Source: Microbacterium sp. Marseille-Q6648 (lineage in GTDB: Bacteria; Actinomycetota; Actinomycetes; Actinomycetales; Microbacteriaceae). From it: a DNA stretch of 64,000 nucleotides. Positions 1 to 64,000 of this stretch are shown here, one piece after another. The stretch's first letter is position 1. Every line of letters starts with the position of its first letter. A program made the translations under genes and the position numbers. A model generated the notes under the pieces. The model did not search any database and was not told where the DNA came from. It worked only from the letters and a program-made list of their open reading frames with translations. The DNA is taken from contig NZ_CALPBZ010000002.1 of assembly GCF_943181415.1 (NCBI RefSeq), positions 310,001 to 374,000 on the forward strand, read 5' to 3'.

Positions 1-1005
1 GGCGTGACGACCGACGGCGCCCGGGTCGTCCCGATCCTCAACGGCCTCGGGTCGCTGAAGTACGAGGAGATGTTCGTCGTCTACCGGCGCATCGCCCAGC
101 TCCTCGAGGCCGCGGGCATCATCGCGGTCGACCCGCACGTGGGCGAGTACTGCACGAGCTTCGACATGGCCGGCACGTCGCTCACCATCTTCTGGCTCGA
201 CGACGAGCTCGAGCGGCTGTGGGACACTCCGGTCGACGCCCCCGCCTACCGCCGCGGCTCGGTGACCGCGGCCGCCCGTGCCGAAGTGGGGCCGGATGCC
301 GCAACCGCCGCCGCCGAGATCCCCGACGCCGACGCGGATTCACGCGCGGCCGCGGCCGTGGTCGTTCGCGCCCTCGAGACGATCGTCGCCACGGTCGACG
401 CGAACGTCGAGGAGCTCGGGCGGATCGACGCGATCGCCGGCGACGGCGACCACGGGATCGGCATGCAGCGTGGCTCGCACGCCGCTCTGACCGCGGGAGC
501 CGCCGCACACGATGCGGGCGCCGGCGCCCGGACGACCCTCGAGCGCGCCGCCGACGCGTGGAGCGACAAGGCCGGCGGCACGTCGGGCGCCCTCTGGGGC
601 GTCATCCTCACGAGCCTCGCCGCCGAGCTCGGCGACATCGGGCGACCGTCGGCGTCCACAGTCGCCGCGGGCGTCGCCGCCGGGTCTGCCGGGGTGATGG
701 CCTACGGCAAGGCCGACGTGGGCGACAAGACCATGGTCGACGCGCTCGTCCCGTTCACTGACAGCCTTACCGCGGCCGTCGACAGCGGCGCCGCGCTCGC
801 CGAGGCCTGGCGTCGTGCCGCCGAATCGGCGACCACCGCCGCCGCGGGCACCGCCGAGCTGCTCCCCCGCATGGGCCGGGCGCGCTCGCACGGCCAGAAC
901 AGCGTCGGAACCGTCGACCCCGGCGCGCACTCGCTCGCCCTCATCGTGACCGCCATCGCCGACGTCCTCGACGCCGGCCCCGCGAACCAGGAGAACCCGT
1001 CATGA
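1..1005 (+). CDS. lerK: Dihydroxyacetone-kinase-type (DhaK-DhaL) tetrulose kinase, 5' truncated; probable L-erythrulose kinase
   Basis: Partial gene: the reading frame is open at the window edge, so the N-terminal part of the DhaK domain is missing. The first 85 residues are the end of DhaK (motif [12 protein letters not shown]). A linker rich in Ala and Asp leads to a complete DhaL nucleotide-binding domain with the metal-binding signature GDGDHGIGM and the GGTSGALWG loop. Single-chain DhaK-DhaL kinases use ATP to phosphorylate dihydroxyacetone or C4 ketoses. The stop overlaps the RpiB-like gene by ATGA. Because the operon also carries ApnL, ApnO and OiaC homologues, L-erythrulose is the likely substrate (giving L-erythrulose 1-phosphate). 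Family is certain; substrate is inferred from context, and dihydroxyacetone or D-erythrulose are alternatives. Confidence 0.8.
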
Positions 1006-1478
1006 CCACCACCGCGCCCCTGCGCATCGTCATCGGCTGCGACGACGCCGGCTTCGACTACAAGGAGATCCTGAAGAAGGACCTGCAGGACAACCCCGGC
1101 GTCGCCTCGGTCGTGGATGTGGGCGTCGACGCCGACGGCCACACGCCGTACCCGAAGGTCGCGATCGAGGCCGCTGAGCAGGTCGCCGCCGGCACCGCCG
1201 ACCGGGCGCTGCTCATCTGCGGCACCGGCCTCGGGGTCGCCATCGCGGCGAACAAGGTCCCCGGCATCCGCGCCGTGACCGCCCACGACTCGTTCTCAGT
1301 CGAGCGGGGCGTGCTCTCCAACGATGCCCAGGTGCTCACGATGGGCCAGCGCGTCGTCGGGATCGAGCTCGCCCGCCGTCTGGTCCGCGAGTGGCTCACC
1401 TACCGCTTCGACCCGACGTCGGCGTCCGCGGCGAAGGTCGCCGTGATCGGCGAGTACGAGAGCACCGGCAGCTGCTGA
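1002..1478 (+). CDS. derI: RpiB-family isomerase, probable D-erythrulose-4-phosphate isomerase
   Basis: 158-residue RpiB/LacA family protein, the usual length for this family. The active-site thiol Cys73 sits in LICGTGLG. The N-terminal phosphate/sugar motif is GCDDAGF, with Asp14 where ribose-5-phosphate isomerase B normally has His (DHAGF). That difference suggests a substrate other than ribose 5-phosphate. In tetritol and apionate pathways a family member converts D-erythrulose 4-phosphate to D-erythrose 4-phosphate, which enters the pentose phosphate pathway. Starts inside the kinase stop (ATGA) and ends overlapping the TIM-like gene (TGATG), so translation is coupled. The specific role is inferred from neighbours. 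Confidence 0.78.
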
Positions 1479-2263
1479 TGCGCCGCGTGGTGGTGGGGGT
1501 GAGCCTGAAGGCGTACTTCGGGCGGCGTGACGCGCGCGCCTGGTTCGCCGCGGTCGCCGAGCGCCTGCACGACCACGCATCGGTGCGCACCGGCCGGGTG
1601 ACGGTGTTCGTCATCCCCTCCTTCCTCCAGCTCGACGACGCCGTCGCCGCACTGTCCGGCACGGGCGTCGCCGTCGGCGCCCAGGACGTCTCGGCCTACC
1701 CGCCCGGCGCCTACACCGGTGAGATCACCGCCGCCGAGCTCGGCGAGTCCGGCGCGCTCTTCGTCGAGGTCGGCCACGCCGAGCGCCGCCGCCTGTTCGG
1801 CGAGACCGAGGCGGTCGTCGCCGCGAAGACCACTGCCGCACTGGGCGCGGGGCTCGTCCCGGTCCTCTGCCTCGGCGAAGACGAGCGAGCGGATGCCGCG
1901 GCCGCCGCCCGCGCGACCGTGGCGCAGCTGCGGTCCGCGCTCGAGGGCGCTGCCGACGGTCCCGTCGTCGTCGCCTATGAACCGGTGTGGGCGATCGGGG
2001 CCGCCGAGCCTGCCCCCGTGGACCACATCGTCACCGTCACCCGCGCCGTGCGCGCCGCACTGGATGCGCTTCCCGAGCGCGCGGGCTCGAGCATCATCTA
2101 CGGCGGCTCGGCCGGGCCCGGCCTTCTCACGCGACTCGGCGACGACGTCGACGGCCTTTTCCTCGGTCGCTTCGCCCACGACCCCGACGCCCTCGTCTCC
2201 GTTCTCGACGAGGCCGTCGCCCTCGACGACCGGCGTCACGGCGGGCTGGAGGTCGCCCCGTGA
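1478..2263 (+). CDS. lerI: Triosephosphate-isomerase paralogue, probable L-erythrulose-1-phosphate isomerase
   Basis: 261-residue TIM barrel of the TpiA family. The catalytic set is kept: Lys11 (in VSLKAYF), His100 (VGHAERR) and Glu168 (AYEPVWAIG). The almost invariant Asn before the lysine is replaced by Ser, and several glycolytic-TIM landmarks are absent, so this is a specialised paralogue rather than the housekeeping enzyme. Known homologues in erythritol/threitol/apionate clusters interconvert L-erythrulose 1-phosphate and D-erythrulose 4-phosphate. Position between the RpiB-like and OiaC-like genes, with overlaps on both sides, supports that role. Substrate assignment is inference. Confidence 0.78.
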   Translation: MRRVVVGVSLKAYFGRRDARAWFAAVAERLHDHASVRTGRVTVFVIPSFLQLDDAVAALSGTGVAVGAQDVSAYPPGAYTGEITAAELGESGALFVEVGHAERRRLFGETEAVVAAKTTAALGAGLVPVLCLGEDERADAAAAARATVAQLRSALEGAADGPVVVAYEPVWAIGAAEPAPVDHIVTVTRAVRAALDALPERAGSSIIYGGSAGPGLLTRLGDDVDGLFLGRFAHDPDALVSVLDEAVALDDRRHGGLEVAP

Positions 2264-3054
2264 TCGGGCTCGGGACGTACGCGTTCTTCTGGCAGCACGC
2301 CGGACGAGAGTCCGCCCCGCTGTCACTGACCGGGGCCTTCGAGGCGACCCGCGAGATGGGCCTCGAGCTGTTCCAGATCTGCGACTTCGAACCGCTCGAG
2401 CGGATGAGCGACGACGAACTGGCCGTCGCGGCATCCACGGCCCGTGATCTGGGCCTCACGATCGAGCTCGGCACGAAGGGCATCGAGCCGGCTCGACTGG
2501 CACGCTTCCTCGAGATCGCGGCCGTCTTCGACGCGCGACTCGTGCGCAGCATGCTCTACAGCCCCGAGTCGCGGCCGTCGCTCGCCGATGCCGAGGACTG
2601 GATGCGCCAGGCGCTGCCTGCGTACGAGGCCGCGGGCGTCACGCTCGCCCTCGAGACCTACGAGCAGCTCGCGACGGCGGATCTCGTCGCCCTGGTCGAG
2701 CGCATCGGCAGCCCCCGCCTCGGCGTCTGCCTCGACCCCGGCAACGTCGTCGCGCGCCTCGAGCGTCCGCGTGACTGCGTCGAGGCCGTCGCCGACCACG
2801 TGAAGAACGTGCACGTGAAGGACTTCGCCTTCGCCCGGCAGCCCGGCTGGGTCGGCTTCACGTATTCCGGAACGCGCATGGGCGAGGGCCTGCACGACTA
2901 TCCGCATCTGCTCGAGACCGTCCGCCCCCGTGAGCGTGGCATCAACGAGATCGTCGAGCACTGGCTGCCCTGGCAGGGCGACGCCGAGACCACCATCCGA
3001 ACCGAGCGGGAATGGACCCGCGCCACCGTGGACTACCTGAGGAGCACGACATGA
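2260..3054 (+). CDS. oiaC: Xylose-isomerase-like TIM barrel, probable 3-oxo-isoapionate decarboxylase
   Basis: 264 residues beginning with GTG (overlap GTGA with the previous stop). It opens with IGLGTYAFFWQ, as I recall OiaC proteins doing, and has the xylose-isomerase-like metal ligand set: Glu132 (LALETYE), Asp159 (CLDPGN), His185 (NVHVKD) and Glu230 (INEIVEHW). OiaC decarboxylates 3-oxo-isoapionate to L-erythrulose, the substrate of the kinase at the start of this operon. The next gene is ApnO-like, which makes 3-oxo-isoapionate, so enzyme order and pathway agree. The fold is certain. The OiaC name rests on similarity from memory plus context; a hydroxypyruvate-isomerase-like epimerase is the fallback. 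Confidence 0.72.
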   Translation: MIGLGTYAFFWQHAGRESAPLSLTGAFEATREMGLELFQICDFEPLERMSDDELAVAASTARDLGLTIELGTKGIEPARLARFLEIAAVFDARLVRSMLYSPESRPSLADAEDWMRQALPAYEAAGVTLALETYEQLATADLVALVERIGSPRLGVCLDPGNVVARLERPRDCVEAVADHVKNVHVKDFAFARQPGWVGFTYSGTRMGEGLHDYPHLLETVRPRERGINEIVEHWLPWQGDAETTIRTEREWTRATVDYLRSTT

Positions 3055-3929
3055 CCACCACCACCAGCACCTACAAGATCGCCGTCGTCGGCGCCGGCGG
3101 CAAGATGGGCATGCGCGTGTCCGACAACCTCGCGCGCACGGATCACACCGTCTGGTACGTCGAGAACTCCCCCGCCGGTCAGCAGCGCACGATCGACGCC
3201 GGGCGCGAGCTCACCGACGCCCCCACCGCCGTCGCCGACGCCGACATCGTGGTGCTCGCCGTCCCCGACCTCGCGCTCGCCCCCGTCACGGCCGACCTGG
3301 TGCCGCAGCTGAAGTCCGGTGCGATCGTGCTGACACTCGACCCGGCGGCCGCTTACGCGGGACTGCTCACCACCCGCGAGGACGTCATCCAGGCCGTCGC
3401 GCACCCCTGCCACCCGTCGATCTTCCTGCAGCGCCAGACGCCCGAGGAGTGGGCCGACACGTTCGGCGGCATCGCCGCACCCCAGGACGCGATCGCGGCG
3501 ATCGAGAGCGACGACCCGGCCAAGCAGGCCGTCGTCGAGGCCACCGTGCGCGCGATCTACGCACCCGTGATCGATGTCCACTGGGTCACGATCAAGCAGC
3601 TCGCCCAGCTCGAGCCCACCCTCGTCGAGACCGTCGCCTGCATGATCGGGGCCCTGCTCAACGAGGCGCTCGACGAGGCCGTGAACACCATGGGGGTCCC
3701 CGAGGCCGCCGCGCGCAGCATCCTGTACGGGCACACGCAGGTGGCGCTGGCGAATGGGCTCCGCGGCGACAACCCCTTCAGCGACGCGTGCCTCATCGCG
3801 ATGGACTATGGCCGCGAGAGCATCATCAAGGAAGACTGGAAGAAGATCTTCCGCGACGACGAGCTCGACAAGAACCTCGCGCGGATGCTGCATCTCGACC
3901 GCATCGAGCGCGACCACAGCGAGCGCTGA
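3051..3929 (+). CDS. apnO: NAD-dependent D-apionate oxidoisomerase
   Basis: 292 residues. An N-terminal Rossmann fold carries the dinucleotide loop VVGAGGKMG at residues 12-20. The C-terminal all-helical half is of the phosphogluconate-dehydrogenase C-terminal type (stretch VTIKQLAQLEPTLVE, then ARSILYGHTQVALA). ApnO proteins have this architecture and oxidise and isomerise D-apionate to 3-oxo-isoapionate. ATGA overlap with the OiaC-like gene couples producer and consumer of 3-oxo-isoapionate. Ends 8 nt before the SDR, whose ribosome binding site GAGGGGA overlaps this stop. Strong family match from memory; activity inferred. Confidence 0.75.
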   Translation: MTTTTSTYKIAVVGAGGKMGMRVSDNLARTDHTVWYVENSPAGQQRTIDAGRELTDAPTAVADADIVVLAVPDLALAPVTADLVPQLKSGAIVLTLDPAAAYAGLLTTREDVIQAVAHPCHPSIFLQRQTPEEWADTFGGIAAPQDAIAAIESDDPAKQAVVEATVRAIYAPVIDVHWVTIKQLAQLEPTLVETVACMIGALLNEALDEAVNTMGVPEAAARSILYGHTQVALANGLRGDNPFSDACLIAMDYGRESIIKEDWKKIFRDDELDKNLARMLHLDRIERDHSER

Positions 3930-3937
3930 GGGGAATC

Positions 3938-4693
3938 ATGAGCAGGCTCGAAGGAAAGACCGCCCTCGTCACGGGCGCCGGAACCGGCATCGGCCTCGCG
4001 GTGGCCGAGCGCTTCGCCCGCGAGGGCGCGCGTGTCGTGATCGCCGATCGTGATGCGGATGCCGCGTCGCGAGCCGCGGCATCCATCGGCGACGCCGCGC
4101 GTGCCGCCGTCATGGACATCTCGGACGAGCTGTCGGTCGAGATGGCGTTCGCCGATCTCGTCGCCGACGAGTGGAGTCCCGACGTCGTCGTCGCCAACGC
4201 CGGCGTGCAGCTTTTCGGGCAGGACGCCGCGGCGGCCGACCTGGATCTGGACGTCTGGCGTCGCACGATCGACATCAACCTGACCGGGACGTTCCTCACC
4301 GTCAAGCACGCCGTCCGCGCGATGCTGGCGAGCGGGGGCGGGTCGATCATCCTCACCGGCAGCCCGACCGGCCTCAACGGCGAGGGCAAGGACTTCACCG
4401 CCTACAGTGCGTCCAAGGCCGGCATCCACGGGCTCGCCCGCACGGTCGGCGCCGCGTATGCCGATCGCGGCATCCGCGTGAACACGGTCGTGCCGGCGTA
4501 CACCGAGACGTCGCTCGTGACCACCATCACGAGCGACCCGGAATCGCGTGCAGCGATCATCGGCCGCATCCCGATGGGGCGTGCGGGCACACCTCAGGAC
4601 GTCGAGGGCATCATGGTCTTCCTCGCGTCGGACGACGCCGCCTTCGCCACGGGTGGCCTCTTCGCCGTCGACGGCGGCATGACGACGCTCTGA
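3938..4693 (+). CDS. Short-chain dehydrogenase/reductase, candidate D-apiose or sugar 1-dehydrogenase
   Basis: 251-residue classical SDR: cofactor loop TGAGTGIG (12-19), NAG motif near residues 86-88, catalytic Ser141, Tyr155 and Lys159 (YSASK), and the C-terminal DGG signature. Asp at the end of beta-2 (VIADRD) favours NAD over NADP. It sits between ApnO and ApnL. The described D-apiose pathway needs a dehydrogenase to make D-apionolactone, the ApnL substrate; the known enzyme ApsD is from the Gfo/Idh/MocA family and none is seen here. This SDR could be a non-orthologous replacement, or it could act on a polyol. Substrate unproven. Confidence 0.85.
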   Translation: MSRLEGKTALVTGAGTGIGLAVAERFAREGARVVIADRDADAASRAAASIGDAARAAVMDISDELSVEMAFADLVADEWSPDVVVANAGVQLFGQDAAAADLDLDVWRRTIDINLTGTFLTVKHAVRAMLASGGGSIILTGSPTGLNGEGKDFTAYSASKAGIHGLARTVGAAYADRGIRVNTVVPAYTETSLVTTITSDPESRAAIIGRIPMGRAGTPQDVEGIMVFLASDDAAFATGGLFAVDGGMTTL

Positions 4694-4694
4694 C

Positions 4695-6425
4695 ATGTCC
4701 TGGTTCTCGTCGTCGCGCCGCTGGGAGAGCGGCCCGTGGTCACTGCAGCTGCGCGACGACGAGATCGCCGATCTGTCGTACGAAGGCACCCGGGTGCTGC
4801 GGAGCGTCCGCACCGTCGTCCGTGATCGCAACTGGGATACCGCGCCGCTGATCGTCGATCGCGTGCGCGACACGGACGTCACCCTGACCCTGCACGTGCG
4901 ATCCGAGGAGCTCGGCTCGAGCTTCCGCGGCATCGTCCGGGTCGAGGCTCGCGCGGCCGGACTGGTGGTGCTCACAGACCTGGAGTCGCAGCATCCGTTC
5001 GAGACGAACCGCACCGGACTCGTCGTGCTGCATCCGCCGCAGCTGGCGGGCACCGCACTGACGGTGACCCACCCCGGCGGGCTGTCGGAGCAGACCGGGT
5101 TCCCCGAAGCGATCAGCCCGCACCAGCCGGTGGTCGACATCGCCGCGCTCGCCTGGGAGCACGCGGGCCTCTCGGTCGCGATGGAATTCTCGGGCGACGT
5201 GTTCGAGATGGAGGACCAGCGCAACTGGACCGACGCCTCGTACAAGACCTACAGCCGTCCGCTGACGCTGCCCTTCCCCTACCCGGTCGCCGCCGGCGAG
5301 CGCGTGCAGCAGTCGGTGATGATCCGGGCGCAGCGGGTGAGGGCGCCCTTCGACGCGGATGCCGGCGCGGACCGCATCACGCTGACTGCGGGTGGGAGAT
5401 TTCCGACGATCGCCCTCGGCGCCGCGACGGGACCCGATCCCGCGCCCGCCGTCGCACCGATCGGGTCGGAGGTGATCGTCGAGCTGGACCTGGCGACTCC
5501 GAACTGGCGCGCCGCGCTGGAACGCGCTGCGCGAGCGGGGCTGCCGCTGGACGTCCGGTTCGTCCTGGACCCGGCTGAGGCCGGCGAGATCGAGGCGCTC
5601 GCCGAGGCGGCCGGGGCCCTGCGGGGCATCGATGTGGTGCGCGTCGGGGCTTTCGAGCGCAGCGGCGACGCGCGCGATGTCACCGACGCCGACGTGGCGG
5701 CCGCGGTGCGCGGTGCGCTGGCCGACGCGGGAGCGGCCGTCGCGGTGATCGGCGGGTCGCGTTCCCACTTCACCGAGCTGAACCGCGAGCGCCAGCGCGT
5801 GCCGGACGATCTCGACGGCTGGGCGACGACCGTGACGCCGCTGTTCCACGCGCTGGGCACGGAGCAGCTCGTCGAGTCGGTGGCGATGCAGCGGCTCGTG
5901 GCGCGGCAGACGGTCGAGGACGCCGGTGGCCGCCCTGTCCACTTCGGTCCGGTGTGCCTGCGCCCGCGCTTCAACAACGTGGCGACCGCTGCGCAGCCAG
6001 GGCCGACCCGCTCCGACCTGTCGGAGGGCTACGGGGCGGAGTTCACCGGGGCGGTGGATCCGCGGCAGTCTGCTGCCGAGCTCGCGGCCTGGACGATCGC
6101 CAGCGCGGCCGCGCTCGGGATCGCCGGTGTCGCGTCCCTGGCCTACTTCGAGGAGTGGGGTCCGCGCGGCATCCGCACCGCGAGCGGTGACCCGCTGCCG
6201 GTCACGACGGCCGTCGAGGAACTCGCCGCGATGGCGGGCGGCGAACTGCTCTCGGGCGAGAGCCCCGACGGCCTGATCTGGGCGATCGGCTCCCGCAGAA
6301 ACGGCGTCGAGAGCGCGCTCGTCGCCAATCTCGCCGCAGCCGCTCGGGTCGTGACGGTGTCTTTGCCATCCGGCGACATCGAGGTGTCCGTGCCCGCGTG
6401 CGGCTGGGTGCGCGTCGGTCGCTGA
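4695..6425 (+). CDS. apnL: D-apionolactone lactonase (ApnL family)
   Basis: 576 residues, cytosolic, no signal peptide. It shows the three-part ApnL layout: N-terminal beta domain (roughly 1-210, with the telltale FEMEDQRNWTDASYKTY stretch), a TIM-barrel middle (roughly 230-540, with HFGPVCLRPRFNN and YFEEWGPRG) and a short C-terminal beta domain. ApnL hydrolyses D-apionolactone to D-apionate, the substrate of ApnO two genes upstream. Starts 1 nt after the SDR stop and is the last gene of the operon, followed by strong hairpins. I recognise the family from memory; no paralogous function is known to me, which makes this the best marker for apiose use in the cluster. Confidence 0.72.
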   Translation: MSWFSSSRRWESGPWSLQLRDDEIADLSYEGTRVLRSVRTVVRDRNWDTAPLIVDRVRDTDVTLTLHVRSEELGSSFRGIVRVEARAAGLVVLTDLESQHPFETNRTGLVVLHPPQLAGTALTVTHPGGLSEQTGFPEAISPHQPVVDIAALAWEHAGLSVAMEFSGDVFEMEDQRNWTDASYKTYSRPLTLPFPYPVAAGERVQQSVMIRAQRVRAPFDADAGADRITLTAGGRFPTIALGAATGPDPAPAVAPIGSEVIVELDLATPNWRAALERAARAGLPLDVRFVLDPAEAGEIEALAEAAGALRGIDVVRVGAFERSGDARDVTDADVAAAVRGALADAGAAVAVIGGSRSHFTELNRERQRVPDDLDGWATTVTPLFHALGTEQLVESVAMQRLVARQTVEDAGGRPVHFGPVCLRPRFNNVATAAQPGPTRSDLSEGYGAEFTGAVDPRQSAAELAAWTIASAAALGIAGVASLAYFEEWGPRGIRTASGDPLPVTTAVEELAAMAGGELLSGESPDGLIWAIGSRRNGVESALVANLAAAARVVTVSLPSGDIEVSVPACGWVRVGR

Positions 6426-6434
6426 CCCCAACCT

Positions 6435-6484
6435 GTGACGCGTGCGCACGTGTCACCCGCGTGCGTGGTTTTCCCGCACGCGGG
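6435..6484 (+). terminator. Tandem hairpins ending the apiose operon
   Basis: Two inverted repeats follow the apnL stop. The first (6435-6456) has 11-bp arms with one mismatch and no loop. The second has a perfect 10-bp stem, CCCGCGTGCG at 6456-6465 with its complement at 6475-6484, and a 9-nt loop containing TTTT. Placed between the convergent ends of apnL and the small minus-strand gene, they probably act as a terminator. No U-tract follows, as is common in high-GC actinobacteria. Confidence 0.6.
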
Positions 6485-6543
6485 GGCGGCGTGCGCACGC
6501 GCCCCGCAACAGGGGCACTGACAGACCGACCCGAGAAGCTGAG

Positions 6544-6852
6544 TCAGCTGCTCCCACTGACGCGCATGCGGCCCGAGCCGAACGGCAGCGCGGGCGCCCG
6601 ATACTCGAGGGCCGGCGACTGCGACGGCTCGAGCCGAGTCTCCGCCTGCCCGAACCGCCAGACGCGATTGAAGAGGAAGACCCCGAGCAGCACCGTCTCG
6701 TCAGCGGGCACCTGCCAGGTGCCGAGCCCCCACTGCACCGGCTGGCCGCGCCCGCCGATCACCAGCGTCGGCCGGACGCCGGCGTAGAGCGCGAACCACG
6801 GTCGGTGCAGGGTCAGTTCGATGCGCCGCGTCGGCACGGCACCCGCGGTCAT
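6544..6852 (-). CDS. Small hypothetical protein co-translated with the LacI regulator
   Basis: 102 residues beginning MTAGAVPTRR. Start and the LacI stop overlap as ATGA, so it is probably translated by reinitiation after the regulator. The sequence looks like a compact all-beta domain: short hydrophobic strands, repeated Gly-Gln and Gly-Thr turns, and Trp-rich segments (HRPWFALY, WGLGTWQVP, FLFNRVWRFG). No signal peptide, membrane helix, cysteine or catalytic motif is visible. I do not recognise the family. A sugar-binding or accessory role beside the regulator is possible but unsupported. Confidence 0.7.
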   Translation of the reverse strand: MTAGAVPTRRIELTLHRPWFALYAGVRPTLVIGGRGQPVQWGLGTWQVPADETVLLGVFLFNRVWRFGQAETRLEPSQSPALEYRAPALPFGSGRMRVSGSS

Positions 6853-7859
6853 CCTGCGACCCTCGTGCTCGCGCGAACCACCAGCTCGGGATCGAAGACG
6901 CGGTGGACCTCGTCGATCCGGACCCCCTCGATCGCGTCGAAGAGCAGGTCCACCACGGCCGAGCCGTATCCGTCGTGGCGCCCGCTGACGGTCGTGAGGG
7001 GAATGAGCGACGCCTCGGCGAACTCGTTGTCGTCGTAGCCGACGATCGCGATCTCGCCGGGCACATCCACTCCCCCGAGGACGAGCGCCTGAAGGATGCC
7101 GAGGGCCAGCAGGTCGTTCGCCGCGAAGATGCCCTGCGGTCTCGCCTCCGGTGCGCGGGCGAGAAGAGCCGCGCCCACCTGGTGTCCACCGCGCACCGTG
7201 CGTTCTGGCATGTCGATCACCTCGAGCATGGCCTTGCCCGACGCGCGCACGACATCGCTCGCGCCGGCCAGCCGGTCCGCGACCTGGGGGATGCCGAGCG
7301 GGCCCCCGACGAGCGCCACGCGACGGCATCCGATCTCGAGAAGGTGGGTCATCGCCTGGCGGCCGCCCGACACGTCGTCGAGCGACACCGACGGCTGGTC
7401 GCTGTTCAGGGCGCGCTGACCGACGAGCACCGACGGGGTCCCGCGGCGGCGCACCTGCGCGAGACGCTCCTCGATCGGCTCGTGCGACGACACCAGCAGG
7501 CCCTGCACCCGGTGCTGCTCGAACACGGCCAGGTAGGCGTCCTCGCGCTCACGACTGCGGTGCGAGTTGGCCAGGAACACCGAGACACCGCGCTCGCTCG
7601 CACGGCGCTCGACGCTCTCGGCGATCTCGGCGAAGTGGGGGTTGCTGACGTCCGGGGCGATGTAGCCGATGACGCTGCTGACACCGGAGCGCAGCTGCCG
7701 GCCGGCGTGGCTCGGAACGAAGCCGAGCTGATCGATGGCCTGCTGGATGCGCCGGGCCTTGTCGAGCGACACGCGGTCGGGGTGGTTGAGGTAGTTCGAA
7801 ACGGTGCCGATCGCGACGCCGGCTGCGGCGGCGACATCCCGGATGCCCATTCGTGTCAC
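6849..7859 (-). CDS. LacI-family transcriptional regulator
   Basis: 336 residues from a GTG start chosen because AAGGAG lies 7 nt upstream; an ATG three codons later has no such site. N-terminal LacI helix-turn-helix (IRDVAAAAGVAIGTVSNYLN) with the hinge helix ending RQLRSG, then a periplasmic-binding-protein-like effector domain ending in VVRASTRVAG. Such proteins repress sugar genes until an effector binds. It follows the epimerase-like SDR on the same strand, and a LacI-like half-palindrome sits before that SDR, so it may regulate that operon and perhaps the apiose genes. Effector unknown. Confidence 0.93.
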   Translation of the reverse strand: MTRMGIRDVAAAAGVAIGTVSNYLNHPDRVSLDKARRIQQAIDQLGFVPSHAGRQLRSGVSSVIGYIAPDVSNPHFAEIAESVERRASERGVSVFLANSHRSREREDAYLAVFEQHRVQGLLVSSHEPIEERLAQVRRRGTPSVLVGQRALNSDQPSVSLDDVSGGRQAMTHLLEIGCRRVALVGGPLGIPQVADRLAGASDVVRASGKAMLEVIDMPERTVRGGHQVGAALLARAPEARPQGIFAANDLLALGILQALVLGGVDVPGEIAIVGYDDNEFAEASLIPLTTVSGRHDGYGSAVVDLLFDAIEGVRIDEVHRVFDPELVVRASTRVAG

Positions 7860-7959
7860 CCGCAGACTCCTTCGCGCCGCGATCGCGCAGTCTCGAGGCC
7901 GCGCAGTCCCGAGGCCACGCCGACGCGAGGCCGCTCCCGTTGCGAGCGTACCGGAGCCC

Positions 7960-8796
7960 TCAGCGCCAGTCGTGCTGCGCGGCGAACCCGAGCCGATCGC
8001 GGATCTTGCGCGTCGACATGAGCGATTCGTAGTCACCCAGGTCGTCCGCCACCCGCGTGCCGGGGAACCACCGCTCGGCGAGATCACGCGAAGGGATGCG
8101 CGAACCCGACTCCGGAGCGGCGACGTTGTAGACCTCGAAGCCCGGTCGCGCATGCTCCAGCGCCAAGGCGACCGCGAGGGCTCCGTCACGGGCGTCGATC
8201 CACGACCCGATGAGGTCCCGGCGGTAGTCCGGATCGGCGGCGCGATCGAAGGTGGCGTACTCGTCGGCGGCGACGACGTTGGTGAAGCGCAGAGCGGTGA
8301 TGGATGCCGCATCGGTCCACTCCGCCAGCTGAGCCGCCATCGCCTCTTCGACCACCTTGCCGAGACCGTACGTGTTGCGCGCCCGGGTGACGGTCTCGTC
8401 CACGGGAAGGACGTCGGGAGCCTCCGCGAAGGGGAACCCCATCGCCGTGATGCTCGAGGCGAACACGAGCGTGCGGATGCCGGCACGATGCGCGGCGAAC
8501 ATCACATTGAACGACGCCGTCACGTTGTTCTGGAAGGTGGCCGCGTCGGGGACGACTCCGTTCACCGGGATGGCGGCGAGGTGGACGACGGCGTCGAGTC
8601 CCTCGTGCCGCGCCGTGACCCCGAGGAGCGCGTCCAGCGTCTGGCCGTAGTCCGAGAGGTCGACGCGGGTGAACCCGGCGCCGGTCGCGCCGGCGAGGTC
8701 GAAGCCGACGACCCGGTGTCCTCGCTCTGCGAGCAGCGCCGTCGTGGCGCGTCCGAGCTTGCCGCCGCTTCCCGTGACCCCGATGATCATCGCCAC
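7960..8796 (-). CDS. NAD-dependent epimerase/dehydratase-like extended SDR
   Basis: 278 residues. The cofactor loop is GVTGSGGKLGRA near the N-terminus, followed by the acidic VGFDLAG cofactor-selectivity strand and the HLAAIP motif. The catalytic Ser region is FASSITAMG and the catalytic pair is YGLGK (Tyr-x3-Lys). Proteins of this type act as UDP-sugar epimerases or as uronate/sugar dehydrogenases; the moderate length and lack of a clear UDP-sugar domain leave the substrate open. It is the first gene of a minus-strand unit with the LacI regulator (100 nt apart) and divergent from the SorC regulator. Confidence 0.85.
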   Translation of the reverse strand: MAMIIGVTGSGGKLGRATTALLAERGHRVVGFDLAGATGAGFTRVDLSDYGQTLDALLGVTARHEGLDAVVHLAAIPVNGVVPDAATFQNNVTASFNVMFAAHRAGIRTLVFASSITAMGFPFAEAPDVLPVDETVTRARNTYGLGKVVEEAMAAQLAEWTDAASITALRFTNVVAADEYATFDRAADPDYRRDLIGSWIDARDGALAVALALEHARPGFEVYNVAAPESGSRIPSRDLAERWFPGTRVADDLGDYESLMSTRKIRDRLGFAAQHDWR

Positions 8797-8812
8797 TCCC
8801 TCGGCCGCACCA

Positions 8813-8826
8813 TTGAAACGTCACAA
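8813..8826. promoter_or_regulatory. Putative LacI-type operator TTGAAACGTCACAA
   Basis: The outer bases are symmetric (TTG...CAA) around a central ACGT, resembling TTGAAACGTACCAA before the apiosidase-like gene. It lies 17 nt upstream of the epimerase-like SDR in the divergent region with the SorC regulator, so it may be bound by the LacI protein two genes downstream. Confidence 0.45.
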
Positions 8827-8848
8827 TCGTATCGAGCGGAAGCCGCGA

Positions 8849-8877
8849 TGTACAGATCATTCACCAGCGAATAGACT
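8849..8877 (+). promoter_or_regulatory. Candidate promoter for the SorC-type regulator
   Basis: TGTACA (8849-8854) and TAGACT (8872-8877) are 17 nt apart, 26 nt before the regulator's start codon. The -35 is poor, the -10 good. A prediction only. Confidence 0.35.
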
Positions 8878-8903
8878 TGCACGGGTCACGGAAAGGAGCC
8901 CGG

Positions 8904-9878
8904 ATGCCCACACGATACGGCCCCCCGATCGACGTCCAGCTGCGCCAGCTGACCAAAGTCGCCGTGATGTATCACGAGCAGGGCATCAGGCAGGCCCAGA
9001 TCGCGCAGACGCTCGGCCTGTCGCAGGCGAAGGTCTCGCGCCTGCTCAAGCGCGCCGAGAGCCTGGGCATCGTCCGCACGACGGTCTCCATCGCCCCGGG
9101 CCTGCACACCGAGCTCGAGGGCCGACTCGAGAAGGCCCACGGACTCGACGAGGCCGTGATCGTGGACGTCGACGACACGGCGGACGACGCCGAGACGATC
9201 GCCGCGATCGGCGGCGCAGCCGCGGCGTACCTCGAGGGCGTCTTCACCGGCGACGACCGCGTCGGCATCTCCTCGTGGAGCCAGACCCTGCTGGCGACCG
9301 TCGACCGCATGCGTCCGGCCGTCACCCCCGCCGTCAGCCAGGTCGTCCAGCTGCTCGGAGGTGTGGGCGTTCCCGAGGTGCAGACGCAGGCCCAGCGCCT
9401 GGCCGGCGAATTCGCCCGCCTGCTGGGCGGCGCCCCCTACTTCGTGCAGGCACCCGGGCTCGTTCGCGACCGGGCGACACGCGACAGCCTGATGCGCGAG
9501 CCGGGGCTCGCCGCGGTGACCCAACGGTGGCGGGAGCTCACCGTCGCCGTCGTCGGGGTCGGGAGCATCGAGCCGAGCGACCTGCTCGCCGAGAGCGGCA
9601 ACGCCTTCGACACGCGCGACACCGAGGCCCTCCTGGCGGCCGGTGCCGTGGGCGACATCTGCCACCGCGTCTTCCGCATCGACGGCACACCCGTCGACGG
9701 CGACATCGACGACCGGACGATCTCCATCCCGACCGCGGACTTCCTCGCGATCCCCCGGCGCATCGGCATCGCCGGCGGCTCCCGCAAGCTCGCACCGGTG
9801 CGCGGTGCGCTCGCGGGACGATGGGTGAACACGCTCATCACCGACGCGAAGACCGCGGAGGCCCTCCTCGACGCGTGA
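8904..9878 (+). CDS. SorC/DeoR-type sugar-binding transcriptional regulator
   Basis: 324 residues from an ATG preceded by AAAGGAG at 8892-8898; a longer frame has no better site. N-terminal helix-turn-helix (YHEQGIRQAQIAQTLGLSQAKVSRLLKRAE) followed by the SorC effector domain, which has an isomerase-like fold and binds phosphorylated sugars (features: GISSWSQTL, QLLGGVG, VVGVGSIEP, GIAGGSRK). SorC-family EryD controls erythritol genes in other bacteria. A role sensing erythrulose or erythrose phosphates from the neighbouring apiose operon is therefore plausible but inferred. Confidence 0.9.
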   Translation: MPTRYGPPIDVQLRQLTKVAVMYHEQGIRQAQIAQTLGLSQAKVSRLLKRAESLGIVRTTVSIAPGLHTELEGRLEKAHGLDEAVIVDVDDTADDAETIAAIGGAAAAYLEGVFTGDDRVGISSWSQTLLATVDRMRPAVTPAVSQVVQLLGGVGVPEVQTQAQRLAGEFARLLGGAPYFVQAPGLVRDRATRDSLMREPGLAAVTQRWRELTVAVVGVGSIEPSDLLAESGNAFDTRDTEALLAAGAVGDICHRVFRIDGTPVDGDIDDRTISIPTADFLAIPRRIGIAGGSRKLAPVRGALAGRWVNTLITDAKTAEALLDA

Positions 9879-9904
9879 CCGGGCCTCGGCTTCCGTACCC
9901 GACC

Positions 9905-9910
9905 TAGGGT
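9905..9910 (+). promoter_or_regulatory. -10 box TAGGGT for a leaderless transcript
   Basis: TAGGGT ends 6 nt before the amidohydrolase start codon, so transcription would begin at or next to the A of ATG. The intervening GGAGGG could still serve as a Shine-Dalgarno site if an upstream transcript exists. Confidence 0.45.
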
Positions 9911-9916
9911 GGAGGG

Positions 9917-11158
9917 ATGACTGATTTCCTGGCGATCACCGGTGGCCGCGTCGTTCCCGTCAGCGGCGAGCCGATCGAGAACGGAACGGTCGTCGTCACC
10001 GACGGCGTCATCTCCGCCGTCGGCGGACCGGAGACGCCGGTGCCGGACGACGCCCGCGTGGTCGACGCCGCGGGCAGCTGGGTGCTCCCCGGCTTTATCG
10101 AGGCGCACGGGCATCTGGGCGTCCACGAGGGCGGCGAGGGCTGGTCGGGTGACGACACCAACGAGATGACCGATCCCAACGGCGCACGCTTCCGTGCGCT
10201 CGACGGCATCGACATCGAAGAGGTCGGCTTCCGCGACGCGCTTCGCGGCGGCGTGACGACGGCGGTGATCAAGCCCGGATCCGGAAACCCCATCGGCGGA
10301 CGCACCGTCGCGATCAAGACGTGGGGCGGACGCACCGTCGACGAGCAGGTGCTCTCGCTCGACGTCTCGGTCAAGTCGGCGCTCGGCGAGAACCCGAAGC
10401 GCGTCTACGGCGACAAGAAGCAGACCCCGTCGACGCGACTGGGCGTCGCAGCCGTGCTGCGCGAGGCCTTCGTGAACGCGCGCAACTACGCCGAGAAGCG
10501 AGCAGCCGCCGCGACCAAGGGCGAGCCGTTCGACCGCGACCTCACCCACGAGACCCTCGCCGACGTCCTCGACGGGCGGCTGGCGTGGGACCAGCACTGC
10601 CACCGGCACGACGACATCGCGACCGCGATCCGCATCGCCGAGGAGTTCGGCTACCGGCTCGTCGTCAACCACGGCACCGAGGGCCACAAGATCGCGGACG
10701 TGCTCGCCGAGAAGGACATCCCGGTGATCTTCGGCCCGATGCTCACCTCCCGCTCCAAGGTCGAGTTGCGCGACCGCGGCATCGGCAATCTCGCCCTCAT
10801 CGCCGCGGCCGGCGTGAAGGTCGCGATCACGACCGACCACCCGGTGGTGCCGATCGAGCAGCTTCGGCTGCAGGCCATCCTCGCCGTCCGCGATGGGCTG
10901 CCCGCCAAGACCGCACTCGAGGCGCTCACGGTCAACCCGGCATCCATTCTGGGGCTGGAGGCGCGCGTGGGTGCGCTCGAGGTGGGTCGCGACGCCGACA
11001 TCGTGGTGTGGTCGGGCGATCCTCTCGCGATCGACTCCGACGTGCAGCACGCCTTCATCGCCGGTCGTCCCGTCGTCGAGCCCGCGGCCGGGGACGACGA
11101 GGCTCCGCGGATCGTGGACCGCTGGGAGAGGTTCGGCCGCACCTCCTGGATCCGCTGA
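9917..11158 (+). CDS. Amidohydrolase-superfamily protein (imidazolonepropionase-like)
   Basis: 413 residues with the two-part amidohydrolase layout: a small beta domain formed by both termini and a metal TIM barrel. Metal-site motifs are visible in order: HGHLG (HxH on strand 1), HCHRHDD (strand 5 His), NHGTEGHK (strand 6 His) and TTDHPV (strand 8 Asp). The C-terminal LEVGRDADIVVWSGDP is typical of the superfamily. Related proteins hydrolyse cyclic amides, peptides or N-acyl compounds. Substrate not predictable. Convergent with the ABC permease genes; its stop codon lies in the loop of a shared hairpin. Confidence 0.85.
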   Translation: MTDFLAITGGRVVPVSGEPIENGTVVVTDGVISAVGGPETPVPDDARVVDAAGSWVLPGFIEAHGHLGVHEGGEGWSGDDTNEMTDPNGARFRALDGIDIEEVGFRDALRGGVTTAVIKPGSGNPIGGRTVAIKTWGGRTVDEQVLSLDVSVKSALGENPKRVYGDKKQTPSTRLGVAAVLREAFVNARNYAEKRAAAATKGEPFDRDLTHETLADVLDGRLAWDQHCHRHDDIATAIRIAEEFGYRLVVNHGTEGHKIADVLAEKDIPVIFGPMLTSRSKVELRDRGIGNLALIAAAGVKVAITTDHPVVPIEQLRLQAILAVRDGLPAKTALEALTVNPASILGLEARVGALEVGRDADIVVWSGDPLAIDSDVQHAFIAGRPVVEPAAGDDEAPRIVDRWERFGRTSWIR

Positions 11159-11168
11159 GCGGATCCAG
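11146..11168. terminator. Bidirectional hairpin with the stop codon in its loop
   Basis: CTGGATCCGC at 11146-11155 pairs perfectly with 11159-11168. The 3-nt loop is the TGA stop codon of the amidohydrolase. Located between convergent genes, so it can end transcripts from both sides. Confidence 0.55.
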
Positions 11169-11189
11169 CAAGGCCGCGACCGACGAGCC

Positions 11190-12104
11190 TCAGCCCTTGA
11201 CGGAGCCTGCCGCCAGGCCCGCCATGATCTTCTTGTTGAGGAACACGAAGACGATCAGCAGCGCGATGATGTTGATGCTGATCGCGGCGAACAGCGGCCC
11301 GTACTGGGTCGACCCGAACTCGTCCGACAGGCTCAGCAGCCCCACCTGGATGGTGGCGAGCTGCGGGCGGGTCGTGAAGGTCAGGGCGATCAGCAGGTCG
11401 TTGAAGACGCTGAAGAACTGGATGAGCGCGATCGTGAGCATCGCGTTCTTCATGAGCGGCATCGCGATGACGAAGAACGACCGCAGCGGGCTGCATCCGT
11501 CCATCGTGGCCGCCTCGAAGATCTCGCGGGGCAGCGATCGGAAGTACGCCGCCATGAGGAACGTTGTCAGCGGAATGCCCATCGCCGTGTAGGTGAGGAT
11601 CATCGGCCACAGCGAGTCGGTGATGCCCAGCCGGAAGTAGACGGTGAACAGCGGCACGAGGATCATCTGCCCGGGCACCATGATGCCGCCCATGATGAAG
11701 AGCAGCATCGGATGCCGCCCCTTCCAGATCATTATCTCGAGGGCGTATCCGGCGGCGACACCGAGCACGACGATGAGGAACACGGACGGCAGAGTGACCA
11801 GCAGGCTGTTGCGGTAGTTGATGCCGACGTTTCCGCGGGTGAACGCGTAGATGTAGTTGTCGAGGTTGAACTGCTCGGGCAGAGCCCACGTCGGGTTGGC
11901 GAAGAACTCCGTCTGGGTCTTGAACGACCCCATGATCATCCAGAACTGCGGATACAGCACGACGAACAGCAGCAGCCCGACGACGAGCCAGATCGGCAGG
12001 CGGCGCAGAACGCGCATCGCCGTGCGGCCCGCGGACGTGCGGGGCGTGGGATCGACCTTGCGCGACTGCGGACGGGCCTGGGTGAGGGTCTGGGTGGCGG
12101 TCAT
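11190..12104 (-). CDS. Carbohydrate ABC transporter permease, MalG/CUT1 type
   Basis: 304 residues with six predicted membrane helices; the first follows a basic cytoplasmic tail (WLVVGLLLFVVLYPQFWMI). The ABC-permease EAA motif is EIFEAATMDGCSPLRSFFVIAMPL, and the C-terminus ends in the usual AGSVKG. It starts 2 nt after the stop of the MalF-type permease. Together they form the channel of a CUT1 sugar importer with the lipoprotein encoded upstream. No ATPase gene is present, so a shared MsiK-type ATPase elsewhere probably powers it. Likely cargo is an oligosaccharide released for the GH2 and apiosidase-like enzymes of the same strand. Confidence 0.93.
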   Translation of the reverse strand: MTATQTLTQARPQSRKVDPTPRTSAGRTAMRVLRRLPIWLVVGLLLFVVLYPQFWMIMGSFKTQTEFFANPTWALPEQFNLDNYIYAFTRGNVGINYRNSLLVTLPSVFLIVVLGVAAGYALEIMIWKGRHPMLLFIMGGIMVPGQMILVPLFTVYFRLGITDSLWPMILTYTAMGIPLTTFLMAAYFRSLPREIFEAATMDGCSPLRSFFVIAMPLMKNAMLTIALIQFFSVFNDLLIALTFTTRPQLATIQVGLLSLSDEFGSTQYGPLFAAISINIIALLIVFVFLNKKIMAGLAAGSVKG

Positions 12105-12106
12105 GG

Positions 12107-12988
12107 TCAGTCCTCCACTCGCTTGCTCGAGGATCGGAACACCAGGAGCGTGAACATCAGGCACAGCAGCGTCAGGACCAGCGCAATCGTGCTGCCGTAG
12201 CCGTACTCGGCGTACTCGAAGGCCGTGCGGTACATGTACAGGGTCAGCGGCGCCGTCGTCGTTCCGGGGCCGCCGTTGTTGAGGGCGAGCAGGCTGTCGA
12301 AGACCTTGAGGGTGGCGTTCAGGCTGAAGATGATCGACGACAGCAGGATCGGCAGCGACAGCGGGACGATGATGTGCCGCACGAGCTTGAGTCCGCTCGC
12401 GCCGTCCAGCCGGGCCGATTCGATGACCTCGTCGGGGATGTCGAGGAGCCCGGTGTACAGCAGGACGGCGTAGAAGCCCATCGAGCTCCACAGGGTCATG
12501 CCGATCGCCACCGTCATGGTGCCGATGGTGGTGGCGAGGAACTCGGTGCTCTCACCGCCGAAGAACGTGATGATGTCGTTGACGGGGCCCTGGTTCTCGC
12601 CGACGGCGACGAGGCTCTTGAACAGAAGCGCCACCGCGACGGTCGGCAGGACCATGGGGAAGAAGACCGCCGTACGCACGAAGGCGCTGCCCTTGCGGAG
12701 CACGAACACGTACAGCAGCGCGAGCAGGTATCCGAGAGTCACCTGGGCGATCGTGACGATGATCGCGAAGCTGACGCTCACCCACACCGAGTTGAGGGCG
12801 GCCGGGTCGGAGAGGAACTTCCCGAAGTTGTCGAAGCCGACGAACTCGAACCCGCGCAGGGTGTTGCCGGAGAAGAAGCTGAGGCCCAGCGACCACACGA
12901 CCGGGACGACCTTCAGCAGCACGTAGATGAGGAGGGTGGGCAGCAGGAGGATCAGGATGGTCTTCCTGTCTCCGAACACGCGCGACAT
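12107..12988 (-). CDS. Carbohydrate ABC transporter permease, MalF/CUT1 type
   Basis: 293 residues, six predicted membrane helices, EAA loop VIESARLDGASGLKLVRHIIVPLSL. AAAGGA-like ribosome site AAAGGA lies 6 nt before the ATG at 12988; a longer upstream extension of the frame has no such support. Partner of the MalG-type permease just downstream. Separated from the solute-binding protein gene by a strong hairpin, a common way to keep permease levels below those of the binding protein. Confidence 0.93.
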   Translation of the reverse strand: MSRVFGDRKTILILLLPTLLIYVLLKVVPVVWSLGLSFFSGNTLRGFEFVGFDNFGKFLSDPAALNSVWVSVSFAIIVTIAQVTLGYLLALLYVFVLRKGSAFVRTAVFFPMVLPTVAVALLFKSLVAVGENQGPVNDIITFFGGESTEFLATTIGTMTVAIGMTLWSSMGFYAVLLYTGLLDIPDEVIESARLDGASGLKLVRHIIVPLSLPILLSSIIFSLNATLKVFDSLLALNNGGPGTTTAPLTLYMYRTAFEYAEYGYGSTIALVLTLLCLMFTLLVFRSSSKRVED

Positions 12989-13013
12989 GGCGATCCTTTC
13001 TGCGGCGGACACA

Positions 13014-13042
13014 GTCCGGCCCCCGCGACGCGGGGGCCGGAC
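13014..13042 (-). terminator. Intra-operon hairpin between binding protein and permease genes
   Basis: GTCCGGCCCCCGC (13014-13026) pairs perfectly with 13030-13042 across a 3-nt loop: a 13-bp, nearly all-GC stem just after the binding-protein stop. It probably acts as an attenuator and as a 3' stabiliser of the binding-protein mRNA. The second importer in this window has the same arrangement. Confidence 0.65.
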
Positions 13043-13050
13043 CGGGACGA

Positions 13051-14391
13051 TCAGCCGTTGGCGTCGATGCTCGCCTGGAGCTGTGACATGTACTCTTCCG
13101 CGGACATGTCGCCGTTGGTGAGCAGCGACACGTTGGACGAGGCCAGCGAGTTGGTCTGCGAGTCGAACAGCGCCTCGAACCACAGCACGGTCTCGCTGAT
13201 CGAGGCCATGCGCTCCTGGATGTCGGCGGTCGTGGCCGGGATGTCGCCGACGTCGCCGTTGACCTGGAAGCCCGAGAGCACACCGGCGTCGCTCAGCGCC
13301 TGCTGACCGTAGTTCTCGGCGATGCACGCGAACCAGTCGGCCGTGGCGGCCCCGTAGGTCTTGGGGTTGATGGCCATCGCCGCGCCCGCGTTGGCGGGGT
13401 ACTGGTCGATGGACCCGGCACCGCCGTCGACGGTCGGGAACGGCATGAAGCCGATGTTCTCGGCGCCGACCTGGTTCTGAGCCGGGTCGTTGATGGCCCC
13501 GAGCGCCCACGTGCCGTTGTACTGCATGGCGGCCTCGCCGCTGAGCAGCGCGGCGGTGGCCTGGTCGCCGCTCCGCGAGATGAACCCGTCACCGAACGCG
13601 CCCGAGAGCGCGAGGTCCTGCAGCGCCTGGGCACCGGCGACGTACTCGGGGTCGGTCAGCTTCGCCTCGCCGTCGCGCACCTGGGCCATGGCGTCGGGGC
13701 CGACGTTGCGGAAGATGTGCAGACCCATGAGGCGCGTGAGCGGCCAGCCGTCGGCGCCCGCCTGCGCGATCGGGACATAGCCCGCGTCGGCCGCCGCCGT
13801 TGCGACATCGACGAGTTCGTCGAAGGTCTGCGGCTCTTCGACGCCGAGCTCGGCGAAGATCTCCTTGTTGTACCAGACGCCCTCGAGGTTGTACTGGTAC
13901 GGCATCGAGACCATCTGGCCGTAGACGTTCTTCACGGTGGATGCCGCGGCGGGCAGCACCTGGTCCCAGACGCCGGCCTCGGTGAAGGCCTCCTCGTAAT
14001 CGAGCACGAGCTCGCCCGCCCCCAGGTCGCCGTCCGGGCGAACCTGAGCGGTGCCGGCGATGAAGTGGGACGGCAGCGCGTCCTGGCTGGCCAGCAGCGT
14101 GACCTGCTGGACGGTGTCGGCCTGGGCGATCGTGCGGTGCTCCAGCGGAAGGGCCTCGTTCTCGGCCTCGCACTGGTCGGCGGCGAGCGCGTCGAGCTGG
14201 TCACGGAGGACCTGGTTCTCGTTGGCGCTCAGCACCTCGAAGACCTCGCCGTCCGTGCCGATGCTCCCACCGGACTCGGAGCCCGATCCGGAACCGGCAT
14301 CGGTACCGCCGGCGCAGGCGGAAAGGGGTACGGCGGTGACGAGCAGGATGCCCGCGGCGATCATGGTGCGCCGTCTGCGACGGATGTTCAT
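13051..14391 (-). CDS. Sugar ABC transporter solute-binding lipoprotein (family 1)
   Basis: 446 residues. Basic n-region (NIRRRRR), hydrophobic core and lipobox VPLSAC with Cys26 as the lipidated residue, then a Gly/Ser-rich tether. The mature part is a family-1 extracellular solute-binding fold (VWYNKEIFAELGVEEPQTFDELVD; MQYNGTWALG). First gene of the importer unit, with its own near-consensus promoter in the 96-nt gap after the GH2 gene. Because the apiosidase-like and GH2 genes lie directly upstream on the same strand, its ligand is probably a plant-derived oligosaccharide or glycoside; the exact sugar cannot be read from sequence. Confidence 0.93.
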   Translation of the reverse strand: MNIRRRRRTMIAAGILLVTAVPLSACAGGTDAGSGSGSESGGSIGTDGEVFEVLSANENQVLRDQLDALAADQCEAENEALPLEHRTIAQADTVQQVTLLASQDALPSHFIAGTAQVRPDGDLGAGELVLDYEEAFTEAGVWDQVLPAAASTVKNVYGQMVSMPYQYNLEGVWYNKEIFAELGVEEPQTFDELVDVATAAADAGYVPIAQAGADGWPLTRLMGLHIFRNVGPDAMAQVRDGEAKLTDPEYVAGAQALQDLALSGAFGDGFISRSGDQATAALLSGEAAMQYNGTWALGAINDPAQNQVGAENIGFMPFPTVDGGAGSIDQYPANAGAAMAINPKTYGAATADWFACIAENYGQQALSDAGVLSGFQVNGDVGDIPATTADIQERMASISETVLWFEALFDSQTNSLASSNVSLLTNGDMSAEEYMSQLQASIDANG

Positions 14392-14448
14392 ACGTCCTCC
14401 TTGACGAACGGCCGCAGGCGTTGCGGCGACGTGCTGTGTCTCACTGCG

Positions 14449-14494
14449 AGTGTAGGGAGAGGTGGTTGCACAGTCAACCCTGAATCATTATTCA
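14449..14494 (-). promoter_or_regulatory. Promoter and operators for the first sugar importer
   Basis: On the minus strand, TTGACT (14472-14477) and TACACT (14449-14454) are separated by exactly 17 nt, close to the sigma-70 consensus. Two inverted repeats flank or overlap the -35: TGAAT-N4-ATTCA (14481-14494, overlapping the GH2 stop codon) and GGTTG-N6-CAACC (14464-14479, containing the -35). Both are plausible regulator sites. The promoter could be internal to a longer operon starting at the apiosidase-like gene. Confidence 0.65.
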
Positions 14495-17430
14495 TCGATC
14501 GCAATCTTGAGCCGCCAGCTGGTCGGCTCGAGGGGCAGTCTGTGCGCGGCGGGCAGGCCCGGGCCGACCGACGCCGAGCCGAGCCCGAGCTGGCCGTGAT
14601 CGAGGTTCAGCCAGACCGCCCCGCTGTCGCGGAGCTCGTGGGGGAAACGCGCCCTCTGCAGGTCGAGGGACGTCCAACGACGCGCGGCGAAGTCGAAGAC
14701 CGGGCCCCCCGTCACCCGCAGCGTCGGAACCCCCGGCCCGGACAGCGCCAGATTCCGGGTGTGCACGTGATTGCCGTTCTCCTGCGGCACCGGGTAGGGC
14801 ACCTGCATGTCGTCGATGGCAGAGCTCCACCGACCGAGACGCGATCCTGCGAACGAGTCGCGGTAGGTCTCGCCGGGACCGCGCCCGTACCAGTCGGCGC
14901 GGGCGTAGTCGCGGGGCAGTTCGAAGACGAGTCCGAGTCGCGGGAGCACGATGTCCAGAGCGCGCAACGGCGTGGGCGACCAGGGCCCGACGAAGGATGC
15001 CGTCACCTCGAGTTCCACGATGTCCTCGACGCAGCTCCACGCCATCTCGAACTCGACGGCATGGGCATAGGTGGACGCGGCGAGGCGACCCGTCACCCGC
15101 ACTCCGTCGTCGACGATGCGGACGTCATCCACTCTCGGCACCATCCGATCCATCCCGACGGCGGACCACGTCGCGGCGAGATCGTTGCGTCCACCCTGCC
15201 CGCGGTCGTTCTCGGTGGGCGCGCGGTGCACGTCGAGCCGGGGCCCGTCGAGCTCGGCGCGTCCGAGGCGGGTGAGTCGGCCCGTCCCTGGGTCGATGAC
15301 CGCCGGCCCGAGGTGGATCCCGCGCGACGTGGCGCGAGCAGTCGACCGGGGAGCGCGGGACGACGGCGGGGGCGCCGGACGACGGCATCCCTGCCCCCAG
15401 GCGCCCAGGTGCCCGGCCGGCGCCCACCTCGATGAGTCGGCCGTGCGCGCCTCGACGGTCATGACGATCTCGCCCCGCGGCGGGAAGGCGACCGTCGGAA
15501 CGGCGATCTCGACGTCGGTTCCCGCCGGCACCGGCGGGACGTCCAGCACCCCACCGGCGATGTCTACGCCATCGGCCGCGAGAGTCCAGGACCACTCCAG
15601 ATCCGAGGTGTCGACGGCATGACGCAGATTCCGGATGGTGACGACCTCGCCCACGTCGATGCGGACCGGCTCGTAGGCCTTGGCCAGCTCGACGAGTCCG
15701 GGCGTCGGCGTACGGTCCGAGAACACCAGTCCGTCGAGGCAGTATCGGCCGCCGTTGGGGCGGTAGTCGACGGCGCCGCCGTGAAGCGTGAACGGGGTGC
15801 CGTCGGGCGTCTTCGCGGCGAAGCCGTGGTCGATCCACTCCCACACGAAACCGCCGCAGAAGCGGTCGTGCGATTCGAGGACGCGCTGGTACTCCTGCAG
15901 CCCGCCGGGCCCGTTGCCCATGGCGTGGGCGTACTCCACGAGGAGGAACGGCAGCGAGCGGCGGCGGGCGTCCTCCTCGTCGGTGATGCCCTCGGGACGC
16001 GGATCCTCGCGTCGCCCGATGGCCTCGAGCTCGTCGAGTCCGGGGTACATGACCGAGAAGAAGTCGGAGTGACGGTAGGACGGATCCCGCTCGTAAAGGA
16101 TCGGACGCGTGTCGTCACGATCCCGGATCCAGGACTCCAGAGCGGCGAAGTTGTCGCCCGTCCAGCTCTCGTTAGCCATCGACCACACCACGACGCTCGG
16201 ATGGTTCTTGTCCCGCTCGACCATGCGCTCGACGCGATCGAGGAGCGCCGGCAGCCAGTCCGGATCAGCGGGCGGGTTGCCCTCCCACCCGGCGTAGATG
16301 AAGCCGTGCGTCTCGATGTCGCACTCCTCGACCACCCACAGCCCGTACTCGTCGCACAGCCGCAGGAACTCCGGATGCGGCGGGTAATGACTCGTGCGCA
16401 CCGCGTCGACGTTCGCGCGCTTCATCATCTCGATGTCGCGCACCATAGTGTCGCGGTCCAGCGCCCGCCCGCGCACCGCGTCGTGCTCGTGGCGGTTCAC
16501 GCCCCGGAAGCGCAGCGGTCGACCGTTGGCCATCAGCCTCCCGTCCGCGATCTCCACGCGGCGGAAGCCGACGGCCAGCTGCACCGCCTCGCCCGCCGTG
16601 CGCAGCGTGCCCGCATAGAGCCTCGGCCGGTCGGCGCTCCACGGCTCGACCGCCACCCGCACGGTCTCCCCCGCCGGCATCCGGATGCCGAGCTCGGGGA
16701 TCTCCACGACGGCGGCGGACCCGTCGGCGACGGTCGCGTCGACGCGCAGGGCCCCCTCGCCGGTGAGCGGGTCGTAGTCGGCGTGGACGTGATGGTCGTC
16801 GATGGCGTCGTCGGCGCGCTCGATGAGCTCGACGTCGCGGAAGATCCCGGGAAGCCACCACATGTCCTGGTCTTCGAGGTAGGTCCCGCTCGACCACCGC
16901 TGCACCCGGACGGCGAGCACGTTCCGTCCCGGTCGCACCGGCGCATCGAACTCGAAGGGAAGCCTGCTGCCGGTGGACCACCCCAGCTCCTCGCCGTTGA
17001 GCCACACCTTCGCGCACGAGTCCACGCCCTGGAACCTCAGGACGGCGCGACGCAGGTCGGCGGGGACGTCGAAGACCAGCCGGTGATCCCCGGTCGGGTT
17101 CTCGGCCGGCACCCGGGGCGGGTCGATGGGGATCGGGAGAGCCGTGTTCGTGTAGAGGGGGCCCTCCGGGTCGCCGATGAGAGAGCGGGCCGCCCCGCCG
17201 GCGAGGGGGGTGACCTCTTCGAGCACCCAGTGCGAGGGGATGCGGAGCCTGTCCCACTCGCTGTCGTCGAAGTCCTCGCGGGCGAAGTCCGGCCCGGTGC
17301 CCTCGCCGGTCGCGGCGAGTCGGAATCGCCACGTGCCGTTGAGCGACAGCGTGCGCGCGTCGGTGACCGCGTCGGCACGAGGACGACGCCTCCCCGATCC
17401 CGGTGCATGCGTCTGCCAGTATCCGGTCAC
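14488..17430 (-). CDS. Glycoside hydrolase family 2 beta-galactosidase (LacZ-like)
   Basis: 980 residues, no signal peptide, so cytosolic. Order: GH2 sugar-binding jelly roll, immunoglobulin-like domain, TIM barrel, and a C-terminal beta-galactosidase small-chain domain. Catalytic acid/base is Glu421 (SMANESW) and nucleophile Glu499 (LVEYAHAMGNG). GTG start overlaps the preceding stop (GTGA); the frame is open further upstream but that part lies inside the previous gene. It probably removes beta-galactosyl or a related residue from imported oligosaccharides. Codons between about 15320 and 15400 have poor third-position GC in this frame but nearly full GC in another frame, hinting at two compensating indels in the linker before the last domain. 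Confidence 0.9.
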   Translation of the reverse strand: MTGYWQTHAPGSGRRRPRADAVTDARTLSLNGTWRFRLAATGEGTGPDFAREDFDDSEWDRLRIPSHWVLEEVTPLAGGAARSLIGDPEGPLYTNTALPIPIDPPRVPAENPTGDHRLVFDVPADLRRAVLRFQGVDSCAKVWLNGEELGWSTGSRLPFEFDAPVRPGRNVLAVRVQRWSSGTYLEDQDMWWLPGIFRDVELIERADDAIDDHHVHADYDPLTGEGALRVDATVADGSAAVVEIPELGIRMPAGETVRVAVEPWSADRPRLYAGTLRTAGEAVQLAVGFRRVEIADGRLMANGRPLRFRGVNRHEHDAVRGRALDRDTMVRDIEMMKRANVDAVRTSHYPPHPEFLRLCDEYGLWVVEECDIETHGFIYAGWEGNPPADPDWLPALLDRVERMVERDKNHPSVVVWSMANESWTGDNFAALESWIRDRDDTRPILYERDPSYRHSDFFSVMYPGLDELEAIGRREDPRPEGITDEEDARRRSLPFLLVEYAHAMGNGPGGLQEYQRVLESHDRFCGGFVWEWIDHGFAAKTPDGTPFTLHGGAVDYRPNGGRYCLDGLVFSDRTPTPGLVELAKAYEPVRIDVGEVVTIRNLRHAVDTSDLEWSWTLAADGVDIAGGVLDVPPVPAGTDVEIAVPTVAFPPRGEIVMTVEARTADSSRWAPAGHLGAWGQGCRRPAPPPSSRAPRSTARATSRGIHLGPAVIDPGTGRLTRLGRAELDGPRLDVHRAPTENDRGQGGRNDLAATWSAVGMDRMVPRVDDVRIVDDGVRVTGRLAASTYAHAVEFEMAWSCVEDIVELEVTASFVGPWSPTPLRALDIVLPRLGLVFELPRDYARADWYGRGPGETYRDSFAGSRLGRWSSAIDDMQVPYPVPQENGNHVHTRNLALSGPGVPTLRVTGGPVFDFAARRWTSLDLQRARFPHELRDSGAVWLNLDHGQLGLGSASVGPGLPAAHRLPLEPTSWRLKIAIDE

Positions 17431-18950
17431 GGGCGCACTCGGGTGATCAGCAGCGCCAGCGCCTCCCCCTCGGGCAGCGACACCGGCTCGGACTCCCCTG
17501 CGTACGCGTCGTTGCGCTTCACCTCGGTGATGACGAACGGCCGGCCGACGGGTTCGACGGTCATGTTCCAGGTGTCGATCACGCTCACCTCGAAGGTGTC
17601 GCCGACCTCGAGCCGCTCTCCGTCGCCCCCCTGCGGCAGCCGGAACGACCACTGCGCGGGCGCGCGCCGACCGAGGTACTGCACGTACTGGTCGCGGGCG
17701 ACACCGGCCACATGGGCGGGGTCGTCCCATTTGTCGATCGGGTCGAGACCGGGGATGCGCAGGCCTTCGAGGATGCGGCGCAGAAAAGCCAGCCGCGCCG
17801 GCGACTGCCCTCGCAGGCGCCCGCCTTCGACGATGTGCAGACTGCCCGACTCGGTGACGAAGCTCTCTCCGTGCGAGGCATAGCAGCCGGCCACCGTGGC
17901 GATCCAGAACTGGTGCACGAGCTGCGCGGCGTCCAGGTCTCCCCACCGCTCGGGGGTGTCGCCCTCGTACTTGATCTCGTCCAGGACGACGGGTTTGCCG
18001 TAGACGTCGCGATAGAGGTTCGCGCGCCCGAACTCGGTGGTGACATGGCCGTTCTGGATGGAAGCGTGGGTGATCCACGGCTGGTTGTGGTCGTGCAGCT
18101 CCACCCAGTTGTGGATGGAGCGCAGGTGATCGTGCGCGTCGACCCGTGCGAGCAGTTCGCCCATGCGGTCCCACCGCTCCGCCGGACGGTCGGTGAGCTG
18201 GTCGAACTCGTTGCACAGCGACCACCACACGTGCGGGAAGGCGCCCAGCCGGGCCACGAGGTAGCGCAGGTACGCGGCATCCTGCTCCTCGGTCAGCCCG
18301 TCGAGCCCGAAGACCCCCCGGTCGTACGCGTTGAAGACGAGCACGTCGGCCTGGATGCCCCGATCCCCGAGCGCGGCGACCAGATCGTCGAGCCGACGGA
18401 AGAACGCGACGGACGGGCGCGAGACGTCCCAGCCGTCGCCGTCGCGCTCGAAGGGGAGGAGCTCGGGATCATGCTCGACGTAGTTGCCGGCCTGCGGGAA
18501 GACCATGAAGCGCAGCTTGTCGAACCCCGCCTCGGCCACAGCGTCGATCGTCTGCGCGCGCAGCGCCTCGCCCTGGTGGATCCAGTTGTAGACCGTGGTG
18601 CCGACCGGCCGGAACGGCGTGCCGTCGGCGTGAGCGAAGTGGAATCTCCCGGCCACGCGGACCGGACCCCGAGTCGAGGAGGCGACGACGTCGACACGGC
18701 CCTGGCGTCCGTCCAGCAACGGCTCGTCGCTCGCGGTCTGCCAGGTCCAGGACCCCGGCACCTCGGGGGCGAAGCGCACGAGGTATCGCGTGCCGCCGTC
18801 CCAGAACCCCAGCACCGTGCGCTCCTGCGCGCCCGGTCCGACGAACCGCGCCGTCAGCGGGACGCGGTCGGCCGGAATCGGCACGTCGGGACCTTCGAAC
18901 GCGAGCTCGAAGGGCGTGTGGACGGGATGGGATGCGGCGGTTGCGGTCAT
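17427..18950 (-). CDS. Apiosidase-like glycoside hydrolase (DUF5060 + DUF4038, GH140-related)
   Basis: 507 residues with no signal peptide. N-terminal DUF5060 beta domain (FELAFEGPDVPIPADRVPL), then a TIM barrel of the DUF4038 type, the family that includes the GH140 apiosidase of Bacteroides, and a C-terminal beta domain. Candidate catalytic acids are Glu248 (WSLCNEFD) and Glu325 (VVLDEIKYEG). The ATG at 18950 follows GAGGAGG. First gene of the minus-strand operon with the GH2 enzyme and importer. In a region with an apionate pathway, release of D-apiose from glycosides is an attractive role. Family placement is firm in fold, the apiosidase activity is inference; many DUF4038 proteins have other or unknown substrates. 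Confidence 0.82.
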   Translation of the reverse strand: MTATAASHPVHTPFELAFEGPDVPIPADRVPLTARFVGPGAQERTVLGFWDGGTRYLVRFAPEVPGSWTWQTASDEPLLDGRQGRVDVVASSTRGPVRVAGRFHFAHADGTPFRPVGTTVYNWIHQGEALRAQTIDAVAEAGFDKLRFMVFPQAGNYVEHDPELLPFERDGDGWDVSRPSVAFFRRLDDLVAALGDRGIQADVLVFNAYDRGVFGLDGLTEEQDAAYLRYLVARLGAFPHVWWSLCNEFDQLTDRPAERWDRMGELLARVDAHDHLRSIHNWVELHDHNQPWITHASIQNGHVTTEFGRANLYRDVYGKPVVLDEIKYEGDTPERWGDLDAAQLVHQFWIATVAGCYASHGESFVTESGSLHIVEGGRLRGQSPARLAFLRRILEGLRIPGLDPIDKWDDPAHVAGVARDQYVQYLGRRAPAQWSFRLPQGGDGERLEVGDTFEVSVIDTWNMTVEPVGRPFVITEVKRNDAYAGESEPVSLPEGEALALLITRVRP

Positions 18951-19000
18951 CGGCGACCTCCTCGTCGTCAGGGTGGGGCCGCCGGGAGTCCCCGCCGACA

Positions 19001-19014
19001 TTGAAACGTACCAA
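19001..19014. promoter_or_regulatory. Putative LacI-type operator TTGAAACGTACCAA
   Basis: Imperfect palindrome (TTG..ACGT..CAA) 50 nt before the apiosidase-like gene in the divergent region with the first rhamnosidase. It differs from the 8813 site only at two central positions, suggesting the same regulator. Confidence 0.5.
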
Positions 19015-19054
19015 AAGTCTGCCGCACGCACCGTGGAATGGGCTACCATCCGAC

Positions 19055-19066
19055 TGAAACGTTTCG
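19055..19066. promoter_or_regulatory. LacI-type operator TGAAACGTTTCG
   Basis: Contains the perfect 10-bp palindrome GAAACGTTTC, the classic LacI-family site. It lies 16 nt upstream of the GH78 start, just after a -10-like TACCAT (19044-19049), a position suited to repression. Confidence 0.65.
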
Positions 19067-19082
19067 AAATCGAAGAGGATTC

Positions 19083-21674
19083 ATGAACGCACGCGTCGAC
19101 CGCCCGCGCATCGAGCACCACCGCACCGCCCTGGGGATCGGCGAGGCCTCACCGCGACTGTCGTGGCGGGTGGTGGCGGCCGATGCGGGGTGGCGACAGC
19201 GGGCGTACCGGGTGGTCATCGAGCGCGAGGGCAACGAGGCGACGCACGAGGTGGCGTCCGCCGAGCAGGTCCTCGTCCCGTGGCCGGGCGAGGCGCTGCG
19301 CTCCCGCGATCGGGCCCGCGTGCACGTTCAGGTCCGCGGCGAGGATGGGCAGTGGTCGGCGGCGTCCCCCGCCGTCGAGGTCGAAGCGGGGCTGCTGCGC
19401 CCTGAGGACTGGACAGCGCGCCCGGTGGGAGCGCGCCGACTCGAGCCCCGCGACTCCGACACGCGCCGTCCGACCCTGGTCCGTCGGGAGTTCTCCGTCT
19501 CGGCGGGCCTCGTGCGAGCGCGCCTCTACGCCACCGCGCACGGGCTCTACGAGGCCGAAGTGAACGGCCGGCGCACCGGCGACGACACCCTGTCGCCCGG
19601 GTGGACGTCGTACGACGCACGGTTGCGGTACTACACGTACGACGTCACCGATCTGCTGCATCCAGGGGCCAACGCGATCGGCGCGTGGCTGGCCGACGGA
19701 TGGTACCGCGGACGGATCGGGTGGTACGAGGGCTTCCGAAATGTGTTCGGCGAGGACCTCTCCTTCCTCGGACAGCTCGAGCTGACGTACGCCGACGGCT
19801 CTCGCGAGGTGATCGCCACGGACGCCTCGTGGCGTGCCGCCGACAGCCCGATCCTCCGCTCCGGCATCTACGACGGCGAGGACCACGACGCGCGGCTGGA
19901 GCAGCACGGCTGGTCCTCGCCCGGCTTCGACGACTCGGCGTGGGAGCCGGTCGCCGTGCGTCACCGGGATCCCGCGACGCTCGTCGCCCCCACCGCGCCG
20001 CCGGTGCGGTGCACCCAGGAGCTCGCGCCGGTCGCGGTGCTCACCTCTCCGGGCGGCAACCGGATCCTCGACTTCGGTCAGAACCTCGCCGGCCGCGTAA
20101 GGATCCGGGTGTCGGGTCCGGCCGGCGCGGTGGTGCGCCTGCGGACGGCCGAGGTGCTGCAGGACGGAGAGCTCTACACGCGCCCGCTGCGGTCGGCCCG
20201 ATCGACCGATCACTACACCCTCGCCGGCCGCCCGGAAGGCGAGGAGTGGGAACCCCGGTTCACCTTCCACGGGTTCCGCTACGTCGAGGTCGACGGGTGG
20301 CCGGGCGATCTCGACGCCGATGCGGCCGCCGGCGGCCTCGTCGCCCGCGTCCTCCACACCGATCTCGAGCGCACCGGCTGGTTCACCTGCTCCGACCCGG
20401 ACGTCGATCGCCTGCACGAGAACGTGGTGTGGGGAATGCGCGGCAACTTCGTCGACCTGCCCACCGACTGCCCGCAGCGTGACGAGCGAGCGGGATGGAC
20501 CGGCGACATCCAGGTGTTCGGGCCGACGGCATCCTTCCTCTTCGACGTCTCGGGCATGCTCTCCGGCTGGCTGCGCGATCTCGAAGCCGACCAGCTGCCC
20601 GACGGCACCGTGCCCTGGTACGTGCCGGTGATCCCCGCCCACCGCATGTGGACCCCGATCCGCCCGGGTGCCGCGTGGGGCGACGCCGCCACGATCCTGC
20701 CGTGGACGCTGTACGTGCGGTTCGCGGACGCCGGGGTGGTGCGCGCGCAGTTCGACAGCGCCCGGCGCTGGGTCGACCTCGTCGAGAAGCTCGCGGGCGA
20801 TGACCGCGTGTGGGACGAGGGGTTCCAGCTCGGCGACTGGCTGGACCCCGCGGCACCGCCCCACGACCCCGCCGATGCGCGCACCGACCGGTACCTCGTC
20901 GCGACGGCCTACTTCGCGCGCTCGGCGCGGATCGTGTCGTGGATGGCGGAGCTTCTGGGCGACGCGGACGCGCACGAGCGGTACGCCCGCCTCGCCGACG
21001 AGGTCACGACCGCCTTCGCCGGCGCGTACCTCCGCCCCGACGGACGGATGAGCAGCGACGCCCCCACCGCGTACGCCCTGGCCCTCATGTTCGACCTGCT
21101 GCCGGACGACGACCGTCCGGCAGCAGGCCGGAGACTGGGCGAGCTGGTACGCGAGGCGGGCAACCGGATCGCCACGGGCTTCGTGGGAACGCCCCTGGTG
21201 TCGGATGCCCTCACCGCTGCGGGCGAGATCGACACCGCCTACGACCTCCTGCAGGAGCGCGGCTGCCCGTCGTGGCTCTACCAGGTCGACCAGGGCGCCA
21301 CCACGGTGTGGGAACGCTGGGACTCGCTGCTTCCCGACGGGACGGTGAACCCCGGGGCGATGACCTCGTTCAACCATTACGCGCTCGGCGCCGTGGCCGA
21401 CTGGATGCACCGCGTCGTGGCGGGGCTCGCACCGGATGCCCCCGGGTACCGGCGGATCCGCTTCGCACCGCGACCCGGCGGCGGCCTCACCCACGCCGCA
21501 GCGCGTCACCTCACCCCTTACGGCGAGGCCGCGATCTCGTGGCGGCTCGAACACGGCTCCCTCCATGTGGAGGTCGTCGTGCCCGTCGGCGCCGAGGGCG
21601 TGCTGGACCTGCCGGGACGACCCGCCGAGACACTCGGGCACGGGACGCACACGAGGGTGTCGCCGCTCGCGTGA
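19083..21674 (+). CDS. Glycoside hydrolase family 78 alpha-L-rhamnosidase (first copy)
   Basis: 863 residues, no signal peptide. N-terminal fibronectin-like and beta-sandwich domains, an (alpha/alpha)6 barrel and a C-terminal beta domain. The family motif CPQRDERAGWTGD carries the proposed general acid Glu468, and TTVWERWDS carries the general base Glu744. The ATG at 19083 follows AGAGGA; an upstream in-frame ATG lies inside the operator region. It cleaves terminal alpha-L-rhamnose from imported glycosides such as flavonoid or pectic fragments. Divergent from the apiosidase-like operon, sharing a 132-bp regulatory region with two LacI-type sites. Confidence 0.93.
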   Translation: MNARVDRPRIEHHRTALGIGEASPRLSWRVVAADAGWRQRAYRVVIEREGNEATHEVASAEQVLVPWPGEALRSRDRARVHVQVRGEDGQWSAASPAVEVEAGLLRPEDWTARPVGARRLEPRDSDTRRPTLVRREFSVSAGLVRARLYATAHGLYEAEVNGRRTGDDTLSPGWTSYDARLRYYTYDVTDLLHPGANAIGAWLADGWYRGRIGWYEGFRNVFGEDLSFLGQLELTYADGSREVIATDASWRAADSPILRSGIYDGEDHDARLEQHGWSSPGFDDSAWEPVAVRHRDPATLVAPTAPPVRCTQELAPVAVLTSPGGNRILDFGQNLAGRVRIRVSGPAGAVVRLRTAEVLQDGELYTRPLRSARSTDHYTLAGRPEGEEWEPRFTFHGFRYVEVDGWPGDLDADAAAGGLVARVLHTDLERTGWFTCSDPDVDRLHENVVWGMRGNFVDLPTDCPQRDERAGWTGDIQVFGPTASFLFDVSGMLSGWLRDLEADQLPDGTVPWYVPVIPAHRMWTPIRPGAAWGDAATILPWTLYVRFADAGVVRAQFDSARRWVDLVEKLAGDDRVWDEGFQLGDWLDPAAPPHDPADARTDRYLVATAYFARSARIVSWMAELLGDADAHERYARLADEVTTAFAGAYLRPDGRMSSDAPTAYALALMFDLLPDDDRPAAGRRLGELVREAGNRIATGFVGTPLVSDALTAAGEIDTAYDLLQERGCPSWLYQVDQGATTVWERWDSLLPDGTVNPGAMTSFNHYALGAVADWMHRVVAGLAPDAPGYRRIRFAPRPGGGLTHAAARHLTPYGEAAISWRLEHGSLHVEVVVPVGAEGVLDLPGRPAETLGHGTHTRVSPLA

Positions 21675-21680
21675 CGGCCC

Positions 21681-21717
21681 GGGCTGCAGCCGGCTCGCTC
21701 GGGGCCGGCTACAGCCC
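21681..21717. terminator. Shared hairpin between convergent genes
   Basis: GGGCTGCAGCCGGC (21681-21694) pairs with 21704-21717 with one mismatch across a 9-nt loop. It lies just after the GH78 stop and overlaps the last codons of the racemase-like gene, so it can terminate both transcripts. Confidence 0.6.
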
Positions 21718-22368
21718 GTCGACCGCCTCGCGCAGGCGGCGGATGCCGGAGCGCAGGCTCGTGAGGACGGGCACATCGACGTCGGCGGCGTCGGCCGCCG
21801 ACGCCATGGAGGCCTGCGCGAGAACGATGACGTCGGTGTCGGGCGCACGTCGCTCGATCGCCGCGGCGACAAGGCGGTCGTGCGCGGGCCGGTCGCCTCC
21901 GGCAACGGCCGCGAACGCGCCGTCGATCACCTCGCTCGAGATCTGCGGGACCCGACCGGCGAGCTCGGCCCGCTCGCGCACGAGCGCGATTGTCGGGCCG
22001 AGCGTCGTCGGGAGCGTCGCCAGCACCGTGATGCGCTCCCCCGCCGAGACGGCTTCATCGGCCATGGCCTCGTCGATGCGCATGACCGGAACCCCCAGTC
22101 GCTCCGAGGTGGGGGCGGCCAACTGCGAGATCGACGAGCAGGTCAGCATCACGATGTCGGCACCCGCCGACGCGGCGGCCTGCACGAGGTCGGCCACCCG
22201 GTCGGGCACCGAATCCGCGCGTTCGGCGTCAGCGAGGTCGGCCACGATGCGGTCGTCCAGGTAGTTGATCGGGGTCACGCCCGGGAGGTGCTCCTTCGCG
22301 AGTTCCGCGACGAGCGGGATGACGACCGCTCCGGTGTGGAGGAAGGCCACGCGTGGTGTGTCGGACAT
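21709..22368 (-). CDS. Asp/Glu-racemase-superfamily protein lacking the second catalytic Cys
   Basis: 219 residues, start chosen at MSDTPRVAFLHTG. Pseudo-symmetric racemase fold with a first active-site cysteine, Cys77, in MLTCSSIS. The region expected to hold the second cysteine reads VLAQASMAS, with Ala in its place. Racemases need both, so a different reaction is likely (for example a decarboxylase-like or one-base enzyme). Divergent from the GH127-RLP operon. It may process an unusual acid sugar of that route, but no specific substrate can be read from the sequence. Confidence 0.8.
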   Translation of the reverse strand: MSDTPRVAFLHTGAVVIPLVAELAKEHLPGVTPINYLDDRIVADLADAERADSVPDRVADLVQAAASAGADIVMLTCSSISQLAAPTSERLGVPVMRIDEAMADEAVSAGERITVLATLPTTLGPTIALVRERAELAGRVPQISSEVIDGAFAAVAGGDRPAHDRLVAAAIERRAPDTDVIVLAQASMASAADAADVDVPVLTSLRSGIRRLREAVDGL

Positions 22369-22432
22369 TCTTCGATCATCCCCTTCGATGCGCATCGGCA
22401 CGAGTCGAACCGTGATGCATATTCATTCAACG

Positions 22433-22460
22433 TTGCGAGAAGTTGCAGTGCCAGGATAAC
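22433..22460 (+). promoter_or_regulatory. Candidate promoter of the GH127-RLP operon
   Basis: TTGCGA (22433-22438) and GATAAC (22455-22460) separated by 16 nt, 30 nt before the GH127 start. A nearby AT-rich element at 22415-22429 (TGCATATTCATTCAA) may be an operator. Weak prediction. Confidence 0.35.
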
Positions 22461-22490
22461 CTTTCAGGGCTCGATGGGAAAGGACAGCCA

Positions 22491-24479
22491 ATGACGGCCA
22501 CCGCCGCGCTCCGCGCACACGCCGCCCTCACCCCGCTCACGGCGAGCGGCGCCCGGTGGGAAGGGGGCTTCTGGGCCGCGATCGCCCGTCGCACCCACGA
22601 GGTGACCGTTCCCTCGATGTGGAACATGCTGCAGGACCCCTCGGTGAGTCCGGGATTGACCAACTTCCGGGTCGCAGCGGGGCTGGAGCCCGGCATCCAT
22701 CTCGGACCTCCGTTCATGGACGGCGACTTCTACAAGTGGCTCGAATCGGCGATCACCGATCTCGAGACCTCCCCCGACCCCGAGCTGGCCGCGCGCATCG
22801 AGGGCATCGCGGCGCTGATCGCGTCGGTGCAGCGCGAGGACGGCTACGTGCACACGCCGACGGCGATCGCCGCCCGCAACCGCGAGCAGGTCGTCGCGCT
22901 CGCGGACCGCTTCAACTTCGAGACGTACAACCTCGGGCACCTCATCACGGCGGGCGTGCGCCACCACCGGGTCACCGGTTCGACGACGCTGCTCGAGGTC
23001 GCCGAGGGAGCCGCCCGCTTCCTCGAGATGCTCGCGACCGACAAGCCCCGAGAGCTCGCCCGCAGCGCGATCTGCCCGTCGCACTACATGGCGGTCATCG
23101 ACCTGTATCGCGCGACGGGCGACGACCGGTACCTGCGCCTCGCCGAGGCGTTCGTCCGCGTGCGCGACGACTTCGACGAGGGCGGCGACGACAATCAGGA
23201 CCGTCTCCCGGTGCGCGAGCAGACGACCGTCGCCGGCCACGCGGTGCGCGCGAACTACCTCTACGCCGGCCTCGCCGACCTCGTCGCCGAGACCGGGGAT
23301 CCGCAGCTGCGCGACGTGCTGGATCGACTCTGGCGCGACGTCGTCGACACCAAGCTCTACATCACCGGCGGCTGCGGGGCGCTCTACGACGGCGCCTCGC
23401 CCGACGGCCACCCCTGGCAGAGCGAGATCAGCCGCGTCCACCAGGCCTACGGCCGCCCTTACCAACTGCCGAACACCACCGCTCACAACGAGTCCTGCGC
23501 GCAGATCGGCATGATCCTGTGGAGCGAGCGCATGCTGGCCCTCGGCGCCGACGGCCGGTACGCGGACGTCATCGAGAACATCTCCGTCAACTCCCTGCTG
23601 GCGAGCATCGGCCTCGAAGGATCGACGTACTTCTACACCAACCCGCTCCGTCAGGTGCGGGACCTTCCTTTCCCGCTCCGGCGCGCCGGTGACACCGCGC
23701 TGCACCCCACGCCCGCGCCGCCGCCCTCGGACGAGCGCGTGCGGCAGGAGTACCTCAGCTGCTTCTGCTGCCCGCCGAACATCGCGCGCACGCTCGCCCA
23801 GCTGCACGAGCGGATCGCCTCGTCGTCCGAGGAGGGGCTCTTCGTCCACCAATACGGCGGGACCGGCATCCGGCATGCCTTCGACGAGGGCCGGATGCTG
23901 GGGCTCGAAGAGCGGTCGGACTACCCGTGGGACGGTCGCGTCGTCTTCACCGTCACCGAGGCGGCGGGCGCAGTGCCGCTGCACCTGCGGGTTCCGGGCT
24001 GGTCGGAGGACGCGACGGTCAGCGTGAACGGCCGACGGTTCGATGCCCCCGAGACCGACGGGTACGTCCGACTCGACCGCTCCTGGTCTCCCGGCGACAC
24101 CATCGAACTCGACCTGCCGATGCCGGTGCGCGTGCTGCGCGGGCACCGACTCGCCGAGGAGATCACCAACCAGGTGGCCGTCCAGCGCGGCCCCGTCGTC
24201 TACTGCCTCGAGAGTCTCGACCTTCCGGACGGGGTCGTTCTGGAGCGGGCCGCATTCCGGCGCGGTACGGCGCTGCGTCCGGTCGAGGCCGAGATCGCCA
24301 GCCAGCGGGTGATCGTGCTCGAGACCGAGCTCGCGATCCTCCCCGCAGGCGGCGATCACCTGTATGACGACCTCGACGACGCGCCCGTGCAGACGGCGCC
24401 CGCCCGCCTGATCCCGTACTTCGCCTGGAGCAACCGGGGCCCCTCCGAGATGTCGGTGTGGCTGCCGGTGGTGTGGTGA
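22491..24479 (+). CDS. Glycoside hydrolase family 127 (DUF1680), beta-L-arabinofuranosidase-like
   Basis: 662 residues, cytosolic. (Alpha/alpha)6 barrel followed by beta-sandwich domains. The zinc and nucleophile constellation known from HypBA1 (one Glu, three Cys) is intact: Glu334 and Cys336 in AHNESCAQ, Cys426 and Cys427 in CFCCPPN. The thiol of the last cysteine is the expected nucleophile. ATG chosen for AAAGGA 6 nt upstream. It is followed after only 4 nt by the RuBisCO-like gene. Family members release beta-L-arabinofuranose; one in Bacteroides acts on another branched acid sugar of rhamnogalacturonan II, from memory. Given its operon partners, an apio-furanosyl or related substrate deserves consideration (inference). 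Confidence 0.9.
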   Translation: MTATAALRAHAALTPLTASGARWEGGFWAAIARRTHEVTVPSMWNMLQDPSVSPGLTNFRVAAGLEPGIHLGPPFMDGDFYKWLESAITDLETSPDPELAARIEGIAALIASVQREDGYVHTPTAIAARNREQVVALADRFNFETYNLGHLITAGVRHHRVTGSTTLLEVAEGAARFLEMLATDKPRELARSAICPSHYMAVIDLYRATGDDRYLRLAEAFVRVRDDFDEGGDDNQDRLPVREQTTVAGHAVRANYLYAGLADLVAETGDPQLRDVLDRLWRDVVDTKLYITGGCGALYDGASPDGHPWQSEISRVHQAYGRPYQLPNTTAHNESCAQIGMILWSERMLALGADGRYADVIENISVNSLLASIGLEGSTYFYTNPLRQVRDLPFPLRRAGDTALHPTPAPPPSDERVRQEYLSCFCCPPNIARTLAQLHERIASSSEEGLFVHQYGGTGIRHAFDEGRMLGLEERSDYPWDGRVVFTVTEAAGAVPLHLRVPGWSEDATVSVNGRRFDAPETDGYVRLDRSWSPGDTIELDLPMPVRVLRGHRLAEEITNQVAVQRGPVVYCLESLDLPDGVVLERAAFRRGTALRPVEAEIASQRVIVLETELAILPAGGDHLYDDLDDAPVQTAPARLIPYFAWSNRGPSEMSVWLPVVW

Positions 24480-24483
24480 TCCG

Positions 24484-25740
24484 GTGAGCGCCGCGCACGT
24501 CGTCGCGACGTACCACGTCGAGACCTCCCTCCCGCTGGAGCACGCGGCCGAGGTCCTCGCCGGAGAGCAGTCCACCGGCACCTTCGTCCGCGTGGAGCGC
24601 GAGTCCGACGCGGTGCGGGCGCGGTTCGCGGCGCAGGTCGAGAGCGTGGAAGAGGTGCCGCTGACGGGCGCCTGCGCGCTGCCCGGCTCGGTCGGCGATC
24701 CGGGCGCGCGCCGCCGCGCCGTCCTGCGGCTGCGCTTCCCGCTCGAGAACTTCGGTCCGTCGGTGCCCAACCTGCTCGCCGCCGTCGCCGGGAACCTCTT
24801 CGAGCTCAAGGAGCTGTCGGCCATCAAGCTGATGGACCTCGATCTTCCTCCCGCGTTCGCGCGACGTTACGCCGGACCGCAGTTCGGCGTGACGGGCACC
24901 CGCCGACTCGTGGGACGCCCGGACGGCGCGATGATCGGAACGATCGTCAAGCCCAGCATCGGCCTCGCCCCCGCCGAGCTCGCCGAGCTGGTGGGCGAGC
25001 TCGCGACGGCGGGGGTGGACTTCATCAAGGACGACGAACTGCAGGGCAACGGCTCACACGCCCCCCTGGCCGAGCGCATCCGCGCCGTCATGCCGGTGCT
25101 CGAGCGCCACGCCGACCGCACCGGCGTCAAGCCGATGTACGCCTTCAACATCACCGACGACATCGACCGCCTCGAGGCCAACCACGATCTCGTGGTCGCG
25201 GCCGGCGGGACGTGCATCATGGTGTGCATCAACATGATCGGTCTCTCGGGCCTGGACTACATCCGCCGACGCTCGCAGGTGCCCATCCACGGACACCGCG
25301 CCATGTTCGGCGCGGTCAGCAGGTCGCAGCAGGTCGGCATCCACTTCCGGGCCTGGCAGAAGCTCGTGCGCCTGGCCGGTGCCGATCACCTCCACACCAA
25401 CGGGATCTCGAACAAGTTCTACGAGTCCGACGCCGAGGTCCTCGCCGCCATCGCCGCGGTGCGCGAGCCGCTCCTCGGCCTCACGCCGACCGTGCCGGTG
25501 CTGTCGTCGGGGCAGTGGGGAGGACTCGCGCACGCCACGTACGCCGAGGTGGGCACCACCGACCTGCTCGTCCTCGCCGGCGGCGGCATCCACGGGCACC
25601 CCGACGGCGCGCGATCGGGCGTGGCGAGCATGCGCGATGCCTGGGCGTCGGCGGCGGCCGGTGAGACCATCGACGACGCGCTCGAGCGCTCCGAGCCGCT
25701 GCGTCGCGCCGCAGAGAGGTTCGGCCCGGTCCGTGTGTAG
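24484..25740 (+). CDS. RuBisCO-like protein, probable 3-oxo-isoapionate-4-phosphate transcarboxylase/hydrolase or decarboxylase
   Basis: 418 residues, GTG start 4 nt after GH127. RuBisCO large-chain fold with the metal/carbamate motif FIKDDE: Lys182, Asp184 and Glu185 match Lys201, Asp203 and Glu204 of RuBisCO. Also kept are Lys156 (like K175), His271 and Arg272 (HRAMFG), His304 and loop-6 Lys311. The second lysine of the KPK motif is Ser158, so it is not a true RuBisCO. Two RuBisCO-like enzymes of D-apionate catabolism, OiaX (decarboxylase) and OiaT (splits to 3-phosphoglycerate and glycolate), work after an acid-sugar kinase. The next gene is such a kinase and the one after resembles glycolate oxidase, which favours the OiaT reaction. 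Confidence 0.85.
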   Translation: MSAAHVVATYHVETSLPLEHAAEVLAGEQSTGTFVRVERESDAVRARFAAQVESVEEVPLTGACALPGSVGDPGARRRAVLRLRFPLENFGPSVPNLLAAVAGNLFELKELSAIKLMDLDLPPAFARRYAGPQFGVTGTRRLVGRPDGAMIGTIVKPSIGLAPAELAELVGELATAGVDFIKDDELQGNGSHAPLAERIRAVMPVLERHADRTGVKPMYAFNITDDIDRLEANHDLVVAAGGTCIMVCINMIGLSGLDYIRRRSQVPIHGHRAMFGAVSRSQQVGIHFRAWQKLVRLAGADHLHTNGISNKFYESDAEVLAAIAAVREPLLGLTPTVPVLSSGQWGGLAHATYAEVGTTDLLVLAGGGIHGHPDGARSGVASMRDAWASAAAGETIDDALERSEPLRRAAERFGPVRV

Positions 25741-27007
25741 CCCGCAGGTCGCGTTCTACGGAGACGACTTCACCGGAAGCGTCGACGTGCTGCTGCAGTT
25801 CGCGCGCCGCGGCTGGCGCGGACGCCTCTTCGTGGGCGTTCCCGACGCCGCACTGCTCGACGCTGCAGCTCGGGAGTGCGACGTCGTGGGAATCGCCGGG
25901 ATCGCCCGATCGCTCCCGACCGGCGACCTCGACCGCGAGGTGCGCCCGGCGTTCGAGGCGCTGCTGCGGCTCGGCCCTCACGTGGTGCAGTACAAGGCAT
26001 GCTCGACCGCCGACTCGTCGCCCGCGATCGGCAGCCTCGGCCGGGTGATCGAGATCGGCCGGGACGTCGTCGGCGAGGGCACGGTGCCCCTGCTGTTCGC
26101 CCAGCCGGACTTCGGCCGGTACACCCTCTTCGGCCACCACTTCGCGCGTGAGGGATCGGTGGTCCACCGACTCGACCGGCAGCCGACGATGTCGACGCAC
26201 CCGTCCACGCCGATGACGGAATCTGATCTGGCCCGGCACCTGTCGCAGCAGACCGCACTCCCGATCGGCGGCATCCCCTTCACCTCGTACCGCACCCCCT
26301 CTGCGCTGCGCGACGACCTTCGGGCCTCGGATGCCGCAGCCGTCGTCCTGGACGCCGCCGACGACGCCCACCTCATCCTCATCGGCGAGGCCGTCCTGGG
26401 GCTCCCGGCACCGGTGTTCGCACTCGGCTCCGGCGGGCTGTCGCACGGGCTCGCTGCGGCGCGGCCCGGTCCCGGCGGCGGGGTGCCGTCGTCGACGCCG
26501 TCGCGGGGACCCGTGCTCGCGGTGTCGGGTAGCAGGTCCGCGACGACGCGCCGTCAGATGGATGTCGCGGCGGACGCCGGCTGGCTGACCGGCCCTCTGC
26601 CGGCAGACCCGGCATCCCTGCCCGACACCCTGGGCCGGGTCGTCGACGCGCTCGCCGCGGGCCGCAGCGTGGCTCTCGGATCGGACGGCGCCGACCTGTC
26701 GCACGCTGGGGCCGACGCCCTGCCGGCGATCGCCCGCGCCGCGGCGGTCGTCATCGACGAGGCCGTCAGGGCGCGCGCCACGCGGCGCGTGATCGTCTGC
26801 GGCGGCGACACCTCGAGCCGGGTCGTGACCCTCCTCGGCGTCTCGTCGCTGTCGCTCGCGGCGAACCCGACGGCGAACGTCGTTCTGCTGACCGCGCAGT
26901 CGGCGGACCCCGCGATCGACGGCCTCGAGATGCTCCTCAAGGGCGGGCAGGTGGGCGACGACGACCTCTTCGTCGCGACCCGGGCGCTCGGCGGCGGTCC
27001 CGCGTGA
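25733..27007 (+). CDS. oiaK: Four-carbon acid sugar kinase family (DUF1537), probable 3-oxo-isoapionate kinase
   Basis: 424 residues. The GTG start is placed inside the RuBisCO-like gene, 8-nt overlap, because homology begins at once with the substrate-domain motif AFYGDDFTGS (residues 7-16). N-terminal sugar-binding domain (Asp11, Asp12; KACSTADSSPAIGS) and C-terminal nucleotide-binding domain (LAVSGSRSATTRRQ; VCGGDTSSRV; GLEMLLKGGQVG). The family phosphorylates acid sugars such as threonate, erythronate and 3-oxo-isoapionate. Beside a RuBisCO-like protein and with ApnO encoded 22 kb away, OiaK is the best reading: ATP + 3-oxo-isoapionate to the 4-phosphate. Family firm; substrate inferred. 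Confidence 0.85.
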   Translation: MCSPQVAFYGDDFTGSVDVLLQFARRGWRGRLFVGVPDAALLDAAARECDVVGIAGIARSLPTGDLDREVRPAFEALLRLGPHVVQYKACSTADSSPAIGSLGRVIEIGRDVVGEGTVPLLFAQPDFGRYTLFGHHFAREGSVVHRLDRQPTMSTHPSTPMTESDLARHLSQQTALPIGGIPFTSYRTPSALRDDLRASDAAAVVLDAADDAHLILIGEAVLGLPAPVFALGSGGLSHGLAAARPGPGGGVPSSTPSRGPVLAVSGSRSATTRRQMDVAADAGWLTGPLPADPASLPDTLGRVVDALAAGRSVALGSDGADLSHAGADALPAIARAAAVVIDEAVRARATRRVIVCGGDTSSRVVTLLGVSSLSLAANPTANVVLLTAQSADPAIDGLEMLLKGGQVGDDDLFVATRALGGGPA

Positions 27008-29841
27008 GCATCGCCGTTCGACGCCGTGTGCCGGCCGGTGTGGCCGCCGCGGTCGCCGAGGCGTCTCGTCTCAAGACCGGCGCGCTGGACCGCGCGGCGT
27101 ACGCGCCCGACGCGTCGCACTACCTGCGCACGCCCGAGGCGGTCATCGTTGCCGCCGATGCCGCGGAGGTGGGGCGCGTCATGCGCGCCGCGTCCGAGTC
27201 GCGCATGCCTCTCACGTTCCGTTCGGGCGGTACGAGCCTGTCGGGCCAAGCCGCGGGCGACGGGCTGCTCGTCGACGTCCGGCGCGGCTTCCGCGACATC
27301 GAGGTGACCCACGGCGGGCGCCGCGTGCGGGCACAGCCCGGCGCCACGGTCCGGCAGGTGAACGCGCGCCTGGCGCCCTACGGGTTCCGCCTGGGCCCCG
27401 ACCCCGCCAGCGAGGCGGCGTGCACCATCGGCGGAGTGGTCAACAACAACTCCAGCGGCATGGCATGCGGCACGGACGAGAACACCTACCGCACGCTGGA
27501 GTCGCTCGTCTTCGTCCTCCCCTCCGGCACGGTGGTCGACACCGCCGCGCCCGACGCCGACTCCGCGCTGGCCGCCGCCGAGCCCGACCTGGTGGACGCC
27601 CTCCTGCGGCTGCGCCGACGAGTGGTGTCGAACCCGTCGTCGGTCGACAGCATCCGCCGCTCCTTCGCGATGAAGAACACGATGGGCTACGGGGTCAACG
27701 CCTTCCTCGACCACTCCACGCCCGCCCAGCTGCTGGCCCATCTGGTGATCGGCAGCGAGGGGACGCTCGCCTTCGTGGCGGAGGCGACCTACCGAACCGT
27801 GCCGGTGCGCCCGCGGGTCGCCACGGCACTGGCGGTCTTCGACGACCTGGATGCCGCGACGCGGGCGCTCCCCCGGCTGGTCGAGACCGGCGCGGCCACG
27901 CTCGAGCTCATGGACGCCACCTCGCTGCGCGTGGGGCAGCGATCGGCCGGAGCGCCTTCGCAGATCCTGGGCTTCGAGGTGCGCGACGAGGCGGCGCTGC
28001 TGATCGAGTACCACGCGTTCGAGGAGGACGAGCTGTCGCAGAGCATCGCCGAGGGCGACCGCGCGCTCGCCTCGCACCGCCTGCGCGCACCCGCCCCGCT
28101 CGTCACCGACGCGGCGATGCGCACTGCCGCCTGGAAGCTCCGGAAGGGCCTGTACGCCTCGGTCGCCGGCGCCCGCCCGAGCGGAACCACGGCCCTGCTC
28201 GAGGACGTGGTGGTCCCCGTCCCTGAACTCGCCGCCACGTGCGCCGCGCTCCAGCACCTCTTCGCCCGTCACGGCTACGACGACAGCGTGATCTTCGGTC
28301 ACGCCAAGGACGGCAACATCCACTTCATGCTGACCGACCGCTTCGACAGCGACCGGCAGCTGGCTCGTTTCGCGGGCTTCACCGAGGACATGGTCGACCT
28401 CGTCCTCGCAGCCGGCGGCAATCTGAAGGCCGAGCACGGCACCGGGCGGGCGATGGCGCCGTACGTCCGACGGCAGTACGGCGACGAGCTGTACGACGTG
28501 ATGTGCGAGCTCAAGCGGGCCTGCGATCCCGCCGGCATCCTCAACCCCGGGGTCATCATCGACGACGACCCCGACGCGCACATGCGGCAGATCAAGCCGG
28601 CGGTGTCGATCGAAGCCGAGGTCGACCGGTGCGTCGAGTGCGGATACTGCGAGCCGGTCTGCCCGTCGAAGGATCTCACCCTCACCCCGCGGCAGCGCAT
28701 CGTGGCCCGCCGCGCGATCGCCCGCGCCGAAGCCGCCGGCGATCGCGACCTCGTCCGCGAGCTGGAACGGGAGTACGACTACGCCGCAGTCCAGACCTGC
28801 GCCGTGGACGGCATGTGCCAGACGGCGTGCCCGGTGCTGATCAACACCGGCAGCCTCGTCAAACGGCTGCGCCGCGAGAGCGCCGGCGCGCTCGCCGATG
28901 CCGCGTGGGCGGGTGCCGCCCGCGGGTGGGGGCCTGCGAGCCGCGCCGCGGGCTCGGCGCTCACCGCGGCGCGCCACGCGCCGGCCGGACTCGTCACGGC
29001 CGCGACCGAGGTCGGCCGCGCCGTCCTCGGCGACGAGGTCGTCCCGCGCTACTCCGAGGATCTGCCGCGGGGTGGTGCGCCGCGCTCCAGGCTGGGGCCC
29101 GAGATCGGCTCCGGATCGCAACCGCCCGTCGCGGTGTACCTGCCGGCCTGCGTGAACACGATGTTCGGGCCCGCCGACGAGGGGGTCGGCGTCGCCGAGG
29201 CCTTCCGCCGGCTGGCCGAGCGCGCCGGCATCCGTCTGGTCGTGCCCGACGGGATCGACGCACTCTGCTGCAGCACTCCGTGGACGTCGAAGGGGCACGC
29301 GGCCGGGCGCGCGATCATGCTCGAGCGTGTGGCCTCCGCCGTGGCCGAGGTCACACGCGGCGGTGAGCTGACCCTCGTCACGGATGCCTCGAGCTGCACC
29401 GAGGGCTTCATCCACCTTCTCGCCGATGCGGGGGTGACGGCCCGCGTCGAAGACGCCGTCGCGTTCGCCGAGCGCGAGCTGCTCCCCCGCCTGGGCGAGG
29501 TCTCGCCGCTGGTGGCGAGCCTGGCCCTGCATCCGACGTGCTCATCCGCCCAGCTGGGGCTCGATCCGTCGCTGCGCCGGGTGGCCGAAGCGGTCGCGGT
29601 CGACGTCGTGGTGCCGGAGTCGTGGGGCTGCTGCGCGTTCGCGGGCGACCGCGGGATGCTGCATCCCGAACTCACGGCTTCGGCGACCGCCGCCGAAGCA
29701 GCCGAGGTGCGGTCCCTCGGCGCCGAGGCGCACGCGTCGTGCAACCGCACATGCGAGCTCGGGATGACGCGAGCCACCGGCGCGGACTACCGCCATGTGC
29801 TCGAGCTGCTCGAAGAGGCGACGCGCCCCACCGTCGGTTGA
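27004..29841 (+). CDS. FAD-binding and iron-sulfur oxidoreductase, GlcD-GlcF-type fusion (glycolate/2-hydroxyacid oxidase)
   Basis: 945 residues from a GTG overlapping the kinase stop (GTGA). N-terminal FAD-PCMH domain (LTFRSGGTSLSGQA; GGVVNNNSSGM), FAD-oxidase C-terminal domain (FGHAKDGNIHF; KAEHGTGRAMAP), then two 4Fe-4S motifs (Cys543, 546, 549, 553; Cys599, 605, 609) and two CCG-type domains (LCCSTPW; GCCAFAGDRG). This is GlcD and GlcF fused in one chain; relatives oxidise D-lactate, glycolate or D-2-hydroxyglutarate and pass electrons to quinone or another acceptor. As last gene after the RuBisCO-like protein, glycolate to glyoxylate is the most economical role. D-lactate is the main alternative. 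Confidence 0.87.
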   Translation: MSIAVRRRVPAGVAAAVAEASRLKTGALDRAAYAPDASHYLRTPEAVIVAADAAEVGRVMRAASESRMPLTFRSGGTSLSGQAAGDGLLVDVRRGFRDIEVTHGGRRVRAQPGATVRQVNARLAPYGFRLGPDPASEAACTIGGVVNNNSSGMACGTDENTYRTLESLVFVLPSGTVVDTAAPDADSALAAAEPDLVDALLRLRRRVVSNPSSVDSIRRSFAMKNTMGYGVNAFLDHSTPAQLLAHLVIGSEGTLAFVAEATYRTVPVRPRVATALAVFDDLDAATRALPRLVETGAATLELMDATSLRVGQRSAGAPSQILGFEVRDEAALLIEYHAFEEDELSQSIAEGDRALASHRLRAPAPLVTDAAMRTAAWKLRKGLYASVAGARPSGTTALLEDVVVPVPELAATCAALQHLFARHGYDDSVIFGHAKDGNIHFMLTDRFDSDRQLARFAGFTEDMVDLVLAAGGNLKAEHGTGRAMAPYVRRQYGDELYDVMCELKRACDPAGILNPGVIIDDDPDAHMRQIKPAVSIEAEVDRCVECGYCEPVCPSKDLTLTPRQRIVARRAIARAEAAGDRDLVRELEREYDYAAVQTCAVDGMCQTACPVLINTGSLVKRLRRESAGALADAAWAGAARGWGPASRAAGSALTAARHAPAGLVTAATEVGRAVLGDEVVPRYSEDLPRGGAPRSRLGPEIGSGSQPPVAVYLPACVNTMFGPADEGVGVAEAFRRLAERAGIRLVVPDGIDALCCSTPWTSKGHAAGRAIMLERVASAVAEVTRGGELTLVTDASSCTEGFIHLLADAGVTARVEDAVAFAERELLPRLGEVSPLVASLALHPTCSSAQLGLDPSLRRVAEAVAVDVVVPESWGCCAFAGDRGMLHPELTASATAAEAAEVRSLGAEAHASCNRTCELGMTRATGADYRHVLELLEEATRPTVG

Positions 29842-29862
29842 AGCCGTCGACGTCGAGCGGGA

Positions 29863-30870
29863 TCAGCGGCCGGTGGATTCCCGGACGACGAGCTCGGGCC
29901 GGAACCGGATGCGACGCTCGTGCCCGCCGTCGGGGTCCGCGAGGTCCTTCAGCAGCAGGTCGACGGCGGAGTAGCCGATGAGGTGCGCCGGCTGGCGGAT
30001 CGAGCTCAGCGGCACGACGGTGGCCGCGGCGAAGTCGATGTCGTCGTAGCCGATGAGCGCGATGTCGTCGGGCACGCGGACGTCGGCCATGAGGGCGAAC
30101 GCCTGCAGCACGCCGACGGCCAGCAGGTCGTTGGCGGCGAACACCGCATCGGGCCGGTCGGCCGGATCCCGCGCGAGCAGCTGCTCACCGGCATCCCTTC
30201 CCTGCAGCACGGTCAGGGCGGGCATCTCGATCACCTCCAGCGACGCGCCGGGATGCGCGGCGACCGCGTGGCGCGCTCCTTCCAGACGGTCCACGACCTG
30301 CCTCGTCGAGCGCGGCCCGCCGACGAAGGCGATGCGGCGGCGTCCCTGCTCGATGAGGTGCGCCACCGCGAGGTGACCACCCTCGACGTCATCGACGGCG
30401 ACGGATCCGAATCCGGCATCCTCGACCTCGCGGTCGACGAGGATCACCGGCACGCCGCCGTCGCGCAGTCGCTCGAGCAGCCCGAGGTCGTCGGTCGTCG
30501 GAGTCACGAGCACGCCGTTGACCCGCTGCTCGCGGAACAGGTCGATGTACGCGGTCTCGCGGTCCTGCCGCTCGTCGCTGTTGCCGAGCAGCACCGTCAT
30601 GCCGCCCTCGGCAGCGCGCGCCTCTGCGCCGCGGGCGACCTCGGCGAAGAACGGGTTGCCCACGTCGAGCACGATGAGGCCGATGCTGCGGCTGCGGCCG
30701 GCCCGCAGCTGGCGCGCCGCGTCGTTGCGGACGAAACCGAGGTCGGCGATGGCCTTCTGCACCCGGGCGACGGTCTCGGGCGCGACCTTCGCCGGACGAT
30801 TGAGGACGTTCGAGACGGTGCCCACCGAGACGGATGCCGCGAGCGCGACATCGCGAACGCTCACCGCCAT
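29863..30870 (-). CDS. LacI-family regulator, likely controller of the rhamnose regulon
   Basis: 335 residues; ATG preceded by GAGAGGAG. Helix-turn-helix VSVRDVALAASVSVGTVSNVLN, hinge RQLRAGRSRS, then sugar-binding domain ending FRPELVVREST. It lies 90 nt downstream of the second GH78 gene, on the same strand, and converges with the GlcDF gene. Three near-identical LacI-type sites (TGAAACGnTTCA) precede the adjacent rhamnosidase, the second importer and rhaM, so this protein is the natural candidate repressor, with rhamnose or a derivative as inducer. Clear paralogue of the LacI gene at 6849-7859. Confidence 0.93.
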   Translation of the reverse strand: MAVSVRDVALAASVSVGTVSNVLNRPAKVAPETVARVQKAIADLGFVRNDAARQLRAGRSRSIGLIVLDVGNPFFAEVARGAEARAAEGGMTVLLGNSDERQDRETAYIDLFREQRVNGVLVTPTTDDLGLLERLRDGGVPVILVDREVEDAGFGSVAVDDVEGGHLAVAHLIEQGRRRIAFVGGPRSTRQVVDRLEGARHAVAAHPGASLEVIEMPALTVLQGRDAGEQLLARDPADRPDAVFAANDLLAVGVLQAFALMADVRVPDDIALIGYDDIDFAAATVVPLSSIRQPAHLIGYSAVDLLLKDLADPDGGHERRIRFRPELVVRESTGR

Positions 30871-30960
30871 GGTGCTTCTCCTCTCGCGCGCCGGCGCGCG
30901 GTCGGGCACGCTCGTCTGGGCCGAGTGTAGGGCACGGGAGGACCTCCGAAGCCCGCTCGC

Positions 30961-33648
30961 CTAGGCCTGCGCGAGGTCGGCCACCCGCGCCACCGCGGGC
31001 TCGGTCACACGGATCCGGTGCCTCCCGTGGGTCAGCTCATCGGGCGCCGGCGCATCGTCGACCGTGACCACGGAGTCCGGTCCGACGGGCAGGTCCAGTC
31101 GTGCGCGAGCACCGAAGGGCACCTCGAGTACCGCCTCGAGCGCTCCCCCGTCGATGCGCCAGTCGATCGAGAGGACGCCCAGCCGCGTGTCGATCGTCGC
31201 CGCGGCGTGATCGAGCCCGTCCGCGGGGCGGGGCGCCACGTGAACGAGCCGGTAGCCGGGCTCGTCGATGTCGGGGGCCAGCCCCGCGACCGTCCGGTAG
31301 ACCCAGTCGATCATCGCGCCGTACGCGTAGTGGTTGAACGACAGCATGCTGCCGCCCTCTCCGCTGCTGTCCTCCGAGCTCGGCTCGGCGTCCATCGCCC
31401 CGCTGTGGATCGAGCCGTCCGGAAGGATCGCGTCCCACCGCTCCCACACGGTCGTCGCACCGCGGTCGACCTGGTACAGCCAGGACGGCGCCTCGCGACG
31501 CAGCAGCATGAGGAACGCCTCGTCGAGGTGCCCGGCTCGCGACAGTGCGAACAGCACCAGCGGGGTGCCGAGGAACCCGGTGGCGATCCGCCCGCGCTCG
31601 GCGCGGACGTTCGCTGCGAGCTCGCGCGCGATCTCGGGACGTCGCGCGGCGGGCGCGATGTCGAACTCCAGCGCCAGTGCCGCACCGGTCTGGGTCGTCA
31701 CGGCCTCGGCTCCCCACCGATCCCACGTGGCCGCGGCCACACGATCGGCCAGCGCCTCGTACTCCGACGCGCGCGCGGCCTCGCCGACGGTCCGTTCGGC
31801 GCGGGCGAGCAGGCGCGCCGAGCGGACATAGAACGCGTTGGCGACGTAGTCGCTCGACACCTTCGCCTGCCACGGCCGCTCACCGGGGGCGTCCGGGTCG
31901 AGCCAGTCGCCGTACTGGAAGCGCTCGGTGGGCAGCACCACGTCGTCGCCCGCCCTCCGGCGCAGGTGCTCGACCCACCGCCGCATGCTGTCGAGCTGCC
32001 GCGTGAGGATCTCGTCCGACCCGTACGACTCGTATACGGCCAGCGGGACGATCGTGGCGGCATCCGCCCACCCGGCCCGTCCCATGTTGGGGATGGGCGC
32101 ACCGCCCATGCTGATGTCGACCGGGCGGATGATGTCGGGCACGACCGAGGGCACTCCGCCCTCATCTGTCTGGTCGATCTCCAGATCGCGCAGCCACGAC
32201 GCCCAGAACGCCTCGGAGTCCATGAGCGTCGATGCGGTGGCGACGAACGCCTGGGCGTCGCCGGTCCAGCCGAGCCGCTCGTCCCGCTGCGGGCAGTCGG
32301 TCGGGACCGAGACGAAGTTGTCGCGCTGCGACCAGAAAACGTTGGAATGGAAACGATCGAGCGCGGCGTGCGAGGAGTGGAACGAGCTCCGCGCGGGGAG
32401 GTCGCTCGAGATCGCCACCGCGACGGCCGAGACCACCTCGGCGCCCGTCACCTCGGCATACCGGAACCCGTGGAAGGTAAAGACGGGTTCGAGGACGTGC
32501 TCACCGTCGCGATCGAGGATGTACACGTCCGTCGCCTTCGCCGATCTCAGCGCCGCCGTGTGCAGCGCCCCCGAGGGCTCGAGCACCTCGGCGTGACGGA
32601 TCTCGACGCGGTCGCCCGACGAACCGCGTACGGTCATGCGCACCCAGCCCGACACGTTCTGCCCTGCGTCCAGCTGCACGCCCTCCTGTCGGGTCGTGGG
32701 CGTCATCGGAAGCTCCGCGACGATGCGGACGGGCGCGGCCAGCCGGGGCTCGAAGAGGTCCATGTCGACGTCGATCGCCTCGACGGGGCCGAAGTCCGCG
32801 CCGTCGAAGCCGGGTTCGTGCACTCGCGGGTCGGCTGCCCGCAGGTCGGTGACCGTCCCGTCGTAGATCGAGGCCGACTGCACAGCTCCGAACCCACCCG
32901 TCCAGCGCGTGTCGGTGGCGACCACGACACGGCCGTCGACCTCGAGCTGAGCGAGCGCGCCGATGCGGTCGCCGTAGATCGCCGAGCGTCGGGCGAATCC
33001 GAAGCTGCCGCGATACCACCCCTCGCCCACGGCGAGCACGATGACGTTCGCACCCTCCCGCAGCAGAGACGTCACGTCGACGGTGTCGATCAGGATGCGC
33101 TCCTGGTACGACGTCCACCCAGGAGTGAGCAGGGCATCGGATGCCGGAACGCCGTTGACCCACGCGTCGACGAGACCGAGCGCACTCAGCCGCAGCCGCG
33201 CGCTGCCCGTGGGACCGGACACGTCGAACTCGCGACGCAGCAGCTGCACCGGCCCGCCGATCGGGCTCGGGATGCCGACCACCCTCGCCTCGAGCGCGGA
33301 ACCGGCGACACCCGCCTCCACCACACAGGTGTCGCTCCACTCGGTCCACCCGTTCGCGGTGGCGATCCGCACGGCGAAGGCGCGGCGCTCGCCGGCACCG
33401 AGGTCGCCCGCCGTGACGCCGATGGAATCCGCACCCTGCACCGTGGGCCGCGGTTCGAGACCGCCGTCGACCTCACCGACACGGAGCTGGTAGCCGACCT
33501 GGCGCGCTGACGGGTCGTCGCTGCGCACCTTCCAGCTGAGGCGCACCGGTCCGGGCGGAACACCGAGCACATCGGAGGCGGTGGCGGCGGACACCTCGAC
33601 CACCCGGGTGCGGGCGTCGACGGTGGATGCAGGCGGCAGCGCGGGCAT
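30961..33648 (-). CDS. Glycoside hydrolase family 78 alpha-L-rhamnosidase (second copy)
   Basis: 895 residues, cytosolic. Same domain plan as the first copy but only moderately similar in sequence. General acid Glu457 in CPQRDERLGWTGD and general base Glu736 in TTVWERWDA. A short Ser/Glu/Gly-rich insertion (EPSSEDSSGEGGS) precedes the MLSFNHYAYGA segment, absent from the first copy. ATG follows GAGAGGA. Its promoter contains a LacI-type operator between the -35 and -10 boxes. Two divergent rhamnosidases suggest different rhamnosyl linkages or aglycones. Confidence 0.93.
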   Translation of the reverse strand: MPALPPASTVDARTRVVEVSAATASDVLGVPPGPVRLSWKVRSDDPSARQVGYQLRVGEVDGGLEPRPTVQGADSIGVTAGDLGAGERRAFAVRIATANGWTEWSDTCVVEAGVAGSALEARVVGIPSPIGGPVQLLRREFDVSGPTGSARLRLSALGLVDAWVNGVPASDALLTPGWTSYQERILIDTVDVTSLLREGANVIVLAVGEGWYRGSFGFARRSAIYGDRIGALAQLEVDGRVVVATDTRWTGGFGAVQSASIYDGTVTDLRAADPRVHEPGFDGADFGPVEAIDVDMDLFEPRLAAPVRIVAELPMTPTTRQEGVQLDAGQNVSGWVRMTVRGSSGDRVEIRHAEVLEPSGALHTAALRSAKATDVYILDRDGEHVLEPVFTFHGFRYAEVTGAEVVSAVAVAISSDLPARSSFHSSHAALDRFHSNVFWSQRDNFVSVPTDCPQRDERLGWTGDAQAFVATASTLMDSEAFWASWLRDLEIDQTDEGGVPSVVPDIIRPVDISMGGAPIPNMGRAGWADAATIVPLAVYESYGSDEILTRQLDSMRRWVEHLRRRAGDDVVLPTERFQYGDWLDPDAPGERPWQAKVSSDYVANAFYVRSARLLARAERTVGEAARASEYEALADRVAAATWDRWGAEAVTTQTGAALALEFDIAPAARRPEIARELAANVRAERGRIATGFLGTPLVLFALSRAGHLDEAFLMLLRREAPSWLYQVDRGATTVWERWDAILPDGSIHSGAMDAEPSSEDSSGEGGSMLSFNHYAYGAMIDWVYRTVAGLAPDIDEPGYRLVHVAPRPADGLDHAAATIDTRLGVLSIDWRIDGGALEAVLEVPFGARARLDLPVGPDSVVTVDDAPAPDELTHGRHRIRVTEPAVARVADLAQA

Positions 33649-33662
33649 GACGTGGTCCTCTC

Positions 33663-33688
33663 GTGCGCGCGCTCCGTCGCGCGCGCAC
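33663..33688 (-). promoter_or_regulatory. Perfect hairpin in the 5' leader of the second rhamnosidase
   Basis: GTGCGCGCGC (33663-33672) pairs exactly with 33679-33688 around a 6-nt loop, 15 nt upstream of the start codon. It could mask or stabilise the leader. Alternating GC also favours Z-form DNA. Function not known. Confidence 0.5.
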
Positions 33689-33692
33689 TGAC

Positions 33693-33721
33693 ATCCTGAA
33701 ACGGTTCAACCGATACGTCAA
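33693..33721 (-). promoter_or_regulatory. Promoter with embedded LacI operator, second rhamnosidase
   Basis: Minus strand: TTGACG (33716-33721), 17-nt spacer, CAGGAT (33693-33698). The operator TGAAACGGTTCA (33697-33708) lies between them, so a bound repressor would block RNA polymerase. Confidence 0.6.
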
Positions 33722-33786
33722 GAGCGACGTCATCGGGAAAGCGATCTCCCGGAAGACGCGGCGGACGACCGTTACCGAAGCGTGAC

Positions 33787-33836
33787 GAAACGATTCAACT
33801 GCACGGTTGACCCCCACCCCGGGCCGGACGTACCGT
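33787..33836 (+). promoter_or_regulatory. Promoter and upstream operator of the second importer
   Basis: Operator-like GAAACGATTC (33787-33796, extended right as TTCAAC), then -35 TTGACC (33807-33812) and -10 TACCGT (33831-33836) with an 18-nt spacer. The operator matches the site before rhaM. Confidence 0.55.
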
Positions 33837-33843
33837 ACGAGGG

Positions 33844-33864
33844 CTGAATGGTTTCAACCATTTC
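33844..33864. promoter_or_regulatory. Second operator of the importer, ATGGTT-TC-AACCAT
   Basis: Perfect 6-bp inverted repeat with a 2-nt centre, extended imperfectly on both sides, placed at the expected transcription start. Its half site (GGTTTCAA) resembles an inverted LacI half site. With the 33787 site it could allow looping or binding of a second regulator. Confidence 0.55.
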
Positions 33865-33925
33865 GCCATCAGGTCCCCGCGAAGATGCGGATTCCCCGCT
33901 CTGCGGCTTTACAAGGAGGTAAAGG

Positions 33926-35257
33926 ATGAGATTCATGCATTCGCGGCGCTCACACGTCGTCGCTGTCGCGGGCGTCGCGCTGATCGCGCTCCCGCTCGCC
34001 GCGTGCTCCGGTGGCGGCGGCGAGAGCGGAAACGGTTCCGGCGATGAGGCGGTCGAGCTGTCGTTCCTCATCGACAACGGCGAACAGACCGTCGCGATGA
34101 TCGAGGCCCTGACCGAGGCGTACACCGCCGAGAACCCGAACGTCACCTTCGACATCGAGCAGCGCCCGGGCGGCGGCGAGGGCGACAACATCGTGAAGAC
34201 CCGTCTGGCCACGGGCGAGATGAACGACCTCTTCCTCTACAACTCCGGCTCGCTGTTCCAGGCCCTGGCGCCCGACCAGAACCTCACCCCGCTCGACGAC
34301 CAGGAGTGGGTCGGTCGCCTCAACGACGCCTTCCGCACGGTCGTCTCCACCGACAACGGCGTGTACGGATCCCCCATCGGCACCTCGATGGCCGGCGCGG
34401 TCCTCTACAACATCCCGCTCTACGAGGAGCTCGGTCTCGAGGTGCCCGAGTCATGGGACGACTTCATCTCCAACAGCGAGGCCATCGCCGAGGCCGGCGA
34501 CGTCGCCCCGATCGCACAGACGTACGGTGACACCTGGACGAGTCAGCTGTTCGTGCTGGGTGACTTCGGCAACGTCTACGCGCAGGACCCGGAGTGGGCG
34601 GAGAAGTACACGGCGAACGAGGCCAAGTACGTCGATCAGCCCGCCCTGCAGGGCTTCGTCAACCAGCAGGAGGCGTTCGAGGCCGACCTGTTCAACGAGG
34701 ACTACGCCTCGGCACTGTACGACGACGGCGTCCGCATGGTCGCCACCGGCGAGGCCGCCCACTACCCGATGCTGACCTTCGCCGTGGGCGTGCTGCAGAA
34801 CTCCTACCCCGACAACCTCGACGACGTGGGCGTGTTCCCGCTGCCCGCGCAGGACGCCGCGGACACGACACTGACGATCTGGATGCCGGCGGGGCTGTAC
34901 ATCCCGACCACCACCGAAGGCGCGGCACTCGAAGCGGCGAAGGACTTCCTCGCCTTCACCGTGACGCCGGAAGGCTGCGACATCCAGGTCGAAGCCGGCG
35001 GCGCCAACGGTCCGCACGTCATCGACGAATGCGCACTGCCCGACGAGGTGCCCCAGCTGGTGAAGGACATGCAGCCGTACTTCGACGAGAACCGCACCGC
35101 GCCCGCGCTGGAGTTCCTGTCGCCCATCAAGGGACCGGCACTCGAGCAGATCACGGTCGAGGTGGGGTCGGGCATCCGCTCCGCCGAGGACGGCGCCGCC
35201 CTCTACGACGAGGACGTCACCAAGCAGGCGCAGCAGTTGGGCATCGAGGGCTGGTGA
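33926..35257 (+). CDS. Sugar ABC transporter solute-binding lipoprotein (family 1)
   Basis: 443 residues with signal peptide and lipobox LPLAAC, Cys27 lipidated, then a Gly/Ser tether. Mature family-1 solute-binding protein (VLYNIPLYEELGLEVPESWDDF; SPIGTSMAGA). AAGGAGGT sits 5 nt before the ATG. First gene of the second importer; its promoter carries LacI-type sites shared with the rhamnosidase and rhaM, so the ligand is likely rhamnose or a rhamnose-containing oligosaccharide (inference). Sequence similarity to the first binding protein is low apart from the fold. Confidence 0.93.
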   Translation: MRFMHSRRSHVVAVAGVALIALPLAACSGGGGESGNGSGDEAVELSFLIDNGEQTVAMIEALTEAYTAENPNVTFDIEQRPGGGEGDNIVKTRLATGEMNDLFLYNSGSLFQALAPDQNLTPLDDQEWVGRLNDAFRTVVSTDNGVYGSPIGTSMAGAVLYNIPLYEELGLEVPESWDDFISNSEAIAEAGDVAPIAQTYGDTWTSQLFVLGDFGNVYAQDPEWAEKYTANEAKYVDQPALQGFVNQQEAFEADLFNEDYASALYDDGVRMVATGEAAHYPMLTFAVGVLQNSYPDNLDDVGVFPLPAQDAADTTLTIWMPAGLYIPTTTEGAALEAAKDFLAFTVTPEGCDIQVEAGGANGPHVIDECALPDEVPQLVKDMQPYFDENRTAPALEFLSPIKGPALEQITVEVGSGIRSAEDGAALYDEDVTKQAQQLGIEGW

Positions 35258-35296
35258 CCGGCCCCCGCTCCCGCTGAAGACACCGAACACCCTGGA

Positions 35297-35334
35297 GTGG
35301 TGACGGGTGGGTCCGCGGGCCCACCCGTCACCAC
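35297..35334 (+). terminator. Intra-operon hairpin between binding protein and permease genes
   Basis: A perfect 15-bp stem (35297-35311 with 35320-35334, GTGGTGACGGGTGGG) with an 8-nt loop follows the binding-protein stop by 40 nt. It mirrors the hairpin in the first importer and probably limits read-through to the permeases. Confidence 0.65.
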
Positions 35335-35360
35335 GGCGGCACCCGATCAACGGAGATGCG

Positions 35361-36290
35361 ATGACCGCGACAGCAACGACCGCGCCCCCCGGCGCACCCC
35401 CGTCCCGCCCCGACCGGCCCTCGAGACGCCGTCGGCAGAAGAGCTCGTACCCGCTCTGGTTCTACATCCCGGCAGCGGTCATCTTCACCGTGCTGTTCCT
35501 GGTGCCGACGATCTCGTCGTTCTACTTCAGCCTCACCCGATGGTCGATCTTCAACGTCCAGTTCATCGGCTTCGACAACTACATCCAGTTCTTCCGCGAG
35601 CCGGCGCTCGTGCAGGGGTTCATCAACACGTTCATCTTCGGATTCCTCACGTCGGCGCTGAAGGTGGTCCTCGGCCTCCTGCTCGGAGTGCTGCTGACCT
35701 CGACCATCATCGGACGCGGGTATCTGCGCTCCGTGGTCTTCTTCCCGGTGCTGGTCTCGGTCATCGGCGTCGGGTTCACCTTCAAAGTGCTGATGGACCC
35801 CTTCGACGGCGCCATCAACGAAGCGCTCGCGTGGTTCGGCATCGACGGGCCCGGCTGGCTGACCGATCCCTCGTGGGCGCTCTTCTCGGTGGCGCTCGTC
35901 GACGTGTGGCGGGGCGTGGGGCTGGCCACCCTCATCTACATCGCCGGCATCGTCGGGATCCCTGCGGAGTACTACGAAGCTGCGCGCGTGGACGGCGCGA
36001 ACGCCTGGTACAGCTTCCGGCACATCACGCTCCCGCTGTCCTGGCCGGCGACGAGCACGGTGATCCTGCTCTCGCTGATCGGCGGGCTGCGCTCGTTCGA
36101 CCTGATCTGGGCGATGACGCGCGGGGGCCCCGGGTTCACCAGCGACGTGATCGCATCCGTGATCTACAAGCAGTACCAGGCCGGCTTCTACGGGCTGTCG
36201 ACGGCGGGGAACGTCATCCTCTTCCTCGTCGTCACCGCCATCGTCGTCCCCCTGGCGATGTGGCTGCGCAAGCGAGAGGTCGAACAGTGA
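35361..36290 (+). CDS. Carbohydrate ABC transporter permease, MalF/CUT1 type
   Basis: 309 residues; six predicted helices after a basic Pro/Arg-rich tail. EAA loop: EYYEAARVDGANAWYSFRHI. ATG at 35361 follows GGAGA; the ATG 6 nt earlier is out of frame. Overlaps the MalG-type gene by GTGA. Works with the lipoprotein and the MalG-type partner; no cognate ATPase nearby. Confidence 0.93.
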   Translation: MTATATTAPPGAPPSRPDRPSRRRRQKSSYPLWFYIPAAVIFTVLFLVPTISSFYFSLTRWSIFNVQFIGFDNYIQFFREPALVQGFINTFIFGFLTSALKVVLGLLLGVLLTSTIIGRGYLRSVVFFPVLVSVIGVGFTFKVLMDPFDGAINEALAWFGIDGPGWLTDPSWALFSVALVDVWRGVGLATLIYIAGIVGIPAEYYEAARVDGANAWYSFRHITLPLSWPATSTVILLSLIGGLRSFDLIWAMTRGGPGFTSDVIASVIYKQYQAGFYGLSTAGNVILFLVVTAIVVPLAMWLRKREVEQ

Positions 36291-37192
36291 GCGAGACGCG
36301 CACCATCACCACGGCCCGCTCCCGCGGCGAGCGGCCGGTCAAGATCCCCAAGCGACGTCCGCTCACCCTGCGCGGTGCGCTGTGGCGGTACGGCACGGGG
36401 TCGCTCGCCATCCTGGCGTCGATCGTCGTGTTCATCCTCCCGTTCCTCTTCATCCTCTTCACCGCATCGAAGACGCGGCAGGAGGCGTCCCTGTTCGAGT
36501 TCGCGCCGCCGAGCGAGTGGCAGGTGGTCGAGAACTTCATCGCCGTGCTCGAAACGCGCGACTTCATGGTCGTGCGGGCGTTCGGCAACTCGATCGTGCT
36601 GACCATCGCCAGCGTGACCATCCTCGTGATCCTCGGCGCCATGGTGGGGTACGTCGTGCAGCGCCGGAAGTCGCGCTGGAACGCCGTCGTCATGCTCTTC
36701 GTCCTGGCCGGGCTGATCATCCCCCCGGCTGTCGTGCCCACCGTGTGGGTCATGCAGACGCTCGAGATCTACGGCACCCTGGTCGGGCTCATCCTGATCG
36801 AGATCGCCTTCGGCCTGTCGTTCACCGTCCTGCTCATCCGTGCATTCGTGGCATCCATCCCGCGGGAGCTCGACGAGGCGGCGATCATCGACGGCGCCGG
36901 ACCCCTCCGGCTGTTCTTCACGGTCGTCTTCCCGCTGCTGCGCGGAGTGATCGTCACCGTGGTGGTCGTTCAGTCCGTCGCGGTGTTCAACACCTTCGTC
37001 AACGCGCTGTACTTCCTTCCGGGCGAGCCGACCGTCCAGCTGACGCTGTACAACTTCCAGTCCCAATCGGGCAACCAGTGGAACCTGCTGTTCATGAACA
37101 TCCTGATCATCACGGTTCCGCCGCTGCTGCTGTACGTCTTCTTCAACCGCCAGATCGTCGCCGGCATGACCAGCGGGGCGGTGAAAGGCTGA
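36287..37192 (+). CDS. Carbohydrate ABC transporter permease, MalG/CUT1 type
   Basis: 301 residues from GTG, translationally coupled to the MalF-type gene. Six predicted helices, EAA loop ELDEAAIIDGAGPLRLFFTV, and the standard C-terminal AGMTSGAVKG. Ends the importer operon; the next gene is convergent after 12 nt and no hairpin is seen in that gap, so transcripts probably overlap. The ATPase must be supplied from elsewhere. Confidence 0.93.
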   Translation: MSETRTITTARSRGERPVKIPKRRPLTLRGALWRYGTGSLAILASIVVFILPFLFILFTASKTRQEASLFEFAPPSEWQVVENFIAVLETRDFMVVRAFGNSIVLTIASVTILVILGAMVGYVVQRRKSRWNAVVMLFVLAGLIIPPAVVPTVWVMQTLEIYGTLVGLILIEIAFGLSFTVLLIRAFVASIPRELDEAAIIDGAGPLRLFFTVVFPLLRGVIVTVVVVQSVAVFNTFVNALYFLPGEPTVQLTLYNFQSQSGNQWNLLFMNILIITVPPLLLYVFFNRQIVAGMTSGAVKG

Positions 37193-37204
37193 TGGCGCCC
37201 CCGG

Positions 37205-37987
37205 TCAGCGGAACTCGGCGGGGACGGTCCCCTGCAGCCACGCCAGCTCGTTGTCGCGGATGAACACCGACAGGGTGTCCTCGGCCCTCAGCCGGTCGCC
37301 GAGCCAGGCCTCGAGGACGTTCAGCAGCGCATCTCCCGATGCGCGATCCGCGCGCGCCACCACGCGATCCCACGCCGGCACGAAACCGGTCGGGGTGGGA
37401 ACCGAGCGCACGAGCGTGGAGACGTACTTGGGCCCGGGCATCAGGGTGCGCGCTTCGGCGAGGGCCGTGCGCGCGGCGGCCAGGGCGAGGTGGATGCCGG
37501 CATGAGCGGCCAGGAACGGGTCGCCGCGCTCGTCCGCCTGACGAAGGAAGTACCCGCCGTACAGTCGCACCTGCGCGAGATGGGAGCGGACGCGCTCCCC
37601 CCAGACGGCCTCGTCGACCCTCGGGACGGCGGCGACGAGGTCCTGGATCGACGCGTCCCGCGACCATACGGTGCGCGCTCCGTCGAAGGACGCGCGTGTC
37701 GGGTCATCGCCGACTGCGGCGGCTCGTCGCAGGTAGGCCGGGCTCGCGAGCTTGATGTCGATGTACGAGCCGGGGTAGTCCGCGTCGTGACGCTCGGTCC
37801 ACGCGTAGCCGCGCTCCGCGGTCGCCCGCGCGAACCCCTCGTCGGTGACGACGAGATAGACGTCCACGTCCGAGTCCGCGCGCTCGGTCCCCCGGGCCAC
37901 GGAGCCGACGACGACGACGGCGAGCACCTCGGGGTCCGCTCTGATCTGGTCGAGATAGGCGTCGAGCGCTCGCTCGTGCTGTTCCAT
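37205..37987 (-). CDS. Nucleotidyltransferase-domain protein (aminoglycoside/MNT-like)
   Basis: 260 residues. N-terminal polymerase-beta-like nucleotidyltransferase core with the signature GSVARGTERADSDVD and a third acidic position in SYIDIKLAS. The C-terminal helical part resembles substrate-binding halves of stand-alone nucleotidyltransferases. Such proteins modify small molecules or proteins with nucleotides; no toxin-antitoxin HEPN partner lies nearby. It interrupts the sugar genes, is convergent with the importer, and looks like an unrelated cargo gene. Confidence 0.82.
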   Translation of the reverse strand: MEQHERALDAYLDQIRADPEVLAVVVVGSVARGTERADSDVDVYLVVTDEGFARATAERGYAWTERHDADYPGSYIDIKLASPAYLRRAAAVGDDPTRASFDGARTVWSRDASIQDLVAAVPRVDEAVWGERVRSHLAQVRLYGGYFLRQADERGDPFLAAHAGIHLALAAARTALAEARTLMPGPKYVSTLVRSVPTPTGFVPAWDRVVARADRASGDALLNVLEAWLGDRLRAEDTLSVFIRDNELAWLQGTVPAEFR

Positions 37988-38053
37988 GGCCGCTCCCTCG
38001 CGAGTCAGGGTGTCGAGCGAAACCTACCGGCCCGTTCGCCGCCCGCTCGGCAC

Positions 38054-38094
38054 TTGCGGCATCCCGGCGTTTCCTTTATCGTTGAAACGATTCA
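38054..38094 (+). promoter_or_regulatory. Promoter and LacI operator of the rhamnose operon
   Basis: TTGCGG (38054-38059) and TATCGT (38077-38082) with a 17-nt spacer, followed at once by the operator TGAAACGATTCA (38083-38094). The operator is identical in pattern to the sites at 33697 and 33787. Repressor here would block initiation of rhaM-rhaI and downstream genes. Confidence 0.65.
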
Positions 38095-38132
38095 CGCCCC
38101 GGCATCATCAGAACCACCCAAGGAGCACCTCG

Positions 38133-38534
38133 ATGACGAGCCCGTCCGCGACGACGCGGGTCTGTTTCCAGCTGCAGGTCGCGCCCGACCTGCTCGAGGA
38201 GTACATCGCCCGCCACACCCCGGTGTGGCCCGAGATGCTCGCAGAGATCGCCGCCTCCGGCAGGCGCAACTACTCGCTGTTCCTCGCCGAGGGCGGCCGC
38301 CTCATCGGGTACTACGAGACGGACGACGACGCGGCCGCGCAGGCGTACCTGGCGGCATCCCCCGTCGCGGCGAGGTGGGAGGCCGAGATGGCCCGCTTCT
38401 TCGTCGGCCTCGACGGTCGCCCCGACCAGGCGGCGACGTCGCTCACCGAGGTGTTCCACCTCGACGACCAGCTTCAGGCCGCGCGTGCGGCCGCCCCCTC
38501 CCCCTCCATCCCCAACGAAAGCACGGCATCATGA
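38133..38534 (+). CDS. rhaM: L-rhamnose mutarotase
   Basis: 133 residues, slightly longer than typical RhaM because of an Ala/Pro/Ser-rich C-terminal tail. Ferredoxin-like dimeric fold; conserved stretch RHTPVWPEMLAEI near residues 27-39, the GRRNYSLFL strand and a C-terminal FHLD. Interconverts alpha and beta rhamnopyranose for the isomerase. AAGGAG 7 nt before the ATG. Stop overlaps rhaI (ATGA). First gene of the rhamnose operon, controlled by the LacI-type site upstream. Confidence 0.9.
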   Translation: MTSPSATTRVCFQLQVAPDLLEEYIARHTPVWPEMLAEIAASGRRNYSLFLAEGGRLIGYYETDDDAAAQAYLAASPVAARWEAEMARFFVGLDGRPDQAATSLTEVFHLDDQLQAARAAAPSPSIPNESTAS

Positions 38535-39697
38535 CGACGCTTCCCGCCGAGACCCTCCAGGCGCTCGAAGGCCAGGGCATCGAACTGCCCTCGTGGGCCT
38601 TCGGCAACTCGGGCACCCGCTTCCGCGTGTTCGGCACCCCCGGCACGCCCCGCGACCCGTTCGAGAAGATCGCGGACGCCGCGCAGGTCAACCAGTACAC
38701 GGCACTGGCTCCCAGCGTCGCCCTGCACATCCCGTGGGACAAGGTCGCGGACTACAACGCCCTGCGCGCACACGCCGAGGACCTGGGGGTCGCACTCGGC
38801 ACGGTGAACTCCAACACCTTCCAGGACGAGGACTACAAGTTCGGCGCGCTCACGCACCACGACGACCGGATCCGCTCCAAGGCGATCGACCACCACTTCG
38901 AGTGCATCGACATCATGCATGCGACGGGGTCGCGCGACCTGAAGATCTGGCTCGCCGAGGGCTCGAACTACCCGGGGCAGAACGACATGCGCGCCCGCCA
39001 GGACCGCCTGCAGGACTCGCTCCAGCAGATCTACGCGCGGCTCGGCGACGACCAGCGCCTGGTGCTGGAGTACAAGTTCTTCGAGCCGTCGTTCTACCAC
39101 ACCGACGTTCCCGACTGGGGGACCAGCTACGCCCAGGTCGCCGCGCTGGGCGACAAGGCGATGGTGTGCCTCGACACCGGTCACCACGCACCGGGCACGA
39201 ACATCGAGTTCATCGTCATGCAGCTGCTGCGCCTCGGCAAGCTCGGCTCGTTCGACTTCAACTCGCGCTTCTACGCCGATGACGACCTGATCGTGGGGGC
39301 GGCCGATCCGTTCCAGCTGTTCCGCATCCTGTTCGAGGTCGTCCGCGGCGGAGGCCTCAACAACCCCGACGTGGCGTTCATGCTCGACCAGTGCCACAAC
39401 ATCGAGGACAAGATCCCGGGCCAGATCCGCTCGGTGCTCAACGTCCAGGAGATGACAGCCCGCGCGCTGCTGGTCGACCGCGCCGCACTCGATGCCGCGC
39501 AGGCGTCGAACGACGTGCTCGCGGCGAACGCCGTCTTCATGGACGCGTTCTACACCGACGTGCGTCCGGCCCTCGCCGAGTGGCGCGAGTCGCGGGGCCT
39601 CCCCGCCGACCCGATGGCCGCGTACGCCGCATCGGGCTACCAGCAGAAGATCGCCGCCGACCGCGTGGGCGGCACGCAGGCCGGCTGGGGAGCCTGA
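38531..39697 (+). CDS. rhaI: L-rhamnose isomerase
   Basis: 388 residues, of the Pseudomonas stutzeri-type L-rhamnose isomerase family rather than the longer RhaA of enterics. Metal ligands recognisable in LEYKFFEPSFY, CLDTGHHAPG and GSFDFNSRFYADDD; substrate-binding HFECIDIMHATG region present. Converts L-rhamnose to L-rhamnulose. Translationally coupled to rhaM and followed by a strong hairpin, so rhaM-rhaI may be transcribed at a higher level than the esterase-rhaD-rhaB part. Confidence 0.93.
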   Translation: MTTLPAETLQALEGQGIELPSWAFGNSGTRFRVFGTPGTPRDPFEKIADAAQVNQYTALAPSVALHIPWDKVADYNALRAHAEDLGVALGTVNSNTFQDEDYKFGALTHHDDRIRSKAIDHHFECIDIMHATGSRDLKIWLAEGSNYPGQNDMRARQDRLQDSLQQIYARLGDDQRLVLEYKFFEPSFYHTDVPDWGTSYAQVAALGDKAMVCLDTGHHAPGTNIEFIVMQLLRLGKLGSFDFNSRFYADDDLIVGAADPFQLFRILFEVVRGGGLNNPDVAFMLDQCHNIEDKIPGQIRSVLNVQEMTARALLVDRAALDAAQASNDVLAANAVFMDAFYTDVRPALAEWRESRGLPADPMAAYAASGYQQKIAADRVGGTQAGWGA

Positions 39698-39708
39698 CCC
39701 ACCAGACC

Positions 39709-39747
39709 CGCCGGGAGTGGGGGAAGCCGATCCCCCCACTCCCGGCG
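39709..39747 (+). terminator. Hairpin after rhaI
   Basis: CGCCGGGAGTGGGGG (39709-39723) pairs perfectly with 39733-39747 (15 bp) across a 9-nt loop, 12 nt after the rhaI stop. Probably a partial terminator or mRNA-stability element inside the rhamnose operon. Confidence 0.65.
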
Positions 39748-39782
39748 TCCCACCCTCCACACCCCTGAGCCGAGGATCCAGC

Positions 39783-40637
39783 ATGAGCGACCCCTATACC
39801 GCTGCCGACGGGCTCGTGCGCGTCTACCCCGCGCGTGAGCCGCGCCGCACCGGACTGGTGTGGGCGCACGGCGGCGGTTTCGCCTTCGGCGACCTCGACA
39901 TGCCCGAGAGCGACTGGGTCGCCCGCGAGCTCGCGACCCGCGGCACGACCGTCATCTCGGTCGACTACCGACTCGCGCCCGTGCCGGCGGGGTGGGGCCC
40001 GATCCCGACCGCGGCCCCCCGCGACGGCGAGTGCTACCCCGCGGCATCCGACGACATGCTCACGGCGTGGCGGTGGGCGGTCGACAACGCCGCCCGGCTG
40101 CGCGTCGACGTCGAACGCCTCGCGATCGGCGGCACGAGCGCCGGCGGCAACCTCGCAGCCGGCGCCACCGTCCGTCTGCTCGAACGCGTCGGCGACGTCC
40201 TGCCCGCCCTCGTCGTGCTGGCCTACCCCACCCTCCTCGCGGTGCAGCCCGCGCCCGGTCCCGAGCTGCGCGCCGCACTCGACGCCCAGCCGGCAGCCGA
40301 CCGGTTCGGTCCCGCGGCCGTGCTCGGGATGTATGAGAACTACCTCGGCGGGCCCGTCGACGACGCCCCGCTCGGCGCCGTGCCGGGATCGGCCACACCC
40401 GCCGATCTCGCCGGCTTCCCGCCCACGCTGATCGTCAACGGCGACGTGGACGAACTCCGCGTGTCGGGCGAGCACTTCGGCGCGACGCTGGCGACCGCCG
40501 GCCGCGACGTCGAGGTGGCCACCGAGCCCGGCACCGAACACGGTCACCTGAACCGGCCGCACGAGCCTGCGGCATCCCTCACGATCGAGCGCATCGCGAC
40601 CCGCCTCGCCGCCCTCGCCGCCCGAGTTCCCGTCTAG
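39783..40637 (+). CDS. Alpha/beta hydrolase, hormone-sensitive-lipase-type esterase
   Basis: 284 residues. Oxyanion motif HGGGF (29-33), nucleophile Ser119 in GTSAGGN, acid in NGDVDELR and His in EHGHLN: a complete HSL-family triad. No signal peptide. It is embedded between rhaI and rhaD, with GAGGA before the ATG. A cytosolic carboxylesterase here may remove acetyl or feruloyl groups from imported rhamnosides; that is inference from position only. Could also act on a lactone. Confidence 0.88.
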   Translation: MSDPYTAADGLVRVYPAREPRRTGLVWAHGGGFAFGDLDMPESDWVARELATRGTTVISVDYRLAPVPAGWGPIPTAAPRDGECYPAASDDMLTAWRWAVDNAARLRVDVERLAIGGTSAGGNLAAGATVRLLERVGDVLPALVVLAYPTLLAVQPAPGPELRAALDAQPAADRFGPAAVLGMYENYLGGPVDDAPLGAVPGSATPADLAGFPPTLIVNGDVDELRVSGEHFGATLATAGRDVEVATEPGTEHGHLNRPHEPAASLTIERIATRLAALAARVPV

Positions 40638-40662
40638 AACCGACTGTCACGAAGGACACCTC

Positions 40663-42699
40663 ATGACGAACCCCGCCGTCACCGACCTCATCGAGCGCTC
40701 GAATCGCCTGGGCGCCGACCCGAAGAACACCAACTACGCCGGCGGCAACACGTCGGCCAAGGGCACCGAGACCGATCCGGTCACCGGACAGCCCGTGGAA
40801 CTGCTGTGGGTGAAGGGCTCGGGGGGCGACCTGGGCACGCTCAAGCCCGAGGGTCTGGCCGTGCTGCGTCTGGACCGGATGCGCGCGCTCGTCGACGTCT
40901 ATCCGGGCCTGGACCGCGAGGACGAGATGGTGGCCGCGTTCGACTACTGCCTGCACGGCAAGGGCGGGGCGGCCCCGTCGATCGACACCGCGATGCACGG
41001 TCTGGTGGATGCCGCGCACGTGGACCACCTGCATCCCGACGCGGGCATCGCGATCGCCACCGCCGCCGACGGGGAGCAGCTCACCCGCACCATCTTCGGC
41101 GACAAGGTCGTGTGGGTGCCGTGGCGCCGCCCCGGCTTCCAGCTCGGGCTGGACATCGCCGAGATCAAGAAGCAGAACCCGCAGGCGATCGGCTGCATCC
41201 TCGGCGGTCACGGCATCACCGCGTGGGGCGACACCTCGGAGGAGTCCGAGCGCAACTCGCTGTGGATCATCGAGACCGCTGAGACCTACATCGCCGGCAA
41301 CGGCAAGGCCGACCCGTTCGGTCCCGTGCGCACCGGCTTCGAGGCGCTGCCGGCCGAGGAGCGCCGCGCGAAGGCCGCGGCGCTGGCCGCCACCATCCGC
41401 GGCATCGCCTCGACCGACAAGCCGATGGTCGGCCACTTCACCGACGCGGACGTTGTCCTGGACTTCCTCGCGGCCGAGAAGGCGCCCGCCCTGGCCGCGC
41501 TCGGCACCAGCTGCCCCGACCACTTCCTGCGCACCAAGGTCAAGCCGATGCTGCTCGACCTGCCCGCCGACGCCCCCGTCGACGAGGCGCTGGCTCGCCT
41601 GCACGAGCTGCACGAGGCCTACCGGGCCGACTACCAGGCGTACTACGACGCCCACGCCGAGGCCGACTCGCCGGCGATCCGCGGCGCGGACCCCCTCATC
41701 GTGCTCGTGCCGGGCGTCGGGATGTTCTCGTTCGGCGCCAACAAGCAGACCGCGCGCGTCGCGGGCGAGTTCTACATCAACGCCATCAACGTCATGCGCG
41801 GCGCCGAGGCGCTCTCGACCTACGCCCCCATCTCGGACGCCGAGAAGTTCCGCATCGAATACTGGGCCCTCGAAGAGGCCAAGCTCCAGCGGATGCCGAA
41901 GCCGAAGACCCACCAGGGTCGCATCGCGTTCGTGACGGGCGCGGCATCCGGCATCGGCAAAGCCATCGCCACGCGTCTGGCCGCCGAAGGCGCGTGCGTC
42001 GTGATCGCCGACCTCGACCTCGAGAAGGCGCAGGCCGCCGCAGCCGAGCTCGGCGGCACCGACGTGGCGATCGGGGTCGCGGCCAACGTCGCCGACGCCG
42101 ACGCCATCCAGGCCGCGCTCGACGCCACGGTCCTCGCCTTCGGCGGCGTCGACCTCGTCGTCAACAACGCCGGCCTGTCGCTGTCGAAGCCGCTGCTCGA
42201 GACCACCGAGAAGGACTGGGATCTGCAGCACGACGTCATGGCCAAGGGCTCGTTCCTCGTCTCGAAGGCGGCCGCGAAGATCCTCATCGACCAGGAGCTC
42301 GGCGGCGACATCATCTACATCTCGTCGAAGAACTCCGTCTTCGCCGGCCCGAACAACATCGCGTACTCGGCCACCAAGGCCGACCAGGCCCACCAGGTGC
42401 GACTGCTCGCGGTCGAACTCGGCGAGCACGGCGTCCGCGTCAACGGCATCAACCCCGACGGCGTCGTGCGGGGATCGGGCATCTTCGCGGCGGGCTGGGG
42501 AGCGAACCGCGCCGCGACCTACGGCGTGAAGGAAGAGGACCTCGGCCAGTACTACGCCAACCGCACTATCCTCAAGCGCGAGGTCGTGCCCGAGAACGTG
42601 GCCGACGCCGTGTTCGTGCTCACCGGTCCCGAGCTCACCCGCACCACCGGCCTGCACATCCCCGTCGACTCCGGGGTCGCCGCGGCGTTCCTGCGATGA
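40663..42699 (+). CDS. rhaD: Bifunctional rhamnulose-1-phosphate aldolase / lactaldehyde dehydrogenase
   Basis: 678 residues joining a class II aldolase domain (roughly 1-410; Zn motif HVDHLHPD and HGITAWG) to a classical SDR (roughly 418-678; TGAASGIG, NNAG, catalytic YSATK). The first cleaves L-rhamnulose 1-phosphate to dihydroxyacetone phosphate and L-lactaldehyde; the second oxidises the aldehyde to L-lactate. This fusion is known from actinobacteria and Bacillus-type rhamnose operons. ATGA overlap with rhaB. 25 nt after the esterase. Confidence 0.93.
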   Translation: MTNPAVTDLIERSNRLGADPKNTNYAGGNTSAKGTETDPVTGQPVELLWVKGSGGDLGTLKPEGLAVLRLDRMRALVDVYPGLDREDEMVAAFDYCLHGKGGAAPSIDTAMHGLVDAAHVDHLHPDAGIAIATAADGEQLTRTIFGDKVVWVPWRRPGFQLGLDIAEIKKQNPQAIGCILGGHGITAWGDTSEESERNSLWIIETAETYIAGNGKADPFGPVRTGFEALPAEERRAKAAALAATIRGIASTDKPMVGHFTDADVVLDFLAAEKAPALAALGTSCPDHFLRTKVKPMLLDLPADAPVDEALARLHELHEAYRADYQAYYDAHAEADSPAIRGADPLIVLVPGVGMFSFGANKQTARVAGEFYINAINVMRGAEALSTYAPISDAEKFRIEYWALEEAKLQRMPKPKTHQGRIAFVTGAASGIGKAIATRLAAEGACVVIADLDLEKAQAAAAELGGTDVAIGVAANVADADAIQAALDATVLAFGGVDLVVNNAGLSLSKPLLETTEKDWDLQHDVMAKGSFLVSKAAAKILIDQELGGDIIYISSKNSVFAGPNNIAYSATKADQAHQVRLLAVELGEHGVRVNGINPDGVVRGSGIFAAGWGANRAATYGVKEEDLGQYYANRTILKREVVPENVADAVFVLTGPELTRTTGLHIPVDSGVAAAFLR

Positions 42700-44198
42700 C
42701 GACGAACGCGGGCGGAGCGGTCGCCACGGGCGGAGCGGTCGCCACGGGCGGAGCGGTCGCCACGGGCGGAGCGGTCGCCGCGATCGACCTGGGCGCCACC
42801 AGCGGCCGGGTAATGATCGGGCGGGTGGATCCACGCGGCACACTCCAGCTCGAGCAGGTCGCGAGGTTCCCGAACGGTCCGGTGCGCCTGGCATCGGGCC
42901 TGCACTGGGATCTCACCGGCCTCTACGCCCACGCCCTCCGCGGACTCGCCGAGGCCGTCCGGGTCGAGCCCGGCATCGCGTCGATCGGGATCGACTCGTG
43001 GGCGGTCGACTACGCCCTCTTCCGCGGCGATCGGATGCTGGGCGAGCCGTTCCACTACCGGGACGAGCGGAACGAGTCCGCCGTCGAGCGCGTGCACGCG
43101 AAGCATCCGTTCGTCGAGCTGTACAGGCGGAACGGTCTGCAGTTCCTGCCGTTCAACACCGTGTACCAGCTCGAGGCGGAGAAGAGCGGCGGAATCCTGG
43201 GGCTGGCCGACCGAGCGCTGCTCGTGCCGGACGCGCTCGCCTTCCTCCTCACCGGCGCACGCGTCGCGGAGCGCACGAACGCCTCGACGACGGGCCTGGT
43301 CCGCGTCGCAGACGGCACGTGGGACACCGAGCTGATGGACGCGCTCGGGTTCGACCGTTCGCTCTTCCCCGATCTCGTCGAGCCGGGCGCCCGCATCGGC
43401 GGCATCCGGGCCTCGGTCCAGTCCGAGATCGGCGCCGCACGGCCGATCGACGTCGTCGCCGTGGGGTCGCACGACACGGCGTCGGCGGTCGTGGCCGTGC
43501 CGATGACCGACCCGGACACCTCGGCGTACATCTCGTGCGGCACGTGGGGACTGGTCGGGCTCGAGCTGCGCGGGCCCGTCACCACGGACGCCGCCCGCGC
43601 GGCGAACTTCACCAACGAGGGCGGCGTCGACGGGCGTGTGCGCTTCCTCCACAACGTCATGGGACTGTGGCTGCTGAGCGAATCCGTGCGCCAGTGGGAG
43701 CGAGAGACCGGTCAGTCCCTCGACCTGCCCACGCTGCTCGCCGACGCCACCGAGGTCCCCGCCGACTCGGTCGCGGTGTTCGACGCGAACGACCCGCGCT
43801 TCCTCGCCCCCGGCGACCTGCCCGCCCGCATCGCCGCGTGGTACCGCGAGCACGACCTGCCCGTCCCGCCCAACCGGGCCGCCTTCACCCGCGCGATCGT
43901 CGAGAGTCTCGCCGAGGCGTTCGCCGGCGCCGTGCGGACGGCGGCGACGCTGGCGGGCCGCACGCTCCAGACGATCCACGTCGTCGGCGGCGGTTCGCTC
44001 AACCAGCTGCTGTGCCAGCGCACGGCCGACCGTGCCGGGATGCCCGTGTTGGCAGGACCTGTCGAGGCGACCGCGCTGGGCAATGTGCTCGTCCAGGCAC
44101 GGGCGCAGGGGTGGTTCGCCGGCGATCCGTCACTCGAGGCGATGCGAGACTTGGTGGCCCGCACGCACGCGCCCCGCCGCTACGAGCCGCGCACCTGA
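42696..44198 (+). CDS. rhaB: L-rhamnulokinase
   Basis: 500-residue FGGY kinase. After an unusual repetitive N-terminus (four GGAVA(T/A) units, residues 6-29) comes the phosphate-1 loop AAIDLGATSGRVMIG, then GIDSWAVDYALF, the FGGY region SHDTASAVVAVP and HVVGGGSLNQLLCQ. Phosphorylates L-rhamnulose for RhaD. Overlaps rhaD by ATGA. The N-terminal repeat stems from an 18-bp tandem repeat; it is not part of the kinase fold and could vary between strains. Confidence 0.93.
   Translation: MTTNAGGAVATGGAVATGGAVATGGAVAAIDLGATSGRVMIGRVDPRGTLQLEQVARFPNGPVRLASGLHWDLTGLYAHALRGLAEAVRVEPGIASIGIDSWAVDYALFRGDRMLGEPFHYRDERNESAVERVHAKHPFVELYRRNGLQFLPFNTVYQLEAEKSGGILGLADRALLVPDALAFLLTGARVAERTNASTTGLVRVADGTWDTELMDALGFDRSLFPDLVEPGARIGGIRASVQSEIGAARPIDVVAVGSHDTASAVVAVPMTDPDTSAYISCGTWGLVGLELRGPVTTDAARAANFTNEGGVDGRVRFLHNVMGLWLLSESVRQWERETGQSLDLPTLLADATEVPADSVAVFDANDPRFLAPGDLPARIAAWYREHDLPVPPNRAAFTRAIVESLAEAFAGAVRTAATLAGRTLQTIHVVGGGSLNQLLCQRTADRAGMPVLAGPVEATALGNVLVQARAQGWFAGDPSLEAMRDLVARTHAPRRYEPRT
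42711..42782 (+). repeat. 18-bp tandem repeat, four units, at the 5' end of rhaB
   Basis: Unit GGCGGAGCGGTCGCCACG: three exact copies (42711, 42729, 42747) and a fourth with one change (ACG to GCG). In frame it encodes GGAVAT. Slippage would change length by six residues without shifting frame. Confidence 0.9.
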
Positions 44199-44200
44199 CG

Positions 44201-44225
44201 GAACGCCGCGTCGCGGCATCCGTTC
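44201..44225 (+). terminator. Candidate hairpin after rhaB
   Basis: GAACG/CGTTC outer arms and CCGC/GCGG inner arms with a 3-nt bulge, directly after the rhaB stop. Weak but in the expected place for the end of the rhamnose operon. Confidence 0.35.
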
Positions 44226-44260
44226 TACCCGCTTCACCGGCCCGGACCGACAGGAGTCCC

Positions 44261-45253
44261 ATGTCCACCGCCTTCGCCGCCGCCTACGACTGGGCGCGCT
44301 GCGCCGTGGCCGACGAGCGGCTGCCCACCGCCGTGCTGGGCGTCGCGACCGCCGACGGCACCGTCGCACTCGACGCGTTCGGGTCGACCGGAGACCGCGC
44401 AGCGCGCGTCGACGACCACTACCGGCTGTTCTCGATCACCAAGCCGCTCATCGGGCTCGGCGCCGCGCGCGCCATCGAACAGGGCCTGCTGACGCCCGAG
44501 ACGCCGCTGTCGTGGGCGCTGCCGGACTTCGGCGCGGGACGCGACGACATCGTGCGTCTGCGGCACCTGGCCAGCCACACCGCGGGCATCGCCGAGCCCG
44601 CCCTCGACACCGCTCTCGGCCTGCGCCCGGCCCTGCTGTCGGGCGGCCGGGACTTCGCCGCCGGCGCCGCCTCTCGCTATTCGTCGGTGGCGTTCGAAGG
44701 GATCGCCGCGATGACCGCCCACGCCACCGCCCGCACGTGGGAGGACGACCTCGCCGGATGGGCGAGTGAGATCGGCGCCGACGGCTTCACCCTCGACGAG
44801 GCCAGCGACCCACACGAGGTCCCGGATGCCGCAGCCGCCGGCCTCGACATGTCGCGGTTCACCGCGCTGCGTCACCCGGGTGCGGGTGTCATCGGCCGCG
44901 CGGCCGATCTGCTGGCCCTGGGCTCGGCGCTGCTGCGCACCGCGACCCGCGGCGAGCGCACCGTCGTGGCGGCCCGGACGCTGGCGATGATGCTCCGGCC
45001 GCTCACGGGCGACATCCCGCGCCTCGAGCCGTACCCGCCCGAGCGCGGGCAGGACTGGGGCTTCACGTGGAATCTGCGCACGCGCGCGCCGGGACTCATC
45101 GACCGGGACTGCTTCGGACACGGCGGCTGGTCGGGCACGGAGTTCTGGGTGCACCCGTCCGCCGGCGTGGCGTGGGTGCTCCTGACAAACCGGGCCCAGC
45201 GCCCGGGGGTCGACGCCGATCAGCTCGACAACGCGATCATCGCCGCGCTCTGA
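44261..45253 (+). CDS. Serine hydrolase of the class C beta-lactamase family
   Basis: 330 residues, no signal peptide. SxxK motif at Ser58-Lys61 (FSITK); a second-motif Tyr in SRYSSVAFEG; third motif HGGWSG (the K/H-x-G site). GGAG 5-8 nt before the ATG. Such proteins are esterases, peptidases or amidases; true beta-lactamase activity is unlikely because the protein is cytosolic. It follows rhaB by 62 nt and may be read from the same transcript. Role unknown. Confidence 0.87.
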   Translation: MSTAFAAAYDWARCAVADERLPTAVLGVATADGTVALDAFGSTGDRAARVDDHYRLFSITKPLIGLGAARAIEQGLLTPETPLSWALPDFGAGRDDIVRLRHLASHTAGIAEPALDTALGLRPALLSGGRDFAAGAASRYSSVAFEGIAAMTAHATARTWEDDLAGWASEIGADGFTLDEASDPHEVPDAAAAGLDMSRFTALRHPGAGVIGRAADLLALGSALLRTATRGERTVVAARTLAMMLRPLTGDIPRLEPYPPERGQDWGFTWNLRTRAPGLIDRDCFGHGGWSGTEFWVHPSAGVAWVLLTNRAQRPGVDADQLDNAIIAAL

Positions 45254-45287
45254 GCGCAAGACCCTGTCGGCACCGGCATCCCCCGCC

Positions 45288-45293
45288 TAGCGT
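45288..45293 (+). promoter_or_regulatory. -10 box TAGCGT for a leaderless transcript
   Basis: TAGCGT ends 7 nt before the small-protein ATG, which lacks any Shine-Dalgarno. The same spacing occurs at several other genes here. Confidence 0.45.
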
Positions 45294-45300
45294 GGGGCGC

Positions 45301-45522
45301 ATGAACGAACATCACACCGAAGACCAGCCGCAGGGCGACCAGCCGCACGCGGAGCAGCCGCACGCGGAGCAGCCGCACGCGGAGCAACCGCAGGCGGAGC
45401 AGCCGCAGGGCGACGACGCCCCCACCGGCGGCGACCAGAGCACCGAGGACCGGCTCGACGCCGACAACGCCGTCGAGGAGGACACCCTCAAGGCCCTCGA
45501 CCCCGACGCCGCGCCGGCCTGA
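45301..45522 (+). CDS. Small acidic repeat protein (QPHAE repeats)
   Basis: 73 residues, hydrophilic and acidic, with no signal or membrane segment. Residues 14-38 are five pentapeptide repeats: QPHAE three times, QPQAE, QPQGD. The C-terminus (STEDRLDADNAVEEDTLKALDPD) looks ordered and helical. A -10 box 7 nt before the ATG supports a real gene with a leaderless mRNA. Function unknown. Confidence 0.6.
   Translation: MNEHHTEDQPQGDQPHAEQPHAEQPHAEQPQAEQPQGDDAPTGGDQSTEDRLDADNAVEEDTLKALDPDAAPA
45340..45414 (+). repeat. 15-bp tandem repeat inside the small acidic protein gene
   Basis: Unit CAGCCGCACGCGGAG, three exact copies (45340, 45355, 45370) followed by two diverged copies. In frame, so copy-number change keeps the reading frame. 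Confidence 0.85.
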
Positions 45523-45528
45523 CCCGCC

Positions 45529-45544
45529 GTCCGGCCCGCCGGAC
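45529..45544. terminator. Short hairpin between convergent genes
   Basis: GTCCGGC and GCCGGAC separated by CC, directly after the small-protein stop and touching the transglutaminase stop. A weak shared terminator. Confidence 0.4.
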
Positions 45545-46390
45545 TCACGCTTCGCGGGTGATCGTGACCTTCACGTGGAGGTGACTCTTGTGCGGGCCGG
45601 CGTACACGCCGCGCAGCGGCGGCACGTCGTTGTAGTCGCGTCCACGCCCGACCAGCACGTGCCGGTCGCCGATCTCGAGGTTGTTGGTGGGGTCGAAGCC
45701 CTGCCACTCCCCCGCGAACCACTCGACCCACGCGTGCGACTCGCCGATCACGGGCTCGCCGACCTCGGCGTCCTCCCTGGGGTGCAGGTATCCCGAGACG
45801 TAGCGCGCCGGAATCCCCACCTCGCGCAGCGCACCGAGGGTGATGTGCGCGATGTCCTGGCACACGCCCTTGCGCTCGTCCCACGCCTCGGCCGCGGTGG
45901 AGTGCACCCCGGTGATCCCGTGCATGTACTCCACGGCGTCGCCGACGGCCTCGGCGATCGCGTGCGCTGCACGCCCCGGATGCCGATGCTCGGCCGCGAT
46001 GCGACGTGCGAGATCGGCGACCTCGGGGTGCGGGCGGGTGCGGGCGGTCTGGGTGAGCTGCTCGACGATGTCGATCGCGAGGATCGCGTCGCGCTCGAGG
46101 TCGGCCCACGAGTACTCGACGTGCTCGATCGGACGCGGACGCACCTCGACGAGCGACCGCGCCGTGATCATGAGCGACGCGTGGCCCGACAGCACATCGA
46201 ACGCCGCGACCCGCGTGCCGAAGTAGTCGACGTACTGGTTCACCGACGTCGACGGTTCGATGTCGAGTGAGGAGTTGAGCACGAACTGGTTCTCGGTCGA
46301 CCCGGGAAGCATCCGCGCCTCGTTGTAGGACGCGGTCACGTCGCCCTGGTAGGAGAAGCCCGTCTGATGTTCGATCCTGAGCCGTTTCAC
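45545..46390 (-). CDS. Transglutaminase-like cysteine protease-fold protein
   Basis: 281 residues. GTG start at 46390 is favoured by GGAGG a few bases upstream. N-terminal bacterial transglutaminase-like beta domain (KRLRIEHQTGFSY), then the catalytic triad: Cys in KGVCQDIAH, His in ESHAWVEW and Asp in GFDPTNN. Forms a conserved trio with an alpha-E protein and a circularly permuted ATP-grasp protein, here in the order ATP-grasp, alpha-E, transglutaminase on the minus strand. The trio is widespread, apparently building or trimming an unknown peptide-like product. Confidence 0.92.
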   Translation of the reverse strand: MKRLRIEHQTGFSYQGDVTASYNEARMLPGSTENQFVLNSSLDIEPSTSVNQYVDYFGTRVAAFDVLSGHASLMITARSLVEVRPRPIEHVEYSWADLERDAILAIDIVEQLTQTARTRPHPEVADLARRIAAEHRHPGRAAHAIAEAVGDAVEYMHGITGVHSTAAEAWDERKGVCQDIAHITLGALREVGIPARYVSGYLHPREDAEVGEPVIGESHAWVEWFAGEWQGFDPTNNLEIGDRHVLVGRGRDYNDVPPLRGVYAGPHKSHLHVKVTITREA

Positions 46391-46445
46391 GTGTCGTTCC
46401 TCCGGTCGCGGAGGCACAGCCCCGGTCGGTGAACCTGGCGGAGCA

Positions 46446-47378
46446 TCATGAGATCTCCCCGATCCAGCTGGGCTCGGCCTGCGTGGGGAAGAACCGCCCG
46501 CGAATGGCTTCGGATGCTTCACGCGTCACCTTCTGGACGCGGTACATGTGCTCGGGCAGCTCGTCGAGGATCTCGCTCAGCGAGCGGTACTCCAGATCGT
46601 TGCGGATCTGCCCGAGCGCCCGCAGCACCGTGTTCGAATGGCCGACGCGGTCCGCGCGCGGATCGATCGCGCTCATGCAGCCCTCCGCGCTCTGGATCGA
46701 GTAGATGATCGACCGCGGGAACAGGCGGTCCAGCAGCAGGAACTCCGCCGCGTTGCGGGCACTCGGGATGCCGCGATAGGTGCGCAGGTACGCCTCGTAC
46801 GCGCCGCACGAACGGAGGATGGTGGTCCACGACGGGCCGGATGCCTGGGTCAGCGACCTCGTCGCCAGCATCCGGGCTGTCATGTCGGTGCGTTCGATGG
46901 AGCGTCCGAGGGTGAAGAACTGCCACGCCTCGTCGCGACTGGTCGACGAGTCCACGACGCCGACCGACAGCGCGGTGCGCTCGCGCACCCATTGGAAGAA
47001 CGTGTGCACCTTGTCGATCTGCAGCCGGCGGGGCATGCGGGCATTGGTGGTGTTGAGGGTCTCCCACAGCTCGGTCGAGACGATCTCGCGCGCCCGCCGG
47101 GCGTTCTCGCGGGCGGCGCTGAGGGAGTACCCGATGCTCGAAGGATTGCCGCGGTCGACGGCGAGCTGCTGCAGCACGTCTTCGCGGCCGACGGTGTCGA
47201 TGTCATCGGACGGGAACGACCCCATCACCGTGAGGAGGGACCGGCACGCGATGTCCTCGTCGATCCACGGATCTTCGAGCAGGAGCTGCAGGTGGACGTC
47301 GAGGATGCGGGCGGTGCCGTCGGCCCGCTCGAGGTAGCGCCCGATCCAGAACAGGCTCTCGGCGATGCGGCTCAGCAT
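46446..47378 (-). CDS. Alpha-E domain protein
   Basis: 310 residues, almost entirely helical, starting MLSRIAESLFWIGRYLERADG, the hallmark of the alpha-E family, with a second conserved helix block SLSAARENARRAREIVSTELWE and FFTLGRSIERTDMTARM. Function unknown; always found with the transglutaminase-like and ATP-grasp partners. Overlaps the ATP-grasp gene end by 7 nt, so translation is coupled. Confidence 0.92.
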   Translation of the reverse strand: MLSRIAESLFWIGRYLERADGTARILDVHLQLLLEDPWIDEDIACRSLLTVMGSFPSDDIDTVGREDVLQQLAVDRGNPSSIGYSLSAARENARRAREIVSTELWETLNTTNARMPRRLQIDKVHTFFQWVRERTALSVGVVDSSTSRDEAWQFFTLGRSIERTDMTARMLATRSLTQASGPSWTTILRSCGAYEAYLRTYRGIPSARNAAEFLLLDRLFPRSIIYSIQSAEGCMSAIDPRADRVGHSNTVLRALGQIRNDLEYRSLSEILDELPEHMYRVQKVTREASEAIRGRFFPTQAEPSWIGEIS

Positions 47379-49141
47379 GGGGAGTCTCCGTCCGTTCGCG
47401 GCGTTTCGTCTCGCTCGTTCCTCGCTCGCTCAACGACCGGGGCCTCGGTCGTTGAGCGAGCGAAGCGAGACGAAACGTCGTCGGACGAGGCCTGCTGCTG
47501 CTGCTCCTGCTGTTCGCGGGTGGAGCGCGGCTTGTCCTGCGGCGAGTGCGTGGGCTGCGACTGCTCGTCGTAGATGATCGGGATCGCCGACGTGACCGCG
47601 GCCTGGTCCGCCACGAGTGCCCCCATGCCGCCGCCCTGGCCGTACTCGACCTGGCCGGGCGCCGACCCGCCGACGATCCACGTGTCCTTCGACCCCCCGC
47701 CCTGGCTGGAGTTCACCACGAGCTGGCCTTCCGGCAGCGCCACGCGCGTCAGCCCGCCCGGCAGCACCCACACGTCGTCGCCGTCGTTGACGGCGAAGGG
47801 CCGCAGGTCGGCGTGGCGCGGACGCATGCCGTCCTCGACGAGCGTGGGGATGGTCGACAGCATCACCACGGGCTGGGCGATCCAGCCCCGCGGGTCGGCG
47901 AGCAGGCGCTTGCGCAGCTTCTCGAGCTCGGCGGGAGAAGCATCCGGACCGACGACGAGTCCCTTGCCGCCCGAGCCGTCGACGGGCTTGACCACGAGCT
48001 CGTCGAGGCGGTCGAGCACCTCTTCGAGGGCGTTCGGATCCTCCAGACGCCACGTGTCGACGTTCTTGAGGATGGGCTCCTCCGCCAGGTAGTACCGGAT
48101 GAGGTCCGGCACGTAGGTGTAGACGAGCTTGTCGTCCGCGACGCCGTTGCCGACGGCGTTGGCGATCGTGACGTTGCCCAGCCGCGCGGCGAGCATGAGG
48201 CCGGGGGCGCCGAGCATCGAGTCCGCCCGGAACTGCAGCGGGTCGAGGAAGTCGTCGTCGACGCGACGGTAGATCACGTCCACGCGCTTGGGCCCGCGGG
48301 TGGTGCGCATGAACACCTTGCCGCCGATGCACAGCAGGTCGCGTCCCTCGACGAGCTCGACGCCCATCAGGCGCGCGAGCAGCGTGTGCTCGTAGTACGC
48401 GGAGTTGTAGACGCCCGGCGTGAGGACGACGACGTTGGGATCCTCGACCCCGGGAGGAGCGGATGCGCGCAGCGCGCCGAGCAGCTTGTTGGGGTAGTCG
48501 CCGACGGGACGCACGCGCATCGAGACGAACAGCTCGGGAAGGGTCTGCGCCATCACGCGGCGGTTCGAGATGACGTACGAGACGCCGCTCGGGACGCGGA
48601 CGTTGTCTTCGAGCACGCGCATCTCGCCGTGCTCGTCGCGGATGAGGTCGATGCCCGAGACGTGGATGCGCACGCCGTTGGCGGAGTGAATGCCTGCCGC
48701 CTGCCGGTAGAAGTACTGGGACGAGGCGATCAGTCGCGCCGGCAGCACGCCGTCGCGCACGCAGTGCTGGTGACCGTAGGCGTCGTCGAGGAAGGCCTCC
48801 AGCGCCTTGACCCGCTGCTTCACACCGGCCTCGACGCGCGACCACTCGTCGTAGGTGATCACCCGCGGCACGGCGTCGAGCGGGAACGGGCGCTCCTCGC
48901 CGGCGAAGTCGAAGGTCACCCCTTGCGCCAGATACGAGCTCGCGAGCGAGTCCGTCCGCCCGCGCAGCTCCTCCTGGGTCATCTGCGCGAGAGCCTGGTA
49001 CAGCTCGCGATACGCCTGCCGGGACTGTGCGGGAGCCCCCGGATGATCGGGACTGCCGAACATCTCGTCGAACGCCGGCACACCCGACGGCGTCTTGCGC
49101 GGCGCCAGCGTGGAGCCGTATCCGTCGAACAGGTCACCCAT
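47372..49141 (-). CDS. Circularly permuted ATP-grasp protein (type 2)
   Basis: 589 residues. Family motifs in order: DAVPRVITYDEWSRVEAGVKQR, the metal/ATP site GEMRVLEDNVRVPSGVSYV, GVYNSAYYEH, NAVGNGVADDK, VVKPVDGSGGKG and the final LVVNSSQGGGSKDTWI. Probably a peptide or carboxylate-amine ligase. The C-terminal 60 residues are a low-complexity tail, and its last part (SSRFARSTTEAPVVERARNE) is translated from a palindromic repeat lodged in the gene. TAGGCT 8 nt before the ATG suggests a leaderless transcript. First gene of the trio operon. Confidence 0.92.
   Translation of the reverse strand: MGDLFDGYGSTLAPRKTPSGVPAFDEMFGSPDHPGAPAQSRQAYRELYQALAQMTQEELRGRTDSLASSYLAQGVTFDFAGEERPFPLDAVPRVITYDEWSRVEAGVKQRVKALEAFLDDAYGHQHCVRDGVLPARLIASSQYFYRQAAGIHSANGVRIHVSGIDLIRDEHGEMRVLEDNVRVPSGVSYVISNRRVMAQTLPELFVSMRVRPVGDYPNKLLGALRASAPPGVEDPNVVVLTPGVYNSAYYEHTLLARLMGVELVEGRDLLCIGGKVFMRTTRGPKRVDVIYRRVDDDFLDPLQFRADSMLGAPGLMLAARLGNVTIANAVGNGVADDKLVYTYVPDLIRYYLAEEPILKNVDTWRLEDPNALEEVLDRLDELVVKPVDGSGGKGLVVGPDASPAELEKLRKRLLADPRGWIAQPVVMLSTIPTLVEDGMRPRHADLRPFAVNDGDDVWVLPGGLTRVALPEGQLVVNSSQGGGSKDTWIVGGSAPGQVEYGQGGGMGALVADQAAVTSAIPIIYDEQSQPTHSPQDKPRSTREQQEQQQQASSDDVSSRFARSTTEAPVVERARNERDETPRTDGDSPC
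47403..47476. repeat. Palindromic interspersed repeat inside the ATP-grasp gene
   Basis: Outer arms GTTTCGTCTCGCT (47403-47415) and their complement (47464-47476); inner arms CGCTCGCTCAACGACCG (47423-47439) and complement (47446-47462); loop of 6 nt and a 7-nt bulge. This type of element (…CAACGACC…GGTCGTTG…) is, from memory, scattered through Microbacteriaceae genomes. Here it is in frame and extends the protein. Confidence 0.75.
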
Positions 49142-49274
49142 GGCACACGAGCCTAGTCCCGGCCTTGTTGCGGCAGTGTTTCGCTTGACGCCGCCCACGG
49201 CTCCCCGGCAGGATGCCGCACCCGCCGTTGCCGGATCGTCATCGTTCGACCGCCCTCCACTCCGCCGACGGTCG

Positions 49275-49280
49275 TAGGCT
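49275..49280 (+). promoter_or_regulatory. -10 box TAGGCT for a leaderless transcript
   Basis: Six nt before the GTG of the molybdoenzyme; no Shine-Dalgarno in between. Same motif and spacing as at 62168. Confidence 0.45.
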
Positions 49281-49286
49281 CGCCTC

Positions 49287-50945
49287 GTGGCGAACGAGCA
49301 CGCGCCCTCGCGCGACCGATTCCCCGCCCCGGCCACGTGGCTCGCGGGCGTCTCGGCCGCGGTCCTGGGCGCCGGCCTCGGAGAGCTGACCGCGGCATCG
49401 GTCGCACCGACCTCGAGCCCGTTCGCGGCCATCGGCGGCGCCCTCATCGACGCTGCCCCGTCGTGGGCGAAGGACCTCGCGATCGCCCTGTTCGGCACCG
49501 CCGACAAGATCGCGCTGCTCGTCGGCATCGCCGCGGTGATGCTCGTGGTGGCCGCCGTCGCAGGCTGGCTCGAGGTGCGCCGCCCGCCGTGGGGCACGGC
49601 GATCGTCGCCGCCTTCGGGATGGTCGGCGCGGTCGTCGCCGTGCTCCGCCCGGGCGCGGAGGGACTGGCGTGGCTGCCCTCCGTCGTCGCGGGCGTCGTC
49701 GGCGCGGCGACGCTGTGGCTGCTCGCGCGGCGTCTCCGCGGCCTCGGGCTGCGCCGCCCCGCGCCCGCACGTGAGCGAACTGCAGGGATCCGGGCCGCCG
49801 TCGCTGTGGGGACAGAGGGTTGGTCGCCGGATCCGCGGACTCCCGTCACGTCCCCCGCCCGCGCCGAGCAGCGCGGACTCGATCGCCGTGGCTTCTTCCT
49901 GTGGTCGGGTGCCGCGCTGACCGCCGGCGTCCTCGTGGCGATCGCCTCGACGGCCCGCCGCGCCGGCTCGGCCGCGGTCGAAGCGGTCCGCGGTGCCCTG
50001 CGCCTGCCGAGCCCCACCACCCCGGCGCCGCCGATCCCCGCCGGCGCCGACCTCGGCATCCCGGATCTGGCGCCGGTGATCACCCCGAACGGCTCGTTCT
50101 ACCGCATCGACACGGCGCTCGTCGTGCCCGAGATCGATCCGGCCGACTGGTCGCTGCGCATCCACGGCATGGTCGAGCAGGAGGTCACGATCACGTGGGA
50201 CGAGCTGCTCGGCCTGCCTCTCGCCGAGAGCGACACCACCCTCGCGTGCGTGTCGAACACCGTGGGCGGCCTGCTGATCGGGAACGCGCGGTGGCTCGGC
50301 TACCCGATCCGCGAACTGCTCGCCCGCGCACGCCCCACCGAGGATGCGGATATGGTGCTCTCGCGCTCCATCGACGGCTTCACGGCATCCACCCCGCTGG
50401 AGGTGCTCACCGACGACCGGCCGGCGATCCTCGCGGTGGGGATGAACGGCGAGCCGCTGCCGCTGGAGCACGGCTTCCCCGTGCGGATGGTCGTGCCGGG
50501 GCTCTACGGCTACGTGTCGGCGACGAAGTGGGTGGTCGAGCTCGAGGTCACGCGCTTCGACCGCGCGAAGGCGTACTGGTCGACGCGCGGGTGGTCCGAG
50601 CGCGGGCCGATCAAGCTGCAGTCGCGCATCGACGTGCCGCGGCGCGGGCGACGACTGCCGCCCGGCGAGACGGTCATCGCGGGCGTGGCGTGGCAGCAGC
50701 ACGTCGGCATCGACGGCGTCGAGGTGCAGATCGACGACGGTCCGTGGCAGCCGGCGACGCTGGCGACCGCCATCTCGGAAGACACCTGGGTGCAGTGGAG
50801 CCTGCCGTGGACGGCCGAGAGCGGCGCGCACGAGATCCGCTGCCGGGCGATCAGCGCGACCGGCGAGGTGCAGACGCCCGACCCCGCGCCGCCCGCACCG
50901 AACGGCGCGCAGGGCCTGCACCGCATCCGGGTCGACGTCGACTGA
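49287..50945 (+). CDS. Membrane-anchored sulfite-oxidase-fold molybdopterin oxidoreductase
   Basis: 552 residues. Several N-terminal membrane helices (about 17-165: LAGVSAAVLGAGLGELTAAS; KIALLVGIAAVMLVVAAVAG), then another helix (about 208-228) and a sulfite-oxidase-type molybdopterin domain with the molybdenum-ligating Cys321 (TLACVSNT) and the MNGEPLPLEHGFPVRMVVPG stretch, ending in a Mo-co dimerisation-like domain. The redox domain should face outside the membrane. GTG start with -10 box 6 nt upstream. Physiological substrate unknown; relatives may reduce or oxidise sulfur or N-oxide compounds. Confidence 0.9.
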   Translation: MANEHAPSRDRFPAPATWLAGVSAAVLGAGLGELTAASVAPTSSPFAAIGGALIDAAPSWAKDLAIALFGTADKIALLVGIAAVMLVVAAVAGWLEVRRPPWGTAIVAAFGMVGAVVAVLRPGAEGLAWLPSVVAGVVGAATLWLLARRLRGLGLRRPAPARERTAGIRAAVAVGTEGWSPDPRTPVTSPARAEQRGLDRRGFFLWSGAALTAGVLVAIASTARRAGSAAVEAVRGALRLPSPTTPAPPIPAGADLGIPDLAPVITPNGSFYRIDTALVVPEIDPADWSLRIHGMVEQEVTITWDELLGLPLAESDTTLACVSNTVGGLLIGNARWLGYPIRELLARARPTEDADMVLSRSIDGFTASTPLEVLTDDRPAILAVGMNGEPLPLEHGFPVRMVVPGLYGYVSATKWVVELEVTRFDRAKAYWSTRGWSERGPIKLQSRIDVPRRGRRLPPGETVIAGVAWQQHVGIDGVEVQIDDGPWQPATLATAISEDTWVQWSLPWTAESGAHEIRCRAISATGEVQTPDPAPPAPNGAQGLHRIRVDVD

Positions 50946-51064
50946 CCCCCGCCGGTGGGCGCATCCGAGCGTCCGCCGCGGGTCTCCCGGCCGCGAGGAC
51001 CACAACTCCTGCACCCCGCGCGCCGGAATCGGCGGCGCCCGCGTGTTTCCGCGGCGAGAGTCCG

Positions 51065-51086
51065 CCGGCACCGCGCCCGGTGCCGG
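51065..51086. terminator. Hairpin between convergent genes
   Basis: CCGGCACCG (51065-51073) pairs exactly with 51078-51086 around CGCC. The surrounding 186-bp gap holds further GC-rich inverted repeats but no gene. Confidence 0.5.
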
Positions 51087-51131
51087 AGTTATGATCCGCA
51101 GGCACCGCCCACAGGTGCCCGAACCCCGGAA

Positions 51132-52361
51132 TCAGCCCGCGAGGACGACCTTCAGCTGCTCGATCGCCCAGTCCAGCTCGGTCGCGCGGATGACGAGCGG
51201 CGGCGCCATGCGGATCGTCTGGCCGTGCGTGTCCTTGACCAGCACACCCCGGGCGAGCAGCCGCTCCGCGACCTCGCGCCCCGTGCCGACGGCGGGGTCG
51301 ATGTCGATCCCGGCCCAGAGCCCCGCGACCCGCACGCCGGTGACGCCGTGCCCGACCAGCTCGGCCAGCCGCGCCTCGAGGTGCTCGCCCAGGGCGGCGG
51401 CGCGCGCCTGGATCTCTCCGGTCGCCAGCAGCTCCACGACCTTCAGCCCGACGGCCGCCGCCAGCGGGTTGCCGCCGAAGGTCGAGCCGTGCTCGCCGGG
51501 ACGGATCACGCCGAGCACGTCGCGATCGGCCACGACGGCCGACAGGGGCAGGATGCCGCCGCCCAGCGCCTTCCCGAGCAGATAGACGTCGGGAACGACC
51601 CCTTCGCGGTCGCACGCGAACGTCGTGCCGACCCGGCCGAGTCCGGACTGGATCTCGTCGGCGATCATCAGCACGTTGTGCGCGGTGCAGATCTCGCGCA
51701 CGGCCGCGAGGTAGCCCTCGGGCGGGACGACCACGCCGGCCTCGCCCTGCACGGGCTCGATGAGCACGGCGGCGGTGTTCTCGTCGATCGCGGCCTCGAC
51801 GGCGGCGGCGTCTCCGAACGGGACCGAGACGAACCCCGGCGCGAACGGGCCGAAGTCGCTGCGGGCCGAGGGGTCGTCGCTGAAGCCGACGATGGTGGTG
51901 GTGCGGCCGTGGAAGTTGCCGTTGGCCACGACGACGGTCGCGGCATCGGGTGCGATGCCCTTCACCCGGTAGCCCCACGCGCGCGCGACCTTGATGCCGG
52001 TCTCGACCGCCTCGGCGCCGGTGTTCATCGGCAGCACGAGCTCCTTGCCGCACAGGTCGGCCAGCGCCGTGGCGAAGGCCCCGAGCCGGTCGTTGTGGAA
52101 CGCGCGGCTGGTGAGGGTGAGGCGCCCGAGCTGTTCCTGCGCCGCGGCGACGAGGGCCGGATGCCGGTGCCCGAAGTTCACGGACGAGTACGCCGCCAGC
52201 AGATCGAGGTACCGCTTGCCCTCGACGTCGGTGACCCACGCGCCCTCGCCCTGCGCGAGCACGACGGGCAGGGGACGGTAGTTCTGGGCGACGTGGGTCT
52301 CTTCGGCGCTGATGATGCGCATCGTGCCGGTGTCGAGCGTCGGGGAGTGCGAGGGGGTCAT
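51132..52361 (-). CDS. rocD: Ornithine--oxo-acid aminotransferase
   Basis: 409 residues, class III PLP aminotransferase. Family features: NYRPLPVVLAQGEGAWVTDVEG near the start, GNFHGRTTTIVGFS, EPVQGEAGV, DEIQSGLGR and the PLP lysine in YLLGKALGGG. Start MTPSHSP follows AAGGAG. Converts L-ornithine and 2-oxoglutarate to glutamate semialdehyde and glutamate. Preceded on the same strand, 14 nt away, by a dimethylargininase-like gene; PutA, 3 kb away, can oxidise the glutamate semialdehyde further. Confidence 0.93.
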   Translation of the reverse strand: MTPSHSPTLDTGTMRIISAEETHVAQNYRPLPVVLAQGEGAWVTDVEGKRYLDLLAAYSSVNFGHRHPALVAAAQEQLGRLTLTSRAFHNDRLGAFATALADLCGKELVLPMNTGAEAVETGIKVARAWGYRVKGIAPDAATVVVANGNFHGRTTTIVGFSDDPSARSDFGPFAPGFVSVPFGDAAAVEAAIDENTAAVLIEPVQGEAGVVVPPEGYLAAVREICTAHNVLMIADEIQSGLGRVGTTFACDREGVVPDVYLLGKALGGGILPLSAVVADRDVLGVIRPGEHGSTFGGNPLAAAVGLKVVELLATGEIQARAAALGEHLEARLAELVGHGVTGVRVAGLWAGIDIDPAVGTGREVAERLLARGVLVKDTHGQTIRMAPPLVIRATELDWAIEQLKVVLAG

Positions 52362-52375
52362 CGGGCGCGGCTCCT

Positions 52376-53275
52376 TCAGCGGCGCAGCTCCAGGGTGCAG
52401 CACTTGATGCCGCCGCCGCCCAGGAGGAGTTCGGACAGGTCGATGAGGATCGGGTTGTACCCGCGCTCGCGCAGCTGCGCCTCGAAGCCGGTGGCGCGGG
52501 GCGAGATGACGACGTTCAGTCCGTCGCTGGCGGAGTTCAGGCCGAACACGGCGCCGTCGGCGTCCGAGACGCGGATCGCGTCGGGGTAGCGCTCGGCGAG
52601 GATCGCCTGGCTGCGCTCGTCGAACGCGTGCTCGAGGTAGGCGATGTTGGCCCGCTCTGCCCCGCCCGGACCCTCGACGGGGTCGAGCACCGACAGCGCG
52701 GTGTCGAGGTGGTAGAAGCGCGGGTCGATGAGGTTCAGCGACACGACCTCCTTGCCGAAGACGGCGCCGAGCTCGCGGTGGCTGTCGCCGGTGGAGCGGA
52801 AGCCGGTGCCGGCGAGGATCGTGTCGCCGACGAGCAGGAAGTCGCCCTCGCCCTCGTTGACCTCGGCCGGGTCGGCGACGTCGAATCCGGCGTCGCGGAA
52901 CCAGTTCATGAACGCGGGCCCCTCGGGTGCGCGCTCGGCGAAGCGGAACTTCGCGCCGTACGCGACACCGTCGATCACGAAACCGCCGTTGGCGGTGTAG
53001 ACCATGTCGGGGAGTCCGGCGATCGGGTCGATCAGGTGCACGTCGTGGCCCAGGGCGACGTAGGTGTCGTACAGCGTCTGCCACTGGGCGACGGCCTTGG
53101 CGGTGTCGGTCGGGTTGGCCGGCTCCATCCACGGGTTGATGGTGTAGCTGACCGTGAAGTGGTCGGGGCGGCACATCAGGTACGACCGGTGTTGCTGGAT
53201 GCGGCCCGCGGCCGCGGCCTCCAGCTGGTGCTCACCGGTGATGTGGACATCCGCCGTGGTGTTCTGCGTGGACAC
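52376..53275 (-). CDS. Dimethylarginine dimethylaminohydrolase-like amidinohydrolase
   Basis: 299 residues of the amidinotransferase/arginine-deiminase superfamily. Motifs: YTANGGFV, EGEGDFLLVGDT, the His of FYHLDTALSVLD and the catalytic Cys region GGIKCCTLELRR at the extreme C-terminus. GTG start, AAGGAG 4 nt upstream. Hydrolyses a substituted guanidine such as dimethylarginine or arginine to a ureido product. Operon with rocD suggests arginine-family amino acid breakdown; exact substrate open. Confidence 0.88.
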   Translation of the reverse strand: MSTQNTTADVHITGEHQLEAAAAGRIQQHRSYLMCRPDHFTVSYTINPWMEPANPTDTAKAVAQWQTLYDTYVALGHDVHLIDPIAGLPDMVYTANGGFVIDGVAYGAKFRFAERAPEGPAFMNWFRDAGFDVADPAEVNEGEGDFLLVGDTILAGTGFRSTGDSHRELGAVFGKEVVSLNLIDPRFYHLDTALSVLDPVEGPGGAERANIAYLEHAFDERSQAILAERYPDAIRVSDADGAVFGLNSASDGLNVVISPRATGFEAQLRERGYNPILIDLSELLLGGGGIKCCTLELRR

Positions 53276-53376
53276 TGTGCTCCTTCACGAAGGGTGGCGG
53301 ACGCTGTCCTCGAGGCCCGCCGGCCCTCCTGCACGTGACGGTGCCGTCACGGCGTGGAAGGAACGACTCGGGCACG

Positions 53377-53400
53377 CCGGCATCCATTCTCGCATGCCGG
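53377..53400 (-). terminator. Candidate hairpin before the amidinohydrolase gene
   Basis: CCGGCAT (53377-53383) with ATGCCGG (53394-53400), 10-nt loop, downstream of the quinone-reductase-like gene. Modest stability. Confidence 0.35.
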
Positions 53401-53425
53401 ATCGGGCGGGCCGCCGGGCGCGCCT

Positions 53426-54451
53426 TCAGTCGCGGGTGACGACGACCTTGCCGACGGTGCGCCCGGCGTCCACCGCGGCGAGCGCCTCGCCCGCGCGCGT
53501 CAGCGGGAAGGTGGCGGCGATCACGGGCGTGAGCCGTCCGGCGGCGGCCAGGTCGAGCAGCCCCGCGGTGACGTCGGCCTTCGTGGATGCCGTGACGGGG
53601 CGGAACCGGCGACCGCCGCGCCGGGCGAACATCGACCGGAGGATCCGCGGGATGGGCCCGAGCACGCGCCCGCCCTCCCCTCCCACGAGTCCGACGGCGC
53701 CGCCGGCGCGCAGTCGCTCGCGCAGCACGGCAAGAGGCGTTTCGCCGGCGATGTCGACGACGGCGTCGAAGTGGTCGCCGGGCAGGTCGGCGACCGCGAC
53801 CGCGCGGTAGTCGAACGTGCGCGCCGCGCCGAGGCCGCGGAGCACCTCTTCGGCGCGGGCGCCGCACGTGGCCCACACCTCGGCCCCCCGATCGGCGGCC
53901 AGCTGCACGGTGAGCGTGCCCACGCCGCCGCCGGCTCCGACCACGAGCACGCGCGAGCCCGCCGCGACCTCGCACGCGTCGAGCACCGTGACCGCGGTGT
54001 TGCCCGCCACCGGCAGCGCGGCCGCGGTGACCGGGTCGACCGCGTCGGGGAGGAGCGAAAGACGGGATGCCGGAACGGCCACGTACTCGGCGAGGGTGTC
54101 GCGCCATCCCGCGACGACCCGCTGGCCGGGTGCGAAACCGTCGACTCCGTCCCCCCGCGCCACGATCGTGCCCACCAGGTCGATCCCGCGCCCCCGCACG
54201 CGCGGCCGGCGGAGCCCGAAGAACAGGCGCACGAGCCGGGGGTCGCCTCGCATGATGTGGACGTCGCCGGAGTTGATCGAGGCGGCGGTGAATCGCACGA
54301 GCACCTCGTCGCGGCCCGGCGTCGGCACGGGCACGGTCTCGGCCGCCATGACGTCGGGGGCCCCGTAGCGGGACTGGCGCCAGGGGATCATCGTCGCGGG
54401 CAGTGCCGCCTCGGCGGCGGAGGCGGGCGACGGAATGTCGTTCGCGTTCAT
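53426..54451 (-). CDS. Zinc-independent medium-chain dehydrogenase, quinone-oxidoreductase type
   Basis: 341 residues. MDR fold with GroES-like N-terminal domain (EVLVRFTAASINSGDVHIMRGD) and Rossmann domain (VLVVGAGGGVGTLTVQLAA). No zinc-ligand cysteine pattern, so of the NAD(P)H:quinone/enoyl reductase type; the ARTFDYR motif follows the cofactor region. ATG overlaps the stop of the small XRE regulator gene (ATGA). Substrate unknown. The operon with an XRE regulator and membrane protein suggests control by that regulator. Confidence 0.9.
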   Translation of the reverse strand: MNANDIPSPASAAEAALPATMIPWRQSRYGAPDVMAAETVPVPTPGRDEVLVRFTAASINSGDVHIMRGDPRLVRLFFGLRRPRVRGRGIDLVGTIVARGDGVDGFAPGQRVVAGWRDTLAEYVAVPASRLSLLPDAVDPVTAAALPVAGNTAVTVLDACEVAAGSRVLVVGAGGGVGTLTVQLAADRGAEVWATCGARAEEVLRGLGAARTFDYRAVAVADLPGDHFDAVVDIAGETPLAVLRERLRAGGAVGLVGGEGGRVLGPIPRILRSMFARRGGRRFRPVTASTKADVTAGLLDLAAAGRLTPVIAATFPLTRAGEALAAVDAGRTVGKVVVTRD

Positions 54452-54669
54452 GAGTGGTCCTTCGGGTACTGGAAGAGGTCGTCGATCGGGCGATCGAAGA
54501 CGCGGGAGATCTGGAAGGCCAGCTCGAGCGACGGAGAGTACCGCCCCTGTTCGATGGCGATGAGGGTCTGGCGCGTGACGCCCACGCGCCCGGCGAGTTC
54601 GGCCTGCGTGAGCCCGGCGTCCTCGCGCACCACGCGGATGCTGTTGGTGACCCTGGTGGGCTTGACCAT
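54448..54669 (-). CDS. Small XRE-family DNA-binding protein (YgzD type)
   Basis: 73 residues, a single HTH_3 domain: VREDAGLTQAELAGRVGVTRQTLIAIEQGRYSPS then LAFQISRVFDRPIDDLF. Start overlaps the membrane-protein stop by one base (TGATG) and its end overlaps the next gene. This XRE-plus-small-membrane-protein pairing is common; the regulator typically represses its own operon through a site like the TGTC-N10-GACA palindrome found upstream. Confidence 0.9.
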   Translation of the reverse strand: MVKPTRVTNSIRVVREDAGLTQAELAGRVGVTRQTLIAIEQGRYSPSLELAFQISRVFDRPIDDLFQYPKDHS

Positions 54670-55103
54670 CACGCGAGTCCTCGTCGGTAGGCGATCACAC
54701 TGGCGACGCCGCCGACGATCGCCGAGACGGCGAAGCCGTAGAACATGGTGTGGGCGATCCAGAACCAGTGGGCCTGCAGCGCGCACAGCACGATGACTCC
54801 GAGGCCGGCCAGCACCAGGAAGGCCTGCCCGACGCGGTTCGACATCCGTGCGATGTCACGGTCGCGCTGATCGCTCGCATTCGTCCCGTCCGGATCGCGC
54901 ATGCCCGCCACGATGCCCCACACGGTGCTGACGACGATCGACGCCACGATGCTCAGGCCGATGGTCCACAGCATCGGCGCCACCCAGTTCACCTGCGTCG
55001 GATCGCCGCCGATGGCCCGGGGCAGGATGAGCACGGTGTAGATCGCCACGCCGACCACCGAGACGATCAGGCCCGCCCAGACGTTGCGCTCTTCGTAGAC
55101 CAT
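54669..55103 (-). CDS. Four-helix small membrane protein paired with XRE regulator
   Basis: 144 residues with four predicted membrane helices (AGLIVSVVGVAIYTVLI; WTIGLSIVASIVVSTVW; AFLVLAGLGVIVLCAL; MFYGFAVSAIVGGVASVIA) and an Asp/Arg-rich central loop. Start chosen at MVYEERN because GGAG precedes it; the longer frame to 55133 would run through the operator. First gene of the XRE operon. Function unknown; DUF2178-like in general layout. Confidence 0.8.
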   Translation of the reverse strand: MVYEERNVWAGLIVSVVGVAIYTVLILPRAIGGDPTQVNWVAPMLWTIGLSIVASIVVSTVWGIVAGMRDPDGTNASDQRDRDIARMSNRVGQAFLVLAGLGVIVLCALQAHWFWIAHTMFYGFAVSAIVGGVASVIAYRRGLA

Positions 55104-55114
55104 GACAGCTCCGA

Positions 55115-55167
55115 TGTCTAGAATGTTTGACATTCGGAGAGTACGCCGGTCGCGGCATCCGTGTCAA
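55115..55167 (-). promoter_or_regulatory. Promoter and palindromic operator of the XRE operon
   Basis: Minus strand: perfect -35 TTGACA (55162-55167), 18-nt spacer, -10 TACTCT (55138-55143). Directly downstream, at the expected start of transcription, is ATGTC-N10-GACAT (55114-55133), a likely operator of the XRE protein. The AT-rich flank before -35 is rare in this genome. Confidence 0.65.
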
Positions 55168-55222
55168 TAATTCTTTACACCCGGATGCCGCTCCCGGCCC
55201 GGCCGCCGTCGTCCGGGCCTCG

Positions 55223-58200
55223 TCAGATGACCTCGGCGCTCCAGGGATCGGGGTTGCCGAAGCGGTGGGCGGTGATCGTGACGGACTGCTCGCGCAGGAA
55301 CGGAAGCAGCTCCAGGCGCCCGGCGGTCGTGACCTCGTTGTCGTACACGGCGAAGTCGGGATCACCCTCGAGCGCGGCCGACACCGCGAGGCTCAGCGTC
55401 GCGACCGCCGCGGCGGAGCCGACCAGCCGGGCACGCGGCGGGCGCGGGTCGGCGACCTGCATCCGCTCGATCCACTGCTCGTCCGACTCGACGTGCACGG
55501 TGATCTCGCTCTCGCCGAGCGCCCGTCGCACGGCCGCGGGAAGCCCCACCGGAGCGCTCACGGTGATCGCCGTACCGGCGCGGACGCCGGCGACCACCAC
55601 GCGCAGCAGCGCCTGCCACGTCGCGTCGCCCGTGGCCCTCACGGCGACCTGGGGCACGGGCCGGTAGCGGAAGAGGTTGCGCTCCACCCCCAGCCGCGAG
55701 ACGTCTTTGACCTGTCCGAACTCACGGTTCCACGCCAGCGCGTCAGACAAGGCGCCGCGTCGCAGCCACTCGAAGGACTCGTAGTCCAGCGACGGCTGAG
55801 CCGCTTCGATGACGTTCGTGATGCGCGAGTCGAGCCCCCGCAGGTGCAGCGTCGACGACGTGGCTCCGCCCGCACTGGCGCGCCACGACCCGAGGCCGAC
55901 GAGGTAGTTCGGACCGCCGGCCTTGGCCCCCGGACCCACCGACGAGCGCTTCCATCCTCCGAACGGCTGCCGCTGCACGATGGCGCCGGTGATGCCGCGA
56001 TTGACATAGAGATTGCCCGCCTGCACCTCGTCGAGCCACAGCGCGAGATCGGTCGGGTCCTGCGTGTGCAGGCCGGCGGTCAGGCCGTAGGCGACGGCGT
56101 TCTGCAGCTCGATGGCGTGCCGCAGCGAGTGCGCGTGCATGATCCCCAGGACGGGCCCGAAGAACTCCTCCAGGTGCATGCGCGAGCCGGGCTGCACTCC
56201 GGTGCGGATGCCGGGCGTCCACAGTCGGCCTTCCCACACCGGATCGGTGTCGATCTCGCGCGGCTCGACGAGCCACTGCTCGCCCTCGTCGAGGGTCGTG
56301 AGCGCCCAGCGCAGCTTCCCCTGCGGCGGCTCGATGACCGGCCCCACCTCGGCCAGGGGGTCGGTGGGCGGCCCGACGCGCAGGGACCGCACGGCGTCGA
56401 CGAGCTGCCTCGTGAACCGGCGGGAGCGCGAGACCGGGCCGACGAGGATCGCGAGGGACGCGGCGGAGCACTTCTGACCCGCGTGGCCGAACGCGCTCTT
56501 CACGAGGTCGGATGCCGCCAGATCGAGGTCTGCCGACGGCATGACCACGATGGCGTTCTTGCCGCTGGTCTCGGCGAGCAGGTCGAGCTCGGGTCGCCAC
56601 GAGCGGAAGAGGGCGGCGGTGTCCCACGAACCCGTGAGGATCACCCGGTCGACGTCGGGATGCGACACCAGCTGCCGGCCGAGGTCGCCCTCATCGACGT
56701 CCACGAGGGCGAGCACCGCTCGGGGCACCCCCGCCTCCCACAGCGCCTCCGCGATCGCCGCCGCGCAGCGTCGCGCCTGCGGCGCGGGTTTGAACAGCAC
56801 CGCGGATCCCGCCGCGAGGGCGGCGAGGACCCCGCCGGCGGGGATGGCCAGCGGGAAGTTCCACGGCGGCGTGACGAGGGTGAGCGCATCGGGCACGAAG
56901 ACGGCGCCGCTCACGCGGTCGAGTTCGCGCGCGGTCGCCGCGTAGTAATGGGCGAAGTCGACGGCCTCGCTGACCTCGACGTCCGCCTCGGAGAAGACCT
57001 TGCCGGTCTCGGACGCCGCAACCTCGATCAGTCGGCCGCGCCGGGCTTCGAGCGCCCGGCCGGCGGCGTGCAGGATCTCGGCGCGCTCCGCGGCCGGCCG
57101 CTGACCCCAGCGGTCCCCGGCGTCCTTGGTGCGCGCGATGACGCGTTCGAGCGCGTCGGCGTCGGCGACCCGGGCCGCGGCGATGGCGACCTCGCCCGCC
57201 GTCGAATCCGCCACCCGTGCGAGCACATCCCGAGCCCAGGCCCGCGTGGAAGGCAGCGCCGGGTCGGAGTCCGTCGCCGCGGTGAAGCCCGGTGCGCCGA
57301 GCGAGGTCGACGCGGACTCCCGCGGTGCGAACACCGCCGTCTCGACATACGGCTGCCCGCCGAAGAACTGCTCCTGGACCGACGGCTCCAGCGGTGCGGT
57401 CTCGCCGGGGTCGGCCGAGGACGAGCGTGCGATGCCGAGCACCGCGCGGGTGAGACCGGCATCGTCGTCGTCGCCGTCTGCGACACGGATGCCGGGGCCG
57501 GCGGTCGCGGCATCCGCCCGCGCATCGCGGTGCTGGACTCGACGCGCCCCGAGGGGCAGCGCGGGATCGTCGGCGCGCGCGAGTGACGCCGCGAAGCGGT
57601 CGCGCTCGCGCTCGAACAGGGCGGGATCGTCGGCGAGGTCGAACGCGGCCGAGAGGAAGTTCTCGCTCGAAGCGTTCTCCTCGAGCCGTCGCACCAGGTA
57701 GCTGATGGCGACGTCGAATTCGTCGGGACGCACCACCGGCACGTACAGCAGCACCGGACCGACCTCGTCGGCCACGGCCTCGACCTGTCCCTGTGCCATG
57801 CCGAGCAGCATCTCGAACTCGATGTCATCGGTGACACCGCGCTCGTTCGCGAGCAGCCACGCGTAGGCGATGTCGAAGAGATTGTGCCCGGCGACGCCGA
57901 TCCGCACCGCGCCCGTGCGGACGGGGTCGAGCGCGAAGCGGAGGCACCGCACGTAGTTCGCGTCGGTGTCGAGCTTGGAGTCGTAGGTGGCGAGCGTCCA
58001 GCCGTGCATGCGGGCGTCCACGCGCTCCATCGCCAGGTTCGCCCCCTTGACGAGGCGGATCTTGATGCGCGCGCCGCCGCTGTCGACCCGCTCCTGCGCC
58101 CATGCCGTCAGGCGCTCGAGCGCTGGCAGCGCGTCGGGCAGGTAGGCCTGCAGCACGATGCCGGCTTCGAGCCCGGCCAGTCGCGGGTCCTCGAGCAGGC

Positions 58201-58921
58201 GCATGAAGACGGCCATGGTCAGGTCGAGGTCGCGGTACTCCTCCATGTCGAGGTTGATGAAGGTGTTGTCGGCGACGGCGGTGAGGTACAGCGGGCGGAG
58301 CCGTTCGACGACGCGCTCGACCGTCTCGTCGAACGCCCACATCGACAGATGGCTCATGATCGCCGACACCTTGACCGACACGTAGTCCACGTCCGGGCGT
58401 CGGATGAGCTCGTGGATGCCGTGCAGGCGGCGTCGAGCCTCGTCCTCGCCGAGCACGGCCTCGCCGAGGAGGTTCAGGTTGAGCCGCGCTCCCGCAGCGC
58501 GGAGCTGCTCGATCGCAGGCCCCAGCTTGTCGGGACGCGCGTCGACGACGAGGTGCCCGACCATCTCGCGCAGCACTCGCCGCGCGATCGGCACCACCGG
58601 CGTCGGCAGGACGGGCGCGAGTGCACCGCCCACCCGCACCGCGCCGCGCAGGTACCACGGCAGGAACTCCGGAACGATGGGCGCGACATCGTGCAACCGG
58701 GATGCCGCCGCCCACAGGCTCTCGGGCCGCATCACGCCGTCGACGAAGCCCATGGTGAAGGGCAGTCCGCGGGGATCCTTCAGCACCCCCGCCAGCCGCG
58801 CCGCAGCGGGATCCACGTCTGCTTCCGCAGCCTCGGCGACCCACCCTTCGGCCAGCGCGATCGCGGCGTCCGCGAGGGGCCGGGACTCGGGCTCGACGGA
58901 CTCGGACGGAAACTCACTCAT
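55223..58921 (-). CDS. putA: Bifunctional proline dehydrogenase / glutamate-semialdehyde dehydrogenase (PutA)
   Basis: 1232 residues from an ATG with GGAG 8 nt upstream; a longer in-frame start has no such site. N-terminal FAD proline dehydrogenase barrel (about 60-480; RIKIRLVKGANLAMERVDARMHGW split around the FAD site) and aldehyde dehydrogenase (about 540-1030) with the catalytic Glu in LLAETSGKN and Cys in HAGQKCSAAS. A C-terminal region resembling a degenerate aldehyde-dehydrogenase domain follows. No N-terminal DNA-binding domain. Oxidises proline to glutamate via a channelled semialdehyde, the same intermediate made by RocD nearby. Confidence 0.93.
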   Translation of the reverse strand: MSEFPSESVEPESRPLADAAIALAEGWVAEAAEADVDPAAARLAGVLKDPRGLPFTMGFVDGVMRPESLWAAASRLHDVAPIVPEFLPWYLRGAVRVGGALAPVLPTPVVPIARRVLREMVGHLVVDARPDKLGPAIEQLRAAGARLNLNLLGEAVLGEDEARRRLHGIHELIRRPDVDYVSVKVSAIMSHLSMWAFDETVERVVERLRPLYLTAVADNTFINLDMEEYRDLDLTMAVFMRLLEDPRLAGLEAGIVLQAYLPDALPALERLTAWAQERVDSGGARIKIRLVKGANLAMERVDARMHGWTLATYDSKLDTDANYVRCLRFALDPVRTGAVRIGVAGHNLFDIAYAWLLANERGVTDDIEFEMLLGMAQGQVEAVADEVGPVLLYVPVVRPDEFDVAISYLVRRLEENASSENFLSAAFDLADDPALFERERDRFAASLARADDPALPLGARRVQHRDARADAATAGPGIRVADGDDDDAGLTRAVLGIARSSSADPGETAPLEPSVQEQFFGGQPYVETAVFAPRESASTSLGAPGFTAATDSDPALPSTRAWARDVLARVADSTAGEVAIAAARVADADALERVIARTKDAGDRWGQRPAAERAEILHAAGRALEARRGRLIEVAASETGKVFSEADVEVSEAVDFAHYYAATARELDRVSGAVFVPDALTLVTPPWNFPLAIPAGGVLAALAAGSAVLFKPAPQARRCAAAIAEALWEAGVPRAVLALVDVDEGDLGRQLVSHPDVDRVILTGSWDTAALFRSWRPELDLLAETSGKNAIVVMPSADLDLAASDLVKSAFGHAGQKCSAASLAILVGPVSRSRRFTRQLVDAVRSLRVGPPTDPLAEVGPVIEPPQGKLRWALTTLDEGEQWLVEPREIDTDPVWEGRLWTPGIRTGVQPGSRMHLEEFFGPVLGIMHAHSLRHAIELQNAVAYGLTAGLHTQDPTDLALWLDEVQAGNLYVNRGITGAIVQRQPFGGWKRSSVGPGAKAGGPNYLVGLGSWRASAGGATSSTLHLRGLDSRITNVIEAAQPSLDYESFEWLRRGALSDALAWNREFGQVKDVSRLGVERNLFRYRPVPQVAVRATGDATWQALLRVVVAGVRAGTAITVSAPVGLPAAVRRALGESEITVHVESDEQWIERMQVADPRPPRARLVGSAAAVATLSLAVSAALEGDPDFAVYDNEVTTAGRLELLPFLREQSVTITAHRFGNPDPWSAEVI

Positions 58922-59035
58922 CGGCACGTCTCCAGACTGCACCTCGATGTCGCTCACGACACCAGGTTGCGGCATCCGGATACGCGCGCGGCGCGCGCCG
59001 CGCCGGTCGTCGCCCTCGCCGATGGATGCCGCGCG

Positions 59036-59632
59036 TCAGACGTCCTCGGAACGCGGCCGACGCGTCGTGTCGTACCGGTCGTCGTCGCCGTGGGGGCGGT
59101 CGTGCGCTTCACCCGCCGTCTGGTCGTGGGCGGCGCCGACGGGACGGTCGTTCTCGCCGACCGGGCGGTCGTGGGCCTCCCCGACCGGGCGGTTGTGGGC
59201 TTCCTCGACCGGGCGGTCGTGCGCTTGGCCGACCGGGCGGTCGTCGTCGTGCACCCGCGGGTCGAGTTCGTCGGCCTTCCGCATCCGCTCCGCCTGCTCG
59301 GCGCGCAGGCGGTCGGCCTCGGCCTGATGGTCGCCGGCCTGCTCGGCCACCCGGCGTGCATCGACCTCGGCCTGCGCGGCCTGGGCGCGGGCGTTCTCGG
59401 CGGCCGCTGTGGCGGCCGCGGCCTCGGCACGCGCCTTCGCGACGCCGGCCTCCTTCTCCCGAGCCGCGAGATCGGTCTCGCGCGCCTGCACGCGGAGCTC
59501 CTCTGCCTTCTCGACCCGGGCCTGCTCACGGCGGCGGTCACGGCCTCGCGCCGTGAAGACCAGGATCCCCACGACGATGGCGGCCACGACGACGACCCCG
59601 ACGATGATCCAGATGAGTGTGGAAGTGTCCAT
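59036..59632 (-). CDS. Single-pass membrane protein with coiled coil and RPVGEAHD repeats
   Basis: 198 residues. One membrane helix (residues 7-28: IWIIVGVVVVAAIVVGILVF), a long Ala/Glu/Arg coiled coil (about 32-120) and a hydrophilic tail of 8-residue repeats around HDRPVGEA, ending in an Asp/Arg-rich terminus. Topology suggests a cytoplasmic coiled coil anchored by the N-terminus. Similar short helix-plus-coiled-coil proteins are common in Microbacteriaceae. Function unknown. Confidence 0.82.
   Translation of the reverse strand: MDTSTLIWIIVGVVVVAAIVVGILVFTARGRDRRREQARVEKAEELRVQARETDLAAREKEAGVAKARAEAAAATAAAENARAQAAQAEVDARRVAEQAGDHQAEADRLRAEQAERMRKADELDPRVHDDDRPVGQAHDRPVEEAHNRPVGEAHDRPVGENDRPVGAAHDQTAGEAHDRPHGDDDRYDTTRRPRSEDV
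59085..59252 (-). repeat. Degenerate ~24-bp tandem repeat in the coiled-coil protein gene
   Basis: Six to seven copies encoding variants of AHDRPVGE, in frame, with two shorter copies. On the plus strand each carries GACCGGGCGGT. Divergence among copies suggests an older repeat than that in rhaB. Confidence 0.75.
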
Positions 59633-59773
59633 GTCGCGCTCCCTCGGTCATGGCCGCTCCCTCGCGGCCGCGTTGCCGTCACCTCACCATCCCGTGCCTG
59701 TCACGGCAATGGTCTTGCGCGGCAGGCCGATCTCCGATACCCGCGCGCATTCCGCATTTGCCCATCGCGTGCA

Positions 59774-59779
59774 TAGGAT
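59774..59779 (+). promoter_or_regulatory. -10 box TAGGAT before the phytochrome gene
   Basis: TAGGAT lies 55 nt upstream of the start codon, with no clear -35. The mRNA would have a leader with a strong GAGGAGG Shine-Dalgarno (59822-59829). Confidence 0.35.
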
Positions 59780-59834
59780 TGTTTCTCCCTGGGCGTGTGC
59801 AATCCGCCCTTCGAGCACCCCTTGAGGAGGTGCC

Positions 59835-61787
59835 ATGACCGATCTCCCCACCGTTTCCTACGACGAAGGACGCACCCGCGACGCCGCAGAGCTGCGCCGT
59901 CTGCAGGAATGCTCGACCGAAGAGATCCGCCTCGTGGGCCGCATCCAATCCCACGGCATCCTGTTCGCCGTCGACGACTCCACCGGCACCGTGGTCGCGG
60001 CCAGCGCGAACGCCGAGCAGTGGCTCGGACTCCCGCTCGCCGACACCGGCAGCGAGATGCTCGCGTGGGCGATGAGCCACGGCGTGGCCGTGGACCCGGT
60101 GCGAGCCGAACTCGACGGCACCGCCTACGACGTCATCGCCCACCGCGGCACGTCCCCCCTGATCCTCGAGCTCGAACCGGTCATCCCCGACCTCGAGTAC
60201 GTCCGCACCGGCGTGGTCACCGCCATCCAGCGCGTCGCGCACATCACCGATCCCGACGAGCTGCGCATCCAGGCCGCGCGAGAGCTCAAGGCCATCACCG
60301 GCTTCGACCGGGTCATGTGCTACGAGTTCCACGAGGACGGGCACGGCCAGATCGTCGCGGACGAGCGCGAGCCCGACATGGAGTCGTACTTCGGGCTGCA
60401 CTTCCCCGCGTCCGACATCCCGCCGCAGGCGCGCATGCTCTATCTCGAGAAGCGCTCGCGGGCCATCGTCGACACCGACGACCCCGGGCTCGGAATCCGC
60501 ACCCTTCTCCCCGAGTCCCAGCCGATCGACCTCGGCATCACCGAGCTGCGCGCCGTGTCGCCGCATCACCTGCAGTTCATGCGGAACATGGGTCAGGCTT
60601 CGACGGTCTCGTTCGCCGTCGTCGCCGAAGGGCGTCTGGTCGGCATGTTCACGTGCGCTCACCGCACGCAGCGCCGCCTTCCCGTGCTGCTGCGTCGCGC
60701 GCTGGAGGTGCTTGCCACGCAGGTCGGCACGCAGCTGATCTCGGCCCGGCAGATCCAGGCCCTGCGACGCCAGCTCGAAGCCCGCGAGCGACGCGCGGCA
60801 GTCGTCGCCCCGTTGTACGGACGGGCCGACATCGCCGACGCGCTCGTACGCGGCCGCCGGACGGTCCTGGACGTCGTACCCGCGGACGGCGTGTACCTGC
60901 GCGTCGACGGGGTGGTCAGCACGATGGGCGTCGTGCCCGCTCCCGAGCGCCTGGACCCTGTCATCGACGACCTCGGGCCCTCGGGCTTCGTGTCGGACGC
61001 CCTGCCGATCGAACGTCCGGAGCTCGCCGTCGAGATCGCGGGCGTCGCGGGCCTGCTGATCGTTCCCCTGTCCGACGACGGGGACCGGCTGGTCTTCGTC
61101 CGCGGCGAGGCGGCGCGGGAAGTGCAGTGGCTCGGCGACCAGTCCGCGGCCAATCGCGACACCCCCCTCTCACCGCGCCGTTCGTTTTCGGCATGGGTCG
61201 AGAGCGTGACCGGCCGGAGCCTTCCGTGGGGCGAGCACGCCCAGGACGCCTTCGACCTCGGCGCCGACATCCGCACCGCGCTGCTCTCGCGAGCACAGGC
61301 GGAACTCGCCGAGCTCGCCCTGCAGGACGCGCTGACGGGCCTGCACAACCGCCGGTTCCTCGACGAGCGTCTGAGCCAGGTCCTCGCAGAGGGCGCCCGG
61401 CAGGTGTCGGTCGTCTTCCTCGATCTCGACAACTTCAAGGCGGTCAACGACACCCACGGGCACGAACTGGGCGATGCCGTCCTCTCCACGGTGGGCAGGC
61501 GCCTGCTCGGAGCGGCGCGCTCGACCGACATCGTGGCGCGCCTGGGCGGTGACGAGTTCGTCGTGGTCTGCCTGGACGTGCACGAAGAAGAGGCGTCGCT
61601 GATCGCGCAGCGCGCCGTCGACGCGCTGCGCGAGCCGATCAAGGTCGGCGATGTCATCGTCGAGATCGGCGCGTCAGCCGGCATCGCCACCGAAGACGGC
61701 CGGCCCACGGCGGCGCAGCTCCTGGATGCCGCGGATGCGGCGATGTACCGCGCCAAGCGCGCGGGACGCGGCCGGGTGTCGCGCTGA
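59835..61787 (+). CDS. Bacteriophytochrome-linked diguanylate cyclase (PAS-GAF-PHY-GGDEF)
   Basis: 650 residues. PAS (about 28-115), GAF (about 140-305), PHY (about 320-480) and GGDEF (about 490-650). Cys26 aligns with the biliverdin-attachment cysteine of DrBphP, 15 residues before the HG of IQSHG. Other chromophore-pocket residues are present: Asp194 in PASDIPPQAR, His245 in SPHHLQFMRNMG, His276, and the PHY tongue PRRSF (447-451). The cyclase keeps GGDEF (571-575) and the product-inhibition site RSTD (562-565). It should make cyclic di-GMP in a red/far-red-dependent way. Strong Shine-Dalgarno before the ATG. No heme oxygenase gene for biliverdin is visible in the window. Confidence 0.93.
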   Translation: MTDLPTVSYDEGRTRDAAELRRLQECSTEEIRLVGRIQSHGILFAVDDSTGTVVAASANAEQWLGLPLADTGSEMLAWAMSHGVAVDPVRAELDGTAYDVIAHRGTSPLILELEPVIPDLEYVRTGVVTAIQRVAHITDPDELRIQAARELKAITGFDRVMCYEFHEDGHGQIVADEREPDMESYFGLHFPASDIPPQARMLYLEKRSRAIVDTDDPGLGIRTLLPESQPIDLGITELRAVSPHHLQFMRNMGQASTVSFAVVAEGRLVGMFTCAHRTQRRLPVLLRRALEVLATQVGTQLISARQIQALRRQLEARERRAAVVAPLYGRADIADALVRGRRTVLDVVPADGVYLRVDGVVSTMGVVPAPERLDPVIDDLGPSGFVSDALPIERPELAVEIAGVAGLLIVPLSDDGDRLVFVRGEAAREVQWLGDQSAANRDTPLSPRRSFSAWVESVTGRSLPWGEHAQDAFDLGADIRTALLSRAQAELAELALQDALTGLHNRRFLDERLSQVLAEGARQVSVVFLDLDNFKAVNDTHGHELGDAVLSTVGRRLLGAARSTDIVARLGGDEFVVVCLDVHEEEASLIAQRAVDALREPIKVGDVIVEIGASAGIATEDGRPTAAQLLDAADAAMYRAKRAGRGRVSR

Positions 61788-61821
61788 GGCCGCGCTCACA
61801 CGGCGAACGCGGCGGGTGACC

Positions 61822-62124
61822 TCAGCGTGCGGCCGGCTCGGGTTCGGGAAGGATGCGCAGCCCGCCCGGAGAGTTGGCGATGTCCACCAGCTCCTGCAGC
61901 CACACCCGGTTGATCTCGGGCATCGGCGCGTCGTACGCGAAGCGGACCGTCGACGCCGGCGAGATCCACAGCGCCTGCCGCAGGCCCGTCTTCTCGTCGG
62001 TGATCGCGAAAGAGAGGCTCTCGTGGCGCCGGAGCTTGGCGACGATGACCAGTTCGAGGTGAGCCAGCGTGCGATCGTCGATCGGGAAGTCGACGGCAGG
62101 CGACCCGTAATGCAGAGTACCCAT
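61822..62124 (-). CDS. Small conserved actinobacterial protein, paralogue of the 63352 gene
   Basis: 100 residues beginning MGTLHYGSPAVDFPIDDRTL. It aligns along its length with the protein at 63352-63666: MGTL.Y, the DDR.LAHL..VI..KLRR.E...F motif, WLSP/WISP, a Phe/Tyr strand and a C-terminal NSP.GL...PEP. Compact mixed alpha/beta domain without catalytic signature. TAGGAT 7 nt before the ATG implies a leaderless mRNA. Function unknown; I believe such proteins are widespread in Microbacteriaceae. Confidence 0.8.
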   Translation of the reverse strand: MGTLHYGSPAVDFPIDDRTLAHLELVIVAKLRRHESLSFAITDEKTGLRQALWISPASTVRFAYDAPMPEINRVWLQELVDIANSPGGLRILPEPEPAAR

Positions 62125-62131
62125 CGAGAGA

Positions 62132-62173
62132 ATCCTATGACGCCCGACGGCGCGCGCCCACCGCGGGTAGGCT
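62132..62173. promoter_or_regulatory. Divergent pair of leaderless-type -10 boxes
   Basis: TAGGAT on the minus strand (62132-62137), 7 nt before the ATG at 62124, and TAGGCT on the plus strand (62168-62173), 6 nt before the ATG at 62180. The two small genes share a 55-bp divergent promoter region with no Shine-Dalgarno on either side. Confidence 0.5.
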
Positions 62174-62179
62174 GACGGG

Positions 62180-62458
62180 ATGGCAAAAGTGAACCGACTC
62201 ACCGTCGACGGACGCGACTACTTCCTTCCCGACCCCGTGACGGAGCTGAAGAAGGAGATCCTCGAGGCCATCAAGGACGGTGGCGGCTACGTCACGATTC
62301 CGCCGCTGCGCGGCGGTCCCGGCATCGACATCCTCTTCTCGCCGGGCATGCCCGTGACCTGGTCTCAGTTCGACGTGGGCAGCGGTGAGGCACCTGCCGG
62401 CGCCGGCGACCACGCCGCCGACGACGCGGCGATCGTGGACGACTACCCCGAGATCTAA
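62180..62458 (+). CDS. Small hypothetical protein
   Basis: 92 residues: MAKVNRLTVDGRDYFLPDP, a helix (VTELKKEILEAIKDGGGY), a beta segment (VTIPPLRGGPGIDILFSPGMPVTW) and an acidic Ala/Asp tail. Soluble, no known catalytic motif. Stop overlaps the EAL-gene stop by 4 nt in convergent orientation. Leaderless-type promoter. Function not recognised. Confidence 0.72.
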   Translation: MAKVNRLTVDGRDYFLPDPVTELKKEILEAIKDGGGYVTIPPLRGGPGIDILFSPGMPVTWSQFDVGSGEAPAGAGDHAADDAAIVDDYPEI

Positions 62459-63231
62459 CCCGCGGCGCTCAGCAGCCGACCCAGGCGGTCGGCCGACATC
62501 GGAGCGCCCAGCAGGAACCCCTGACCCCGATCGCAGCCGAGACGACGAGCGCGCTCGAAGTCCTCGACCGTCTCGATGCCCTCGGCCACGACGCGCCAGC
62601 CGTAGCGCTTGGCGAAGGCGACCACGCCCGCAATGGCGTCCTCCGATGCGGCATCGCGGCGCTGCGTGAGCGACCGGTCGATCTTGATCTCGTCGATGGG
62701 CAGCTGGTCGAGCATCGCCATCGTGGTGTCGCCGCCACCGAAGTCGTCCAGCGAGACGCCGACGCCGGCCGAGCGCAGCACCGGCAGAATCTCCACGACC
62801 GTCGGCAGCAGCTGCGGCGACGGCGTTTCGGTGACCTCGACGGTCAGAGTGCCGGGACGCAGTCCGGTCTCGTCGGCTCGCTCCACCACGACGCTCGCGA
62901 AACTGGGCGACACGTGCGTCGGCGAGACGTTCACCGACAGTGACAGGTCGTGACCCTCGCGCTGCCATTCGGACACCTGCGCCGCGGCGGCCGAGAGCAC
63001 GACGTCATCGATGTCGCTGACGATGTTCTCGCTCTCGGCGAGCGGGATGAACAGGTCGGGGCCGATCGCCCCGTGCACGGCGTGGTCCCACCGGCACAGC
63101 GCTTCAACGGCCACGGGCCCGCGATCTCGGGGGTCGGTGGATAGGTCGAACAGCGGCTGATAGGCCACTGTGAGCAGGCCCGAGGACACGGCGAGGCGCA
63201 GGTCGTCGGCGAGCGTGGGGAAGCCAGTCAT
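62455..63231 (-). CDS. EAL-domain cyclic di-GMP phosphodiesterase
   Basis: 258 residues, a stand-alone EAL domain with a complete catalytic set: EAL at 43-45 (VEALCRW), Asn in VNVSPTH, Glu in VEVTET, DDFGGGDTT loop, Lys in IKIDRS, Glu in AEGIET and Gln in GQGFLLG. It hydrolyses cyclic di-GMP to pGpG. Start chosen at MTGFPTL after GGAG. No sensor domain is attached. It lies 0.7 kb from the phytochrome cyclase, so both arms of the second messenger are encoded together. Confidence 0.92.
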   Translation of the reverse strand: MTGFPTLADDLRLAVSSGLLTVAYQPLFDLSTDPRDRGPVAVEALCRWDHAVHGAIGPDLFIPLAESENIVSDIDDVVLSAAAAQVSEWQREGHDLSLSVNVSPTHVSPSFASVVVERADETGLRPGTLTVEVTETPSPQLLPTVVEILPVLRSAGVGVSLDDFGGGDTTMAMLDQLPIDEIKIDRSLTQRRDAASEDAIAGVVAFAKRYGWRVVAEGIETVEDFERARRLGCDRGQGFLLGAPMSADRLGRLLSAAG

Positions 63232-63338
63232 GCGCTCCAGAATCCGCTCCCTACCACTTGTCCGCAACACCCGACAGAGATTTTTGAAGTGTGTATACTG
63301 CGCACTCGACCTTCGCCGCCGCTGCGGGCCATGGCCGC

Positions 63339-63344
63339 TAAAGT
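63339..63344 (+). promoter_or_regulatory. -10 box TAAAGT for a leaderless transcript
   Basis: Seven nt before the ATG at 63352. An AT-richer stretch at 63275-63300, unusual here, lies further upstream between the EAL and this gene. Confidence 0.45.
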
Positions 63345-63351
63345 GGAACCG

Positions 63352-63666
63352 ATGGGCACGCTCACGTACGACTCCAAGGTCACGGTCTCTTTCGACGACC
63401 GTATTCTCGCGCACCTGCAGGTGGTGATCTGGTCGAAGCTGCGACGCGGCGAGCAGTTCGCTTTCACGTGGACAGATCCTATGCGAAGCGGACTGGGCCG
63501 GACGTCCGTGTGGCTCAGCCCCAACATCTCGGTGGTGTTCGAGTACTTCGGCGGCCGTCAGCCGCGGCTGAACCCGGCGTGGCTCGAGGCGCTGACCAAG
63601 GCGGCCAACTCTCCGAACGGACTCACCCTCGTTCCCGAGCCGGACGACCCCGCCGCACCGCGGTAG
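63352..63666 (+). CDS. Small conserved actinobacterial protein, paralogue of the 61822 gene
   Basis: 104 residues starting MGTLTYDSKVTVSFDDRIL. Shares the whole layout of the protein at 61822-62124, including LAHLQVVIWSKLRRGEQFAF, VWLSP and the NSPNGLTLVPEPD end. The two paralogues flank the EAL gene and the 62180 small gene. Leaderless-type promoter. Function unknown. Confidence 0.8.
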   Translation: MGTLTYDSKVTVSFDDRILAHLQVVIWSKLRRGEQFAFTWTDPMRSGLGRTSVWLSPNISVVFEYFGGRQPRLNPAWLEALTKAANSPNGLTLVPEPDDPAAPR

Positions 63667-63687
63667 CTTCGCCCGCCAACCCGGTCG

Positions 63688-64000
63688 TCAGTTCCACACG
63701 CTGGGTGCGGCATCCCTCGTCGAGGGCAGGGCGGAGGCCACGGCCCAGTCGTGCACCCACGGCTCGACGTCGGGAAGATTGTCGGGACGCCCCATCGCGG
63801 CGAACAGCTCTTCGTGGCGCAGTGTGCCGCCCGAGCGCTTGAGCATGCGGGCCCGCACGATCGCGCGCGCGTAGACCTCACCGTCGACCACGGCCCGGTG
63901 CTCGACGTAGAGCGCGCGGTCGTCGTGGCCCAGGAACCGGGACTCGACCTCGAACCGCTGCCACAGCTGCAGGGACTTGCGGAAGGTCACCGTCTCGCTC
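63688..64000 (-). CDS. Acyl-CoA thioesterase-like (hotdog fold, THEM6-like), 5' truncated
   Basis: The frame continues past the window edge; 104 residues are visible. Pattern VTFRKSLQLWQRFEVESRFLGHDDRALYVEHRAVVDGEVYARAIVRARML is typical of the hotdog-fold thioesterases of the THEM6/4HBT type. The N-terminal active-site half lies outside. C-terminal tail ends APSVWN. Converges with the 63352 gene. Confidence 0.75.
   Translation of the reverse strand, partial: SETVTFRKSLQLWQRFEVESRFLGHDDRALYVEHRAVVDGEVYARAIVRARMLKRSGGTLRHEELFAAMGRPDNLPDVEPWVHDWAVASALPSTRDAAPSVWN

Follow-up and report, generated by a model that had tools for sequence, protein, structure and literature searches.

The window, i.e., the whole stretch of 64,000 nucleotides from the soil-type bacterium Microbacterium sp. 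Marseille-Q6648 that was analysed here, carries a run of four genes on the forward strand that encode a GH127 glycosidase, a RuBisCO-like protein (RLP), an acid sugar kinase, and an FAD- and Fe-S-dependent oxidase. These genes and their neighbours lie as follows:

1 to 6425, + strand: apiose/apionate gene set, outside the route proposed below (DAK, RpiB, TPI, OiaC-like, ApnO-like, SDR, and ApnL-like genes)
14488 to 18228, − strand: GH2 glycosidase, true start inside this ORF (Pfam, tblastn map)
17427 to 19121, − strand: Apiosidase-like protein (Pfam Apiosidase, 73 bits)
19038 to 21674, + strand: GH78 alpha-L-rhamnosidase, upstream and on the operon's strand (Pfam Bac_rhamnosid6H, 406 bits)
21709 to 22368, − strand: RAC, an Asp/Glu/hydantoin-racemase-like protein with one catalytic Cys (PF01177, 70 bits)
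about 22491 to 24479, + strand: GH127 glycosidase of the aceric acid hydrolase type (Pfam GH127, 324 bits)
24484 to 25740, + strand: RLP with an OiaT-type active site (418 aa, GTG start; RuBisCO_large, 217 bits)
25733 to 27007, + strand: DUF1537-type (four-carbon acid sugar) kinase, OiaK-like (424 aa, GTG start; Pfam SBD_N 164 and NBD_C 60 bits)
27004 to 29841, + strand: FAD and Fe-S 2-hydroxyacid dehydrogenase (945 aa, GTG start)
29863 to 30909, − strand: LacI-type regulator, convergent with the operon and a candidate link only (Pfam LacI)

The GH127 gene, for which we prefer the ATG at 22491 to the TTG at 22443 of the mechanical ORF, is separated from the RLP gene by 4 nt, while the RLP and kinase genes overlap by 8 nt (25733-25740) and the kinase and oxidase genes by 4 nt (27004-27007). 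A preliminary description of this DNA had reported the latter three genes with these overlaps, their protein families, and the presence of a 2-hydroxyacid oxidase inside the operon. All of this agrees with the Pfam domains and with the ORF coordinates if the kinase starts at the GTG at 25733 (the mechanical ORF opens at 25379), though the GH127 gene at the head of the run and the conserved, divergently oriented RAC gene had been missed. The RLP operon itself contains neither ApnO nor ApnL, and 18 kb separate it from the end of the apiose set. A kinase match was present within the fetched stretch at 92 of 98 loci that had been fetched for their RLP, and the related locus L069 shows the identical order GH127-RLP-kinase-oxidase on one strand; the pairing of RLP and kinase thus exceeds chance.

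The RLP falls into the OiaX/OiaT branch, as the preliminary description had proposed. It scores 412.7 bits against the OiaX model NF042437, below the cut-off of 700 that ten of ten other scanned RLPs, some of them ApnO/ApnL-linked, likewise miss, compared with 160 and 196 bits against models of 2,3-diketo-5-methylthiopentyl-1-phosphate enolase and 159.9 bits against the MtnW model TIGR03332 (cut-off 513.6). Two trees place it in the same branch; the first was built without the short rows L037, L075, L082, and L131, and the second comprises 85 of 102 rows, 17 having been left out as long branches, near copies, or for a missing RAC (L141). A role in methionine salvage, which we had considered, was dropped on the model scores (413 versus 160 and 196 bits) and is not indicated phylogenetically, in trees that hold no MtnW row. 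At positions 28, 104, and 304, the window RLP has Glu, Asn, and His, which are kept in 27 plus 15 RAC-linked rows and in 21 ApnO/ApnL-linked rows (a subset of such RLPs; one row is gapped at position 28), whereas five of five annotated OiaX proteins have Asp, Gly, and Gln. The listed RuBisCO-type catalytic residues are retained as in the same 21 RLPs, with ApnO/ApnL-linked RLPs standing in for a proven OiaT. The active site thus resembles OiaT and not OiaX, again in line with the preliminary description; an OiaX-type decarboxylase was rejected as the main reading, and the RLP probably catalyses an OiaT-type reaction.

With its SBD_N and NBD_C domains, the kinase has the make-up of the DUF1537-type acid sugar kinases; it reaches 247.7 bits against the OiaK model NF042436 (cut-off 700), compared with 569 bits for the ApnO-linked kinase of locus L139. 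The oxidase combines FAD_binding_4, FAD-oxidase_C, 4Fe-4S, and CCG domains (Pfam) in a single chain. It shares these domains with FAD/Fe-S D-lactate dehydrogenases and GlcD but differs from them in its place in an RLP operon and in its scores, which are below the cut-off both for YdiJ and for its best NCBIfam model, GlcD TIGR00387 (188.4 bits, cut-off 567.9). Members of this oxidase family act on D-2-hydroxyacids or glycolate. The gene lies within 10 kb of the RLP gene in all six family genomes with the window RLP clade and was found at 13 of the 98 RLP loci, all of them actinobacterial and none from Bacteroidota. Unlinked homologues sit beside lactate permease genes (LldP) in 4 of 11 readable neighbourhoods, and one neighbourhood contains a lutB-like gene, while no lactate gene was seen in neighbourhood H81. 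We therefore gave up glycolate, the substrate named in the preliminary description, as the main candidate, and consider lactate the likely substrate.

Aceric acid (3-C-carboxy-5-deoxy-L-xylose) is a rare, branched sugar acid of the pectin rhamnogalacturonan II. The window GH127 matches NF049879, the model of the aceric acid hydrolase known from the rhamnogalacturonan II system of Bacteroides thetaiotaomicron, over nearly its full length with 753 bits (cut-off 950). It is 42-46% identical to six Bacteroidota GH127 proteins above that cut-off and to one planctomycete GH127 with 943 bits; its identity to the GH127 of the Pedobacter locus L123, itself above the cut-off, is 43%. The window protein thus differs from recognised aceric acid hydrolases in its lower score and in sharing one operon with catabolic enzymes. 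Since they lie directly behind this gene, the RLP, kinase, and oxidase most likely serve aceric acid breakdown, and aceric acid is very probably the substrate of the operon.

Co-occurrence across genomes points the same way. No genome among 249 of the family reaches 950 bits with NF049879, yet GH127 proteins of this type stand apart at 638-765 bits (the next at 435) in exactly the six genomes that carry the window RLP clade (hypergeometric 3e-12, kinship ignored). Among 201 genomes of the order of the Pedobacter L123, 73 are above the cut-off (1106-1214 bits, the next at 499); an RLP above 580 bits occurs in 24 of the 201 and RAC in the identical 24, every one of which belongs to the 73 (1.6e-12, kinship ignored), leaving 49 aceric-hydrolase genomes with neither. 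ApnL was detected in one of the 201 and in none of the 24. The order GH127-RLP-kinase-RAC-symporter recurs in the Bacteroidota loci L123, L138, L143, and L146, whose GH127 proteins are above the cut-off. By tblastn, GH127 is present at 35 of the 98 RLP loci, RAC at 48 (the same 48 with six RAC queries), and both at 34, while ApnO/ApnL are found at 31, i.e., at 5 of the 48 RAC loci versus 26 of the 50 others; these counts include two genomes twice (L026/L075 and L027/L082) and several loci cut by contig ends, and the shares of locus classes are biased towards the window RLP clade because 80 loci are the best 80 of 512 confirmed matches to its alignment. The absence of TPI and RpiB from RAC loci is weak evidence, because one of five OiaX loci shows them.

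Some loci depart from this pattern. Genome searches with NF049879, which covered the 80 loci except L069-L089 (21 loci), gave best matches of 514, 440, 326, and 498 bits for the RAC-bearing L101, L111, L133, and L142 and no match for the genomes of the RAC loci L116 and L136, whereas L126 and L131 have apionate genes beside the RLP even though the model matches their genomes with 638 and 907 bits. The Croceibacterium locus L021 was not counted as independent support because its GH127 scores 87 bits with the aceric model. RAC-linked RLPs fall into two clades, and a tree forcing both together was rejected in a test whose group was named only after the first tree had been seen. Residue convergence of the two clades showed no excess over apionate-linked RLPs (12 shared positions versus 18 and 22).

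RAC has the racemase fold in its AlphaFold2 model (pLDDT 96.4, structure comparison) and shares 9-21% identity with the solved PF01177 members among those listed. In an alignment of 40 of the 49 known RAC genes (48 loci plus the window), the N-terminal catalytic Cys (C77) is invariant in all 40 rows, while the second catalytic site, which aligns to a Cys of allantoin racemase, is Gln185 in all 40. RAC thus has the PF01177 fold of two-base Asp/Glu-type racemases with one of their two cysteines, and differs from Asp/Glu/hydantoin racemases also in its low identity and its linkage to a sugar-acid operon. We propose that RAC is an aldose-ketose isomerase of aceric acid, an assignment to which we give about even chances.

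Gene order, linkage across phyla, co-occurrence in genomes, active-site residues, and the context of oxidase homologues are what we observe; every reaction that follows we infer. GH127 would release free aceric acid, which RAC would convert from the aldose to the ketose HOCH2-CO-C(OH)(COOH)-CH(OH)-CH3. Substrates known for this kinase family have the form HOOC-C(OH)(R)-CO-CH2OH, where R is H for 3-oxo-tetronate kinase and CH2OH for OiaK; the ketose fits this series because its R would be CH(OH)CH3, and the kinase would phosphorylate its CH2OH group. By analogy to OiaT acting on 3-oxo-isoapionate 4-phosphate, the RLP would shift the carboxylate onto the adjacent carbon atom and hydrolyse the C-C bond to give 3-phosphoglycerate and lactate, which the FAD/Fe-S enzyme would oxidise to pyruvate. 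With the C4 configuration retained, the lactate is predicted to be the L-form, which goes against the D-type family of the oxidase. On balance, we favour the whole proposal of a catabolic route for aceric acid.

The preliminary description had instead proposed a second apionate branch, in which 3-oxo-isoapionate would pass through kinase and RLP to 3-phosphoglycerate and to glycolate for the oxidase, akin to the OiaK/OiaT pathway reportedly described by Carter et al. in 2018, a study that PMC6302742 cites. Both routes would share adjacent kinase and RLP genes, the RLP branch and its RuBisCO-type residues, the kinase family, and 3-phosphoglycerate as a product; the window also encodes a set of apiose enzymes, GlcD is the best NCBIfam model of the oxidase (188 bits, cut-off 568), and its best solved relative is a glycolate oxidase. 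However, the window operon lacks ApnO/ApnL, 26 of the 31 loci that carry apionate genes have no RAC, the linked and co-occurring hydrolase is of the aceric type, and lactate is the predicted second product, in keeping with the permease genes near some oxidase homologues. The apiose set moreover holds OiaC-, DAK-, TPI-, and RpiB-like genes and could therefore finish apionate without the RLP. Taken together, this makes an apionate substrate with glycolate as product very improbable. Equally improbable is a different substrate from rhamnogalacturonan II, either some other branched or acidic sugar or an oligosaccharide end released by this type of GH127. The window GH127 is indeed below the aceric cut-off, and the closest RLPs to the window clade, those of Streptomyces and Kribbella, lie beside a kinase without GH127 or RAC, with NF049879 matches of 391-415 bits in the five such genomes searched; against this, Bacteroidota members of the gene set have GH127 proteins above the cut-off, and the inferred chemistry needs no additional step to accommodate aceric acid.

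Two further alternatives, each unlikely though less remote, keep aceric acid as the substrate. The RLP might merely decarboxylate the intermediate to a 5-deoxypentulose 1-phosphate that an aldolase would split into DHAP and acetaldehyde. OiaX of the same branch is a decarboxylase according to PMC6302742, and the window encodes a RhaD-type aldolase, as do L069, L083, L085, and L086; yet a strong aldolase match occurs at only 4 of 48 RAC loci, the window RLP lacks the OiaX-type D28, G104, and Q304, and the oxidase would be left without an obvious role. Alternatively, RAC, with its racemase fold and family, could be a lactate racemase that turns RLP-released L-lactate into D-lactate and so removes the mismatch with the D-type oxidase, another enzyme isomerising aceric acid. 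A few one-base racemases exist according to PMC8142540; in glutamate and allantoin racemases, by the same source, both bases are Cys, a pair that RAC breaks with its invariant Gln. Bacteroidota loci that lack the oxidase also retain RAC, and no other isomerase candidate is common to the loci of both clades (ca. 10 kb, ORFs of at least 110 aa).

More tentatively, the aceric acid route would constitute a new pathway that adds two new enzyme functions, those of a one-base aldose-ketose isomerase of racemase fold and of an RLP acting as a transcarboxylase/hydrolase on a branched ketose phosphate of six carbons, with 3-phosphoglycerate and L-lactate as products. The gene set would have arisen twice by assembly, in Actinomycetota and in a group of Bacteroidota, Planctomycetota, and Verrucomicrobiota. 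Among the titles and abstract beginnings that our searches of open-licence papers listed, no described bacterial aceric acid route was found. If true, one small gene set would explain aceric acid use in several bacterial phyla, and it would add another substrate to the RuBisCO superfamily and a sugar-isomerase role to a racemase fold, while one of the open questions about how rhamnogalacturonan II is broken down would come down to a few simple assays. Beside the operon, the GH2 glycosidase has homologues in many related loci (tblastn map).

The reading frames of the three overlapping genes and their overlaps (8 nt, then 4 nt) proved to be as the preliminary description gave them, and the Pfam families of the proteins are those it had guessed. 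A GH127 gene ends 4 nt before the start of the RuBisCO-like protein (RLP) gene, giving a run GH127-RLP-kinase-oxidase, and an Asp/Glu-racemase-like gene (RAC) is divergent from GH127:

24484-25740, + strand, RLP, frame confirmed
25733-27007, + strand, kinase, frame confirmed
27004-29841, + strand, FAD/Fe-S protein (the oxidase), frame confirmed
21709-22368, - strand, RAC, Asp/Glu-racemase-like, divergent from GH127

Together with two GH78, an apiosidase-like protein, GH2, two ABC transporter gene sets, an apiose gene set and probable rhamnose genes, this gives the window the look of a pectin island. In the apiose set (1-6425), the ApnL-like protein scores 221 bits against a cut-off of 750 and RpiB lies above the cut-off of the actinobacterial Rpi model, while the OiaC-like and ApnO-like genes received no NCBIfam name at 1e-30.

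The best reading of the gene set, as far as sequence comparison goes, is a route for aceric acid, which is given as 3-C-carboxy-5-deoxy-L-xylose in an excerpt of PMC8218411. RAC would act as the aldose-ketose isomerase, followed by phosphorylation, cleavage and oxidation of lactate to pyruvate. The ketose isomer of aceric acid, HOCH2-CO-C(OH)(COOH)-CH(OH)-CH3, is 3-oxo-isoapionate with CH(OH)CH3 replacing CH2OH, and an OiaT-type reaction on its phosphate would yield 3-phosphoglycerate and L-lactate (from C3 to C5). The set thus proposed resembles the known OiaK/OiaT pathway of apionate breakdown, but its substrate, racemase-like partner and lactate product would be new. Among the papers listed from the open-licence literature, titles and opening lines of abstracts revealed neither a breakdown pathway for aceric acid nor a paper linking rhamnogalacturonan II with RLPs.

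We compared neighbourhoods by tblastn across 98 loci, comprising 80 from a genome collection (the best 80 of 512 matches), six plasmid-record regions and 12 regions of family relatives. RAC was found at 48 of them, GH127 at 35 and both at 34, with L141 as the single locus that has GH127 without RAC and where the kinase match is also missing. Four Bacteroidota loci (L123, L138, L143, L146) share the order GH127-RLP-kinase-RAC-sodium symporter, as does L145 with GH127 only as a fragment at a contig end, and a planctomycete locus (L107) carries the same five genes. The preliminary description had instead proposed an apionate branch releasing glycolate, for which we see no support. The apionate genes ApnO or ApnL are present at 31 of the 98 loci, but they accompany RAC at only five of its 48 (L079, L081, L095, L116, L136), which speaks against that proposal; RAC, GH127 and ApnO/ApnL are all missing at 23. 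TPI or RpiB relatives were found at no RAC locus, which says little because they are present at just one of the five OiaX loci.

Whole genomes point in the same direction, though the hypergeometric figures for their co-occurrence count related genomes as independent. RLP matches occur in 19 of 249 Microbacteriaceae genomes (six in a close clade at 62% identity or more, five at 48-50%, one alone at 32%, seven weak), and the aceric acid hydrolase model NF049879 gives 638-765 bits in exactly the six close-clade genomes and at most 435 elsewhere, none of the 249 passing its cut-off of 950. In the order of the Pedobacter behind L123, 73 of 201 genomes pass (1106-1214 bits, next 499). RLP (>580 bits; one further match of 39.5 bits was left uncounted) and RAC occur in the same 24 genomes, all among the 73, and ApnL occurs in one of the 201 and none of the 24, again at odds with the apionate reading. 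The reverse does not hold, because 49 of the 73 carry neither RLP nor RAC; aceric acid either meets another fate in them or goes unused. Among the 12 Bacteroidota genomes behind RAC-linked-clade loci (from the 80 genome-collection loci), 11 pass the cut-off, the twelfth being L145 with its fragment. Two kinds of case run contrary. The genomes of the RAC loci L101, L111, L133, L142, L116 and L136 have no match above 514 bits, and those of L126 and L131, both apionate-linked loci, have matches of 638 and 907 bits.

Trees place the window RLP in an actinobacterial clade inside the OiaX/OiaT branch, and its closest solved structure is 3nwr, labelled rubisco-like protein. It scores 413 bits against the OiaX model NF042437 (cut-off 700), 244 against form III RuBisCO and 160-196 against two DK-MTP-1P enolase models. 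The OiaX cut-off alone does not single it out, since all ten further RLPs scanned, apionate-linked ones included, also fall short (387-518 bits). RAC-linked RLPs form two separate clades, Actinomycetota versus Bacteroidota/Planctomycetota/Verrucomicrobiota; a tree constrained to unite them was 285 log-likelihood units worse (p-AU 5e-6), in a quick-tree test of a group picked after the first tree had been seen. That two RLP lineages are flanked by the same genes favours a shared function. No excess of residues common only to both clades was found. E28, T33, N104, K156, K182, D184, E185, H271, H304 and K311 (window numbering), which we take to be the RuBisCO catalytic set, are conserved in RAC-linked rows (27 and 15, L141 among the 15) and in 21 ApnO/ApnL-linked rows, apart from a gap at positions 28 and 33 in one row. 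All five annotated OiaX proteins have D28, G104 and Q304 in contrast to E, N and H in the window RLP.

Full-length oxidase homologues occur in 48 of the 249 family genomes at 1000 bits or more and in 56 at 835 or more, including all six genomes with a close-clade RLP, each with one within 10 kb of the RLP. The oxidase is present at 13 of the 98 loci, always with RAC and GH127. Lactate is probably its substrate rather than glycolate, at moderate confidence because a lactate permease gene is adjacent or one gene off in only four of 11 readable neighbourhoods of unlinked homologues, namely in Skermanella, in Azospirillum (plus a LutB/LldF gene) and, among eight family loci, at L160 and L161. None was found beside the homologue in Streptomyces chartreusis or the other six family loci. 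The oxidase family is generally D-type, which does not match the predicted L-lactate. At L158, one of those six loci, the homologue lies in an operon that seems to serve the recycling of N-acetylmuramic acid, from which D-lactate arises; judged by their first residues, its neighbours resemble AnmK, NagB and NagA.

Other loci hint at further variety. A protein of ~570-700 aa (L022 at 12002-13720, - strand; L038, L090-L092, L094, L096, L106, L133) is encoded close to the RLP and kinase genes at loci of Streptomyces, Kribbella and Paenibacillus, and adjoins RAC-RLP-kinase in L133. It could be an unknown glycosidase occupying the place of GH127; the L022 member has no Pfam match. Bacilli loci L098, L100, L103, L109 and L124 combine RLP, kinase, class II aldolase and Zn-dehydrogenase, with TRAP transporters in three, and perhaps represent yet another RLP pathway. 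The Acidobacteriota loci L116 and L136, in genomes where NF049879 found no match, carry RAC (68% mutual identity), RLP, kinase and ApnO; at these two loci RAC may function close to apionate. The contig of L083 bears the title Planococcus sp. APC 4015; its RLP sits within the actinobacterial clade, reflecting either transfer or an assembly that is mixed or wrongly labelled. On a Croceibacterium plasmid (L021:13187-16269), a different GH127 (87 bits against the aceric acid hydrolase model) overlaps RLP and is followed by an OiaK-like kinase, in surroundings that look like a pectin island.
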